DNA from: Siphlonurus alternatus
Lineage: Eukaryota > Arthropoda > Insecta > Ephemeroptera > Siphlonuridae
NCBI GenBank assembly: GCA_949825025.1
Contig: OX463778.1
Span: 26,903,551 to 26,967,550, forward strand
DNA length: 64,000 nucleotides
Direction of reading: 5' to 3'
The position numbers and the translations under genes were made by a program. Positions 1 to 64,000 of this stretch are shown here, one piece after another. Each line of letters opens with the position of its first letter. Position 1 is the stretch's first letter. The notes under the pieces were generated by a model that saw only the letters and a program-made list of their open reading frames with translations, was not told the DNA's origin and ran no database searches.

Positions 1-718
1 GTAAATTCAACATACTTGGACTACAATGAAAACTCGATCGTGTGTCATGGTGTGTGTAGAATGGCAGTTCAACTGTATTAAATTATTATATTCCGCCGGT
101 GTTCTCCCGTTTTACAATTCATTTTATAAAGGAAATGTAATATTGCATGTAGTGTATACATTTCATATTGAGTGTAATATTGATGTAATTTCTAAAGTGA
201 TTACTTACATGACAAGTGTATGTGCAATATTTTTAATAGAACAGCACAAACAAGTTTCGGTGAGTAACTAGAATTAACTTATTATTTGCAGAAAATTATT
301 TGCCTCCATTGTTTAAAAAAATATACATATTAGTGCGTTTAAAACTTTTTTATACAGTAATTATTATTTAAAATATTAATTTTCAATTAATATCAACAAA
401 AGATGAGCTAAACGAGCCGAATATTTAAGAAAATATTTTTGGCGGCAACTCCTCCCCCCCACCCCCAACCCGAATTAATTTGGTTACGGAACAGGTTTTT
501 ATTGGCTTTTTTGCACGACGTTTCTGCACCGGTAACATACCGGTCCTAGGAAACCTCTTGAATCCGTATTTTGATCACCGATATAAACCGTATCCGAAGA
601 TGGATTAAATTCGTTTTTGCAACGTTCTTTTGTTATATGGGTACTAACCACGCGCGGCGTTGCTTGACTTCGGTGATCTGACGAGACCCGGTCAAGCGCA
701 CTGCGCCACACCTCCCAG
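1..718. other. AT-rich intergenic, no gene seen
   Basis: Only short chance reading frames occur here, with no splice-phase-consistent coding exons. A C-rich run lies near 452-469. The right part (about 500-718) is less AT-rich but shows no recognisable protein. Confidence 0.6.
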
Positions 719-939
719 TGCTCAATTAGTGCTACATAATCCCACAATTTCATTTATTTTAACTCTTAAATTATTTGCAATAATTCATGGGACAATGTAT
801 CATGGTGGGAGTGAAATTCAAATCTATATTTGTTTCATGTGAGTTCATTGAATGCTGCAGCAATAAGTTCTTTCAACATTTCTTTTGACATTGAAGCATT
901 AAATTTATAAAGTCTCTCCAATTAAAATTATGTAAATGA

Positions 940-1336
940 TTAAGGTAGAGATAACACCGATTAGCTGTTCGACGTAGTCCCCTTTGATTAACATGTAAAC
1001 CTTAGCAAATTCACAAAATGTCTGAAATTTTTTTATAAGAGGCAGATATTAATTCCTAAAAGACATAGAAACAGGTTCAAAACAATTTAACTAGCCGATT
1101 TTTTTTAAATTAAGGCTTTAGTTTGTCTCTCAATGCTGGGAAAGCCCTATGCTAAAAATTAAAAAAATTAATTATAAAAAAATCGGCTAGTTTAATTGTT
1201 TTGATTTTTTTACGGCTTTTAGGCACTAATATGTGCCTCTCAAAAAATTTTCAGAATTTTTGTCAATATGCTAAGGTTTACGTGTTAATCAAAGGGGACT
1301 ACGTCGAACAGTTGATCGGTGTTATCTTTACCTTAA
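940..1336. mobile_element. TTAA-flanked foldback MITE, family A copy 1
   Basis: TTAA at 940-943 and 1333-1336 borders inverted termini beginning GGTAGAGATAACACCGA on the left, with a diverged complement on the right. The arms fold almost end to end. A second copy lies at 26418-26810 with the same structure and nearly the same length (397 versus 393 bp). TTAA flanks are typical of piggyBac-type insertion. No ORF is present, so mobilisation would be in trans. Confidence 0.75.
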
Positions 1337-1961
1337 ATGAAAAAAAAATATATAAATTTTAAATGCTTAAAATTTAAAATGGGTGAATGTATGCATTTTG
1401 TGTATATGGACTTTCATCTTTTGCATTCACAAATTAGTTTTTGTTTGTTTATTTAATAATAATTTTCCCTCCAAACAGTCCAAACAGTCCAAACTATGTA
1501 TTTTTATAACCCAATAAACAATTATTATTATTAAAATTATGTTTTTTTAATATTGTACAAGAAAAATACCAGAAAAAAAACATTATTGATTCGTACTATA
1601 CTAGTACTACTAGTTTATGTATTATTCTATTACTCACACTATTTCATGTAATGTGGTAAGGACACAAAGCAGTTTATGAATTATAACGTTATCACTCTAG
1701 AATTTTTTTTAACCAACATTTTCCTCTACTTAGCTTAGCAAGCGTATGAAAAATAAATTACAAGGTTTATTTTTCTTTATTTTCAATCAAGATGTATGAA
1801 GTAATATAGGGTTACGTAACAAAATACTCAAAATAAAGATTTTATTATTTATTTTTTTTTTTTAATAAAAGCTGGATTTTTAGCTTTCCTTCCAGAGAAA
1901 AAACAACAATTATTAAAAAAAATTCATTGTATTAGTTAATATTAGCTGTAAAACAAATTAA
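1337..1961. other. AT-rich interior of the foldback element
   Basis: No coding potential is visible. There are short A/T runs and a T tract near 1853-1862. Confidence 0.5.
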
Positions 1962-2224
1962 TGTTGCAGCATTCAATTTTCCAATGAAACAAACATAGAT
2001 TTGAATTTCCCTCCCACCATGATACATTGTCCCATGAATTATTGCAAATAATTTACGAGTTAAAATAAATGAAATTTTGGGATTATATAGCACTAATTGA
2101 GCACTTTTCATTTCACTTAATTTTTGAATCCTTGCGGCAAAACTTGCAGGTTTGAGGGGAGAGTGGGAGGGGAGCGCTGCTTTCATGTGTTTCATGTTAT
2201 TTGAAAATGAAGATACTGAGCTTT

Positions 2225-2890
2225 AGCAAAACTTTTTACGGCACTAATTAGCACTAATCAAGCACTAATTATTGCACCCAAAATTGGAATTAGTGCTGTA
2301 AGTGGGAGGGCTGCCGTGAAGTGGGCCCCCATCATTCAAATTTGATTTGAACTTGTGTTTAAAGGAGGGCTGATGTGTGTCATACGGCACTAATTAGCAC
2401 TAATTGAGCACTAATTATTGCACTCAAAATTGGAATTAGTGCTGTAAGTGGGGGGGCTGCCGTGAAGTGAGCCCCCCATAAATCCAATTTTATTTGAAAA
2501 TGAAGATATTGAGCTAGAGCAAAACTTTTTACGGCACTAATTAGCACTAATTATTGCACTAAAAATTGAAATTAGTGCTGTAAGTGGGGGGGCTGCCGTG
2601 AAGTGAGCCCCCCATAAATCCAATTTTATTTGAAAATGAAGATATTGAGCTGGAGCAAAACTTTTTACGGCACTAATTAGCACTAATTGGGCACTAATTA
2701 TTGCACCTAAAATGGAATTAGTGCTGTAAGTGGGGGGGCTGCCGTGAAGTGGGCCCCCCATTTTTCAAATTTGACTTGAACATGTGTTTACAGGGGGGCT
2801 GATGTGTGTCGTACGGCACTAATTAGCACTAATTGAGCACCTATTACTGCACCTAAATTTGGAATTAGTGCTGAAAGTGGTGGGGGGGGG
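2225..2890. repeat. Tandem array, about five units of about 146 bp
   Basis: Units begin ACGGCACTAATTAGCACTAA near 2238, 2384, 2531, 2667 and 2813 (spacings about 146, 147, 136 and 146). Each unit then has an attenuated GGAATTAGTGCTGTAAGTGG block and a GGGGGGCTGCCGTGAAGTGG block. Two alternating spacer types link the units (one with TTTGAACTTGTG-like sequence, one with AAAATGAAGATATTGAGC). The GCACTAATT motif also ends the adjacent foldback element at 719-2104, so array and element are probably related. Frames through the array are repeat artefacts. Confidence 0.8.
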
Positions 2891-3997
2891 GCTCACTTCA
2901 CGTACATGTAAGAAAGCAGTTCTTGACCTTAAATAAAACACGGTTTCATGAGCAGTCAATTAAAATGACCCCAAAATAATTTTAAGTTGCCGCCACTTCT
3001 TAAAGAAAGAAAAACATTGCTAGATTTTTCTCCCCTCTCTTCAACCCCAGGCATGGCAGTTTGCGTGAGTATCTATGGCGGCTGCATCAGGTGGATATTG
3101 TACCTTTGCGGTGATCAATTGATCATCTCGCCTGCAAGGAAGAAGGATGGAGACGTCATCAGGTGTGGGAGCATTCATTAATTGTCACTTAGAATTTCAA
3201 AAGGATGAGATATTGTAATTAATATTATTATATAACTTATTATTTTTAGAAAACCTCAGAAACCACAATTCTAAGTAATTCTTAGATATTTTAATATATT
3301 TCATATCTTTCCAACATAATTGTTCAATATATGTTAATTTATAATAAAAAATAAACACAATTCAATATGCAGCAAAAGACCAATACGAAGTTCTTGTTTT
3401 TTTCCTTCTCCTCTCGTCTTATCTTCCAAATTGAATGTAAATAAGAAAATTTAATATATTCAAGACCCATATTAGAGAAACTCATGTTCCGAGTCTTCTG
3501 AAAATTACTTTTTCATAACATTAAGTCTTGCTCTTTTAATATCAAATATCAGCCTCCATATGTCGTTTTATTAACATGTTAATTTATCCAAAGAAAAAAA
3601 AAAGCAATTTATATTTAATAAATTTAAAATGTAAAAGGTGAAATGTAAAAATATATTCACAGAAAAAAATATAACATTTTTTTTTTTTAATATAATATAT
3701 TGTTTGTTCTTGTAATTGGAAAATGTCCAATACTGTTTGTGCTTTTGATATTTTTCATTTTTATTTGTTTTCATTAATACGAGAAAAAATTTCAAAGTAA
3801 AAATGAAGATTGTCTGTATTGTTAATAATTAATGATATATAATAACTGTTTATTGGGTTAAAAATACATAAATTGGAATGGGGAAAAAAATAATAACAAT
3901 ATTAGTTTACACAAACCATTGTTGATGCCAAGCAGTGACGTCGCTAACTGTACGTACTTCATATCTCATAACAGTATTTTATGTAATTTTCAATAAT
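2891..3997. other. AT-rich intergenic, no gene supported
   Basis: A small exon-like segment on the minus strand at 3104-3131 has a good polypyrimidine acceptor and a GTACAA donor but no partner exon. The rest is AT-rich with A and T runs (for example near 3591-3603 and 3677-3689). Confidence 0.5.
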
Positions 3998-4330
3998 TCT
4001 CATCGGATCGACGGAAGCAACGTCAAGCGTGGTTATTAGTTGGATGGGTGACTCTTTTCAACAAAAAACACGTTTCCCACCCAGGAGTAAATCGTTGCCC
4101 TTTACCACCATGTGGTTCCCCTGGCTTTGGACTATTGTACAGTATTGTACTTCCGGTTCATTGAAAAAAGCTGTAGCGTCCATCCTGTTTGATGGTTGAG
4201 GTTTCCACGTTTTCCTCAGTCACAGTGTAGGCAAATTTTGAGAGTTGAGATGGATCGCAAGGCCGTGGCCACCCCCGTTCCGAAAGAGCCCGCGAAACGC
4301 TTAAGTTAAAAGGGTTCGAAAGTTTCGGGG
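3998..4330 (+). mobile_element. 5S-rRNA-derived SINE
   Basis: Positions about 3998-4054 resemble the 3' half of animal 5S rRNA, containing GGAAGCAACGTC, then GTGGTTATTAGTTGG and GATGGGTGAC. This is the internal promoter half used by SINE3-type elements. The body (about 4190-4310) includes TGAGGTTTCCACG and AAGGCCGTGGCC. It is shared in opposite orientation with a copy at about 13350-13520, which shows it is a dispersed repeat. The 5' half of the 5S head is missing or diverged. Confidence 0.6.
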
Positions 4331-4681
4331 TTTCAAACTTAGTGAGTATATAATTAGTAAATAGAAATACCCAGTTCAGTTTGGGTTAAAAATATATATT
4401 ATATATGGTTAATTAGCTCGGAAGAATCTGAAAATAATTACATCATGGTACTTATCTTAGTATAGCCATGCATTTATTATATACTGCATTGGCATATATA
4501 ATAGTATTATTTCTAGATGCAATAAAAATATTTTATTTTATATAAAAAATTAAGTAATGGGAGAATTAATGAGCAAATAAAATCACATATATATATATAT
4601 ATACATTTATTTTTTTACAGCTTTGAGAAGAACCACGGTTAAAAGATGGAATGGATTGGAGCAATTTTCGCTTGCGGCGGA
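4331..4681. other. AT-rich spacer with short (TA)n
   Basis: No gene is seen. A short TA run lies near 4587-4604. Confidence 0.5.
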
Positions 4682-4889
4682 AAGGCGGATTCAGATGGCG
4701 ACAACGGCGATGCGACGCGATTTTGACGTAAAAGCTGTGAAATCCTATGCGGCGGCGGCCGGGAATCGCGTTAATTGCGATGTTCTTTTTCTTTTAAACG
4801 CCAAATATGGCCGCCAATGGATGTTACAGCAAGTGCGCATTATTCGCGTCGCATCGCATGATAAAAATCGCCATGTGAATCCACCTTAA
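4682..4889. mobile_element. CG-rich foldback MITE
   Basis: The left terminus AAGGCGGATTCAGATGGCGA is mirrored by the complement of AAGGTGGATTCACATGGCGA at the right end (about 4868-4889). The interior is rich in GCGATGCGACGCG-like sequence. A further inverted stretch at 4890-5070 repeats the interior in the opposite sense. The 88-codon plus-strand frame across it is a by-product of the repeat. Confidence 0.65.
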
Positions 4890-5070
4890 CGCGAATAATG
4901 CGCACTCACTGTAACATCCATTGGCGGTTATATTTGACGGTTAAAAAATAGCATCGTATTAAAATTAACGCGATATTCGCAGAAGCAACCTGTAAGATTC
5001 GCTCGCTGCCAAAGATTTCACAGCTTTTTCATCAAAATCGTGTCGCATCGCCGTTATCGCTAATGAAAAT
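4890..5070. repeat. Inverted partial copy of the preceding foldback
   Basis: Sequence such as AACGCGAATAATGCGCACT (4889-4907) and GTCGCATCGCCGTTATCGCT (5042-5061) is the complement of segments at 4695-4845. The whole 4682-5070 block is therefore a nested or duplicated palindrome. Confidence 0.6.
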
Positions 5071-6534
5071 CAGAGAAACGTTTAGCTGCGAGTCATAATT
5101 TTGCTATTTTACACCTGAAACTTACTGTTGACGACGCTCATTGATTATTGATTTTCACGGTTAAACAACTATAATACGCGTATATCAACTTTAAGCTTTT
5201 AACGTATTTGCAGAGAGGTTGCTTTAAAAACCCTCCGTAAGTTTTTATCACGACAATCTTCCCTAAGCTCTTCTATGACTCGTAACAATTTGCAAGAAGT
5301 TTCACAATATATATATATATAAAGTAATTCATTTTTTTGTTTTCTCCACCTCAATAATTATCTTAAACTTGTTTACAAACACTTCTAAATTTACGTAAAC
5401 AAATTTTATGGATGATGATTCTAATAAAAGAAAAGAAAAAGTTTTATAACCCTATCGTGGGAAAATAAAAAAGTGTTTTCTCAAACATTGGAGTGTTGTC
5501 ACGGTTCAATTAAAGTTGGAAAAATAAAATAAAAAATTGACAGTTCATGGCGCATAGAAAATGTTATTGGGTATTTTTTTTTATTTGATTTTATTAATGT
5601 TTTTTACACAAAAATTAATATTTTGGTGATTTATTTTTATAGACGGGATTTATAATTTTCAAACTTTCATTTTTTTTTCATATATATTTATGTCTGTTTA
5701 AATATTTTTTAGAATAATTATTTAATGAAGCGTTATGACAGTAAAAACAGTGAAAAAGGATAATGCATATTACATTTAAAAGATTTTAAAACGCGTTTGA
5801 ATCCGGAAGGATTATTTTCTACTCTTCTTTTGAATTTTTTTTATAGTACTGAACTTTCTGAAAACCTAATACTGAATTTCTGTAGTGTAATAAAATATCT
5901 ATATATGCCATGATTCTGCAAATAAACACAGTGCATGTACGTATTGTATTATTATTATTATTTTTGGAAATTTAATTATACACTAACAATGGTGCGTTAT
6001 ATGTTTTTGTTGTTGTTAAAACAATTAATTTTTTACCTGATCTAATTTCATTTAGAAACATGATTGAGTAAAGAATTTTAATTAAGGTGAGCTGCATTGA
6101 GGGGCACGAAATTCACACCAACCCTTATTTTCTGGAGCTACAGCTCTAAGACACAAAGAGAGGCAGACTTTTAAATTTTGGGGATTAAGTTATGCATTTT
6201 ATCCCCCCAAAGTTCTAGTTCCTCGCCTCGTCCGTTGACTGAGTCAAAACAGGGGTGAGTCCATGCTCTCCAAAAATCGGGAATTAAAAAACTTCCTTTA
6301 TTATTTGATAAACGGATAAACCCTGACACACAAAGAACGATCGACCTTTTTATCTAATTTTTCAAAATTTACTTTTCATTTATTTCATCTGTCCTCAGTA
6401 TTTAACATTTTTAAAAGAAAATTAAACAGAAATAATGCGTTATATTTTTATATTACTCTCTTAAAAAATTAGTTATAAGTTAGTGCAATTGTGATTTTGT
6501 CAACGGTGAAGCCGTAAAGTCTGTGTTACATTAT
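5071..6534. other. AT-rich intergenic, nothing recognisable
   Basis: No coding exon, RNA gene or clear terminal repeat is seen. There are a short (TA)n near 5309-5321 and scattered A/T runs. Confidence 0.5.
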
Positions 6535-7291
6535 ACATACATACATAACATGACGCCATATCCCTTTACCGCGGGGTAAGCCAGCAGCATTATTACCTCG
6601 GCCATCTACAAATTGCCCTCCAAAGCACTCGATTCTTGCATACTCCACTTGCTTCAGAAATACTCATAACACTCTTTTGTCTTCTGCACTCTCTATTACA
6701 CTGTGTACTTTTAACACTTCTGTTCTTCAAACATTCTGCAATCACATCCAACCAAACTTTTTTAGGTCTACCTAACCCTTTCATGCCTTGTACACTACCT
6801 TTAAACACCTGTTTTGCAATTCGTTCATCACCCATTCTCTCAACATGTCCAAACCAACGTAGTGTACTTCGTTCATACTTGTCAATTATGCTTTCTTTCA
6901 CTCCACACTCATTCATCACCCATGTGTTTCTCACTCTATCCATCCTAGTTTTACCACACATATTCCTTAAAAAACTCATATCAATAGCATTCAACTTACT
7001 TCTATGCTTTGTTTGACACACCCATACTTCAGATCCATACATCAAAGTTGGTATTAGGACAGAGTTATACACAGCTAGCTTAGCCGTATTAGACAACAGC
7101 TCAGTGCGACACAACCCTGCCATACTACCCACAATCCTCCTGCCAGCACTTACTCTCCTATCAATCTCTCCATCTACACTTCCGTCCTCCCGAAACAATC
7201 TTCCCAAATATACAAATTCTTTCACTCGTTCCAGCTGTTCTCCTTTTAGGTCAATTCCTTTTGCCTCGTTGCTATCTGTACTACCAAACAC
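6535..7291 (-). pseudogene. 5'-truncated RTE-like non-LTR retrotransposon (3' end)
   Basis: A 232-residue open segment (6593-7291) matches the C-terminal part of RTE-type LINE proteins, downstream of the catalytic reverse transcriptase motifs. Landmarks are YLGRLFREDG, PTLMYGSEVW, RWFGHVERM and GRPKKVWLD. The FADD catalytic box, the palm domain and the whole endonuclease are absent, so the copy is truncated near 7291. Downstream on the minus strand a short ATGT-type repeat (about 6536-6551) resembles the microsatellite-like tails of RTE elements. There is no in-frame stop within the remnant, so the insertion may be fairly young. It cannot act on its own. Confidence 0.75.
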
Positions 7292-10200
7292 CAGTAGATA
7301 AATATATTATCAATATTTTTCTACAGTGTAATCAGTAGCACAGCATTGTTACCTTTTAGTCGGTAAAACACGAGCAACGCTGATTCAGCCCCTGAGGCAG
7401 TTCCTGCAGCAAGAATCCTGGTTTAGGGGAGTGGGTTAGCGGCTAAAGTCAATGCAAAAGTCTGGTCGGCAGGGCAACAACTCCATCATTGTATGTCCTC
7501 GGTACGTGAGGTCTAGTAAGCCTCACTACTTAAAATTTCATCTCACTAAAAAGCAGTTAAAAGTTTCGTCACATTATAATATAATAATAAGCAATTTTGA
7601 TTATAAATTTTCCTTACAAAAAAATTTCAACTCCATACCAATAAAAATAGAGTTAAGAATTTCTTGTAAATAAAATTTCTATATGCAAAATTGTAATTCT
7701 GCTTTAAGGTAGTTAAATTCTTGACATATTTCTTATCACATTTTTCAATATGTAACCTGAAAATTTGTCAACATTTCCAAACAAATTTTTTCTGTATTGA
7801 GAAATGCAAACTTTCCTTTCTTACATTTTCATATTGTCGCTTTGACATGAATGACAGGACCTTGCAAAGACATTCTTCCAGGGGTTAAACTGGTGAATAA
7901 CTTCAATGAAAGGAACTCATCCTTAACTATATAGTTTGTTTATTTTGTGCACCAACTTTCAGCACTCTACATGAGTTTCAAATATAAATACGACTCAAAT
8001 TTAAGAGACCTTACCTTTATATAATATATATACTAGCAGTGAAAATGTAAAAGTGATTCAAAATAATGTATTGTTACAAATGTTACAGGAATTTTCATTA
8101 AAGAACCATATGATTAGTTATAACTTTTAAATATATGCAGGGGAGAAGTAAAAATATAATTAATATAAAGTAATAAGCCATACAAGAATTTGTTGAATAC
8201 CAAATTTTGTAACTTAATTTTAAAATACTTCACAAATTAATTTAATTATACAGGCTACTTTTCTAGAGGATGCAAAAAGAAAATAATTAATGGTATTTTA
8301 AATTATTCCTAAGACTAATGAAATATAAAAGAATTAATTATTGTATTATTATCAAATATATAGCATTTTCTTTTATAAGAAACACATAAAAGTAAAATTT
8401 TTATTAATAATTATATTCGAGAACGTAATTAAAATATAAGAATCTATATCAAGGACTTACATAATAGTTAATCTCAATTTTAAAAAATTTCATCATAAAA
8501 TATTCATGAACCAAAAACGCTGGAAGCATATAACAAAGGCATTATTTATTTTTGCCTAACTTCTCATTGGGTACTGGCTTACAGAAAACATTTTGGAGTT
8601 ATTGTTAGTGAAATTTAATAAACTCCAAGTAGAAAAATTTAGAATGAAATTAAATTGTCTTGCATGTAATTGCTGGCAGATCTCTTCGTTGATTTCAATG
8701 AAAATCGCCGTCTGGTAATATCATGTGCTGGGCCTGAGCCAAAGAAGGAAGGAGACCCTTGTTTGCCTTTATCCTTGTGGAAAAAAAAAGTCATAACCAA
8801 CCAGCATGATCTTTCGTTATTAGAAACCACGCAGGCGAAAAGCTTCAACCGCTAACGCCGTCACATTTCTTAGTAGTAGTTTCAGTTTAAGATAAAAGAA
8901 ATTGAAAGTGATTTATCATAATTCCATCTTCCTTTATAATCTTTATAAAACAATATGATCTAAAACCAGCAAAAATCAAGGATGTTGTATACTATGGATA
9001 GGATAGCCCTATACTAATAAAATTAGAGTTGCTGAGGCAAAAATCCATTGTATCATGGCCGCCGAGTGCAATCTTTTTTATTGTTTTGGCTTCGCATTGC
9101 CATGGTGAGAATAACCGTGAGATAGCGGAAAATTATCTATTCTTTAGTATTATAGCCACCAACCACTTCCTCCTCATGACCTAGCTGGCATCACTGAGAT
9201 GACAACACCCCTATACTTATCCACATCCATTATACAACATTCTCGGCCATTTTTTTTTATTTGTTTATTCCGAAACAAAACACTCAAACATTTTTTTTTT
9301 CTGCACACTATGATGCCTAATTATTTGAATTACCTGATGATATTGATAATTAATGTTTTTTCGACTTACAAGTTATTGTCAACTGTTTATTTATAACCAT
9401 TCATGTATCATGTCCATCATTAGTGAATATCAGAATGTATTATATTCAACTTTAGTAGAATTCGAGAGGGTGGCAACAAAATTGGTGCCATTGTCGTCAT
9501 ACCTGCATGATGACGTCAACGCGTAGCATATGTATTATACAGAAGAATATTTTATTGGCCAACTGTTCTAAATCTATTATCGTTATAGGCTGCTGGTTTG
9601 ATTGGGGATCGAAATTTTTCAAAGTTTGTTGAAAATAATCAACGACCGTACTTATTGAATGTACCGTTCTAATTGTAAGTTACCGTCGCTAGTTATATTA
9701 TCTTTGAGAAAGTTATATATTATCATTATTACACCAAAATTACACCCCCTTTTTATCTCTGTACTAAAAGTACAGGCGGGCTATATATATTATATATACA
9801 GTATATATAATTGATTTCATGTATATTACAACATTTTTAGAGGATTAGTTTTTACAAAGGACTTGTCATTATAAATATATATATATTTTTTTTTTTGCTT
9901 TAGAAATTTTTAGTACCAAATTTAGTATTCAATTTATCAATTTGCTATCAAATTTAAGCACACAAAATTAATAAGCCAAAATCCATGCCAAGTCTATTAT
10001 GAATAATATAAAGCAAATAAATTTATAAAAATATATGATTTTTACAAAAAGTATTTTTTTATGGTGTGAGATGAGAAACGGAAATAAATATTAAATAATA
10101 AAAATTTAATTATAAAAAAATAAAAACCTATCAGGAAGTATAAATATACATCCTACATTCAAGGCTATACGTTATTATCAGGTTAGCTTAATTTTCTGCT

Positions 10201-11542
10201 TGATGGATTATACCCCCTTCCTCTTTCAATTAGTTTCACAGAACGTTTCAATATATACAAGTGCGAATGGCTTGCCTGCTGAGCTCGAGGGAAGGAAGCC
10301 GCCAACTACCCAGGAGGAGGAGATTATGGGTGACGTCAAGAACGGTGTTCAATGAAAGAAATGCGGTCAGTCCGTGCTGTCGATGTCCTCCATACAGATT
10401 TTATCAATTAGGCTAAGCCCCTAAAGTGGATTTAAATGCGTTGTAATGTGAATTCCTTATGTAGAACCTCACAAAGTGTACAGAAAAATCACATTCAATG
10501 TCTATAAAAACACGTTCATGTATGATTGTATAATATGTGCAGTACATTTACACGCAAGTTTGAATTTTCACTCTAGCTTTGTTTTTGTTCGATTTAATTT
10601 TGGTTAAAACGCTGCCATGGAAGAGTTGCATGCGGTTTATGTGACAGCTAGTCAACATTTAAGGTAACCCCAATGGGGAATTCTCCTACATTTATTTTAA
10701 TTTTTCTTTCAGATGTTCTATGCCTTGAAACTAAATGTCCCAAAACAAATTAGTTTCAATTTTCAAAATTGGATATATGGGAATTTTTTTAAAAATCTTC
10801 CTTCTTTTGAATTTAGCGCCAAAACGTGACGTAGAAACCGTAGAAACTGCCTAGCAGGTAAATTTTTCCTGCAATAAATTTGTATTTTCGATGATCACTC
10901 GTAAAGTAAACTGATATTAGGGACAAAACTATTGATACTAGGGTAGAAAAACCCGCTGATTTCGATCGTGTTACTAAAATTTACAGCCAATCACTCCTTG
11001 ACGCTCAAACTATGATATCAGGCAGTTGTTGTGTGTTAACTAGAGAGTTTCTACATCACAGTTTCCAGGTTTGCGCGCAGGTTGCATACTTTGCCCCTTC
11101 ACAGTCCCCAAATTTGAGTTTAAAAACTTGAAACTTAAGTCAAACTTATTGTTAATATGTACCCTATAGTATTTAAATTAAAATTTGAGTTGTAAGAGAA
11201 TTCTCCATTGAAATCATTATTTATTTTAAACTAATCCACTTATATTCAGGCTTCATCAATTTATTAATAATTTCTTCGGTGGGCTCTTCCAACCAGCCAT
11301 AATTTCTTTACCCCTAATAAAGACTTTGTCATAGTCTCACTTAAATTGGTCCGCGGCTTTTACCGCGCGGTTAAGTTTTTTTTTTTTTTTTTCTATCTTT
11401 TAACCCGGCCGGCACGGAAATATATTACCACACGGCTTTTGTTTGTTAAAAAGTTTTTAGGTCCACCTTAAACTATAATAAATAATTACAATTATATATA
11501 TAAAAAAATACTACAATGCTAAATATGCAGAATATGGTCTCT
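7292..11542. other. AT-rich intergenic, no gene supported
   Basis: No phase-consistent exons are seen. Less AT-rich patches at 8650-8850 and 10260-10400 carry short frames on both strands without recognisable protein. A run of 17-18 T lies near 11376-11392. Sequences near 10674-10700 and 11195-11220 (GGGGAATTCTCCTAC versus AGAGAATTCTCCATTG) are a possible pair of diverged inverted termini. Confidence 0.45.
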
Positions 11543-11672
11543 TGGCCGTAAGTTGCAGCCAACCTATCCTAGAAAAATCCGGCAATTATCTGAGAATTTT
11601 AATGTTAATTAGTAAATAATCCACGGATAATCCTCGGATTATTCTCGGATAGGTGGCTGCAACTTACGGCCA
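11543..11672. mobile_element. 130-bp foldback MITE
   Basis: The termini TGGCCGTAAGTTGCAGCC (11543-11560) and its exact complement (about 11655-11672) border an inverted-repeat body that extends through CCTATCC. Flanking TCTCT on both sides may be a 5-bp target duplication. No coding capacity. Confidence 0.7.
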
Positions 11673-12956
11673 TCTCTTCAAATTTTACTCAATGCCTAAC
11701 AAAAAAAAAAAAAAAAAAAAACGTGATGGAACACAAATTTCTTTATGAGTAGTATTGGAATACACTTTTACAGAATAAATGTTCAGAATCAGTATAAAAC
11801 ATTTTATTGATCTGTGAGCGAGAAGAGGAGAGAAAACATATAAATATAAAAACCCATTTGGTGCAACAAACCCAGTTTTTAATGGAAAAATTTTGAAGCA
11901 ACCACTTTATTTATTTTTATTTTTTTTATAACACTTTTCACGATGTTGAAGGACAAAATTTAAAAACTAACAAAAATATTAATGTTTTATTATTTAAATA
12001 TAATATACATTCTATACATTATATTAAGATATTATAATGAAACTTGGCCTTATAACGAGAAATATTCTTGAGATCCCTTTTTTACGTCTAATATCTCATT
12101 CGTAGGCACCCATTACAACACTAATATCATAAATAATACAGAGATATAATGTCAGGAATGAAAGGTATATAACAGAGAGAGTTTAATAGTGTATTATAAT
12201 ATACTTTAAAGCATAATATATATATAGCAGTATAATATAAACATTTATCGCAAATTTCTTTCGTTTTTATTTCCAGTCCCCTTTTTATGTATATATAAAT
12301 AGTTCCACATTCATATTTTAAATTCACGACATAAATTATTGACTTTATTCCTGTTGCTGTGCATGCATGATGAATGAGAAAAGGGGCGCCTTCATCGTCT
12401 GCGGAGCCACTCTATCTTGTCAACACACAGGCGTATTTGAATTGCAAGTTTACCATATAATATGACAAAACCATATCTCATGCTAAAGCTGTAAGCGATA
12501 GTATTCAATTACATTACTGCAATAAACTGAAATGATGCAGCTACAGACCAGCAGCATATCAATATTTAGATCAGTGTTCAATTTATATTCTGCAATTTCA
12601 ATATAATATATTATTATATTATATATACTTGCATAATATTTCATGAAACCTCATAATGGTTCTAATGTTGTTTAAATTTTAATGAAACCTTATGGATACA
12701 TGTTAATTTTATGTTAATTTTAATTAGAATTAGGTGCATAATATACCAATTAATGCGTGATCAATGTACTGTACTAGCTATGGCTAAATTTAAATATCTG
12801 CTTTAACAGCTTTAATCTACTTATTGTATTGTAGTTTAACAATAATTATTCGCTAATAATGTAAAAGGAAAAAAAAGATAATTTTGAAGTAGTTCAAAGC
12901 ACAGTTATATAGTAAAAAATAAATGATATTGTTTTTAACTCAATTTGAATGCTTAC
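11673..12956. other. AT-rich intergenic with poly(A) tract
   Basis: A 20-A run lies near 11701-11720. No exon, RNA gene or terminal repeat is seen in the remainder. Confidence 0.5.
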
Positions 12957-13320
12957 ATAAGGGTTACAAAGTAACACGCCCAATGTTAAAAAAAATTCTT
13001 ACATAAGAAAATTATAAAAAAAAAATAATAAAATGTTCTCCTCTACATCCCCAATCAGTAGCTAAAATATCAGGTATACAAATTCGAGCTAGTTTTTGAG
13101 TTATGAATTTTTAAAGTTGACTAATTTAACATTGCATGGAAGTTCCATTTCTCCATACATGTTAAAGTAGTCAACTTTAAAAATTCATAACTCAAAAACT
13201 AGCTCGAATTTGTATACCTGATATTTTAGCTACTGATAGGGGATGTAGAGGAGAACATTTTAAATATTTTTAATAATTTTTATGTGTAAGATTATTTTTA
13301 ACTGAACCCTGTTGTAGGGT
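12957..13320. mobile_element. Foldback MITE, family B copy 1
   Basis: The arms 13033-13125 and about 13165-13260 are near-perfect complements, for example GTAGCTAAAATATCAGGTAT and its complement, and GAATTTTTAAAGTTGACTA and its complement. The same arms occur at 36212-36571. The outer ends of this copy are diverged, so the TTAA flanks seen in the other copy are no longer clear. Confidence 0.7.
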
Positions 13321-13349
13321 ACTAGCCACAATTAAGTGATTGAATTGAA

Positions 13350-13610
13350 TTTAACCTCCCGGCTCTTCGTAGACCCTACTTTTGTGGGTCTCTTCCAAAC
13401 CGGAGCGGCCATGGCCTAAGGCGCCTAAGCAATCCATCCCAGCATTAGCCTGGTTGAGACTGAGAAAACCACGGAAACCTCAGTTAGGATGGTCGGCAAT
13501 TGATAGAGGATACCATCACTTCCCAGATGCACGAGTGGGTGTTCTTTAGCAACCGCCACTTGTGAAAAGTTTGGCGGTGCATTTTCAACATTCGGCGTAA
13601 TACTTCCCCT
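13350..13610 (-). mobile_element. SINE-like dispersed repeat, second copy of the 4-kb SINE body
   Basis: Read on the minus strand, TGAGGTTTCCGTGG, TTTTCTCAGTC and GGATGGATTGC followed by GGCCATGGCCGC line up with the body of the repeat at 4190-4300. The 5S-like head is not recognisable in this copy. It lies about 250 bp beyond the poly(A) signal of the gene that ends near 13813. Confidence 0.5.
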
Positions 13611-13812
13611 TAAAATTCTTTAAGTGCAATAACTATGTAGTATCTATAGGCTTTTAAGTTTCATTTCAAAGCTAATTAAATTTTAAAGTGGTATTTTTTT
13701 TTTACCATTTGAATGAATTACATTTAAACAAGCATTGAAAGTCAAATATATAATATTGGTATGGGTTTTACCGTCGGTTGTACTGTAGAGTAATGAGATA
13801 TAGTGAGATTCA

Positions 13813-13822
13813 TTTATTTATT
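13813..13822 (-). terminator. Poly(A) signal of the secreted-precursor gene
   Basis: On the minus strand two overlapping AATAAA hexamers lie about 40 nt after the TGA stop at 13860-13862. This gives a very short 3' UTR and supports this as the last exon. Confidence 0.7.
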
Positions 13823-13859
13823 ACACTAATTACATCAGACATTCTGCTGCAGGTCCACC

Positions 13860-13932
13860 TCAGTTGTGCCTGCCGTTGAGCCTCTCCACCAGGGCAACAG
13901 TTGACCTCGGGGTTGTCATCTTGTAGTAGTCG
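13860..13932 (-). CDS. Precursor exon 7: C-terminus and stop
   Basis: Acceptor TGTCACAG, entered in phase 2. It encodes SDYYKMTTPRSTVALVERL, then NGRHN and TGA. AATAAA follows about 40 nt later. Confidence 0.7.
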
Positions 13933-16900
13933 CTGTGACACAAAGAACGATATTAGCCGGACAGGGAGAAATTCACACTTCGAAATATATCCCATCATAA
14001 ATGTACAAAATATTCTACAATCACTTTTATGTTCACAGCAATAAAGTTCAGATTCTTTAAAAATATTTTGCAGTTATCTTAAATAATAAATATAATTAAA
14101 AGTAAAGCTGAAAAAATTAAGTAACACCTCTTCTATTTTTTATATAATCGAGAAATTCATTTTGGCATAATAAATAATTGGTCAGTTAAAACACTTCAAG
14201 TCACGTAATTTCAATTTTTTCTGAATTTGAGTCCCAATAGGCCGTTTAGCAGTTTGAGCACGATCGATACTGAGATTGGCTGAGATTCGGCAGCGGAGCG
14301 CTCGGACGCGATTATTGCCCTCTTTATCTCCCAATCTGTCGATTTACTTTAAAACAAAGTTTTAATATTTTTTGCTTAAAATATATTCCAAAATAATGAA
14401 CTGTGATTTTTGTTTCAATTTTAAAGACGTTACTTAAAACAAATGTAAAAACGGTTAAATTTGCGGATTCATGATTTTCATGGCGTCATAAAACCGTCAA
14501 ATAAATTTAATGCAAAATTATAAGTTATCCATGAACTGCAATTTTAATATATACTACAAAAGCGGTTTAACGATTAATAAATTTTTACCAAGATACAAAT
14601 TCTATGCCACCTATATATACACCTATCCATTTATACAATCTTATTCTAGTGCAGTTTTTGTATTGATACAAACAAAATAACCTGCAATGTATGTATATCA
14701 AGATCAACTTAATTCAAGTACACTTTTTAAGGCTTTCTACAGTGATGTTCTACTTGTTTTGACATTATTGTACTATTAAAAATAAAGACCCCATGTCCTA
14801 TTTCAGATTCTATAGAAATCCAAATATTACTATACGACTCTTCTCAAGAGCTGCTCAAGTAAGACTGATTATTTAACTTTATGATTGGGTAGTGGAAGAC
14901 GGAACATAAATTTGGTAACATTATTAATCAATACTATTGTTCGTGAGAAGCAAGTGAAAAAAGCAAGTTCTACTCCCTCTTCTGCTGCTTGCTTATAATA
15001 TATCTATGTGCTGTAGGATATAAAAAATAAAAACAAACCAAGATGCTGAAGAATTTCGGCCACCCTATACTTTTCTTCTGTTGTTTTATTGTTTGTTGAT
15101 GAAACTCCTTGTAAATTAAAAAAAATAATAAAAAAAAAATAGTTTAGCTAATGTAAGTATAATAATGAAATTTTATTTCAAAATTATAGCACTTGAAATT
15201 ATTAAATGAACATTTATATACGAATTGTATCAAAATTTTCACGGCAGTAAAATGGAATATTTTTATTATATTAAAGTAATGAAAAGAATTAAAAAAAAAA
15301 ATAAAACGGAGAAAGAAATAAATCATAACGCAACGTTCCCGAGCTTTCCTTGAGTAAATTTATTAAATACTTTGTTTTGGACTGGTGCTATATTTAATTT
15401 TAAAAATAATACGAGCTTGTTCTACAGAGATTAGAACAATGAGATTCTATAAAGGTGGAAACATAATAATATATTATTACTTAACAGCATATCGGATGTT
15501 ATATCTGCGCGGTTTAGGAATTGATAATCATGAATTTGGGGACTCTAGTGACCATAATTCATTCAATTAATTGCTTTTGTTCTTTTGTTTAATTTTTTAT
15601 TTAATTATTTAATTTTTTTTAATTTTTATTTGTTATGAATTATGAAAATCGTAAATCCGCAAATTTTAGCGTTTTTGTATTTTTTTTATAATTAAAAAAC
15701 ATAACATCCCTAAAATTAAGAAAAATCTCAGTTTATCATTTTCGCTGGATACTTTAAGCAAAAATACAAAAAGTGTGTTTTAAAGTATAGCGACTGAGAA
15801 ATAGGGGGCGAAAATCGCGTCCGATCGCTCCGCCGCAGTCTTGCGTGCTCGTACGGTACGACGAGCGTATTATCAGAGATCTTATATTGTGCAATGTAAG
15901 CTCTTTGGTATTATCTCAGCCAAAAATTGTACGGTTGTGCTTAAACTTGCTACATGGCCTTTTGGGACATACTTTAACTCAAATTCAGGAAAAAAAATAT
16001 CAAGAATTGCAATTACGTGGGTAGGTAGGTCCTGTGATTTATCCTATAAAATTATTATTACAAATCTAAAATAAAAATAATTATGATAAAATATATATGA
16101 AATGATGATATGGAATTTAAGCATCATCATTAATTATTGTCATGTAATAAAAATGTGTTGAATAGTATAAATTTAAATGCTAAATTGAGCTATCATTGCA
16201 TTAAATTTTGACAGTTATAAAAAACCACTTTATTGATTGACAGGTTGTCGTTACCACGATGGTTGTCGATGCCGGAATAAAGACTGATGACTCGATAGGG
16301 TTAATTGGTACGTCACAAAAAAAACACAATTTTTTCTCACCGTGACTGAGCTGGAGCGTCATCATTGGCTTACCTGAGATCAGCGCCACGCAGTCGGGGC
16401 TCGGGCGAGGACCACGCAAATATCGCTCTTTTTGAATCAGCTGGGAAAGAAGACACAGGTGAGTGTACCCTGGACCCAAATGGACTGAAGGTGTAGTGCT
16501 GGAGTCTCCTTAAATTGAAGGTTTTTGATCCATCCAATAAAGAGATTGTTTTAATTAATCAACAATTAATGACTACTGGTGTTCATATACTCAGCACTAA
16601 AAAAGTGTCCGTTTTTTGTTGTTGTTGTTGTTATTTTCTTCCCAACTGGTCAACCTCCCCTTCCAGATCAAAACGATAACTTTCGCCAACCATTACTCAC
16701 TCATACACAAGCTACAGTTAATTTTACATGATAATCCTTCCGGAAGTAGCCGAAAAAAGAGTAAGGTTTATTCGTATATTTGGTAACAATTTCACACAAA
16801 GGTCAGTACTTCTACTTAAAACCACTCTACAAAGTTTCAAAACTGAATTACAAACAGAAGAACTGCAAAATTCACACTTCCGACTACTTCCGGAAGGAAT

Positions 16901-17322
16901 ATAAAATTAATTTGACTGTAGAAAACATGCTCACCTTCTTCCCGCGGGGAGGCCTCGCGCTTTGTAACAATCGAAGTACGGACTGGAATGGGTCGGCCGG
17001 ACTCTGCCAAGCCTGCGGAAAGAAAAAAGAAGCAAAAAGTGGGCAACGCTATCATAAATTTACTGAAAAATATGGGGTATAAAGTTGTTTTCCCCCTTGT
17101 TTTTGTGGGAAATGCTGTTAAAATTTATTGATTAAAAAATATCACGTTATTATGTCAAGACATGCCTGTAGGTGATAACATATAAAAGTTTCAATAACTT
17201 GCTCCCGTGATTAGAATAGAATAGAATAGATTTATTTGACCACAGGCAGTACATACAATGACAAAATAAATTGTCATAATACAGCATTAGTCTTGTCAGC
17301 TTAAAATTATTATTATTATTAT

Positions 17323-17368
<46 letters not shown>

Positions 17369-20300
17369 CACTACTAAGCCGTCTCATAGGTCATTACAAG
17401 ACAAACCTAGCAGTGCCTCCTCGACCCCAGCGCTCCGCACTCTCGTGCAGTAAACTCCAGGGCTGCCTTTTATTTTATCGGTGCACCTCACCAACCTCCC
17501 CATGGGCCCGAAGTAGACGGAGGGAGCCCAGCAACACTGCCTTCTGCATGGCATCCGCCAGCCGCTCAGCGGATCCACGGCAACCTGGTATTTGCCGCAG
17601 CCCTGAAACCAACGAGTCGGGAACTCCACCCATCACCCCAACCAAAAGAACGACCAACACAACCGAATGTCCAGCATAGCTCTGCCGCAAGTCCATGACA
17701 AGATCGCGGTACTTATCGCGTTTTTCGGCATACTTTTCCGTGAGGTTCTGGTCCGAAGGAGCAGAAAACTCCACCACGGTCAACGCCTTCTTGTGCTTCT
17801 CAAGTACCACGATGTCCGGCTTGTTGGCATGGAGCTTGCGAGTGGTGGGAAACGAATAGTTCCAGAAGATCTTCACCTGGTCGTTTGCCACCACTGCCTC
17901 AACGTCCCCAGGAGCGTATGGTATGACAGGTGAATCGTCAATACCAAAATGGTGCCTCAGATGGAAATAAAGCACCCGCAGTGCAGAATTGTGCCTCTCG
18001 ATGTAAAGAGTACGGGCATAGAAAGGACATGCAGAGAGAAGATGCATGGTGGTCTCGGGAGAACGGAAGCACGCCCGACATCTGGTGTCCAGCTGACGAC
18101 CAAAGATCAACTGCTGGTACACCAGGGATGTGAACACACCATCCTGCATCTTGATGATATTGCTCTCTGACACGGAAGTCAGCCCAGAGGAGCGAAGAAA
18201 GGCAAAAGTACGCTCCCTGCAAAGGCCCTGGCTCTCGATGTTCTTGTAGAACACGCTATGCATGCTCTTTGCCATGTGCCCTCGCAAAAGAAGACGCACC
18301 TCCGCCTCCCTCACCCTCTGCTTGGCGAGAGCCCGAGGCAAACCTGCAAGGTTTACTCCTGGCCTCGACTCCGGCTCCACCAAATCCAACTGTACTCCCA
18401 ATGCCCATGCCGCCCTTTTTGCTGCACTGAACAAAAACGCTCCACTGCCCCACAACTCATGCCCATACACAAGTTTAAGATGGGGATCTGTGCTCGTTAC
18501 CACACGACACGCCATACTGATAACCATTCGGTTGTAGATGTTCTCAACTCCGAGCAACCCTCTACCTCCCTGATTACGTGGAAGGTAGACCCTCTCAACA
18601 GAAGCCCGCTTATGGTGGCTCAAGTTTGAAGACATGACTTTCCTCGTGATGGTATCGAGGCCCTTCAGCTCTGCCACGTTCCATTTCATGGCACCAAAGG
18701 TGTAGAGCATGACAGGGATGGCTAGCATGTTGGTCGCTTGGATCTTATTGCGACCCGACAACCTGGAACTCCAGATCTTCTTCAGGCGTCGAACATACTC
18801 CCCACGAAGCACCTTCTGGCACAATCCTGTATCCTGAACGTGACTTTCACTCACGCCCAGGTACTTGTACCGTGCTTCGGCATCGAGATGTCTAATGATG
18901 CTCCCGTCTACCAGCTCCATGTCTTCTCGTTGGCCACACACCTTGCCAAGTCGAATGTGCAGGACCGCACACTTGTCCAAGCCCAACTCCATCCCCGTGT
19001 CTGCTGCAAAGCTACTAACAAGATCAAGCGACTCCCTGAGCTTGCGTTTGCTAGAACCATAGATTTTCAGGTCATCCATGAAAAATGCATGGGTGACCTT
19101 ATGGCTCCGACACGAAGGTGGGCCAGCCATGTACCCATCTTGTTCCCGAAGTAAAGCAGAAAGGGGCAACTGGGAGATGCAGTAAAGTTTGGGGCTAAGG
19201 GAGTCACCCTGGAACACTCCCCGCTGATATGCCACAAACTCTGTGTACGACACTCTACCACCAGCCTTACACTGGAAGCGAGTCCTCCACAGCGGCATGA
19301 GGTCCCCAATGCATCTCACCAGATCGGGATGAACATTCAAGATCTCGAGACACCTCAAGATTAAGCCATGCGATGTCATGTCGAAAGCTTTCCTGAAGTC
19401 CACCCAGGCCACAGAGAGGTTCCGCTTATGCTGTATGGCATCTTGACAGACGCAGCGGTCCAGGAGAAGGTTCTCCTTACAGCCCTCGTGGCCCCTCCGT
19501 GCCCCCTTCTGCTCGTGCAACTCTACCCAAACTGGCTGAATAGAGTCCTCCAGTAGCTCATTCAAACAACCAGTAAAACCTTTATACTCGGTGTTGAGCG
19601 TGGTGATGGGTCTATAGCTGGATGGAAGTGACAAGTCCCCCCCTTTGGGGATCAGGATCGTGCGTCCCTCCACCAACCAAGCAGGGATCTCCATCGTGCC
19701 TCTTAACATGGCAGTGTAATGCCTTGCCAAGTGAGGATGCACAGCCGTAAACTTTTTCCACCAGAACGTTTGGATCTTATCAACGCCTGGCGCTGCCCAA
19801 TTGCGCTTTCCTCTGAAAGATCGGGCAACAAGTTCTACTGTGACATCCGGGCACACTACCTGCCTATCCTGCACTCTCCGACAAAGCTTCTCAAACTCCG
19901 AGAGAGCCTGAGACTCGACGTTGAACTCGACACTTTCCCCATAAATTCCCGCCCAGAACGCACGGATAGCATCCGCCGTAGGAGGGTTTTGTGGAGGCGC
20001 TGGTCTCTCCCGCTCCAAAAAGCGGCGCGCATTGTGAAGAAAGACGTTATTATCCTCCAAGCACTGCAAACGACTCAGCTTTTTTGCTTTTATAGCCTTC
20101 AGGGTGCGGATTCGATCCAGCAACTTCTGTTTGGCAACAACCAAAACAGAAAAGCGTAGAGTCTTGTAAAGCGTCCGTGTTGAAGCTAAAAGTAGCTTCA
20201 TCTTCCGGGAAGCTGGTCTCCCTGAACGGACAAACTCCACAACACTCTGGATTCGTGACGCACCCCGTCTGGCCTCCAGAATCCTCTCCTCCAGATCTGC

Positions 20301-23300
20301 TATCTGCCCACGGATCTTTTCCTGGGCACTCGGGCCATCCTGCATCTTGGGAAGCATGAGCTTCGCGGCGGCAAAGACAGCCACGTTGACTTCCATCAAC
20401 GTTGACTCCTGGGTAAGGCATGAGAAAAGTGCCTCATTCATCGCGACCAAGTCTTGTGCTCGGATTTTCCTTCTCGGTCTCCGAAGGAATGGTCGCTTTT
20501 CGAAACGCAGACTGGTCTTTTCAATCTCCTCCCTTAGCTCTGCCTCAAAGTCCCTCCCCTGCAAAACAACAGGTTCAGGCTGTGCCTCATCTTCGGAGGA
20601 AGACGACGAACGAAATTCCACCGAGTCTGAGACAGAGGCTTGCGAGCTAGAAGCAGAAGAAGGCGTCTGCGACCTTGGTAAAATTCCCCGACGCCCCAGC
20701 ACAGCTCTGGCTTGGTCACTCAACTGCTGTTTCGTGACCCCCATCTCCGGATGGCGCTCCTGCCAAATCATCAGAAGACGGGCCATATATCCCCTGCGCT
20801 GAGGCTCACTAGCTTCGTAACAGACAAGCAGTTCGTCACAAAGCTCCTCCGTCCACCTCAATCGCCCATGTAGAGGCTGGTCCCTTTGTCCCCCACCACT
20901 TGGTGCAGCCAACACATCCGAGATGCCGGCATGGTCGGGGGGCCTTCGCATGTTATGCCTAGGAACCATTTAATTTATACTCATGTGGAAGGGGGGTTAG
21001 CCCATACCACAGAGTCCCCAGCATTGCCAAGATTTTGCTGCCTAGGTACTCTGAGCTCCGCGGCAGCAGGGAGAGCTCAGGCTCCATAACCAGTTAGTGG
21101 CTATGGACTGAGGGCTGTAATTAAACAACCCCCAGGTGGAGCCCCAAGGGCGCGGTCCCACGCGTCGCGTACTGAACTTTTCCCACACAGTGTTTAGCAT
21201 GAGTCAAGAGCAGCCGGGTGCCCTTTATTATTATTATTATTATGTCTTTTTCTTGCTTTCTTCTTCATAAGCACTAACACCGGGCTCAATCAAGCCAAGG
21301 TGCAAGCGCCCGTACCAAACATTGAGAGGGGATTGCGGGTACACATGCGGGGGTGCTACAAGCTCAAAACCTTGCGCACAATGTTAGCCGTGCCAAGAAT
21401 AGCAGCCTTCTGCATGACACGCATGTGGTATTCTTTGAGAGCCAACTTCTCTCTGGCAAATGACCAGTCTTTGGTCACAAGACCGTTACTAGAGATCACA
21501 ACTGGAACCACATCAACACTACGGAGCTGGTACATGTCTTTGAGCTCGACAGCAAGTGGCTGGTACTTGCGCTTTTTCTCCGCAACTGTGGTCACAAGAT
21601 TCTCGTCCAGCGGGACAGCAATGTCGACAATCACCGCTGTTCGAGCTTTCTTGTCGAAGAGAACAAGATCAGGTCTGTTTGCTTCAACAGCTCTATCTGT
21701 GGTGATGGCAGAATCCCACAGGATTTTTGCATCCTGATTACGGAGAACTTGTTCCGGCTTGCACTTATAGTACGGAACCTCTGTCTCAATGAGACCAACT
21801 TTCTTGGCCAAAGCTTGATGTACAACTTTGGCAACAGAATTGTGGCGCTCTAAGTACTCTTTTGGAGCAAGCACTGGACAGCCCCCAGTGACATGCTGAA
21901 TGGACTCGTTAGCCTGCTTGCAAAGACGACACCGGTCACTGATGTTGACTTTGAGGATGTGTCGCTCATACGCCCTAGTCCTGATGACCTGATCCTGTAT
22001 GGCACAGACAAAGCCCTCTGTCTCCGCAAACAACCCACTTGTCCGCAGCCACTCAGTGGAACTCTTGGTGTCCACCTGATCCGAAGATAACGCTGCAGCA
22101 AACCGACCATGCAATGCTTTTGTTGACCACTCCAAGACTCTGTCAGCCTGGGTTCTAATGGCAGGCTGAAACTCTTGCTCACTCAAATGTAGCGGAGTGT
22201 AGCCACGGTCCTGGTTGCAAATAGCTGCATGCAACCCATCACCACGTGACACAAAGTACTGCCGAAGTTTCAACTCCTGCTGACGACACATCATCTCCAT
22301 GCTGAGCAAACCTCTTCCACCTACATGACGTGAAAGGTACAGTCTCTCGACTGAGCTCCTCGGGTGATGTATCCTGTGCTTCGTGAGGGTGGTTCTCACT
22401 TTTCTATCAAAAGCTTGCAGTGACGTCTCCGACCACCTGACGACACCAAACGTATATCCAGCCACAGGGATAGCCCACGTATTAATCGCAGTAATCTTGT
22501 TCCTCGCACTGACAAAAGACTTGCAAATCTTGTCGACTCGAGACAGCACTTTTTTCTCGACTTGTTTTCTGGCATCTACATCTTTAATGCCAATTAGCTG
22601 CTGCAGACCGAGGTACTTGTAGTTTTCCTCGACACCCAAGTCTTGAATAACGGTGCCTCCCATGAGCCGCAAGCCTTCTTGTGGATCTTGAATCTCCCCT
22701 TTTCTCACATGCACAACAGCACACTTGTCAAGACCAAACTCCATGCAAATTGCATCACTAAAACTTTTGACAAGTTCAAACATGCTGTGCAACTGGTCTT
22801 CACCAGAAGCATATAACTTGAGGTCATCCATGTAAAACTGGTGAGAAATGCGAACTTCTGGATTCCTCTGTAGAACGTAACCATACCCAGAGGTTCGGAG
22901 CATCCTGCTCAGCGGGTTCAATGCAAGACAGAACCATAATGGGCTGAGACTATCTCCCTGAAAAATACCTCTCGAGATTCGCATCTCTCTGGTCTTGTAG
23001 CTGACCCCCCCTTGGTTTACATGAAGACAAGTCCTCCACATGCCCATGCAAGAAGTGAGAATCTGAACAATGCAAGGATGAATTTTGTAAATGTGAAGTA
23101 CAGAGAGGAGCCAGGAATGGGGGACTGAATCAAAGGCTTTCTTGTAGTCAACCCAACCTACTGAAATATTACGGTGTTTTCTACGAGCCTGCTGAGACAC
23201 AACAGCGTCAACTACCAATAACTCCCGGCATCCCCTCGTGCCCTTCCGACAGCCATTCTGTTCCTCAGCAAGAAGTCCATTTGCGACAAGATGGTCATAA

Positions 23301-25326
23301 ATCTTTATCGAAAGAATGGATGTGAAGATCTTGTACAGAGTGGGAAGACATGTGATTGGCCTATAGTTCTTGGGATTCAATGAATCACCTGACTTCGGCT
23401 TCATGTACGTAATTCCAAGCGTACAAAATCTTGGCACAATGGACGGATCTTCCAAGGCCTCATGAAAGTGAGTAGCAAGAGCCTGGTGAGTAGTTTTAAA
23501 ATACTTCCACCAGAAGTTGTGAATGCCATCCACACCCGGAGCCTTCCAGTTCTGCGTTTTCCTAATTGCAGCCTGTACATCAGCCAGTGTAATACTAACT
23601 GCTGGCATTGCCGGAATGTCTCTGCATTCCTCCTCTTCCTCTCGCAACCAGTAAGCATCTTCAGAGTGTTGCTTTGGCTCCGACCAAATGGACGACCAAA
23701 ACTCTGCCATTGTTTCTGCTTTGGGCGGCCGCTGAGGTTGCTCCTCTTTGCCCTCTTCCTCCAATTTCCGATAGAACAACTTCTGATCAGCAGCAAAAAG
23801 GCTTTCTTGCTGCCTCCGCTTAGCTGCCTCATTATATCTCCTGATACGGGCACCAAGCGCTGCAATTCGCTGTCTTAGTTGCTCTTCCTTCTCTCGGAGC
23901 TTCTTCTCGAAGTCCCTGTCCGTCCTTCTCACCTTGATACTTCTTGCAATGAGACGAATGCCTGCTAAAACCTTTTTACTGCATCCATCCTGGTCAGCAA
24001 AGAACGCCGCCAGATGGCTTATATCCCTCCGAGCTCTGTTGATCTTCTCCTCGATCCTCTTCCTCCAAGCTGGCACATACTCTTGAGAAGAACGCTTACG
24101 GGCTTGCCGCTGCGAGCGATTCTTAATCTCAACACCAAGAACCTGACATACAGCTAGAGCAGCACAGTGCACAAGCCCAGCAACCTCCTCCAGACTAGAC
24201 CCTGCCAAATCAGTTTCTAGCATCTGATCTGCAACAGCAACACAGGAGAAAACCTGCACATTGCATCTCAATTTGGGAATGCGAGGGCGACTCTCAAGCG
24301 GAACACCCTGATATTGCAACTTGAAAGACTCGTATACATCCCCAAGCTTGTCTCGCAAATCTCCTTCCATATGATGTTGACTCTCTGCTCCTTCCCTTTC
24401 TAGCTCTGGCTGAGGCAACACTTCTTCCATAACATCCTCCTCCTCTCCTTCACTGCCACTTGAAGGTGCTTGCTGCTGATGTAGCTGCAACTCCTGTGCA
24501 ATCTCCCCCTTGATCTTGTCCAGTTCCGCTGCCGAGAGAGCTCCTCTACTCATGATGGAACGCAGCTGGCTGCAAACTCGCTGCTCGTCCATTGTCGTGT
24601 CCGGAAAAATCTTCTTCCACTCGCCAAACATTCTCACCCTATACCCTTCCATCTCCCTCTCAATGTTGGTACTCCTATAGTACGCACGCATGACCGACAT
24701 ATTCATGTCCTTGGTCCACTTCGTGCGTTGGCGTACAAGGCCAGCAGCAGTGAGAGGAGCTCTGGGCTCCTCCAAACCACCACCTGCCTGCGCAGCTGGA
24801 GCAGCTGCACTCGCGGTAGCCCTGAGTGGCGCAGCGCCGCGCCTCCCTCGATGTTGTGAGGAAGATTCACCACGTTCCACTGGTACGGGTAGCTCATTTG
24901 ACACAGACGGCCCAGTACCAGAACCCCCTGCGCGGCCTTTCGACCGGTCGCCATTAACTCGCTCCTTTAAAGAACTTTCCATATTTTCCTTGTCCAGCGT
25001 ACTGGTACTGAAGAGAAGCCCAAGGAACAACTCCCCAGGTGGAAACCCAAAGCACGGTCCCACACTCCGTTACCTCCTTACGAAGGCTGGGTACCCTCCC
25101 TGCCCGTTAGACCCCTGACGGGGAGCCCCCACACCACGACAAGGTGGACATGGGCCCCCCCTGCATGCATCATCCCACATGCTCCCAATCCCCTCATAAA
25201 CACAGCGCCGGGGCACAGTGCAGCATGCAAGCATCTAACACCGATCCCATTGCAAGCGAATACTTGGGCAAAAGCAACATGCAAGGAAAAACATGCAGGG
25301 GGGAGAAGTGGGGCAGCCGGGTGCCC

Positions 25327-25365
<39 letters not shown>

Positions 25366-25703
25366 TTTTATAATAAGCGAAAGAGAAAATATGCCAAAAA
25401 AATACAAGTATAAAAAATACCAGGGAAAGATTTTGACTTCGATAACCTTTTTCCTTTAAGGCGATGAATTCTATCGACGCTTGTCTCTCAGAAAATCCAT
25501 CAAATATTGTTTACTGTGGTCATCAAGTTTTGCCTACTTTGCTGAATTTCGATGTTTCAAGTTTTCATCTTGACGCCACGAATTGCATGGCAATTCATTT
25601 TGGGATCGTATGATATTGCTGTCTTAACAATTTTTTTACTTTCCAATATCAAAATCTGGTATATACTTGCTTGGACATAATATAATTTATGTCCTAGGAC
25701 ACA

Positions 25704-25757
<54 letters not shown>

Positions 25758-28700
25758 TGTATATATTCTCTGTCTGGACTGACATAAGACTCATTTTCAT
25801 ACTGTAACCAAAATTAAAGCCCTACGGGACTCTACTGAAAAACGTTATTCACATAATTATCCTTTTTTTACTAACAATATTACATAGACTGTGAAATATA
25901 ATATTATTTATTTTACCACACCGTTATCAAATTCATTATGAGTGCACTCTGCGATATTAAAACAATCTATTATTTAAAACAAAAAAGTTTTATCATTAAT
26001 TAGCTGCAATGTACATCGCACCCTTTGTGGAGAAAACTCCCATAGTGACTGACGACTATAATAACTTTTTGATTAGATTTTTAATTCTGTTTTTGTTTCA
26101 CATTTTTTATTCGTTAAAAATAAAGCCTTTAGAGCGTGAAACAAAATGATATAATATGCTTGCCAAATTATATTATATGGTCATGCGCCCATATTATATT
26201 TGATGTATATTATACTATATACGCGTATTCAGCTAAATTTGACCTTTTTTCATTATTTTTAATCATACCTTTTTTCACATAAATATTTTTTTTAAAGAAT
26301 GCATCATTAATATTAATATTATTTTTTTTTCTATTTTTACACTTGTAATTTAAGACTGCAGTTAAGGAGGTTTTATTCTGCCATGAAAGACAAAATAAAA
26401 TTTACACAGGAATAAACTTAAGGTAGAGATAACGCCGAACAGCTGATCGACGTAATGCCCTTTGATTAACATGTAAACCTTAGCAAATTGACAAAAATTC
26501 TGAAATTTTTTTGAGAGGCAGATATTAGTGCCTAAAAGCCATAGAAAAAATTTCAAAACGATTTAACGAGCCGATTTTTTTAAATTAATTTTTTTAATTT
26601 TCAGCATAGGGCTTTCCCATGGAGAGCCAAACTGAAAAAATAATTTAAAAAAATCGTCTCGTTAAATGTTTTTGAAACTTTTGCTATGGCTTTTAGGCAC
26701 TAATATCTGCCTCTCAAAAAATTTCCAGAATTTTTGTCAATTTGCTAAGGTTTACATGTTAATCAAAGGGGATTACGTCGAACAGCTGTTCGACGTCATC
26801 TCTACCTTAATTAAGTTGTTTTACCTTTTATAATTTCAGTAGCAATGTTGTCAGCAGCAAACTGCACTTCGGGGGGCTCCCTCGTCAGCATGTAGTCTGG
26901 CGGGAAATTTAAAATTTATAAGAAAATACTTAACACCAGATAATATAACAGACGTCTGAAGTGAGACGAGAAAACTCTCCATAACATAAGAAAATTTCGC
27001 TCTTAGAATGTGCAGTTAAACGGCAAATTACAAATTCATGCAGCAACGAAAATTAATAATGACTATTAATCAGCTTTTCGGGCAACTTGATAATACTCGT
27101 TGGTTATTTTAAGCTACGTACAAGATTGTCGGAAACTGGCTGGGACGGAAATTTTAAATTTTATGATTGGCTGCAACTGAGCAGCGCAGAGACCGCTCTG
27201 AACTGAGAAATTCTTAGTAAATCAGAAACGGAAAAATGAAACGAAATTTCGGATTGGTCGAGATTTCCGTTCCGGCCAACCGTGTACTTAACCTTAAGGG
27301 GCAGGCAATGATAAAGAAAAAAAAACATGATAGGCTGAGCTCATAAGATCAATGTTAAACAATCAGAAGAGTTGGGGGAAGACGCTATAACTCCCTTTAA
27401 AGGCATACAGGCCTCAAATTACAAATTAGACAGTCACCAAGTGGGTTTAGAGTATATAATCAACATTCGCATCATTTTTTTCCACGCGTGATGCATCCGT
27501 GCGAAGTCGCAGTTCAAAGTAAGAAATTTGGTCCTTGATGACGTCACGAAGTCCTTGATGACGTCACAACTCAATGCTAATCGGTGCTAGCTGTGAGTTG
27601 TGACGTCAGCCAGGACTTTCTTTACAGCGCGACTTCGCACAGACGCACCGCGCGCAGGTAAAAATAATACGAATGTTGATTATAAACTCGAGCAACACTT
27701 AATGTCTGTCTAATTTGTAATTTGAGGCCTGTATACCTTTAAGTTGAATTCCAAATTTAGCCCCTCATCTCAATCTGCACCACCCATGCATGATATTATA
27801 TGATGTAACAAAAAAGCAACACCATGCGTGCCTATATTGCCTATTATGTACCGAGGGTGCAAACACGGGAGAGATATATAACGTTACTACCAGACTATAG
27901 AAGTAAATAAAAATTCTAAAATTTCATTTATTTTAATTAACCTGAGATAATAGTATTCTTTCATAATACAGCGATACTTTGCTTCAGATTATATATTTAT
28001 TTTTTTATAACTTCTTTTTATTTCTGCAGAAATGGTGTATGATATTAATTTAAATTAAAAACTGTATTTTTAGTTGTCGTGTGAATAGAACAATAAAAGT
28101 AAAACGAAATATCCAAGTCCTTACCAGAAAAACACTTAAACATTAAATTCCGTATTTTTGATAAGACCAAAAGAGTATATGAGTATTGAGTAGAGTATAT
28201 TGAGTATGTGATGCAGCGTCCAAAAAATGCGAACAAAATGAAATTTTTACTACTTTTATATTACGCACAAGCAACATAAAATTTAATCACCTCACAATAA
28301 GCTCTGTTTATATTTAATGTGCGTAAAAGTGAACTCAATTCGACGATAGAATGCAAAGTACTTGAGTATATAAGGCTCAAATCCGCCTGCAATGCTGACC
28401 AAAATTAACTTTGAGTACAAAATTCTTTCACGTCATTGCATGCTATAGCGAGGTTTTGACAATTTTCCCGTCGATATTCTCATGTTGTGAGGACCAATCG
28501 AACGTGTTGAGGCTATCAAACACGAAATTTATCATAATTGTCAGTAGCTCAACGTGCGTCTATACAATTTAAAGGGGGATAATTTGAAATCTGAAGTCAC
28601 CATATTTTGGAATCTTTCCAAATGATTTGTCTCCGAAAATACTTTCAGCAACAATAAATTAGCATTGTAATAAATTACAATAGGAACTTAATTATATAAG

Positions 28701-29229
28701 ACGATTCATTGCGAAATCACATTTTAAAACATGCAGTATTGTAAAATTTACCATGGCTTTCACTTTTGTATTTTCAAATAAAAAATTTATGATCGTGATT
28801 AAACACAAGTTATTTTGTGGGACTTCAATAAGATATTATTCAGTTGAAAAGACAATTTGTTAAACGTGTTCATTTTTGAACATCTGTTAGGTACTCACTC
28901 TTGAATTGGTTCGCGGATCTCTTCCCGTATAAAAGCGATTTTTTATTGAACGACTCTGGAACACGAATGACAATATTTGATAAGTTTTTCTCGCATGGAA
29001 GAATAAAATGGAAATTGTTACCAGAGGTTTGAAGCAGATCTCCAACAACAGGTAACATCAGATTTGGAGCCGCGCGGTAGAAATCTGGAACCATAATAAA
29101 TTAATAACTTGAGACATGTATCGACTTATAAGCCAAATTCCTCCATCTAAAACTAAATCCATCAAAGTTACTGCATAGGGAAAGACGTTGCACAGCACAG
29201 ATTCTTTTCCCTCAACTGAGTTGGGTATG

Positions 29230-29268
<39 letters not shown>

Positions 29269-31325
29269 TCTCCTTATAAATAAAAATTATTAATAAAACT
29301 TTTTAAAATAATCTTTAAATATTAATTTTATCGTTTTAAAAATAATGGTTTCATGAATATTGATTTTCAAATTAATTCTATTAGAAAATTACTTGAAATG
29401 TCAATTAATTAATGAAAAATATAAGAATTTAAGAATTTATATACAATATACTCAGGAAAAAGATTATTGTGTTAAAAATTGATTTTTTATCATATATAAC
29501 TTTCAAAAAAGGACATCGCATTTTTTTTCTATTTGATGTTTTTGATGACGTTACTGACCAGTTAAAATAGTACATTCAATTTTTTTGTGATCAGTTCAAA
29601 CTAAAATTTCTTTTCAGATTGAAAAAGATGTCAAGCGACAGTTATTTGAAAAATTTGAAACAAATTATTAATCATTAGTGAGTTGGTATTTCTGATATTT
29701 TTAATGATGAGGATTATTACCATCATCGTTTCATTTACCATGAGGTACTCCCTCTCTCCCACCCTTTTATAAAAATTCCCTTGAATGGCAATTAGCTTTA
29801 GTGGAAGTTCTCAAACAATTTGCTCGACTCACAGAGAAACTTGGGCGCGTCGTCACGCATGATCAGTTCGTCGGCCATTTCGTCGTTTTTGCCCCTCAGG
29901 TAATCTGCAACAACAAAACACACCGAGAAGTCCGCGTGAAGTGAAGTGCAAGAGACAAAGTCAAAAATTAAAATTATATAATATATATATTATATGTATG
30001 TTACATTGTTTATTATTATTTATCTAAGGAATGACAACAATCACCTGCAATGTGCATTTTATTTTGCGGCTAATATTATGTCACATGATTTGTTTTTACC
30101 TGTCGACTTGATCATTTCATTAATTAAAGAGTTGATCAATTTAATAAAAACTTGAATGTTTAAATTTCATTAAGTTAAAAAAAAATACTAATTATTATTT
30201 AAATTTTTATATAATTTATATTATAACCGGATTATAGGGTTGAAGAAGTAAAATGCTATAAAGAAACAAGTGACACACCAGATCTAATGCGTAGAAATTT
30301 GCTATTAACGAGTAGTTTGACTTTACTAGAGAATCAGTGACATTATTCGTACGACACGGTCAGGTCCAACAGAGACATGGTATGTCTATGGTCCAAACGT
30401 TTCAACCCCTCTCACGGTTAATTAGTAATGACGTCAGGAAGAGACTCGGGCATCTCAAAGTTTGTCAAATAGTCCTAACTTACGTTTGCCAATAAAGAGA
30501 AACATTTATTTGGAAATAATATCAACTCCTTTTGGCTTCTTCTTCAAATAAAAAAAAAAAAAAAAAAACTATATAATAATATTCTATTATATAGAATATA
30601 TTATGTATATATATAATATTCTATAATACATTCTATATTTATATTCTATAATTACGTCACCTTTATTTTCTTTTCTACATTATATTATATGACTATCAAT
30701 ATGAAATTTCATATAAATATTATTCAGCTAGTATATTTATAATATATTATATTATATTATATATGATGAATAAATTCCATATTAAAAAAGCACTTAGTGT
30801 GTGGTAAAATTATTTGTCTTTTAAAATTAAAGCTTTCTAGTAAATTTTTACAAGCTTTTTTCTTTTTAATTTTCACACTGTTACCTGCCATACATTTTAA
30901 GAGAGGGAGAGGGAGAGACACTTTTCTAAATATATAAAAAAAATCTGTAGAAATAATGCCGCACAGTATACATTTCTACATTTGGTATATATGGATGTTT
31001 CATTACTAATTTTAACAAATATTATATAAAAGGAAAACTTATATAAATTTGTGAACATAGAAGCTTAAATTTTTATTTTAAGCTTTCCTCTTGTCTCATT
31101 AATTTAATTGTGTCGTTTTGGTGAAAACTTTTAAAGTACCAAATATAAATTAAATAATATAATTTAAATTATCAGCTTGTTCTGTAACAAACCACCCTTA
31201 TTATAGTTTCTATTGTTTCACTCACCCTTGTACATGTTGAAGCCGTCTCTGTTGGCCAGGACCGCTTGATGACTCACACCGAACACCAAGAGCACGGCTA
31301 GGAAGAAGAGGAGGCTGCGGACCAT
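13860..31325 (-). CDS. Seven-exon gene for a 167-residue cysteine-free secreted precursor
   Basis: Coding exons (transcript order): 31226-31325, 29833-29904, 29022-29084, 28899-28955, 26825-26896, 16374-16440 and 13860-13932. Introns one to five are all phase 1 and the last is phase 2. Every junction is GT..AG and the frame stays open to TGA. The product starts MVRSLLFFLAVLLVFG, a clear signal peptide probably cut after VLA (residue 24). The mature chain has no cysteine. Likely processing sites are FNKK, LLYGKR (Gly plus dibasic, as for C-terminal amidation) and DSKR. Prohormone-convertase cleavage could release SLLY-amide and longer spacer peptides. The architecture suits a neuropeptide or peptide-hormone precursor, but I do not recognise the family and infer nothing about receptor or tissue. 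Alternatives are a secreted structural or defence peptide. Intron five carries two intact R4-like retrotransposons in sense orientation. Confidence 0.8.
13933..16373. other. Intron 6 of the precursor gene, no further exon seen
   Basis: AT-rich, with several A/T runs (for example near 15118-15140 and 15292-15302). Two GC-richer patches near 14240-14330 and 15800-15870 contain CGGCAGCGGAGCG-like and GCTCCGCCGCAG-like sequence in opposite sense. They may be ends of a larger diverged foldback. Confidence 0.45.
16374..16440 (-). CDS. Precursor exon 6, phase 1 to 2
   Basis: The acceptor has a strong tract (TGTGTCTTCTTTCCCAG) and the donor is CAG/GTAAGC; 67 nt. It encodes ADSKRAIFAWSSPEPRLRG, then ADL, with a Lys-Arg site. 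This is the only exon whose phases bridge the phase-1 upstream set to the phase-2 terminal exon, which argues that it belongs to the gene despite the 10.4-kb intron before it. Confidence 0.75.
16441..17304. other. Intron 5, left part
   Basis: A (GTT)n run lies near 16617-16633. An AGAAT pentanucleotide repeat lies at 17213-17230. Frames on both strands at about 16780-17080 show no recognisable protein. Confidence 0.5.
17305..17365. repeat. (ATT)n plus about 41-nt T tract, 3' border of retrotransposon 1
   Basis: About seven ATT units (17305-17326) are followed by T to 17365. On the minus strand this reads poly(A) followed by (TAA)n, consistent with the 3' end of an R4/Dong-like element inserted in a TAA microsatellite. 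Confidence 0.8.
17325..21224 (-). mobile_element. R4/Dong-like non-LTR retrotransposon 1, apparently full length
   Basis: About 3.9 kb on the minus strand, from a 5' end reading AAAGGGCACCCGGCTGC (21224 leftwards) to a poly(A) tail at 17365-17325. Both ends sit in (TTA)n/(TAA)n microsatellite. The 5' UTR (21224-20970) contains a block at 21129-21163 that is also found at the start of the neighbouring element. The single long ORF is intact. TAA-repeat insertion and a C-terminal restriction-like nuclease are known features of Dong/R4 elements. Confidence 0.8.
17475..20969 (-). CDS. R4-like retrotransposon protein 1 (RT plus restriction-like endonuclease), 1164 aa
   Basis: Copies element RNA into DNA at a nicked target by target-primed reverse transcription. 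Visible order: a Trp-anchored helical domain resembling Myb/SANT (about 37-92, WTEELCDELLVCYEASEP), an acidic/serine linker (100-150), a helical thumb-lead region, then the reverse transcriptase (about 390-700). The RT has motif A VDFRKAFD (523-530), motif B FQGDSLSP (586-593) and catalytic FMDD (630-633). A zinc knuckle follows, C964-x2-C967-x8-H976-x4-C981. Last comes a PD-(D/E)xK-like nuclease with PD at 1051-1052, E1067 in VVEFSAP, and EKRDKY at about 1082-1087. There is no N-terminal C2H2 finger, unlike R2. No internal stop or frameshift is seen, so it may be recently active. Base composition is far richer in GC than the flanks. Confidence 0.85.
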   Translation of the reverse strand: MVPRHNMRRPPDHAGISDVLAAPSGGGQRDQPLHGRLRWTEELCDELLVCYEASEPQRRGYMARLLMIWQERHPEMGVTKQQLSDQARAVLGRRGILPRSQTPSSASSSQASVSDSVEFRSSSSSEDEAQPEPVVLQGRDFEAELREEIEKTSLRFEKRPFLRRPRRKIRAQDLVAMNEALFSCLTQESTLMEVNVAVFAAAKLMLPKMQDGPSAQEKIRGQIADLEERILEARRGASRIQSVVEFVRSGRPASRKMKLLLASTRTLYKTLRFSVLVVAKQKLLDRIRTLKAIKAKKLSRLQCLEDNNVFLHNARRFLERERPAPPQNPPTADAIRAFWAGIYGESVEFNVESQALSEFEKLCRRVQDRQVVCPDVTVELVARSFRGKRNWAAPGVDKIQTFWWKKFTAVHPHLARHYTAMLRGTMEIPAWLVEGRTILIPKGGDLSLPSSYRPITTLNTEYKGFTGCLNELLEDSIQPVWVELHEQKGARRGHEGCKENLLLDRCVCQDAIQHKRNLSVAWVDFRKAFDMTSHGLILRCLEILNVHPDLVRCIGDLMPLWRTRFQCKAGGRVSYTEFVAYQRGVFQGDSLSPKLYCISQLPLSALLREQDGYMAGPPSCRSHKVTHAFFMDDLKIYGSSKRKLRESLDLVSSFAADTGMELGLDKCAVLHIRLGKVCGQREDMELVDGSIIRHLDAEARYKYLGVSESHVQDTGLCQKVLRGEYVRRLKKIWSSRLSGRNKIQATNMLAIPVMLYTFGAMKWNVAELKGLDTITRKVMSSNLSHHKRASVERVYLPRNQGGRGLLGVENIYNRMVISMACRVVTSTDPHLKLVYGHELWGSGAFLFSAAKRAAWALGVQLDLVEPESRPGVNLAGLPRALAKQRVREAEVRLLLRGHMAKSMHSVFYKNIESQGLCRERTFAFLRSSGLTSVSESNIIKMQDGVFTSLVYQQLIFGRQLDTRCRACFRSPETTMHLLSACPFYARTLYIERHNSALRVLYFHLRHHFGIDDSPVIPYAPGDVEAVVANDQVKIFWNYSFPTTRKLHANKPDIVVLEKHKKALTVVEFSAPSDQNLTEKYAEKRDKYRDLVMDLRQSYAGHSVVLVVLLVGVMGGVPDSLVSGLRQIPGCRGSAERLADAMQKAVLLGSLRLLRAHGEVGEVHR
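21225..21243. repeat. (TTA)n linker between the two R4-like elements
   Basis: Six TTA units lie exactly between the 3' end of element 2 and the 5' end of element 1. Confidence 0.9.
21244..25327 (-). mobile_element. R4/Dong-like non-LTR retrotransposon 2, apparently full length
   Basis: About 4.1 kb in the same orientation as element 1. Its 5' end reads AAAGGGCACCCGGCTGC at 25327 leftwards, identical to element 1 over this stretch. The 3' UTR ends in an A-rich segment (AAGCAAGAAAAAGACA) before the (TAA)n. Proteins of the two elements are clearly different lineages, so this is not a tandem duplication of one copy. Confidence 0.8.
21356..25063 (-). CDS. R4-like retrotransposon protein 2 (RT plus restriction-like endonuclease), up to 1235 aa
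   Basis: Same architecture and presumed role as its neighbour but strongly diverged. A Trp-anchored Myb-like segment lies at about 114-171 (WTKDMNMSVMRAYYRSTNIE). Long charged helices follow (about 320-430), then the RT with motif A VDYKKAFD (638-645), motif B FQGDSLSP (701-708) and catalytic YMDD (744-747). The knuckle is C1045-x2-C1048-x8-H1057-x4-C1062. The nuclease carries RPD (1130-1132), VIVDIAVP with D1147, and EKKRKY (about 1162-1167). The first Met at 25063 lies within a block conserved with the 5' UTR of element 1, so translation more likely starts at Met28 (24982). No stop or frameshift interrupts it. Confidence 0.85.
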   Translation of the reverse strand: MGPCFGFPPGELFLGLLFSTSTLDKENMESSLKERVNGDRSKGRAGGSGTGPSVSNELPVPVERGESSSQHRGRRGAAPLRATASAAAPAAQAGGGLEEPRAPLTAAGLVRQRTKWTKDMNMSVMRAYYRSTNIEREMEGYRVRMFGEWKKIFPDTTMDEQRVCSQLRSIMSRGALSAAELDKIKGEIAQELQLHQQQAPSSGSEGEEEDVMEEVLPQPELEREGAESQHHMEGDLRDKLGDVYESFKLQYQGVPLESRPRIPKLRCNVQVFSCVAVADQMLETDLAGSSLEEVAGLVHCAALAVCQVLGVEIKNRSQRQARKRSSQEYVPAWRKRIEEKINRARRDISHLAAFFADQDGCSKKVLAGIRLIARSIKVRRTDRDFEKKLREKEEQLRQRIAALGARIRRYNEAAKRRQQESLFAADQKLFYRKLEEEGKEEQPQRPPKAETMAEFWSSIWSEPKQHSEDAYWLREEEEECRDIPAMPAVSITLADVQAAIRKTQNWKAPGVDGIHNFWWKYFKTTHQALATHFHEALEDPSIVPRFCTLGITYMKPKSGDSLNPKNYRPITCLPTLYKIFTSILSIKIYDHLVANGLLAEEQNGCRKGTRGCRELLVVDAVVSQQARRKHRNISVGWVDYKKAFDSVPHSWLLSVLHIYKIHPCIVQILTSCMGMWRTCLHVNQGGVSYKTREMRISRGIFQGDSLSPLWFCLALNPLSRMLRTSGYGYVLQRNPEVRISHQFYMDDLKLYASGEDQLHSMFELVKSFSDAICMEFGLDKCAVVHVRKGEIQDPQEGLRLMGGTVIQDLGVEENYKYLGLQQLIGIKDVDARKQVEKKVLSRVDKICKSFVSARNKITAINTWAIPVAGYTFGVVRWSETSLQAFDRKVRTTLTKHRIHHPRSSVERLYLSRHVGGRGLLSMEMMCRQQELKLRQYFVSRGDGLHAAICNQDRGYTPLHLSEQEFQPAIRTQADRVLEWSTKALHGRFAAALSSDQVDTKSSTEWLRTSGLFAETEGFVCAIQDQVIRTRAYERHILKVNISDRCRLCKQANESIQHVTGGCPVLAPKEYLERHNSVAKVVHQALAKKVGLIETEVPYYKCKPEQVLRNQDAKILWDSAITTDRAVEANRPDLVLFDKKARTAVIVDIAVPLDENLVTTVAEKKRKYQPLAVELKDMYQLRSVDVVPVVISSNGLVTKDWSFAREKLALKEYHMRVMQKAAILGTANIVRKVLSL
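25328..25364. repeat. (TTA)n, 5' border of retrotransposon 2
   Basis: About 12 TTA units directly abut the 5' end of element 2. Confidence 0.9.
25365..26417. other. Intron 5, right part, with (TA)n at 25707-25754
   Basis: AT-rich intronic DNA with one 48-bp TA microsatellite. No exon is seen. Confidence 0.55.
26418..26810. mobile_element. TTAA-flanked foldback MITE, family A copy 2
   Basis: TTAA at 26418-26421 and 26807-26810 borders inverted termini GGTAGAGATAACGCCGA and GGTAGAGATGACGTCGA (read inward). The arms fold over nearly the whole length. It lies within intron 5, 14 bp from the donor of exon 5. Confidence 0.85.
26825..26896 (-). CDS. Precursor exon 5
   Basis: Acceptor CGCCAG and donor GTAAAA, with 72 nt in phase 1 to 1. 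It encodes NYMLTREPPEVQFAAD, then NIATEIIK. A family A MITE ends 14 bp beyond the donor. Confidence 0.75.
26897..28898. other. Intron 4 of the precursor gene
   Basis: Contains the foldback at 27397-27742 and otherwise AT-rich DNA. No additional exon is seen. Confidence 0.55.
27397..27742. mobile_element. TTAA-flanked foldback MITE, family G
   Basis: TTAA at 27397-27400 and 27739-27742 borders termini AGGCATACAGGCCTCAAATT and AGGTATACAGGCCTCAAATT (read inward). Inner arms include GCGAAGTCGC and TGACGTCAC complements around a GTGCTAGC-containing loop. Non-coding. Confidence 0.8.
28899..28955 (-). CDS. Precursor exon 4, carries the GKR site
   Basis: Acceptor TTCCAG and donor GTGAGT, with 57 nt in phase 1 to 1. 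It encodes ESFNKKSLLYGKRSANQFK. The Lys-Lys and Gly-Lys-Arg bracket a four-residue SLLY core that would be amidated in standard neuropeptide processing. Confidence 0.75.
29022..29084 (-). CDS. Precursor exon 3
   Basis: Acceptor TTCCAG and donor GTAACA, with 63 nt in phase 1 to 1. It encodes YFYRAAPNLMLPVVGDLLQT plus S. It is followed by an intron of only 66 nt that has no in-frame stop. Confidence 0.75.
29231..29262. repeat. (TA)n microsatellite in intron 2
   Basis: Sixteen TA units; the rest of intron 2 (29085-29832) shows no exon. Confidence 0.9.
29833..29904 (-). CDS. Precursor exon 2
   Basis: Acceptor TTGCAG and donor GTGAGT, with 72 nt in phase 1 to 1. It encodes an acidic stretch starting DYLRGKNDEMADELIMRDD and ending PKFL. 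Confidence 0.75.
29905..31225. other. Intron 1 of the precursor gene
   Basis: AT-rich, with an A run near 30549-30568 and TATATT-rich stretches at 30575-30780. No exon is seen. Confidence 0.55.
31226..31325 (-). CDS. Precursor exon 1: start codon and signal peptide
   Basis: ATG at 31323-31325 sits in ACCAAGATGG, a favourable start context. Residues 1-33 plus the first base of codon 34 are encoded. The hydrophobic core LLFFLAVLLVF is followed by a plausible cleavage region before NRDG. The donor is GTGAGT. Confidence 0.8.
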
Positions 31326-31361
31326 CTTGGTAATGACTGCCTTCCTACTCGCCAGCCTCGC

Positions 31362-31370
31362 TATATATAT
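31362..31370 (-). promoter_or_regulatory. Candidate TATA box of the precursor gene
   Basis: On the minus strand TATATATA lies about 40 nt upstream of the ATG. A CAGTCATT sequence about 30 nt downstream (31332-31339) could be the initiator. This would leave a 5' UTR of only about 10 nt, so a separate upstream 5' UTR exon is the alternative. Confidence 0.4.
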
Positions 31371-32836
31371 ACGAAGATCTCAGTGTACGTAAATGGACGT
31401 CTCAATCAACAGATTTGTCAGCAGCAGCATCATCCCCTGAGGTGGCATTGTTAAAATACTTCGTCTTATTTCAATAGATTGTAAAGATATCTCTCTTGTG
31501 CTGCAAGTGACTCAAATCAAACAGTAAAAATTTGTATCTTTGTTTCATTTGAAATGTTAAGAGTGAGTAGGAGGAACAGATGATGTTTTTATAATCCACA
31601 TTCTGAACAATTGGTAATGGTGGGTGTTTCAAGCAGTATATTAATTATAATATCCCTCTCCCCTCATTTTTATCTATTTAATACAGTGTCACATTTAAAT
31701 ATATACCTGCGGTTATATTGGACTAGCTGTGTTACTATTATATATATATAATATAATATTGTAAGGAGGAATCCTCTTAATTGTTTTGTAGTCTAATACT
31801 AGCTTAATATCAGCTATAGATGCCAGGCTCGTTTGTATAAGTTCTGCTGGCATAAATTAAACCCTTCTAAAATGAATTAATGCCATGGCACTGATACTTG
31901 ACTCATACGGCAGACTTCGTATCGTCATCCTTTCATAGTTGATGCTTGAGAAAATACCTTGTAATTTATGAGAGGAGCTTATAATATATCAAAGTAAAAT
32001 TTTAGCCAATTTTATTTGGCTTCCTTGCCAAAGATGTACACTATGTGGCACATAAGATGTCAAAATTTATAGTGAACTACGACCTTCTTCAATTTACTTT
32101 CTTTTTTAGTGAAAAAAATATTAATCGATTAGTGTTTCTTGAAGCATGTTATAAAAGTTATAATATAAATAAATCGAGAATATTGAATGCACAAGTTTCG
32201 CTCGTTATTCATTAACAGTGCATGTTGCAACAGTCATAATAAAAAAATAATTAGAAATAAAAAGAAAGACGTCTTTATCTATAAATTATAGATATATGGA
32301 TTATGTCATGCAATTTATTTATGCCACTGTTTTGATGATTCTTTTAATTTTATTGTTATTACTATTAATTAAAAACATTTTTTTTTCTTTTTGTTTTTGT
32401 TGATATGTGATTATATTATATATATGTAATTTGACGTGCTTATATTGTTATGTACAATCGAAAAGCAATAAATATTATGAATTATGAATTATGTTGTTAT
32501 ATAGTTTGTGTTGAATGAAGGAAATTAAAAGTTTTTGTTTTAAATTTACGGCAATCTCGTTCATCATCACCCATCATATCTTCTGGGTAAATGTAATCTA
32601 TATATATATATATATGTGTGTGTGTTTCTACTTTCTTTATGATGAAAGCTATTTTAGAAAATATATTATAATTATTAACATTTTTTTTTTTACAGAAATT
32701 CAATATATTGTGAATTTTTTATTATTAAGATAAAAAGGCTATTTTCTTTATATACACAATTTAAAGTCTTTTAAGAAAAGTGATGGCTTTTCTTTAATAT
32801 TAGATATTCTTGTTATTTAATATTACGTCGTGTAAT

Positions 32837-32873
<37 letters not shown>

Positions 32874-33246
32874 AGTAACCTAATCCTTCTATATAATAAT
32901 GAAAATGATATTATAAGTGTAAAATCTTATTTTTAGAAGCTCCTTGAAAGCTCAATTTTTACCCTTATCAAATCATGTCACTCACATTATTTCTGGATTT
33001 AATGACCTCTAAACCACACTTGAGAAATTATTCTTAAAAAGTATGTCAATATTTTTAAACAAACATATATGGTATATACTGTCTAAATATCAGCATATAT
33101 AGCTTTAGGCATGGTATTAGCACAGAATCTGCAATATTAAATTTAGTCAATGGAATATTAAAAAATTAAATGACAAAAATAAAACAACATGCGTATTTTT
33201 AGACCTATCAAAAGCTTTTCGCTGTGTATAATATTAAATATTATAA
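31371..33246. other. AT-rich intergenic upstream of the precursor gene
   Basis: No gene is seen. There are short TA and TG runs near 32602-32626 and a 32-T tract at 32838-32869. Confidence 0.55.
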
Positions 33247-33564
33247 ATGGAGTATTGTCCTCAATTTTTTTTATTGCAGAAATGGATAGAGGGTGCAAAG
33301 TTATGCTACACTGATTTTTTTCAGATTTTTTTGAGACCCGGAACTATTTTTAAAAAATTATTGAAAGTCCTTTTTGTGACGTCACGCGGCGGCAAGTCCT
33401 ATCTTTTTCTTAAGGAGCGGCGTCTCGTGACGTCACAAAAATAACTTTCAATAATTTTTTAAAAATAGTTGCCGGGCTCTAAAAAATCTGAAAAAAATCA
33501 GGGTAGCATAACTTTGCACCATCTATCCATTTCTGCAATAAAAAAATTTGAGGACAATACTCTA
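33247..33564. mobile_element. Foldback MITE, family C copy 1
   Basis: The left terminus ATGGAGTATTGTCCTCAA and the complement of ATAGAGTATTGTCCTCAA at the right border arms containing GAAATGGATAGAGGGTGCAA, TATGCTACACTGA and a TTTTTAAAAAATTATTGAAA block. The central loop carries paired TGACGTCAC. Three relatives lie at 40731-41085, 43996-44327 and 51576-54484. Confidence 0.85.
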
Positions 33565-35125
33565 TTGTTATGCAAGCTATATAAATATGGTATATACGTG
33601 GCTCATTCTTGGACCAATATTATATTTTTGATATGCATAAATGATAATGTTATAATTATGCTGAATGCTTCAATATATAATGCTCATTTTATTTACTCAC
33701 AGCCTGAAATAACATGTCGCGGGCTTTGCTTTTTCCGATATGATCACAACTATAAGAAATTATCAACTTTAAATGAGCAAAGCCCGAAATAAAACTCCCT
33801 TCCGGGCTTTGCTTTTTCTGGTTGGATCACTAAAATCAATAAAATTCAATAGACTGAAAATTGTAGGCAATTTTCACCCTCAAGAGTCGAGAAGTAGAGT
33901 TTAAAGATTTATCTTGACTTATAATTTTGCAGCCGTATTTTGAATTCTTTCAAGTGTGGAGATATTACCCACTGTAGATGGGTACGTACCACGCAGGCGT
34001 ACGATAGACCATATGAGACCTTACCAAACTATAATGTACACAGCTCTAATATGTATACATGTATAATATACTATACTTATAAATTATACATTTTATGGAT
34101 AGCAATTTTTTATTTGTTTCACATTCAAATTCAAAATCTTTATTAATTATATTTCTTCCTTCAATCATATTTTCATGTACGTACATGTACGATATATTAT
34201 GATGAGGTTTATAAGACAAGTCAATACTAAAGCTAAACAATCAACAATAATTTCTCATAGCTTATAAAGTTTTTCATAGTCAATGTAGTTTTAACATTAT
34301 ATAGAAACACTTATCTATTCAACATTAATTTTAACATATTTATATTTTCAATTAATACATTAATTTATATCACAGGACAGATTATTACAAATAAAAGTAA
34401 TATCAGTCAGAAAACTAAAAAAAAAGGGCCCTTCTTATACATATATAATAGTCTACATAATTAGGGGTTATTATACTTTACATTTCTATGGTATTATACC
34501 TGCGTTGAACTTCATGTTGTTTGAAATCTGAACATATTCTTGCATCACACTTTTCATAATTGATAAGAATATAAGGTAGGGTTAAAATACACTTTAAATA
34601 TCTTTACATAGAAAGATCTCTTTTTAACAAAAATACATGAGAATTAATACTTTCTTTTGTAAAATAAAAAGTCTATTGATATCCGCGGAGAATGGCCCCA
34701 GCAGAAAACACCATTCTTCAAAAAGGAATAAAAATTAGAAAAATTCAAAGTTTTCAATTTCACATTCATGTCTCGATCAGTTCTCTAATTGTAAGTGCAA
34801 AAATTACAGGTGGCAATTTATTGCACACAAAATCTATATGGCCAATCTACTGCAAATGTTTATCAATTATAATACTCAGTAATTTAATTGATAGTGCTGT
34901 TGTTTTGTTATTTAGTAACTGAAGTAACATATATGCTTTTTCCGTGTATCAACTGAAATTATCCATTAGTAGGCTTTTTATTTTTATTATTTTGAAATCG
35001 GAGTATTTCTGTTTTATTTAAATTAATTAAGATTAATTAAACCAATTAAGGCTATATAAATAGGATTTCACTTTTGACATTGATTTTATTATACAGAATA
35101 TTACTTGACAGTTCATCATCATCAT

Positions 35126-35210
<85 letters not shown>

Positions 35211-36211
35211 GCTATGTTCCACGATATCAATATAGCTTTAATTGGATAAATCCTAGAACGTGCACTACAGATTGTTATCTAAACTGTTAATAAGTATGCT
35301 ATCAATTAATTGAAACAGAGCAGTTTCCTTAGATTTATTTTTTTCTAAATGCATGCTGTAAGAGGAAAAAATCGATGTTTTAAAGTTTTACAGACGTATA
35401 CGAAGATTTTAGGCCTGTTTCTTCCCTTCATGTAAGCCTAGTATTCTGTTGTATTATCAGGGTCCAGTACATCAGCGTAGAAGGCAGCACTATTTTTCCT
35501 TATCTTTTAACATGTAACATATATACGGCATATACTCTCCATTGATACCCCCCCCCCCCCCCCTCACGGCAGTGCAACTGGGCCTAAAACTCCAAAAATC
35601 CCGCGCGGTGCTTCGTCTGTGTGTTTTTAGCATCTGGAATAATAAAAAACCAAAGAATAAGACAATTAACATAAATGATAAATAAATATTATAGACATAT
35701 TTAGTTTAAATTAGTGGTTGTAATTTAGATTGCTTTTATATCAAATAAATAAATTTGGATGATAAGAAAAACATATTACAAACATTTTCCTGTCATATCC
35801 GTAACTTGTCCTTTTTTGAGTTTTAAAACAACTTATCTAGCCTCAATTATAAGCCTTAAGGCGGAGAGGTTCATGGCAGTTAAGATTAAATTAAAATATA
35901 ATTTCAATTGCCATCTTAATTTCCCCTCATTACCTTTAACCTTTTCCTATTATATATATTTATATGTAATATATCCCTAATTATATAATATATATATAAG
36001 CGTTATAAAAAGTTAATTTCCATTTTAAATAATATTATAATATATGCGTAGGTTCTTGATGTGCAATGTAATTATCATATACATTAGATATAATTAGTAT
36101 ATAATATTATGTAAGAGTTTATACGAAGTGAATGTAATGAAAGTCTTATTTTTATGATGTACTTATGATATATAATCTTTTTTATCAGTAAATAAAAGGT
36201 GTAAAAGAAAT
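33565..36211. other. AT-rich intergenic with microsatellites
   Basis: Holds a short direct repeat of CGGGCTTTGCTTTTTC at about 33721 and 33798, with an inverted GCAAAGCCCG between. It also has an 81-bp (TA)n at 35128-35208 and a 16-C run at 35548-35563. No gene is supported. Confidence 0.55.
35128..35208. repeat. (TA)n microsatellite, about 80 bp
   Basis: Uninterrupted TA dinucleotides; the reading frame across it is meaningless. Confidence 0.95.
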
Positions 36212-36571
36212 TTAAGGGTAAGGTAACGCCACCAATGTTTAAAAAAAATCCCTCACACAAAAATTTTGAAAAAAATTTAAAATGTTCTCCTCTACACCCC
36301 CTATCAGTAGCTAAAATATCAGGTATAACTCAATCTAGTTTTTGAGTTATGAATTTTTAAAGTTGACTAATTTAACATGGAAGTTTCATTTCTCCATGTT
36401 AAAGTAGTCAACTTTCATTTAAAAATTTATAACTAAAAAACTAGATCATATTTGTATACCTGATATTTTAGCTACTGATAGGGGGTGTAGAGGAGAACAT
36501 TTTAAATTTTTTTTTCAGAATTTTTGTGTGAGGGATTTTTTTTAACATTGGTGGCGTTACCTTACCCTTAA
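36212..36571. mobile_element. TTAA-flanked foldback MITE, family B copy 2
   Basis: TTAA at 36212-36215 and 36568-36571 borders exact inverted termini GGGTAAGGTAACGCCACCAA. The arms continue with GTTCTCCTCTACA and GTAGCTAAAATATCAGGTAT and fold almost end to end (360 bp). Confidence 0.85.
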
Positions 36572-36662
36572 CGTCATTAATTCAAAGGTAACTTCTGAAA
36601 TACAAGTTAAACTGAAGGTGAGAAAATGAGTATATAGCTTATTTGTTATTAAAATTTAATTT

Positions 36663-36664
<2 letters not shown>

Positions 36665-36728
<64 letters not shown>
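36665..36728. repeat. (TA)n microsatellite
   Basis: About 32 uninterrupted AT/TA units. Confidence 0.95.
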
Positions 36729-36731
<3 letters not shown>

Positions 36732-39075
36732 ATTAAATTATAAAGAGGTAAAATACAAAAATAAAATGCTGAATAATATAATTATGACAGTGCCAATTTT
36801 TTTAATTAAGTTTGTGTTGTTTTAATTAATTTAATTTAAAATAGCAACAATGATGGATGCATTGGTTTTTCTTGGTAAATTAAGAAACATCAAAATTATA
36901 ATTAAAAAAACAAACAAACAATTCCTCAATTATTTATAATCATTTCACTCTTACATTAATTGTATTAAAACTTGACAACTTGATTACAATTATCCAGCAT
37001 GTTTATAAGTACAAATCATTCATTAGAAACACGGGATTTTGTTTCTGCAACATCTTCAATTTAGTAACTGTCTAAACTAAAACAAATTATTCTTAAAATA
37101 AACTTATAATAATTGTAAGCTTGACCGTTGGTGAAATTGCAGCAAAACATAAATTTCATTACATTTATTAAGTTCATTTTTACATTTTATAGCTTTAATA
37201 GGCTTATATTATATGTATGTCCACTCGTCACCTTGTTAATCACCATACTCTGTTATTCGCTTACGGGGCATGGTGATTAACAAGGCCGCAAAGTGAAATT
37301 TCCCGAGGGGTAAATTATTTTGAACTTATATTATTTTGTCACACTAAACTATAGAGAACGTTCAATAAATAATTTAATGAACAACAATTACAAGGTTTGA
37401 TAATCCTTCTATAAATTTTTTTTTCTAATCATCTTAAATATTACTTTTCAACTAACTCAAGACTTAGAAAATTTATATAGAATTTAAAAATACAAACGAT
37501 AAAAAAAGTCAACGTAGCTTAATTGAAACAATAAGACAAGGATAAGGTAACAATTACAAGTCACTCCTGTTGTATAAAGGTTTATTAATCAAAACATCAT
37601 ATTTTTTTTTTACATTGTATTATAATTATAATTTATCATTTGCATCCACAGTTAATAAAATTATACATGTATCATTAATAATAAAAGATTTGATATTAAA
37701 TATACTGAGCATAATATTTTCTTACATCAATTTTAGAGAGGCTCTTTCTTAATTTACTTTCTTATCACCAAGATCGAGTCAGAAGCGGAATTGTTTACAT
37801 TCAATTACAAATATTATTAACGTGAACTAAAAAAGATCAAGATCTTCCCATTCTGCTGCTGATGGGGAATATTTTTTGTGCTAATCAGAATAGCAGCTTC
37901 AGAGCAGCTGCTTCAAATAGCAGAAAAGTAAATTATCAGGCAAAGATCAATTCAATACCATAGAGTATTACAGTAATCTTAGCATTAGGTGTATATCTAA
38001 CACTGTATATGTTACTAAAATTAGGAGAACAAAACAACAATATAAAACTGAAAATAGATTAAGATAATTTATATACATGAATATAATTATGATTATACGA
38101 GGACCATCTTTTGGCACTGTTATAACTCCATGAATTGAGTATTGTTTGCAACAAAGCTGTGGTCCCACGACACAACGGGTGCTGGCGGAACTGCCAATAA
38201 CTTGGAATGTAGTTAGCAGAGCACAGACACAGGATTTAGCAGCAACCTCACTCACAACCACACTGCACTGGAGTATACACAGTATAATCCAGTCTGGCAA
38301 TCAAATTGTATATAAACATTGCTCATGCAGTGAAATAATAAACAAAATTTTATACTTCATCATAATTTAATACTTCAGATTTAAAATAATAATTGTTGCA
38401 AATTTTTTATTTACATTTTATTACATTCTATTTATAACATCTTTATTTAAATCAAAATTACTGAATTTTGAAACTACAAAATTAATGAGTCAGAGCCAAT
38501 ATCAGAGCTAGCACACAAAATAACTTTTTACACAATATCATACAGACATTTGGTTCCCTTTAATTAAAATATTGCTGATGTATTCAAATAGTAAAATATC
38601 AAGAAATAAAGAACGAAAAGATGTGACATTTTTTTTACATTATTGTGGTTCACAAAATACCAGAAATAATAACAAATAACACACAGAAGTACTAGTTATT
38701 GAAGCCAGCCAATGCACAGAAACAACTGCTTTGTTTGATAAAATTATATCAAGATATTTTTAAGTGTGGGGAAGGGAATTTTGAATTAGCAATGAAGGTT
38801 CGTCCAATAACATTAGTTGTTCTCAAATGTTTCAGAAAATTTGTCTCTGCATGGCCTTACAGTGTATGCAGGTTATAACAAAGCAGTTGTAGAGGGGCTG
38901 AGCAAATTATTTTACAGCAACAAATTTCACCATGCCAGTTAGTATTGACAAAGCCCTGCTGCATTGAGTAAGGTGGTGTAATTTTAATCTTATGAAAAAT
39001 CACAATAACAATCATCTATTATCATCACAGTATCGGTCAAAATTGTCCCTGGGAATTAATTGTTGAAAGTAGCTT
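36729..39075. other. AT-rich intergenic downstream of the tetraspanin gene
   Basis: A small hairpin (CCTTGTTAATCACCATAC near 37232 and its near-complement near 37268) lies here. A less AT-rich patch at 38110-38300 carries frames on both strands with no recognisable product. Confidence 0.5.
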
Positions 39076-39081
39076 TTTATT
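39076..39081 (-). terminator. Candidate poly(A) signal of the tetraspanin gene
   Basis: AATAAA on the minus strand, about 450 nt after the stop codon. Variant or more distal sites are possible. Confidence 0.35.
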
Positions 39082-39384
39082 TTACATAAATTACTCAAGC
39101 TTAACATTTTGTGATACAAAATGAGGTTCTCTGAAATGAGTCACCAAAACAAAATGCAAGATTATTTTCTAGTTATCATAGACACAGAATATGTATAAAT
39201 ATATTTTTTTGATCGTTACATTATCTAAAAAATAAAATAAAAGTCTTGGTTTTCCTAATTAAAAACATCACTCCCTTGTAATAATAAAACATCAATTAAA
39301 TCACTTGACACACAATTCTTGTCCAGTACCCCTCACGTTGAAACACAACTCAAACGCGAGTTCACACATTGTTTATGTCTCCTG

Positions 39385-39530
39385 GATCAGGAGCGAGGGC
39401 GGGCCCTCACCGCGGCTGGCATCCCTGGGCCCCCCTAGCAGGGGGGGACGGGCAGGGATCCGGGTTGACCTCCCCACGGAAGGGGGGGCGGCACCCGGCG
39501 AGGCTAGACGGCAGTGGGGGCCCGCAACTG
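39385..39530 (-). other. Very GC-rich start of the tetraspanin 3' UTR
   Basis: Directly after the stop the sequence becomes strikingly GC-rich with several runs of six to seven G or C, in contrast to the AT-rich surroundings. No recognised RNA motif; G-quadruplex potential is plausible. Plus-strand and minus-strand frames here are by-products of composition. Confidence 0.5.
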
Positions 39531-39599
39531 TCAATGCCACTTGGCCTTCTGAGCAAATATATCTGCGCGCAGGTTCTGAGCGAAGCAGATGCCTAATAT
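39531..39599 (-). CDS. Tetraspanin exon 9: C-terminal tail and stop
   Basis: Acceptor GATTGCAG, phase 0. Encodes ILGICFAQNLRADIFAQKAK, then WH and TGA at 39531-39533. ICxAQNLxxDI is the usual TspanC8 C-terminal segment. Confidence 0.9.
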   Translation of the reverse strand: MLGICFAQNLRADIFAQKAKWH

Positions 39600-42500
39600 C
39601 TGCAATCAAAAGATAAAGTTTAGTGGCAAGTTAGCAGTTGAAAAGATGATTAAAAAATATAATATAAATTTAATCTCATTGCATGAATAGTGAGAGTGAG
39701 CACAAATATTTAAGGTTTATTAAACAATGTAATATACATTTAAATGGATATGGTAAGAGTCTATTTGTTGCATCGAGACTACATTTTTCACGAAAATAGG
39801 GAATTTACAAATTTAATTTTGGTTGAAGATTTACATTAAAAATATTAAAATATTGTTGGCATCATGGTGGCTCTATTTACTATGGTGCTGTCACGGATAA
39901 GACCCATGTATAAAACTCAGCCAATCAGAAGGCATATTTTTTGTTATGTGACAGCAATTACGCCCGGTGAATGGATAAAAAGTGGGAAAGTTTACGTACG
40001 AAATTTGAAAATTGGTGATCGTGATAATAGCTACCATGGTTGGTATTACAAAATCACATTTACTTGTATCTCACTGTCAAAAGATGACTGATAAACAGCA
40101 CTGTACCTTGTTAAGAGTCTCAATAGACATTGTTAAACAAAACTCCACACCTCACATAAAAAAAAAAATCTGCTTAACTGCCTGCAAGTTAGGCAACCGA
40201 ATGTGTGTGCATTCTAAACTACTATCACCTGCGAGCTCCAAGATTTTGGGAGAGATATGAACAGCAACTGATCTAATAATTTCATTTGTTTTAAGTGTAC
40301 GAAAATGCACTGGGTTGCGTTGCAATGCTCATAGTCGGTAGAGTGGGGGTGGGTAAGTTTGTTATAATGCCTCATGGTGTACAGATGTCACAAAGGGATC
40401 TACATATACAGTATATCTAATTCGCTGTCATTTAATGCTAAATGAAAACTTAATAAACGCCATCACACAAATATCCCTCAAATTTAGTAGCCGAGGGAAA
40501 GAAAGGTAAACAAAAACTTCAACCCACTAAATTTTCACAAGAACACCCACATGATAAACTTCAGTTGTTGGATTATTACTTTAATTGCTTACATTAGGTA
40601 GAAAAAGTATTTGCAGTCAAGCCTGGAATTAACCACTCCTTATTGTAGCTTCAGTACTGCTCTTACTGTAAATTCAAGCCCTCTCTCTTTTTTAACTTTT
40701 ACACTTAATTTTTATTGAAATAACTAATAAATGGAGTATCAGCCTCATTTTTTTTTTTTTCTTTATTGCAGAAATGGACAGAGGGTTCAAAGTTATGTCA
40801 TATACAGTATAGTATACGGTTATGGTACTGATTTTTTTTCGGTCCAGGAAATATGCTTAAAAAGTTTTGGATTGGTCAGGTTTGTAGATCTACCATACTC
40901 CTTTTTCGGCTATCCTTTTAGAGATGACAGTTGTAACTGACTGGAAAGTCGTGCCTTCAATAATTTTTTTTTTAAATACAGGGGGCTAAAACAAAAAGTG
41001 ACAAAATCAAAATCAGAGTAACATAAGAGTAACATAACTCTGTATTCTATTTCTGTCATAAAAATTTTTAAGGTCGATACTCCATTACAAAATAACTTTT
41101 TATTTCTGCTACCCACGGGGATCTTTTTCCCCCACCCACCCCCTCCCTCTCTTCCCCCCGAGAAAATAATAACCATCCCTACATTGAAGCCAAAAGTAAG
41201 CTCTCTTCAATATATCATCTGCTATAGTTTCCACACCTCATCTCTCCTTGTCAGAATATTTTCTCAAGTCATTTTGTTAATCAGTCTAGTTAAAAATGTC
41301 TTGGATTTTTAGTACAATCATTAACTCATTATCACAAATCCGACTGCACTCTGCACTACTGTATTCCTGCTACTGAGTTTTGATCTATACCTTGGGCTGC
41401 ATCCAGCTTGGCTCTTTGCCACTTATCAACTACACTTCAAAATCACAAGGACTGAGCTACATTAATTATTTAGCAATTTATGGTTATTTTTCATTCTCTT
41501 AATTCTACAATAGCAAAATATTTGTGCCATTGCTACACTATAAACACTATAATATCACTTTATAATAATCAAATGGTTGAATTTATTTCTCCCTATTCCC
41601 CAGCTCGGCGTGAAGTCGCTCCTGTGAAGACCTGCTAGTAGTCGTACCTGAAGGAACGCAGTGCCCACTGCTATCCCAGCTACCAATAGAAGGTTCCTCT
41701 CGAGCCATTCCTCTCCTGCTTGCAAGCAGCCACGCTCAAATATGATTTTGGCCACGTCATAATTCTGTATACAAGATATTGGGAAACTCAGTTTAACCTC
41801 CACTACCACAGTAATAAGGGAGCACACGAGAGTTAGGAATCCCCGACATAGCCAACATCAGTTTAACCTCTGCACGCCTCCTGCCCCGTTACCTGTGCGA
41901 TGGCCATGCCCAGAGCAACCCCTGACACAAGAACCAGGTTAGCTTCCATCCACTCCTCGCCCGTGCGCAGACAGCCACGCTCGTAGATCTGACGGTCGCT
42001 CGGCTGGACACGACACGGGAGTTAGTCAAAAGGCAAGCCACCCTCACAATTAGCCCACACATTTAGTTACGACACCGCAGGGTTGGGGGCATGCTACCAC
42101 AGAGTAAATGCAGGCTATAATCATGCTTTTAATAATAGTTTTGTGTTAGAATTAATATAAATCAAGTTAATTAATGGATACAATAATTTCTTGTTTGATA
42201 CTTATTTAACGGAAAACAATAGCAAAACAATGATTTAAAATTAGTAACAGACAAAGTCTTCTGCTCACTGTTTGTAAGCTAATTAAGTATTGTTGGTAAT
42301 GTCTGTCCAGTGAAACACCTGCAGGACAGTTGTTGTTGATTTACATGTTGAAATGTCAAAAAATTACCACAAATTTAATTATGAAGTTGAAACTGTTAAC
42401 TGCCGCCAACAATGCCATTATGTTCTATGCTCTGGTGGCGAAATCAGGCACTACTGTATATTATATCATTCCATGGTTAACAATCGAAAACAGAGGACAG

Positions 42501-43159
42501 ACATTATAAACAATATTTTGTTGCAACCATTGCGAGCAGAAGACTGCAGACAATATAATAAAATTTGATGCGAAAATATTATGTTAAAATGGAAGCTTGA
42601 CCTCAACACCTTTGATGGATATTGTATTAGTATACAGTTAGTGGGGATAATTATTTAAAAATGTTTTGTTTGGGAGTTGCATGCTTTTAATAACTTTTGG
42701 AGATCTCAAAATAATAAAAAAAAAAAAAAAAAAGAAACAAAGAGAAAATATTTCACTTAAAGACTATTAATCATGAGGTGTCAGGGGAGTTCCAATGTTA
42801 ATTGATACATAACAACAGACACAAAACCATGACCACTTCTTCACACACTCTAAAATTTACATAAAAGTTCACAATAATTTAGAGAGAAAGAAAAAAAAAA
42901 ACATAAAAATTTAACATTAAAAAGTGAATACAGTAAAAATTCGTAATTACGCAACTTGTTAGGTAAACTTAATTTTGAGTAAAGGAGATTGCAGTCTCGT
43001 AAAAAATAATAAGCATTGCAGGTATCGGAAAACTAGATATACAAGGTAATACACAAAAGGTAAACCTCATTTCCTAGGTCCGTTGATTTTACGTAATACC
43101 AAGTTTTTACTGTACATAAAAAGAAAAGGATAAATTGCAACATGGCAGTAATTTTTCTA

Positions 43160-43201
<42 letters not shown>

Positions 43202-46200
43202 ATTATCAATTCACAAACACAACTAGGCAATTTCAAATTTAAAAATATAAAAATATATGTAGATGAAATATTACATAATAAGTCAAACATTTACCAGTCT
43301 ACATCACATGAAGCCTTTCAGTCAATTTTTTGGTTTAAAATATATAATAAGTCATACATTATCAACTTAAATTGCAAATCAAAAAATGATCATATAAAGT
43401 GAAACGCTATAGTTTGTTGCAACATTCTGGGATGTCATGCACCGACAAGCACTACTTACATAGCCAGCCTTTCTTACATCATATCCGCACTGCTTGTTCT
43501 TGATGATCTCCTGAAACAGAGCAGTGGGCCCTGGTTAGCTGCAGCTGACCAAGCAAAGATCCTCCGTGGGAGGGAGGATATTGCATCATAGCAATGACAT
43601 TGGTAACTGAGAATGTAGAATGTGAGAAAGGTTTATACAATCGTTGTCACATGAAAGGTATGTAGAGAATCTGGTAACTCATGAATGTAAACGTTAGTAG
43701 CGTATGTTTTAAGTACACTATAACTTCAAGATAAAAAATCTATCTTTCACACGACGGCAATTAGCCAAAATTTTCTGAAGTCTTCATTGGCAAAAGGGGG
43801 GAAATTAGTGTCATTCTCAACTGATAATATAATTATGCTATTTAACAACAAATTTATTTTATACAATCTGTAATTCTTTAATCTATTGAAAATAAGCATT
43901 TCAGTTTAAGCATAAACATTATTTTTTTGTTAGTTGAAAGTAAATTCTAATAATACAAAGGAAGACTTTAAAAAAATAAATATCCAAGTAAAATAATGGA
44001 CAACATACATGAAAAAATTTTATTGCAGAAATGAATAGATGGTACCAAATTATGCTACTCTGAATTTTTTTCAGTTTTTTTGAGACCTGGAACTATTTTT
44101 AAATAATTAGTGAAAGTCCTGTGATTTCAGTTGGCACCCCTGCAACCTTAATAAAAAGGATATAGAGACTGGACGCCTATTGACGCCTCCAGAGGGCGTG
44201 GCCGCACTTTCAATAATTATTTAAAAATAGTTCTGGGTCTCAAAAAAATCTGAAAAAATTCAGAGTAGCATAATTTAGTACCCTCTATTCATTTCTGCAA
44301 TAAAAAATTTTCATGTATGTTGTCCATTGTAATACACAGTTCCTTCCGTCAAGTAAAATTGATATTTTTGTGTCTTTTCATTCATTTTATGTTTCTTCCA
44401 CATGACGAGTTGTATTTCTAGAAATTTCAAAATACTGAAGCAGTGCATTGCAATGCCTGAGAGGAGCTCGTACGTTTGGCTTGGGCTTGCAGCAGGAGAA
44501 GGGAACGCCACAGGCCTCTCGGCTGCCCACTTCTCGCGACGAGCAGTTGAAGTAGTTGTTGCGGTCCCAGTCCTTAGGCCCCTCAATGCCGCAGCACTGC
44601 AGCTGTAAGAACAACACCAGAATTACACTTTTGTTGACAAAGAGTTAACTATGTAATGTTGGTTGGTTACCAATGGCGGAACTTGTTTTTCAACATTGTT
44701 CACAGTGCTCTCTGGGGCTCCTAATACCCAGTCTGCACGCCAGACAGTTAAGTACCGTTTCTTAGCGGGGCACGTATGTTGCTTGCACAACATTCCGCGG
44801 TCTTAATCACCCCAGCGGAGTATAGACAGCCATAAGCTGCCTTCCTCCTACCAACTCTTTCATCTAGTAGCCAGTCACACCCATTCCAAGTCGCGAAAAG
44901 TCTGCCGTATTCGGGATTTGAACCGGGGACCTCTCGGACGAGAGCCAAGTGTACTAACCACTACACCAAAGAGCAGGTTACTATGTAATGTAACTTTATC
45001 AAGAAAGCAACACATCAACGTGGGTGTTACAAATAACTCAAATTTAACATATGCAGGTAGAGGATTATTTATCAACAATGTAATATCAAACTTTTTTATT
45101 GCTAATCGTTTTACAATTAAAAGGAAAAAAATAATATTTATTTTCCTTGCTTGAACTCCCAGCTTGCTAGAAGTTAATTAATGAAATATAGTTAATATGG
45201 ATGAAATATTAAAATAAGGTAACTGACAAGTAATCCTAGTTATTTTAAATATATATATAAAAAAAAATGCATTATTCAGTAAAGTAGTATATATTTTCTC
45301 CACTCAACAATAAAGTAAAGAATTTACCTCAGATTATTAACTTGAACAAATAGATTCAAGCAACAGAATTGAGAAGTTGAGCATCTAAAATATTTTCATA
45401 TCATGTAAAAAAGAGAAATTAATTTAAAATTTTTGTATATTTTAATTTGTAATCGTTTGGTAAATTCCATTAAACATCAGGCAAAAGATTGCTGATTGTT
45501 TGGATTGAAGTATTGAAGCTACACAAGGTATTAATTGATTGAACAATTACAATATTAATTACAATTTAAAAATTAATTGACAACAGTAGAAATTTAATGG
45601 CTTGATTAATTAATTCAATGATTTAATTTATTTAGCATTGGAATTTTTGAGTGCGTTTGAATTCACGGGCCAGCCCGGGCTGGCCCGGGCTGGATAAAAT
45701 GGCGGTGACCTTGGTCGCCTGGTATGAAACGTCATAATTTCGTCATAATTAGTTCCCAGTCCGTCCGCTAGGTCTCAGGCGCACTGTAGAGTCCGCCCGC
45801 GTCAGCCTGGGCCAGCCAGGAAGTGACGTCATGAGAGGAGGAAAAATGGCCGCCGGGCTGGCCCCACTTGACGACAAAAAACGCTTCAGCCCAGGCCAGC
45901 CCGGGCTGGCCCGTGAATTCAAACGCACTCTTTTATTACATAAAATTAGAAAACATTTAAATGAATTTATATAACCAATTCAATGCCAATACCATTATCA
46001 AGGTTACACAAAAAATCTCTCTTCACGCTTGAAAAATATAGCCAAGGAAATAATTTGGGAGGTGGAAGGTACGAACCCAGTCCTCCTGGATCCAGTCGAT
46101 GAGGTTCTGTTGGTCAGGGTCCTCGCGATAGTGGATGATGAATGCTTGGAAGCCCCCAGTTGCCTGGGCCTTAATCTGCAAAACATCCAAAGTCAGCATA

Positions 46201-49200
46201 CTGATGACAAGTATTGCTCAAACCAAAATTAATGCTTGCATGTGCTGGTTTAACCTCTAGTATTTACAGTAATTAAATAAAAGTATTGTAAATTTCAGAA
46301 AATATGTAGCAATAAATAATATAATTCCATTTCAGTGGCAATACAATTAAAAATTGTTTTAACTATATCATTACATTAACTGGATTGAGAAATTGAACAT
46401 TTTTTTTCCTTTATAAATACATATAATTACGTTGAAAGCCTATTGAGAAAGAGTGTAGGAAGATCAGGGGAGGCGAAGAAGTGTTGAAGTGGAACATTTT
46501 AATGGTGATGAGGGGAAAAAGCTGGAGTGCGCACTCTTGGCTGTGAGTGGGAGGAAATGCATTTTCAGGAGCACCAGGGAACAAAGAGAAAAAGCTTGTT
46601 GCACACAAGAAGTACTCCGTTGATTGAAAACAAAAATTGTTGCTTACCCAGTCTTTGAAAATAAATCCTAAGATTCCTGCAGTCATCTCTAACAGTAGGA
46701 GTATGGCGAGGAATATGGCGTACTGCAACACAAAACATTAAATATAGCCAAGTCTGGAAGATATTATATGATCTATAGTTCTTATTTTAAAATAAATTTT
46801 TAATCAAAATTTAACTAATTGTAGATTATATTAAGTTAATATTGTTTAAGTGTAATAAAATATATTAAATATTAAGTACTTTAATGTGTGTATTATACCT
46901 GTAGTATACTATATATTACATACATAATTATTATTTTATTTGAAAAAAATTGACAAAAATAAAAAAATATTACTGAACAAACTTTTCCCACCTTACAATA
47001 TTATATTTAAATTGATTATACAACATCAAGTCTTTGCTCTCTCTGTAAACTGCGTGTTACGTTTCTGGAATTAATTAAGGTGTTGTTCTCACCGCGGCTA
47101 GGAGGCACGTGTTCTCTCGCAAGGCTCCGACACACCCCGTGAACCCGATCACGAACGTCATCATTCCTGAAACAAAACAACGTCAGTCAGAGTGTGAAAC
47201 TCTGGGAGAAATAATACAGTCAACCGGGGTAACATTGAAGGGTTTTTACTACCTTTCTGATCATAACTTTAAAAAAAAAAATATCTGGCAAATAAAAAAA
47301 TTACCAGTTGTGTAACTTAGCTAGAGATGTCTAAAGATGTTTGTAAAATTTTTTTGCCCCAATTATTAACTGTAAAAAAAAATTAAAACAAGCCCTTCAA
47401 AGTTACCCCGGCAATGGGGTAACATTGAAGGGCCTTGCGGACACTTATATTCAAGCAACTTAAAAGTGTAATTTTTTTATTAATGTGTCCTACCATGTAA
47501 TTTACTGTTCTGGACATATTTTTCAGTAACTTAGTATCATATTAAACCATTATTTGCAGTTAATTAAAGGTTAATTAGATAATTAATTACAGTAATTAAT
47601 TAAAATCCTCAAAATATTTTAAACATTCATTTTATTTATTTATTTTTCTCTCTCTGAACATAATATTGTGTCATATATGTTTACAAACATTAATAATTTT
47701 ATAAGAATGCAGAAGAATTTAAAAAGTTAAGTTGAAACTTTTTAGAAATTTCTTCTCTTCATGTTCAGGCTTGAACTGGCATCATTTCCGGAATAGTATT
47801 CGGATGGTTAACAGAGAACTTGAAGTCCTTGGTCAGTTGGCTGTTCAATTATGAACATATAGTTGAACCATTTTGAATATCACAATACATCTTCTTTAAC
47901 TTGACAAGCAGATAAGTTCCAGAGGTGAAGCCTCAGTTCCGTCGCTAAGTCGCTAATCCCAGTGACGAGCTCACTTGTCAGTTGTAGACAGGGTCATGTT
48001 TTTTTTTTTTATGTCACTATAATCTGTGTTATTCCCATTTGTAATTTTTTGTCATCATTGTTTGAGCTCTTTTTGTCATTCACACTCTGATCACTTACTC
48101 TTGACTTTGCAACAGACGAGGAATGTCGACACTCTTCACTCTTACCTAGTGCCATCTTTAGGCAAGGGAGGGGAGGGGTCATGCATGGTTGGGATCATTC
48201 GTGTTAACTAAATATACCACCCATTGCCCCTCCATCTTCCATAACCCCACCAGACTAAGCTGACTCACTCTGACTTCAGACCTGGAGAAATGTGCTGGAG
48301 ACACACTTTTACCTGATGCCACCTGTAGACAGGGGGGAAGGGGAGGGAGGGGGAGTCCATAGTTTAGGTCACCTCTAGAATAGTTCTTAAGTTCAAAAAA
48401 ACTCCCACCCACTGCTCCTTCTAGTCCCTGTACCCCTCCATCCCAAAACTTTTAGCGGACTCACTCTGACTTTCATACTCCGACGAGGAGCAATATAACT
48501 TGAGGCAGTGGCTTGGTTGCCTGGTTCTACTTGAAGGCAAAAGGGGTTCCATGGGGGGGGGGGGATGGCTAGGTGACCTACTGGTAGGTCTAAATATTCA
48601 TCAGTGCAGTCTTGATTGTATACACTCTTTGTATTTGTTGATCTCTTCTGTACTCGAATCAGGCCTACCGGTAGTCCATAAGAGATTTCTTAATGAATCT
48701 GAAATTAAAATTTAATTAGTATGATTGTAGTTCTGTTCTAACCTTTATCATAAAATTAATAAATTAATTTAACAGTAACTGAGTCTTAAAAATGTTCAGG
48801 CATGAAATGAGACAAATATAGTTTTAATGTCAAACAATAGTACAGTACCGGTAATTACAGGTAATGGCATAGACAATCCCCCCCCCCCCCCCAATTGATG
48901 TGGTGGTACATAGAGAAATACATGGGCAATGGGTGGGTTCACTTTCCCCTACTCACTTCTCATGGGAGAAACATTCTGAAAGATGGAAGACTTTTTTTGG
49001 AACTTTTTTCTGGCTCCGCCACGGAGTACCGGACCAGAATAAAGTGCTAAAAATCATTGTGGTGGACTTAAAAGAGAAAAAAGTAGTTCAAAATTAATTG
49101 AAATGTATGATGCAATGATATATAGTATGATTTGTGCACTAAATTTTGTATCAGATTCTTTTTAAAGCTTCATTCAAGTAAATAGTGATGTTCTCTAAAG

Positions 49201-52200
49201 CCCTTCAAAGTTACCCCGCCGAGCTCTTCAATGTTACCCCATTGAAAGTAAAAATTCATAAAAAAAAAAGTTACAGGAAAAATTTCAAATCCTTTGGTAC
49301 ATGTGTTAAGAAGGGTTGAAATATAACACTGAATAGCATTACAAGCTCTAACTTGTATTTGCTTACCTTGTGGATGGCTTATTTCCAGACTTCTTATTTT
49401 GGTCACATTTTTCATTCTTCAGTAAAAAAAAATAATTATCTCCAATTTATCAACTGCAACCCTTAAATCTATTTTTCTCTATTAGCTAATAACATGTTCC
49501 TACCATATAGTGAGAAAAAACTTCAGTGTACACATTAGATTGGTCTATAAAAAATCACAAATCTTTATTTTCCTCATTTTCAAAGTTACCCCGGGCTTTC
49601 AAAGTTACCCCGGTTGACTGTAATACATTTCCAGGACTATACGTCGTTTAAGCATTTCGGGTCAATAAATTTAGTAATGGATGTTAATTAATACTATGGA
49701 GATTATTGATGAAAGAAAATTTACATTAGTTATAATTAAAGATTCCAATCGTTAATTATATCTTAAGCCGGTATTACACGATACAATATTGCATACAATT
49801 TTTCCTTGCAAGAAAATTTTAGGTGCGATTCACGAAGTAGTTAGCCAGGTTTCTAACCACGTTTAGCTTAACCACGTTTAACTATACCTGTTTTATGTGT
49901 TAAACATCAGATATAGTTAAACGTGGTTAAGCTAAACGTGGTTAGAAACCTGGCTAACTGCTTCGTGAATCGCGCCCTTTATCTCTACACAAGCAAATGG
50001 AGTTTAAGTTTTCTTGTAAGGAAAAATTGTATTCAATAATCACAAAAATTGTATCGTGTAATATAGGCTTTACACAAGGAAATGCTTTTAGAGTTGTTGT
50101 ATATTCTGTCTACGTATATACGTGATCAATATATCGATATGGTTGCAATTATTTTGTTCATTATCCTCGGGTAAATTTTTCTCTCTGCAGCACGTGCAGA
50201 ATTCAAAGATCGATGGTCAAGTGACTCAAGTGATGAGAGGTGACTGGAACGATCTCGAGGGCTGCTGAACGTGAGAGGTGCTGCGTGTACCAAACTTAAA
50301 CCCGCGATAAAATTAACCAAGTTATACCTATACATAAGTCATCGCTTAACCCGCAGTGAATTCGTCGTATAGTTCAGTCCTTCACAAATATTTTATAGTA
50401 TATTAATAAAAAGAAAATTATCGTTCTACTTTTTTATGGAGCCATTAAAATTATTATTAATATGTCCTAAAATTATGATTCAAATAAATTACGAGTATAT
50501 AACGACTCCGTGATTTGAGGTAATGAAAGCAATTTTATTCGCAGGGCTATAATAAAGGAAGAATTTAGTGTAAATGCGCTAGGAAGTGAGCGCTGAATTT
50601 TATATCAATTGATTTCATTTACAGGTATTAACAATATCCCTTGGCTAAAAACATTGAAGTGTTGCCTTCTTTGAATACAATAATAGACGGTTTATCTTTG
50701 AGTGAACACGAAAATCGGTAAACTTAAAACTAACTTGTGTGAATAATCAATATACGACTCAAGGAGGGGGACAAAATCGTTTACTTTTATCAGAGCACCC
50801 TCACTTTCACACCAACTGACAATAAATTCGTAACTAGCTTATTATATCTATTTATTTTTTCATGCAGCCAAAAGTGAATCGCAATGAAAGAAGTTAATTG
50901 CAATCCAGTTAGACACTGCTTCTTCTCTTCTTTTTTTACCCACTAAATTTTTTTTTTCAGTATTTCTTTTCTTTTGTTTTTGAAATTATAGGCATAAAAC
51001 TTTTTCTATATAATAATATATATAATGTGAAAATTACAGTGTGTAGTTTCTTATTTCAAAATCTATAATTAACTGAATCAGTGAGAGGGCATATTTCTAT
51101 ACTGATTTAGCAGGAGGTCCTATTAATCCAGCTGGATTTTAATACAAGGAACTACTCAAACAGCACGTAATTTTCACCTACACCTGGTAAACAAAAATGT
51201 GAATGGTATCAAATAGCCTTGCATTCTATGTTTGAAAAAAAAAATAAAAAAAATAATTGATTAAAAAAGTTTGAAATTTATTTTAGTAATAACTATTGAT
51301 CTTGGATTTGGCTCAAACTTCAGCAGCAAAAAATTAGAACTTCGCTATTTGGGCATCCAATTAAGGGTCCCACGGTTTCCCTAGGTTCTGGAAACTGAAA
51401 AATAGTTCCAACACCCCCAAGAAGAGTTGATGAAGGAACCCCCAGAGGGCGTGTTGTCACGATCGCGGGTGGCTCCGGTGGGAGTCATGTGATCCGATCA
51501 AGCCACCCGCTCGTTCCACGAAGACCCTCGCCTACTTCAATGCCTAGCGAGCTATCCACTCTCTCAATTTAGCATGAAATAAACAACCAACGTGGAATTT
51601 TTTGTTGCAGAAATGGATAGAGGTATACTACTCAGATTTTTTAGAACCCTGGCTGGGTACAACCCTGAAACTATTTAAAAAAATATATATTGAAAGTGTT
51701 ATAATAACTTATACTAGGAATGCAAAAACTAGTTCTACTTTAATTGACCACATAATTACAAACAACTATGATTTAAAAATGGAATGTACCACAGTAGACA
51801 CAGTTTTATCAGATCATTGTTATACGATATTGTCATGTGTCGTTTTGACAAATAATAATGATATAAACTCACTGCCGCCAAATAGAATAGTCAGAGTATT
51901 TAGCCCTGAAAATTTGGATTATTTTAATAAAATATTATGTAAAGAAACTTGGGAATGTTTATTACAGCCCGATCAATGCTCTGAGGAAAGATGGAACTTA
52001 TTCTTTGATATCTTTCAATATTATTTTGATGAAGCATTCCCAAAAATATCCAAAAATGTTACACATAAAATCCAGAAACCACAGTGGCTACAAAATAATC
52101 CACAATTAATCAAAGAGGCGGAAAATTTAAGACATTTTCATAAATTTAGTAAAAACGATCCTATTCTTTCATCTCAATATAATAAAAAATTAAAAGTATA

Positions 52201-54394
52201 TAAGGAGAATGTATCCGAGGCAATAAAAAAAGAAAACGATCTTAAAATAAATAATGCTGTAAATAAAATGAAAACATGCTGGGATATTATTAAAGAATCC
52301 TGTAATGTTAAGCCTCCAAATGATATCTGTATTGCCGAATTAATTGTTGATGATGTTGTGATTCGGGACCCTTTAAAAATTTCTAATGCTTTTAACAACT
52401 ATTTTGTAAAAACGGTGGAAAATTTGGTACGTGAAAATTATCCTGACCCATATAATTTTTCCGATGTATTGAATATTCAATTAAGAAACCCAGCCCAAAT
52501 ATTTAGCTTCCAACAAATAACTTGCGAGAAGCTGCTCAATAAATTAAAGGAACTGCCTAATAAAAATGCAGCGGGTCCAGATGAGGTACCGTATAGTGTA
52601 TTGAAGAGCTCTGCAGTTTTGTTAGGTGTTCCTCTAACATCCCTTATAAATCATTCTATTTTAGACTGCAGTTTTCCGAATAGATTAAAACATTCAAAAG
52701 TTATTCCATTTCACAAAAAGGGACCCAAAAATTTGATAAATAATTACAGAGCTATTTCTTTGTCCTCTGTATTCGGTAAAACATTTGAGGGTATTTTAGA
52801 CGACCAAATTATGGATTACAGATATGAGAATAAATTGATATCTGAATGCCAACACGGTTTTTTAAAGAATAAATCAACAACTACTGCCTCTTTTGAATTG
52901 TTAAATATAGTTTATAAAAGTATTGATAAGAAAATATATTGCATGGGAATATTTTTTGATTTTTCCAAGGCATTTGATAGCCTCGATAAAGATGTTGTGC
53001 TGGAAAAATTAAAAAATATTGGCTTCGACCAAAATAGTATAGCGCTCATGGATTCTTATTTATCAGATAGAAAGCAGTACGTTGATATAAATGTAAAGTC
53101 CGACCTGTTACCTCTTAACTTGGGAGTTCCGCAAGGCGGTAAAATATCTACAACTCTTTTCGGTGTTAGTATAAATGATTTGCCCGAATACGTAACGGAT
53201 GCCCAGATAATTAAGTTCGCAGATGATGTTACAGCAGTTGTAACAGCAGACACGGAAGAGGAACTTTTTATAAAGGTTACTAAAACTGTAAAGCAAGTTT
53301 TAAACTGGAGCCAACAAAATAGGCTTATGTTAAATGTTGATAAAACTAATTACATACAATTTCATTCCCAAAGAAGTCCACCTGATAAGAGTTATTTATT
53401 GTACTTAAATAATAATTCCATTAAAAGAGTCAAAAGCATTAAATTTTTGGGATTCACAATAAATGAATCGTTAGACTGGACTGAGCATATTAATGAAACG
53501 TGTAAGAAAATTAATTGGGCCAATTTTATATTGTATTCGCTTAGAAATCATGTATCACAAAAAACGCTTTTAAGCATTTACTATGCGTATGTTTATCCGC
53601 AATTAGCTTATGGTGTAATTTTTTGGGGTCAATATCCAGACAAACTCAATAGACTTTTTGTTTTACAGAAACGTAGTTTGCGGACGATATTAAATTTTAA
53701 AAAAAGGGATACATGTGTTACACAATTTAAAAGTCTTAATATGTTAACATTACCATGTATCTTTATACTAAACTGTTGTGTATATAGACGTAAGCATCCA
53801 GAAATCTATACTCAAAATTGTGATATTCATTCTTATAACACAAGGAATAAAGATAAAGTATGTGTGGAGGAACATAAGTCAAGTTTGCTTGAAAAAAGTT
53901 CATTTTATCAAACGGCAAAATTGTATGATTTTTTACCAAACTGTTTGAGAAGTATAGATGACACTTTATTGTTTAAAAAAAGACTTAAGAATGTACTAAT
54001 AGACAAGGAATTTTACTCTGTTAAAGAATTTTTAAGTAATAAAATGTCTGAGAATGTCTTAAATATAAATTTATAGTTGTCTTATTATTATATGCAATTA
54101 TTTTTGTTTATTTGTTTTTTATTTAATTCTATTATGATGGTATTAAATGATTGGGTTTGTATATTATGTTTTTTGTGTATATAATTTTTGTTTATTGAAA
54201 TATATGTTGACGTGAACCATGTTGTCCTGTACAACCAGTTGTTTGTAATAAAAAATAAAATAAAATAAAATAAATAGAGAAACGTCAACAAAATAGGCGT
54301 CACTTTTTAATGAAAGGATAGGGACTTAAAAAGGACGTGGATTCAAACCTGAACTTTGCCAAACATTTTAGCAATACTTCCAGGGCTCAAAAAA

Positions 54395-54429
<35 letters not shown>

Positions 54430-55829
54430 AGAGTGCCCTCTATTGATTTATGGATTTAAAATTTTTCACGAAAGTTGTATGTTCAAAACTTCAGACGTGA
54501 CATTATTATAGTTTAATGTTGAAACGGTATATAGAGAAATAAAAATTATAAAAATCATAAAGTTGAATTATCACTAGCATATACAAAGAAAATGGTAATA
54601 AAAAAATTAATATGAATTTTATTTACAGATAATTAATATATTACAAATATTTTAAATATTGCAAGGAGCGAGAGAATAACGCGCCGGTAGGGTACGAAAT
54701 AACAACTGTTATGATACGTTACACAACTTGTGTTAATAATTTAAGCAAGGGATAGAAAAATGTGCTGTCTATACAACGTTGAACATAAAAGAATGGTATA
54801 TAGCTATATAATGTGGTACCGCAGGTAAAGGTAAGTGTGCATGGGGAGGTAAAAGATAACTTAAATTCCGTCATGACATAATACAATCATTTTCTTCTTA
54901 CGTCTCGGTACAGCACATTATATAGATACCAAATAATTTTTTCAGTGCACTATTTTCTGAGCTCAGCTAGTTTTAATGCGGAGGTCCCCTAATTTGTTTT
55001 GAGCTGCAGGCAAGAGCGACAGGAAGCAAGGGGTCAGACAGATCGCACAACGTGGCAGTACGTGCAGATGCAGGGCCCTCTCACTGCAGAGTGCAAGCAA
55101 CAAGATGTCTGTTCACCATATATTATGACTCTTGGAGGTCGTAGTTGAGTCCCACAATCGGACTCAATGAGACTTGCTGTAATCGTCGCACTTCTTTATT
55201 TTTGTGGAATTAAATTTTTTTAAGAGTATGTATTATAAATTATAATATAATATATAGTATATTCGTCTATACTACTTGTCTTGTATTATTGTGTTTCATT
55301 AATATGTAATTTTGCAATTTTTAACACGATTTTCTGCAGGTTTTGTTATTAATACTGACGTATAATTTTTGTATTGTATCAAATAATAAAAGAGCAGCTC
55401 TTAATTGCGCACGATTTGAATGCAACAATGACGCACGTCGATGCAGTTTGCAAGTGTTGCCACCTTGTGACTGGGACCTGCCTCGTTCTAGCCATTCTGA
55501 CGTCAGCGATGAATAATGAAGCCCAAAGCTCAAGTGAGGAGCGGGCATGAAAGTTTGATCACCTAACTTGTACGGCGAACAGTCTGTCCGAATTCGGTTC
55601 TGTTCCACGTTCTCAAATGGTTAATTTTTCATCGAGTAATTATTGCACCCTGATGAAAGCATATAATATATAATATGAAAGTTACTGTCCTGCTGCATGC
55701 AGACTTACCAACAAGGATGAGGATGAAGGCCGGATCGAGGGCCACGTTCGTGAGTCGACTCAGGTTGTTGAAGGTGTCCTTCTCGCTCCATGCCCACACG
55801 CCCACGGCCAGAATGCCCAGGCCCAGCAG
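39531..55829 (-). CDS. TspanC8-type tetraspanin gene, exons 2 to 9 (first coding exon not found)
   Basis: Four-pass membrane protein that organises membrane microdomains. TspanC8 members are known to escort and regulate the ADAM10 protease and hence Notch and other shedding events. Exons in order: 55709-55829, 47093-47166, 46648-46722, 46077-46175, 44474-44602, 43460-43510, then either 41893-42003 or 41648-41764, then 39531-39599. About 242-244 residues are encoded. The tail of TM1, TM2 (ILILVG/GMMTFVIGF), TM3 (YAIFLAILLLLEM), the large loop and TM4 are all visible. The loop has CCG, FNC, EACG, SCC, QCGYD and RGC, eight cysteines as in TspanC8. The N-terminal exon with the start and first half of TM1 is missing and is expected beyond 55829, possibly outside the window. 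Confidence 0.9.
39600..41647. other. Tetraspanin intron between exons 8b and 9
   Basis: Contains the family C foldback at 40731-41085. Otherwise AT-rich without further exons. Confidence 0.55.
40731..41085. mobile_element. Foldback MITE, family C copy 2
   Basis: Termini ATGGAGTATCAGCCT and ATGGAGTATCGACCT (read inward) border arms with GAAATGGACAGAGGGTTCAA on the left. The interior differs from the other copies. Confidence 0.75.
41648..41764 (-). CDS. Tetraspanin alternative exon 8b: last loop cysteine and TM4
   Basis: Acceptor ATACAG and donor GTACGA, 117 nt, phase 0 to 0. Encodes NYDVAKIIFERGCLQAGEEW, then LERNLLLVAGIAVGTAFLQ. It lies 128 bp downstream of exon 8a. Confidence 0.85.
41893..42003 (-). 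CDS. Tetraspanin alternative exon 8a: last loop cysteine and TM4
   Basis: Acceptor GTCCAG and donor GTAACG, 111 nt, phase 0 to 0. Encodes PSDRQIYERGCLRTGEEWME, then ANLVLVSGVALGMAIAQ. It is homologous to the next exon, and only one is expected per mRNA. Confidence 0.85.
42004..43459. other. Tetraspanin intron between exons 7 and 8a
   Basis: Holds an A run near 42717-42734 and a 39-A tract at 43161-43199. No third copy of the alternative exon is recognisable. Confidence 0.55.
43460..43510 (-). CDS. Tetraspanin exon 7: QCGYD segment
   Basis: Acceptor TTTCAG and donor GTAAGT, 51 nt, phase 0 to 0. Encodes EIIKNKQCGYDVRKAGY, carrying cysteine seven in the QCGYD context typical of TspanC8. Confidence 0.85.
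43996..44327. mobile_element. Foldback MITE, family C copy 3
   Basis: Termini ATGGACAACATACATGAAAA on both sides (read inward) border arms with ATTGCAGAAATGAATAGA and ATGCTACTCTGA. The loop contains CCAGAGGGCGTGGCC. It is intronic, 147 bp from exon 6. Confidence 0.85.
44474..44602 (-). CDS. Tetraspanin exon 6: CCG motif and central large loop
   Basis: Acceptor CTTACAG and donor GTACGA, 129 nt, phase 0 to 0. Begins LQCCGIEGPKDWDRNNYFNC and continues to CGVPFSCCKPKPN, giving six of the eight loop cysteines. Confidence 0.9.
44740..44974 (-). mobile_element. tRNA-Glu-derived SINE
   Basis: On the minus strand an A box TGGTGTAGTGG (44959-44969) and a B box GGTTCAAATCCC (44913-44924) are spaced as in a tRNA. 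The anticodon arm reads CTTGG/CTCTCGT/CCGAG, a paired stem with anticodon CTC (Glu). The T stem is mismatched and no closed acceptor stem is evident, so this is a SINE head and not a working tRNA. A non-tRNA body follows to about 44740. Confidence 0.7.
44975..45648. other. AT-rich part of tetraspanin intron 5
   Basis: No exon or repeat is recognised. Confidence 0.5.
45649..45930. mobile_element. 282-bp GC-rich MITE with 45-bp inverted termini
   Basis: Both ends read GAGTGCGTTTGAATTCACGG inward, then GCCAGCCCGGGCTGGCC. The termini therefore contain short internal palindromes around CCCGGG. The core is much richer in GC than the intron. Flanking TTTT on both sides may be a short target duplication. 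Confidence 0.85.
46077..46175 (-). CDS. Tetraspanin exon 5: start of large extracellular loop
   Basis: Acceptor TTGCAG, 99 nt, phase 0 to 0. Encodes IKAQATGGFQAF onward to QNLIDWIQEDW. The donor GTTCGT is weak. A GTACCT donor 6 nt further on stays in frame and would add Val-Arg before LQCCG. Confidence 0.8.
46648..46722 (-). CDS. Tetraspanin exon 4: TM3
   Basis: Acceptor TTGCAG and donor GTAAGC, 75 nt, phase 0 to 0. Encodes YAIFLAILLLLEMTAGILGF, then IFKDW. Confidence 0.9.
47093..47166 (-). CDS. Tetraspanin exon 3: TM2 and inner loop
   Basis: Acceptor TTTCAG and donor GTGAGA, 74 nt. Encodes GMMTFVIGFTGCVGALRENT, then CLLAA. The GCxGALRENxCLL segment is the conserved intracellular-loop signature of tetraspanins. 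A DNA transposon begins 50 bp upstream of the acceptor. Confidence 0.9.
47217..49620. mobile_element. 2.4-kb TA-flanked DNA transposon (Tc1/mariner- or pogo-like), non-autonomous
   Basis: TA at 47215-47216 and 49621-49622 borders inverted termini CAGTCAACCGGGGTAAC on the left and the exact complement on the right. The internal motif GGGGTAACATTGAAGG / CTTCAAAGTTACCCC recurs near 47396-47434 and 49200-49240. The termini are therefore compound, with at least two repeats of the motif per end. No transposase frame is seen. A 15-C run (48878-48892) and a 12-G run (48553-48564) lie inside. Confidence 0.8.
49765..50070. mobile_element. Outer foldback MITE (host of a nested MITE)
   Basis: Termini AAGCCGGTATTACACGATAC and AAGCCTATATTACACGATAC (read inward), continuing to ACAATTTTTCCTTGCAAGAA and its complement. 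The arms are interrupted by the inner element at 49822-49976. Confidence 0.8.
49822..49976. mobile_element. Inner foldback MITE with near-perfect 60-bp arms
   Basis: Arms run from GCGATTCACGAAG inward through TTAGCCAGG, TTTCTAACCACG and TTTAGCTTAACCACG. Only a few mismatches and a short AT-rich loop separate them. Confidence 0.85.
50071..51575. other. Tetraspanin intron 2, middle part
   Basis: AT-rich, no exon. A hairpin GCGGGTGGCT (51465-51474) / AGCCACCCGC (51501-51510) and an ATAGTTCC-containing patch related to family C lie at about 51390-51510. Confidence 0.5.
51602..54076 (+). CDS. LINE reverse transcriptase protein, N-terminally truncated, 824-residue frame
   Basis: The first about 30 codons are read from the MITE arm and are not element protein. 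The remainder starts near the end of an APE endonuclease (LSDHCYT with SDH at about 70-72). A linker and the reverse transcriptase follow: AAGPDEVPY (about 321), NNYRAISLSSVFGKTFE, motif A FFDFSKAFD (about 449-457), motif B GVPQGGKIST (about 508) and catalytic FADD (539-542). The C-terminal part has CHKINWA-like and AYGVIFWGQYP segments, then a basic tail. No stop interrupts it, but loss of most of the endonuclease makes the copy non-autonomous. Motif B has GGK where GSV or GSP is commoner. Confidence 0.8.
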   Translation: MLQKWIEVYYSDFLEPWLGTTLKLFKKIYIESVIITYTRNAKTSSTLIDHIITNNYDLKMECTTVDTVLSDHCYTILSCVVLTNNNDINSLPPNRIVRVFSPENLDYFNKILCKETWECLLQPDQCSEERWNLFFDIFQYYFDEAFPKISKNVTHKIQKPQWLQNNPQLIKEAENLRHFHKFSKNDPILSSQYNKKLKVYKENVSEAIKKENDLKINNAVNKMKTCWDIIKESCNVKPPNDICIAELIVDDVVIRDPLKISNAFNNYFVKTVENLVRENYPDPYNFSDVLNIQLRNPAQIFSFQQITCEKLLNKLKELPNKNAAGPDEVPYSVLKSSAVLLGVPLTSLINHSILDCSFPNRLKHSKVIPFHKKGPKNLINNYRAISLSSVFGKTFEGILDDQIMDYRYENKLISECQHGFLKNKSTTTASFELLNIVYKSIDKKIYCMGIFFDFSKAFDSLDKDVVLEKLKNIGFDQNSIALMDSYLSDRKQYVDINVKSDLLPLNLGVPQGGKISTTLFGVSINDLPEYVTDAQIIKFADDVTAVVTADTEEELFIKVTKTVKQVLNWSQQNRLMLNVDKTNYIQFHSQRSPPDKSYLLYLNNNSIKRVKSIKFLGFTINESLDWTEHINETCKKINWANFILYSLRNHVSQKTLLSIYYAYVYPQLAYGVIFWGQYPDKLNRLFVLQKRSLRTILNFKKRDTCVTQFKSLNMLTLPCIFILNCCVYRRKHPEIYTQNCDIHSYNTRNKDKVCVEEHKSSLLEKSSFYQTAKLYDFLPNCLRSIDDTLLFKKRLKNVLIDKEFYSVKEFLSNKMSENVLNINL
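51690..54279 (+). mobile_element. 5'-truncated APE-type LINE (jockey/CR1-like group)
   Basis: The coding part is entered within the end of the endonuclease domain and runs to a stop at 54076. It is followed by about 200 bp of 3' UTR and an AATAAAA-type repeat tail (about 54246-54279). The clade assignment is tentative. Confidence 0.75.
54485..55708. other. Tetraspanin intron 2, 5' part
   Basis: AT-rich with a GC-richer patch at about 55400-55615 that carries a 95-codon minus-strand frame with no recognisable domain. It ends about 100 bp before exon 2. Confidence 0.5.
55709..55829 (-). CDS. Tetraspanin exon 2: TM1 end, small loop, TM2 start
   Basis: Acceptor TTACAG and donor GTAAGT; starts in phase 0 and ends in phase 1 (121 nt). 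Encodes LLGLGILAVGVWAW, then SEKDTFNNLSRLTNVALDPA and FILILV. Translation must start in an upstream exon. Confidence 0.85.
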
Positions 55830-56819
55830 CTGTAACAACACGTCAGCAAAAGTTCAATGTTGAGTAGCGGTCAGCACCCCACTAACCCTGAAGCACATGT
55901 GGAGTTGAGGCATGGTGTTTATCAATGGAAGAGGAAATCATCCCTCTTACTGCACGGGTCATGTTGAGAAAAGTTTAATTTTTCAATCCAAGTGAAAAAA
56001 GGACAACAAGGTTGTATCATGCTGTCAGTCATTCGATCATTTAATGAACTGCATTAATATTTTTTCCATCTATTGTTTCTTGGGATTTATGCTATTTTAA
56101 AATTTTAATGTTACCTTTTTTGCAATAAAATAAACAAGAACAAAATTTCTCACAAACTGCATCCATGAGCACTTTCCACGCAGAATAAAACGATTGCTTT
56201 CAATAAGTTAAGATTAACTGTCTTAATATTTTTATATATACTTATACATTGAATATTATATTTACTTTAAATATTATTATAAATATATATAAAAGATTGA
56301 ATTTAGGACACTTCAACAGTTAAGTGTCCACGTAAACAATAACAAACACAATTTAAAACGGCTTCTGTTTCATCGGAGTGACGTCACGAGATTGTGAAGA
56401 AGGTTTGACGGGAAGGATTGTTTAATTCTGTGCTCTGATTAACCCGACCACTATCGGCGGTCCTTTCCTTTGTGTGCAGCCAAACAAGACCGACACCGTC
56501 ATGTGCGGAGATAATACTAAGAGTGCGTACGTCTTCTTGACCGTGACGTCACAAAATATCCAAACGAGGTGGAAGTGATTCGTGAGTGACTTCAGACGTT
56601 GTAAGGCAGCTCTTTCATATAATTACTTATATTATTATACTTTGTTGCAACATATTAATGTACCAATTTGTGCTTTGTGCACATATATTATAAATACGAG
56701 ATGAGCACTGCGTAAATAATCCCAGTCCCATTATATAGTTATAAATACATTATTACATACATGTATATAAAAGAAATTATTTAAAATTATGGAATGTCTA
56801 CGAGCATAAAATTCGAATA
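55830..56819. other. Upstream of tetraspanin exon 2, no exon found
   Basis: I looked for a minus-strand exon encoding the tetraspanin N-terminus (a Cys-rich or basic lead followed by a Lys-Tyr and a TM1 start) and found none. Less AT-rich patches with TGACGTCAC occur at 56370-56580. Confidence 0.5.
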
Positions 56820-57365
56820 ACAATGGGGTACGGACCGGTATTTGAGTTAGCAATATTAATAAAAAGTACTGTGAATTCTATGAAGAACGAGCCCTATTAG
56901 AGCATTCTACGATAATTTGCTGATTTTATATGATTTTTTAAAACTTTTTTTGATGACGTAATAGCATTGAATCTTAAATGGGAAAATGCATCAGTTAACA
57001 TTGCTAAAATGAAAAGTTATTGAGGTAGGAATTTGAAACCTTCATTATCGTGATTCTAGCACCTAAAAACCTTGCTAATGAAGTTTTGGTTACATTTCAA
57101 TATTAAGTATGGGATTTGGCAATGTTAACTGATCTATTTTCCCATTTAAGATTCAATGCTATGACGTCATTTTTGAGAGGTTTTAAAAATTCATATAAAA
57201 TCAGGAAATTGTCGTAGAATGCTGTAATAGGGCTTGTTCTTCATGAAATTCTCGTGCCTTTTGAAATATTGACAAAAACTTACAACTTTTTTTTTTGGTC
57301 AGTACTCAGTACCAAGGTGTATAGAGGTTTATAAACCTCTATACACCTTGCTCAGTACCCCATTA
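56820..57365. mobile_element. Foldback element, family F, with an inserted palindrome
   Basis: Left arm sequences ATGAAGAACGAGCCCTATTA, GCATTCTACGATAATTT and TGATTTTATATGA recur complementarily at 57192-57250. The outermost AATGGGGTAC is matched at about 57355-57365. The right arm is interrupted by a 38-bp palindrome. No ORF. Confidence 0.7.
57313..57350. mobile_element. 38-bp perfect palindrome with 8-bp target duplication, minimal hAT-like insertion
   Basis: CAAGGTGTATAGAGGTTTA is followed immediately by its exact complement. It is flanked by direct repeats CTCAGTAC at 57305-57312 and 57351-57358. Eight-bp duplications and CA(A/G)GG-type ends fit the hAT superfamily. The insertion consists of nothing but two 19-bp termini. 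Confidence 0.8.
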
Positions 57366-60300
57366 AAAATAATACCGAAATATGAAATAATAGCGTGCAT
57401 ATTCATGAATTTTAATTTAATTGCAAAATTCGCCTTAATCATAATACAATGTACAATGTTAAATAAAAACTATTACATATGTGCTAAAGGTAAATGTCCA
57501 GGTGTAATGACTACATGATAAATCCAGTTACGCTGTTATTTGATATTTTTTCCCGAAGCATCTCAAGATTATATTGCACGGTATATTTTATAGAAGTGCG
57601 TCATGTGATTGAACGAGGCCTAAGTACTTTTCTATGTTGAGCATGAGAGCTAATTAATATTTCACGATAAGATTTACTGGGTTCAATCATTATAAGTTAA
57701 TTAAATTCATGGGAGTTTAACTGTCTTTTGTTATCTAATTATCAAATATCATTAATTAAAACCGAACAATGCAGTGATGGTATATACAGTATGTAATGAT
57801 GAAACATTTTATTTTAAATTAATTATCTAGAATAACTGAAGTCAATGCTTTCTCTACGATGAAGAATATTATAAAAGGGTTAATTTAGTACTCATGTCGT
57901 GTCTATTAAAAAGTTTTTTATTACTGCATGTGTATTATTATTATCTGTACTTACAGCATATTAAAAATACATTAAAAACTTTATACTATAACCAGAAAGA
58001 GACCGCAACGGATCAAATCATGATGAAATACGCAGGTCACGCCCTATGCACGCACAGTAAACTTTCATGATATGGTATTACGCACTTTTTAAACGTAAGA
58101 AAAAAAAATCCATGCAAAGTAAAGAAATCAATAAAAAATAAAATCTCCTTTTATTGTGCTTATGCCATGTATATAAATCTTGTGTATGTAATTTGAATTG
58201 TAATCAATAAATGATATTCAGCTTCTCGGCTGGCAATAAATCAGGGGTCGGCATCACAGGCCCGCTGTGAGAACCGTCTGCAGTCTCAGAGAGAGACGAC
58301 GTGTGAATCTGCAATGTGTTCGCCTGATAGGAATTCGCGTCATGCATGAGGCGCCGCCCTCTCTATACATTGAGAGACTATGGCCAGGACCCAACTTCCT
58401 GTCGACTACGTGGCTTAAGGATAATCAATATTAATTGATGACACATAATCATCATGTCGCTAATATGCTGCCTGACTCACCATCACGATCAACAAAGGTA
58501 AACTTCATATGATCAGAGATAAAAATAAAGGTGAGAGGGGACCAATTATAATTGTTATAACGCTGCATCCCTTCCATCACCAGGTGGTGGACTTCGATTT
58601 CGACCGTCCGATTTCTCGTACATAATAGAACGCTCAGTTTCTCGTATCAAAGCTATATATCTCTACAAAACAACAGAGCTCTCGCTAAACGTGTACTAGG
58701 ATGTAAGCTTGAGTGGACTCGAAATTACAAGGCACAGGTGAAATTCTTCCTTCATAGCTTTCAAAGTAATTAGTGAAAAAAAAATCTAGCAACCGGATCA
58801 CAATTCGTAAAACAGAGTTAATTAAGACTTCGCTTTTTAAAAAGTCGTAAACATACGTTCCTTGTGTTTACAAAGGAGGCAGAGTTACAAAAGTACCCCC
58901 TGAGAAATAGAACTTCGGGAATAGTGGAATCGGAACTGTTCTCTGAGAGGAACTGGGGATTTAGCAAATGACAAATGAGGCAAACAAAATTTTGTTTAGA
59001 AAGCTGTGCTATATTATATTGATTCTGAAAAGTAATTAGTTCAATTAAATTTTCAATTAAAACATTTAATTAAATAACCCTAATACACGTTCTTACTAAG
59101 AATACATCATTATGATCGAAACTCGAGTGTTATACGCGCTCCATTCAAAAATAAATTTACAATCCGACTATACTTCAACATAATCGAATCGGACATTTTC
59201 AATTCAATGGAGTGTACATTATTCTGTGAAGAACCCCCGCCGGAGTTCCTTTTTCTTGGAGAACTTGGTACAGTTCTCAGGTCCTGCGAGGCGAGATTCA
59301 AGGACTGAGGTGTCACGCTACATCAGTTACCAGACCGTTGGGAGCTAGAGAGACAGACACTTTGTATTCCGCGAGAAGATCCACCCCGGGCGCTGGAGGG
59401 TGGTTTCCATGGAGACGCTCATTCAGTCATCCCTTACAGCGAGTTGAGCACACGGAGGCCTCCTCCACAAGCACCGCTCGCACGGGGAAACCCTATTATT
59501 GGCTCCCCTTTCAACACTAATAAAGTCTCTAAAAACGAGACCACGAGAGGATAATAAAAAAACTTTTGTTATAAACAAAAATTATTTGCATTTTAATACA
59601 CATAAAAATTTGAGTATTAAACAAAAAAAATCTATTTAAAATTTAAAAAGTTTGAAAATAATAAAATAATCTATAATATATTGTAATATATTGTAATATC
59701 AAATGCTATAATGATATTTAATACATATTTATTGTACATAAAAACATTAATCTGAATATAGATTTATATAATAAGTCTCATTTGAATAATATAAAGTTTA
59801 TTATCATTTTGGTGACTACATCAGGATATAAACATGTACATGCTTTTCCCTTATGCTAATATCTTTGTTACTTCTATATTGCTATGGTACAAACTTTTGT
59901 ATCGAGTTCTTTTTATAGACACCATAATGTTACTTTACCGCATACGTAACTTAACGACCATATGCTAAATAATAATGCACATAAATAAAAACATAAGATT
60001 TGTTTTTAGGAGAGTATTTACAAGAGCATGTATTATTTTTAATGTTCTTAAAAAAAAAACTCTAAAATCTTACATGACATGGCATTGTGTTAAGGTATTG
60101 ATATTATACATCATCAGTATAATAGATCCTGCTGCAATATTAACTGTTTATGAATGATCAAGTAATTATTATCACCACTTTAATATAAGTTTCACGAGAG
60201 CAAGTTAGAAAATTAATTAATTATATTAAGGAGACGTATTACATTGTTTCCTTGAGTTTCAACAAAGGAACGGCATTCGAGGTAGTTAATACATGCAATA

Positions 60301-60734
60301 ATGTAATAATCGTTCTCTTTGCGGCGGCCATGACCATGTACGTTTACAATGTACATCATACGGTGACACGTGTATATTATTTGCATTAGTTACACATTGA
60401 CACACAAAATAAATATATGTTATGCATATATTTCATAAAATACAATGCACTTATGCACTGTGCAGTGTGCAGGCTTCAAACAGTGAGATTAAACATACAG
60501 CAAACTAACTCCATTCTTGGTACTCGATCTCTCACTACCACCTGGATGTAGATCACAGGTCATGTTCCAATTGCACTGATGATAACCTGCATGCATTCAC
60601 CAGCTTTCTTCTCTTGAGATTACACTCGGATTGGTTGGAAGAAAACTATTTTAGTCTATATAGCAAAACTGAGTTCAAAATCGAACCTCACTGCAAAATC
60701 AAAACATGGGGGGAACATTAACCTACAACTGTAT
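57366..60734. other. Upstream region, no gene supported
   Basis: AT-rich with GC-richer patches at 58200-58420 and 59220-59480. The latter carries short frames on both strands, but none starts with ATG and joins in phase to the tetraspanin. A promoter there is possible but not shown. Confidence 0.45.
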
Positions 60735-60740
60735 ATTGAT

Positions 60741-60873
60741 GTTAAAGTCGTCCCCATTTATTTTTGGTTTGACGTCACGAACCTTTTTCTTTGTTCTTCA
60801 ATACTAATACTACTAATACTAATGGGAGGATCGCGTGACGTCAAACCAAAAATAAATGGAGACAACTTTATAC
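60741..60873. mobile_element. Foldback MITE-like element
   Basis: The arms CCATTTATTTTTGGTTTGAC followed by GTCACG (60754-60779) are exactly complemented at about 60833-60860. AAAGT-containing outer flanks also match. The loop includes a TACTAATACTAATAC run. Confidence 0.7.
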
Positions 60874-63800
60874 TTTTCGCGATTTTATTTATCTATAACA
60901 GACATCTCACTAGCAGAAGTAATCCCTGACAGTAATCGGTTATTATTTAGTGCAACATCAAAGTAAACCTTTGTGACAGCTGTGTTGCAAATTATGATGA
61001 AATACGTCTATTACAATTAAGCAAGAACAAACGGTGAACAAATTAAAAACATCAAAGGGTTTACATTTACTTTATATTAATAGCATTATATTAGTAATAT
61101 ATCTATATATATGCAGTGAAATTACTAATATATATATTATACCTCTGACAACGGGAGTAATTTTATAGCTAATGCGCAATTAACAACACACTATGGAATT
61201 AATTATAATATAAATTTCTGAAAATGACACATTTTTACAGTGAATGTTTTTTTCTTTTTTTTTTTTTTAGTAAAATATTATCAATTAAAGCGCAATATAA
61301 AATATGTTGAAATCATGACAATTTTAATGTTATTTATTTTATTTTCCAAATCAATACAGCTTATAGCGTGATTATGTGCTCTATATTACAAGCAAGCAGC
61401 TTTGTGTTGGTAACGATCGGTTAATTGTTGTGTTACGTAAGTAATGACGTCACTGCAACAATGCATCTCTATAGACAATGGCTCAACAGGAGATGTGGGT
61501 GCTTCGCTCGAGTGGCTGCTCTTACTTTCGCGGCCACAACTAACTGTCTTACTGCAAGCTATTATCATTTATTATATTTATGGTATCGCCGTGGTAGAGT
61601 GGCAAATAAACTCCATTGACGACAAAGTAATCTGTTGTAAAACGTTAAAAACTTCACTTATTTGCACCGCGTTCTTAAACTTCTTTTTCATTGCTGCATG
61701 GCATGGTTGACGTTTTCTTGCTTCCTCTACAGTCGTTCTGTGAGTGAGATATCTGGGGCACCGTGGAACCCCAGAGCGACATTACATCATCTTATATATA
61801 TATATATATGGGTTCTGTCCCTGCGGGCTCTGCCCTGGCCTCGCAAACTTTGCACCGTCGGGGGCGCTTCCCCTTGTGTCAAGGACCTTTCACGGGGCCT
61901 CGAAATGCGACGTGGCATAAAAAACATAGGTCAACATGAAGGGGCTGCAACTAACGAAATAAAAATCCAGGTGAATGATAAAGTCTTATATGTTTAGTGC
62001 ATGCTGTACATGCGGGTATATAAGCCACTGTAAGTGAAGCTCACTTTTATGCGATAACAACCTAGTGATAAAAATGGTTCATGTTCCCATTTGCACCGCA
62101 GAGACTCGATCAACTGTTATTTACAACCTCATTTTGTGACATTATTAACTTTAACTTTATACAAAAAGTTTTAAAATTTGCAATGAAATTAAGAAAACAT
62201 AACTTCTTTATTTCTTACACGCTATATAGAAGATTTGGCAATGAAAAGTCATGTTATACTCACAGACAAGTTATAGATATCATTGCATGTAAATCAGCAA
62301 GTGCAATAAAAAAAATCAGTTGCACAACAAACCATTAGCGAGCTGTCAAGCTGACTAAAAATACTTGTTAGTCATCCTAACGCAGCGTGCATGCACAAAT
62401 AAACTCTAATTATTTATAATTATTCATTGCATGTATAAGTTTCCAGCACGTGCTTCTTCGTACAGTGTAACGTTAGCTCAGATAATTTTTTCAAATAATA
62501 ATATCAACTACTCTTAGCCTCACAATTTAAATACATAATATAAACATTCAGAATATAATAAAGTGAAACTTTATTATTAAAATTGTACTAAATTGAATAG
62601 AATCTTCTCATAGTTCAACAGAATTTTCGCGTGCAAGGAAGGATTAACAGCGAGAGGTACACGAGCGAATTCCGCGGTGGAGACCGGTGTATTCCGGTGC
62701 GCCAAGAGCAATATATACCTGAGTCTAACAGAGCGAGAACTCCCTCGACGCCACTCAGCACCACTTTATATGTGGGAAATGTGGTCACGTGATGCCTCTA
62801 TGTAAAGGTACGTGGAGAATCAGTCACGCAAGTATAACAAACAAAACACGAGCAGCTAAAATTTAATGTAGTCTTTTGTTCTCCAGTGTGCTGGAAAAAC
62901 AGCCAGGGAGGAACCAACAAAAAACTACGGGGGGTGTAATTTGCTGTTTTGAGAGCACTAGAGGGATGGTCGAGCAATTTGAGGCCGCGGTTGGTGGAGT
63001 GGAAACTTGGGAGACCTCATGGGCAGCGAGCAGAGGTGGACCGCGGCGCAAGGTTTGCACCACGCGAAGAGGCAAGGGGTTCAAGGTTATATAATCAGCT
63101 GACTGAAGATCGTTTCATCTGAACAAAGTAAGTGGGTAAAGCTGATATCAAACGCGAAGGAAAAATAGCAACTCTGCTTGTCAAAATTAAAAGTATAATA
63201 TACTCTGTGTTCATATTGAGCATGGCATAGTATATTAATCATACAGCTATGCATATTATGCAGTATATAATATTAAAGAAATTTAAATGGTATTCCTTCT
63301 TCCATTGCCAATCAACGCAAATTTTGTTAAAAACCGAATAAAAAATAAAAATAAATCAATAAAATATAAACTTTAATTAAAATATTTCAGTCAAGATCCG
63401 AGAGACTTTAACTTGGAGTAGGTTTTTTGCAGACATATTCAACGTTAATGTCTACATTCCATTCACCCTAATTAAATTCTGCATGAGACGAGAATTGATC
63501 AGAGCATCTATCGAAGAGTAATTACAGTTATATTAGCTATTTTAATATTGTAATTATATTAGTGATATAACATTCAAAACATGGCTTATTAAGTCGATTA
63601 ACGAGCCAATACCAACTTTCCCGGCAGTATCGTAATTACCATCGCAAATTATTCAAACCAAAACAAACATTATTAAAATCGTCATTTTGTCGGTCGCAGA
63701 CGAGTTCAATTTTGCACGAGAAGGTGAGTGACCTGCCCAGAAAAGATTGGCAGTGACAAAAGGATGGAATTTCCTTTGATGAGCACGAGCTAGAACAGCA

Positions 63801-64000
63801 CGAGGGGTAGCCACGTCAAACAATCGCTCGCTTGGCCGGCATCAAATAACGAAGGTCTTTTATGTGACCAAGTCATTCGCGAGCCACAGTTTGCATGTTC
63901 TTTGTTGGGAAAAAATAATCAATATTGTGCAACCGTGTATGCATTGTTTTTATTTTTAAATATAAGATAATTTTATCCATATTAAAAGTACAGGTTCCAT
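60874..64000. other. Right end of window, no gene supported
   Basis: Holds a T tract near 61251-61269, a GC-rich patch at 61808-61915 and another at 62640-63090. On the minus strand TATAAAG at about 62763-62769 is a possible promoter element, without a downstream coding exon that I can link to it. Confidence 0.45.

Follow-up and report, generated by a model that had tools for sequence, protein, structure and literature searches.

A predicted orphan gene of eight small exons in the mayfly Siphlonurus alternatus, with a probable secreted product and a possible prohormone role

The window analysed here is a stretch of 64,000 nucleotides from Siphlonurus alternatus (assembly GCA_949825025.1, contig OX463778.1, positions 26,903,551 to 26,967,550), and all coordinates refer to positions within it. 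On its minus strand, from 31226–31325 down to 13860–13932, lie eight small exons that, when spliced by script at their GT..AG borders, join in one frame of 193 residues. The exons and the signals at the two ends of the gene are as follows.

31226–31325, minus strand: exon 1, 100 nt; ATG, signal-like sequence and start of the mature chain; hydropathy peak 2.65 over 15 residues
29833–29904, minus strand: exon 2, 72 nt, phase 1-1; donor 1.0 bit; placed by hand
29022–29084, minus strand: exon 3, 63 nt, phase 1-1; donor 1.6 bits; placed by hand; its skipping would give a stop
28899–28955, minus strand: exon 4, 57 nt, phase 1-1; contains FNKK and LLYGKR
26825–26896, minus strand: exon 5, 72 nt, phase 1-1
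16935–17012, minus strand: exon 6, 78 nt, phase 1-1; TKR site; acceptor 8.2 bits, donor 7.1 bits; new to the model
16374–16440, minus strand: exon 7, 67 nt, phase 1 to 2; contains DSKR
13860–13932, minus strand: exon 8, 73 nt; C-terminus and TGA
13817–13822 and 13813–13818, minus strand: two overlapping AATAAA, 37 nt past the stop
31362–31371, minus strand: TATA-like run, 36 nt before the ATG, which may be a chance occurrence in A+T-rich DNA

The original prediction had described seven GT..AG exons, with the strand unnamed, that join in a single frame of 167 residues closed by a TGA and followed by AATAAA. All seven were found at the ends it had given, on the minus strand, and the seven-exon join reproduced the frame, the TGA, the intron phases (1,1,1,1,1,2) and the downstream AATAAA; what it had skipped is the exon at 16935–17012. 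Inclusion of this exon keeps the frame, gives six phase-1 introns and one phase-2 intron, and lifts the model score from 70.8 to 94.9 bits, and its removal returns exactly the 167-residue product. The acceptor score of exon 6 is equalled by just 0.04% of the 5076 AG dinucleotides in the unmasked window. A search for further exons yielded no candidate in introns 2, 3, 6 and 7 and none above −2.7 bits in introns 1 and 4; the best three candidates in intron 5 all fell within a reverse-transcriptase open reading frame (ORF), and the rest of that intron may contain one more exon.

Could such a chain arise by chance? Short open pieces easily join by GT..AG in random DNA, and chains were therefore scored by splice-site strength and codon content, with general matrices not trained on the species. 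The chain search discards donors that do not exceed 2 bits and therefore recovers by itself six of the eight exons, at 80.0 bits, and the hand-placed exons 2 and 3 contribute 14.9 bits to the 94.9-bit model. Of 600 dinucleotide shuffles done block-wise, 200 for every block size (60, 150 and 1000), none reached the model, the maximum being 38.5 bits. Furthermore, we drew genomic controls from the same genome (20 stretches of 10 kb on both strands, or 40 strand-stretches), the gene's own searched stretch being 18.3 kb, of which 7.8 kb was masked. When exons were held to 110 nt or less, the control chains reached at most 68.5 bits compared with 80.0 at the gene, and the control stretch that gave 68.5 seems to hold a gene itself. 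With unrestricted exon length, 2 of the 40 reached 80 bits (86.3 and 274.3) and one reached 95. In the window itself, a chain extending across 38.8 kb of the plus strand came to 90.7 bits, to which a G+C-rich ORF at 39391–39616 contributed part.

The coding character of the eight-exon frame is seen in its G+C content, which is 0.54/0.41/0.64 at the three codon positions, and G+C is higher within every exon (0.39–0.62) than in the 200 nt to either side of it (0.23–0.41). The splice sites of a neighbouring tetraspanin gene are no stronger than those of the model, with donors from −1.0 to 5.5 bits and acceptors from 0.4 to 4.9 bits. With an open spliced frame and coding character both observed, we are highly confident that the predicted eight-exon locus is a real gene. 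Its exons are all short (57–100 nt), as had been claimed. Raw sequence can thus be enough to recover a secreted-protein gene made up entirely of such exons, even when ORF scans and domain searches reveal nothing of it.

The predicted product begins with a signal-like sequence in exon 1, and beyond it the hydropathy of the chain never exceeds 1.0, with no other membrane-like stretch. The likely signal cut, judged by eye, has A and V at positions −1 and −3. Secretion is strongly indicated. The mature chain would comprise 169 residues (~19.3 kDa, pI 9.3, 11 K and 16 R) with no cysteine, and the original prediction is supported on both the signal start and the cysteine-free chain. Its description of the product as dibasic-rich, however, finds no support: the four basic sites of the mature chain are KK, GKR, TKR and SKR, and these four pairs compare with 4.2 expected from the chain's own composition (P 0.64, 20000 permutations). 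In the same permutations, KR occurred three times against 1.05 expected (P 0.075) and GKR once against 0.05 expected (P 0.05), both values uncorrected. Hypothetical cuts at all KR and KK sites would leave, after trimming, pieces of 58, 4 (SLLY-amide), 47, 10 and 41 residues. KK is a less usual cleavage site. SLLY-amide would require cleavage there; if KK stayed uncut, amidation would instead give a peptide of 64 residues with LLY-amide at its end. With a single GKR, a single KK and two further KR sites to go on, the chain may be processed and amidated to SLLY-amide. No repeated peptide units were found in the product, the best exon pair (exons 2 and 5) being matched by 36 of 500 shuffles.

The gene had been called unrecognised, and the searches bear this out. 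The product falls in no Pfam family, and a protein search with the 193-residue query returned 199 candidates from 5.8 billion sequences, none of them at E ≤ 10. This search detects only relatives that have exact 5-residue words in common. The neighbouring gene served as its positive control.

41648–55829, minus strand: tetraspanin-5/17 (Tsp26A-type) gene, upstream on the same strand; seven exons located

The control matched 702 proteins. Among the 120 matches listed, the best E-value belonged to a partial protein of Centruroides sculpturatus (92% over 55%), with Cloeon dipterum at 79% and Vespula at 80%, each over 100%, and termites, a cockroach and a katydid at 73–80% over 93–100%; over 195 columns, the best was Cryptotermes, at 90%. 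Because the identities stay at these levels, it seems that no near-identical species is annotated in the protein database. The absence of protein homologues is weak evidence, since only relatives with exact 5-residue words could be reached and the control itself met no near-identical species. The 456-Mb genome yielded no second locus (eight matches at E ≤ 10, all of them this gene's own exons), no paralogous exons were found within the window, and Rfam gave 0 matches at the gathering score. A PDB sequence match, 'PIIIa' (E 0.068), was taken as chance. In a literature text search, the string LLYGKR did not occur; the matches listed for other product strings contained only 'aifaw' or 'llyamide', on unrelated subjects judging by title, and 'microexon' was absent among the matches listed for the neuropeptide-precursor literature. 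Judged by its sequence, the gene appears to be an orphan, with no recognised relatives and no second locus found in its genome.

The oddest trait of the gene is its layout: six consecutive internal exons of 57–78 nt, all six starting at codon position 2. Phase-1 introns have a frequency of 0.28, and at this frequency, six in a row have a probability of 0.0005, or 0.009 for any one phase. Such a layout recalls the bicycle genes of aphids, which are secreted effectors with small uniform-phase internal exons and an average of about 17 exons (PMC9168663). The likeness extends to the signal sequence, the many small internal exons that start from codon position 2, and the lack of relatives in ordinary searches (PMC9168663). 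On the other hand, the present gene has eight exons, forms one locus and not a family, and has no cysteine, hence no CYC motif. The published bicycle structure classifier (PMC9168663) gave 0.019 for the eight-exon form and 0.032 for the seven-exon form, against a cutoff of 0.72; its logit was −3.9 here compared with −46.6 for an invented eight-exon gene with 180-nt exons and mixed phases. Because it has no cysteine, stands as one locus and fails the classifier, we regard the gene as bicycle-like in form but not as a member.

What might such a product do? In the explanation that we favour, the eight-exon gene, for which the genome search showed no second locus, would encode a 193-residue pre-protein that exon 1 directs into the secretory pathway. 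Proprotein convertases would then cleave the 169-residue cysteine-free chain wherever KR occurs, giving a small number of peptides of which one would end in amidated LLY, and the peptides would be released as signals. The signal-like exon 1 and, possibly, the one GKR (P 0.05) and the three KR (P 0.075) speak for this prohormone reading; against it are, possibly, the dibasic total, which is not enriched, and also the need for KK cleavage to obtain SLLY-amide, the lack of repeated units and the failure of the protein search to turn up a homologue with conserved cleavage sites. We infer convertase processing and a signalling role at a probability that falls just short of even. If the product is processed, it would be an orphan ligand candidate in an arthropod.

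It is also plausible, at a probability somewhat below even, that this real gene encodes an ordinary secreted protein of a gland, the gut, the cuticle or a reproductive secretion that works whole and in which the dibasic pairs are incidental. In keeping with this reading are the dibasic count, which equals expectation, the basic pI of 9.3, the lack of repeated units and the uniform-phase small-exon layout known from secreted effectors, the bicycle genes (PMC9168663). It fits less well with the fact that three of the four dibasic pairs are KR and that one of these is GKR, the amidation form. If the product stays unprocessed, the gene would be another case of the uniform-phase small-exon layout typical of hard-to-trace secreted proteins.

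A variant of the prohormone reading draws on the layout itself. The lengths of exons 2–6 are all multiples of three, each of these exons is in phase 1-1, and four of them, all but exon 3, can be dropped without creating a stop. Exon 4 alone carries the KK and the GKR, and exon 6 carries the TKR. The gene might then be a new lineage-restricted prohormone whose peptide set is changeable by skipping cassette exons, with the 167-residue chain as the form without exon 6; we consider this unlikely. If it were true, the uniform-phase small-exon layout, known for secreted effectors, would also serve a signalling precursor.

We regard it as quite improbable that the product belongs, in strongly diverged form, to a known family of insect neuropeptide-like precursors, such as Carausius CNP1, or to RFLamide. 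RFLamide precursors have 122–211 residues and a C-terminal RFL-amide after RKR or RRR, and AIF falls within their PASAIFTNIRFL-NH2, near the C-terminus (PMC7179676). The 193 residues of the product lie within this range, and AIF follows KR near its C-terminus, which recalls that peptide; however, it is without RFL and without an amidation site after AIF, has SKR in place of RKR or RRR, and contains just one G-dibasic site. By inspection, a C-terminal RFL-amide after RKR or RRR is absent from the 193-residue product. The RFLamide pattern, with up to two mismatches, matched 36 places in the genome compared with 20 for the reversed control pattern, and none of the six places that were translated appeared likely to be an RFLamide gene. 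The lack of a clear RFLamide locus among those six could be counted in favour of a diverged RFLamide here. Nevertheless, because no likely RFLamide gene was found among the six translated of the 36 places (20 for the control), we consider a diverged RFLamide unlikely, the AIF after the last KR notwithstanding.

The C-terminal GQPLRW-amide of HanSolin and the core PSLSIVNxxDVLRQR of CRF-like diuretic hormone, as given in the same source (PMC7179676), are likewise absent from the product by inspection. The iPTH arrangement consists of KR, a mature peptide with N-terminal SD, and then G with two basic residues (PMC7224569); in the present product, the sole G-dibasic site comes after KKSLLY, with no SD ahead of it in that segment. 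The original statement that the product matches no known neuropeptide family holds for these motif-compared families (RFLamide, HanSolin, iPTH and CRF-like diuretic hormone). CNP1 precursors contain several peptides, mono- and dibasic sites and amidation, with 239 residues in the pea aphid (PMC13302288), and these features would suit a diverged relative. Carausius CNP1 and fliktin/Pea-NPLP resemble the product in being secreted precursors that have basic sites for cleavage and few amidated peptides or none (PMC13302288). Compared by description only, they differ from it as follows: the CNP1 of the aphid is 239 residues long with two amidated peptides, whereas the product has 193 and one GKR, and tenebrionid Pea-NPLP precursors have 679–691 residues (PMC9552230); the 193-residue product falls short of the several hundred residues of fliktin/Pea-NPLP precursors. 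The lack of any database relative at E ≤ 10 also argues against this alternative.

That there is no gene, and that the open pieces line up by chance or are the remains of a dead copy, is very improbable. Two donors are weak (1.0 and 1.6 bits), the plus-strand chain reached 90.7 bits and 2 of 40 controls reach 80 bits once long exons are allowed; on the other side, no shuffle of 600 rose above 38.5, no control of 40 reached 80 with exons of at most 110 nt, and the eight exons run without a stop or frame break.

The introns of the gene hold retroelements and foldbacks.

17475–20969 and 21356–25069, minus strand: two different reverse-transcriptase ORFs in intron 5, of 1164 and 1237 residues
26418–26810: foldback with arms of 176 nt, 93% complementary; RNA fold −281 kcal/mol, z −30; begins 14 nt past the exon 5 donor
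16712–16921: second foldback, with arms of 44 nt, 80%; begins 13 nt past the exon 6 donor
27397–27742: third foldback, in intron 4, with arms of 127 nt, 80%

TAA repeats lie at or near the borders of the reverse-transcriptase ORFs (near 17305, 21220 and 25327), and GCAGCCGGGTGCCC is common to the flanks of those at 21210 and 25313. Dong, of the R4 clade, is likewise described with TAA repeats, and by this feature, the two ORFs recall Dong/R4 elements (PMC3774820). No Rfam ribozyme was found around the retroelements; the one Rfam match there, at E 3, was taken as chance. One may speculate that the foldbacks influence the splicing of exons 5 and 6.

In the tetraspanin gene, one expected exon was not found at 41648–55829, and the late exons at 41893–41988 and 41648–41746 are two successive versions of one segment. 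In a tree, the tetraspanin grouped with 25 sequences (support 0.76); 15 of these carry names, all of them from crustaceans or chelicerates. One exon of the tetraspanin resembles in its details that of Cloeon, a mayfly. The Centruroides sculpturatus tetraspanin, which comes from a 16-kb contig, is partial with a duplicated middle segment, and C. vittatus is only 67% identical; the C. sculpturatus sequence is possibly an assembly or contamination oddity. A tRNA-Glu (CTC) reported by ARAGORN at 44902–44975 on the minus strand, inside a tetraspanin intron, may be a tRNA-derived repeat. Elsewhere in the window, on the plus strand at 51578–54076, an 832-residue open frame carries a reverse-transcriptase domain, and most of the small number of relatives that carry names come from insects (Pieris, Homalodisca, Cotesia and Cloeon).
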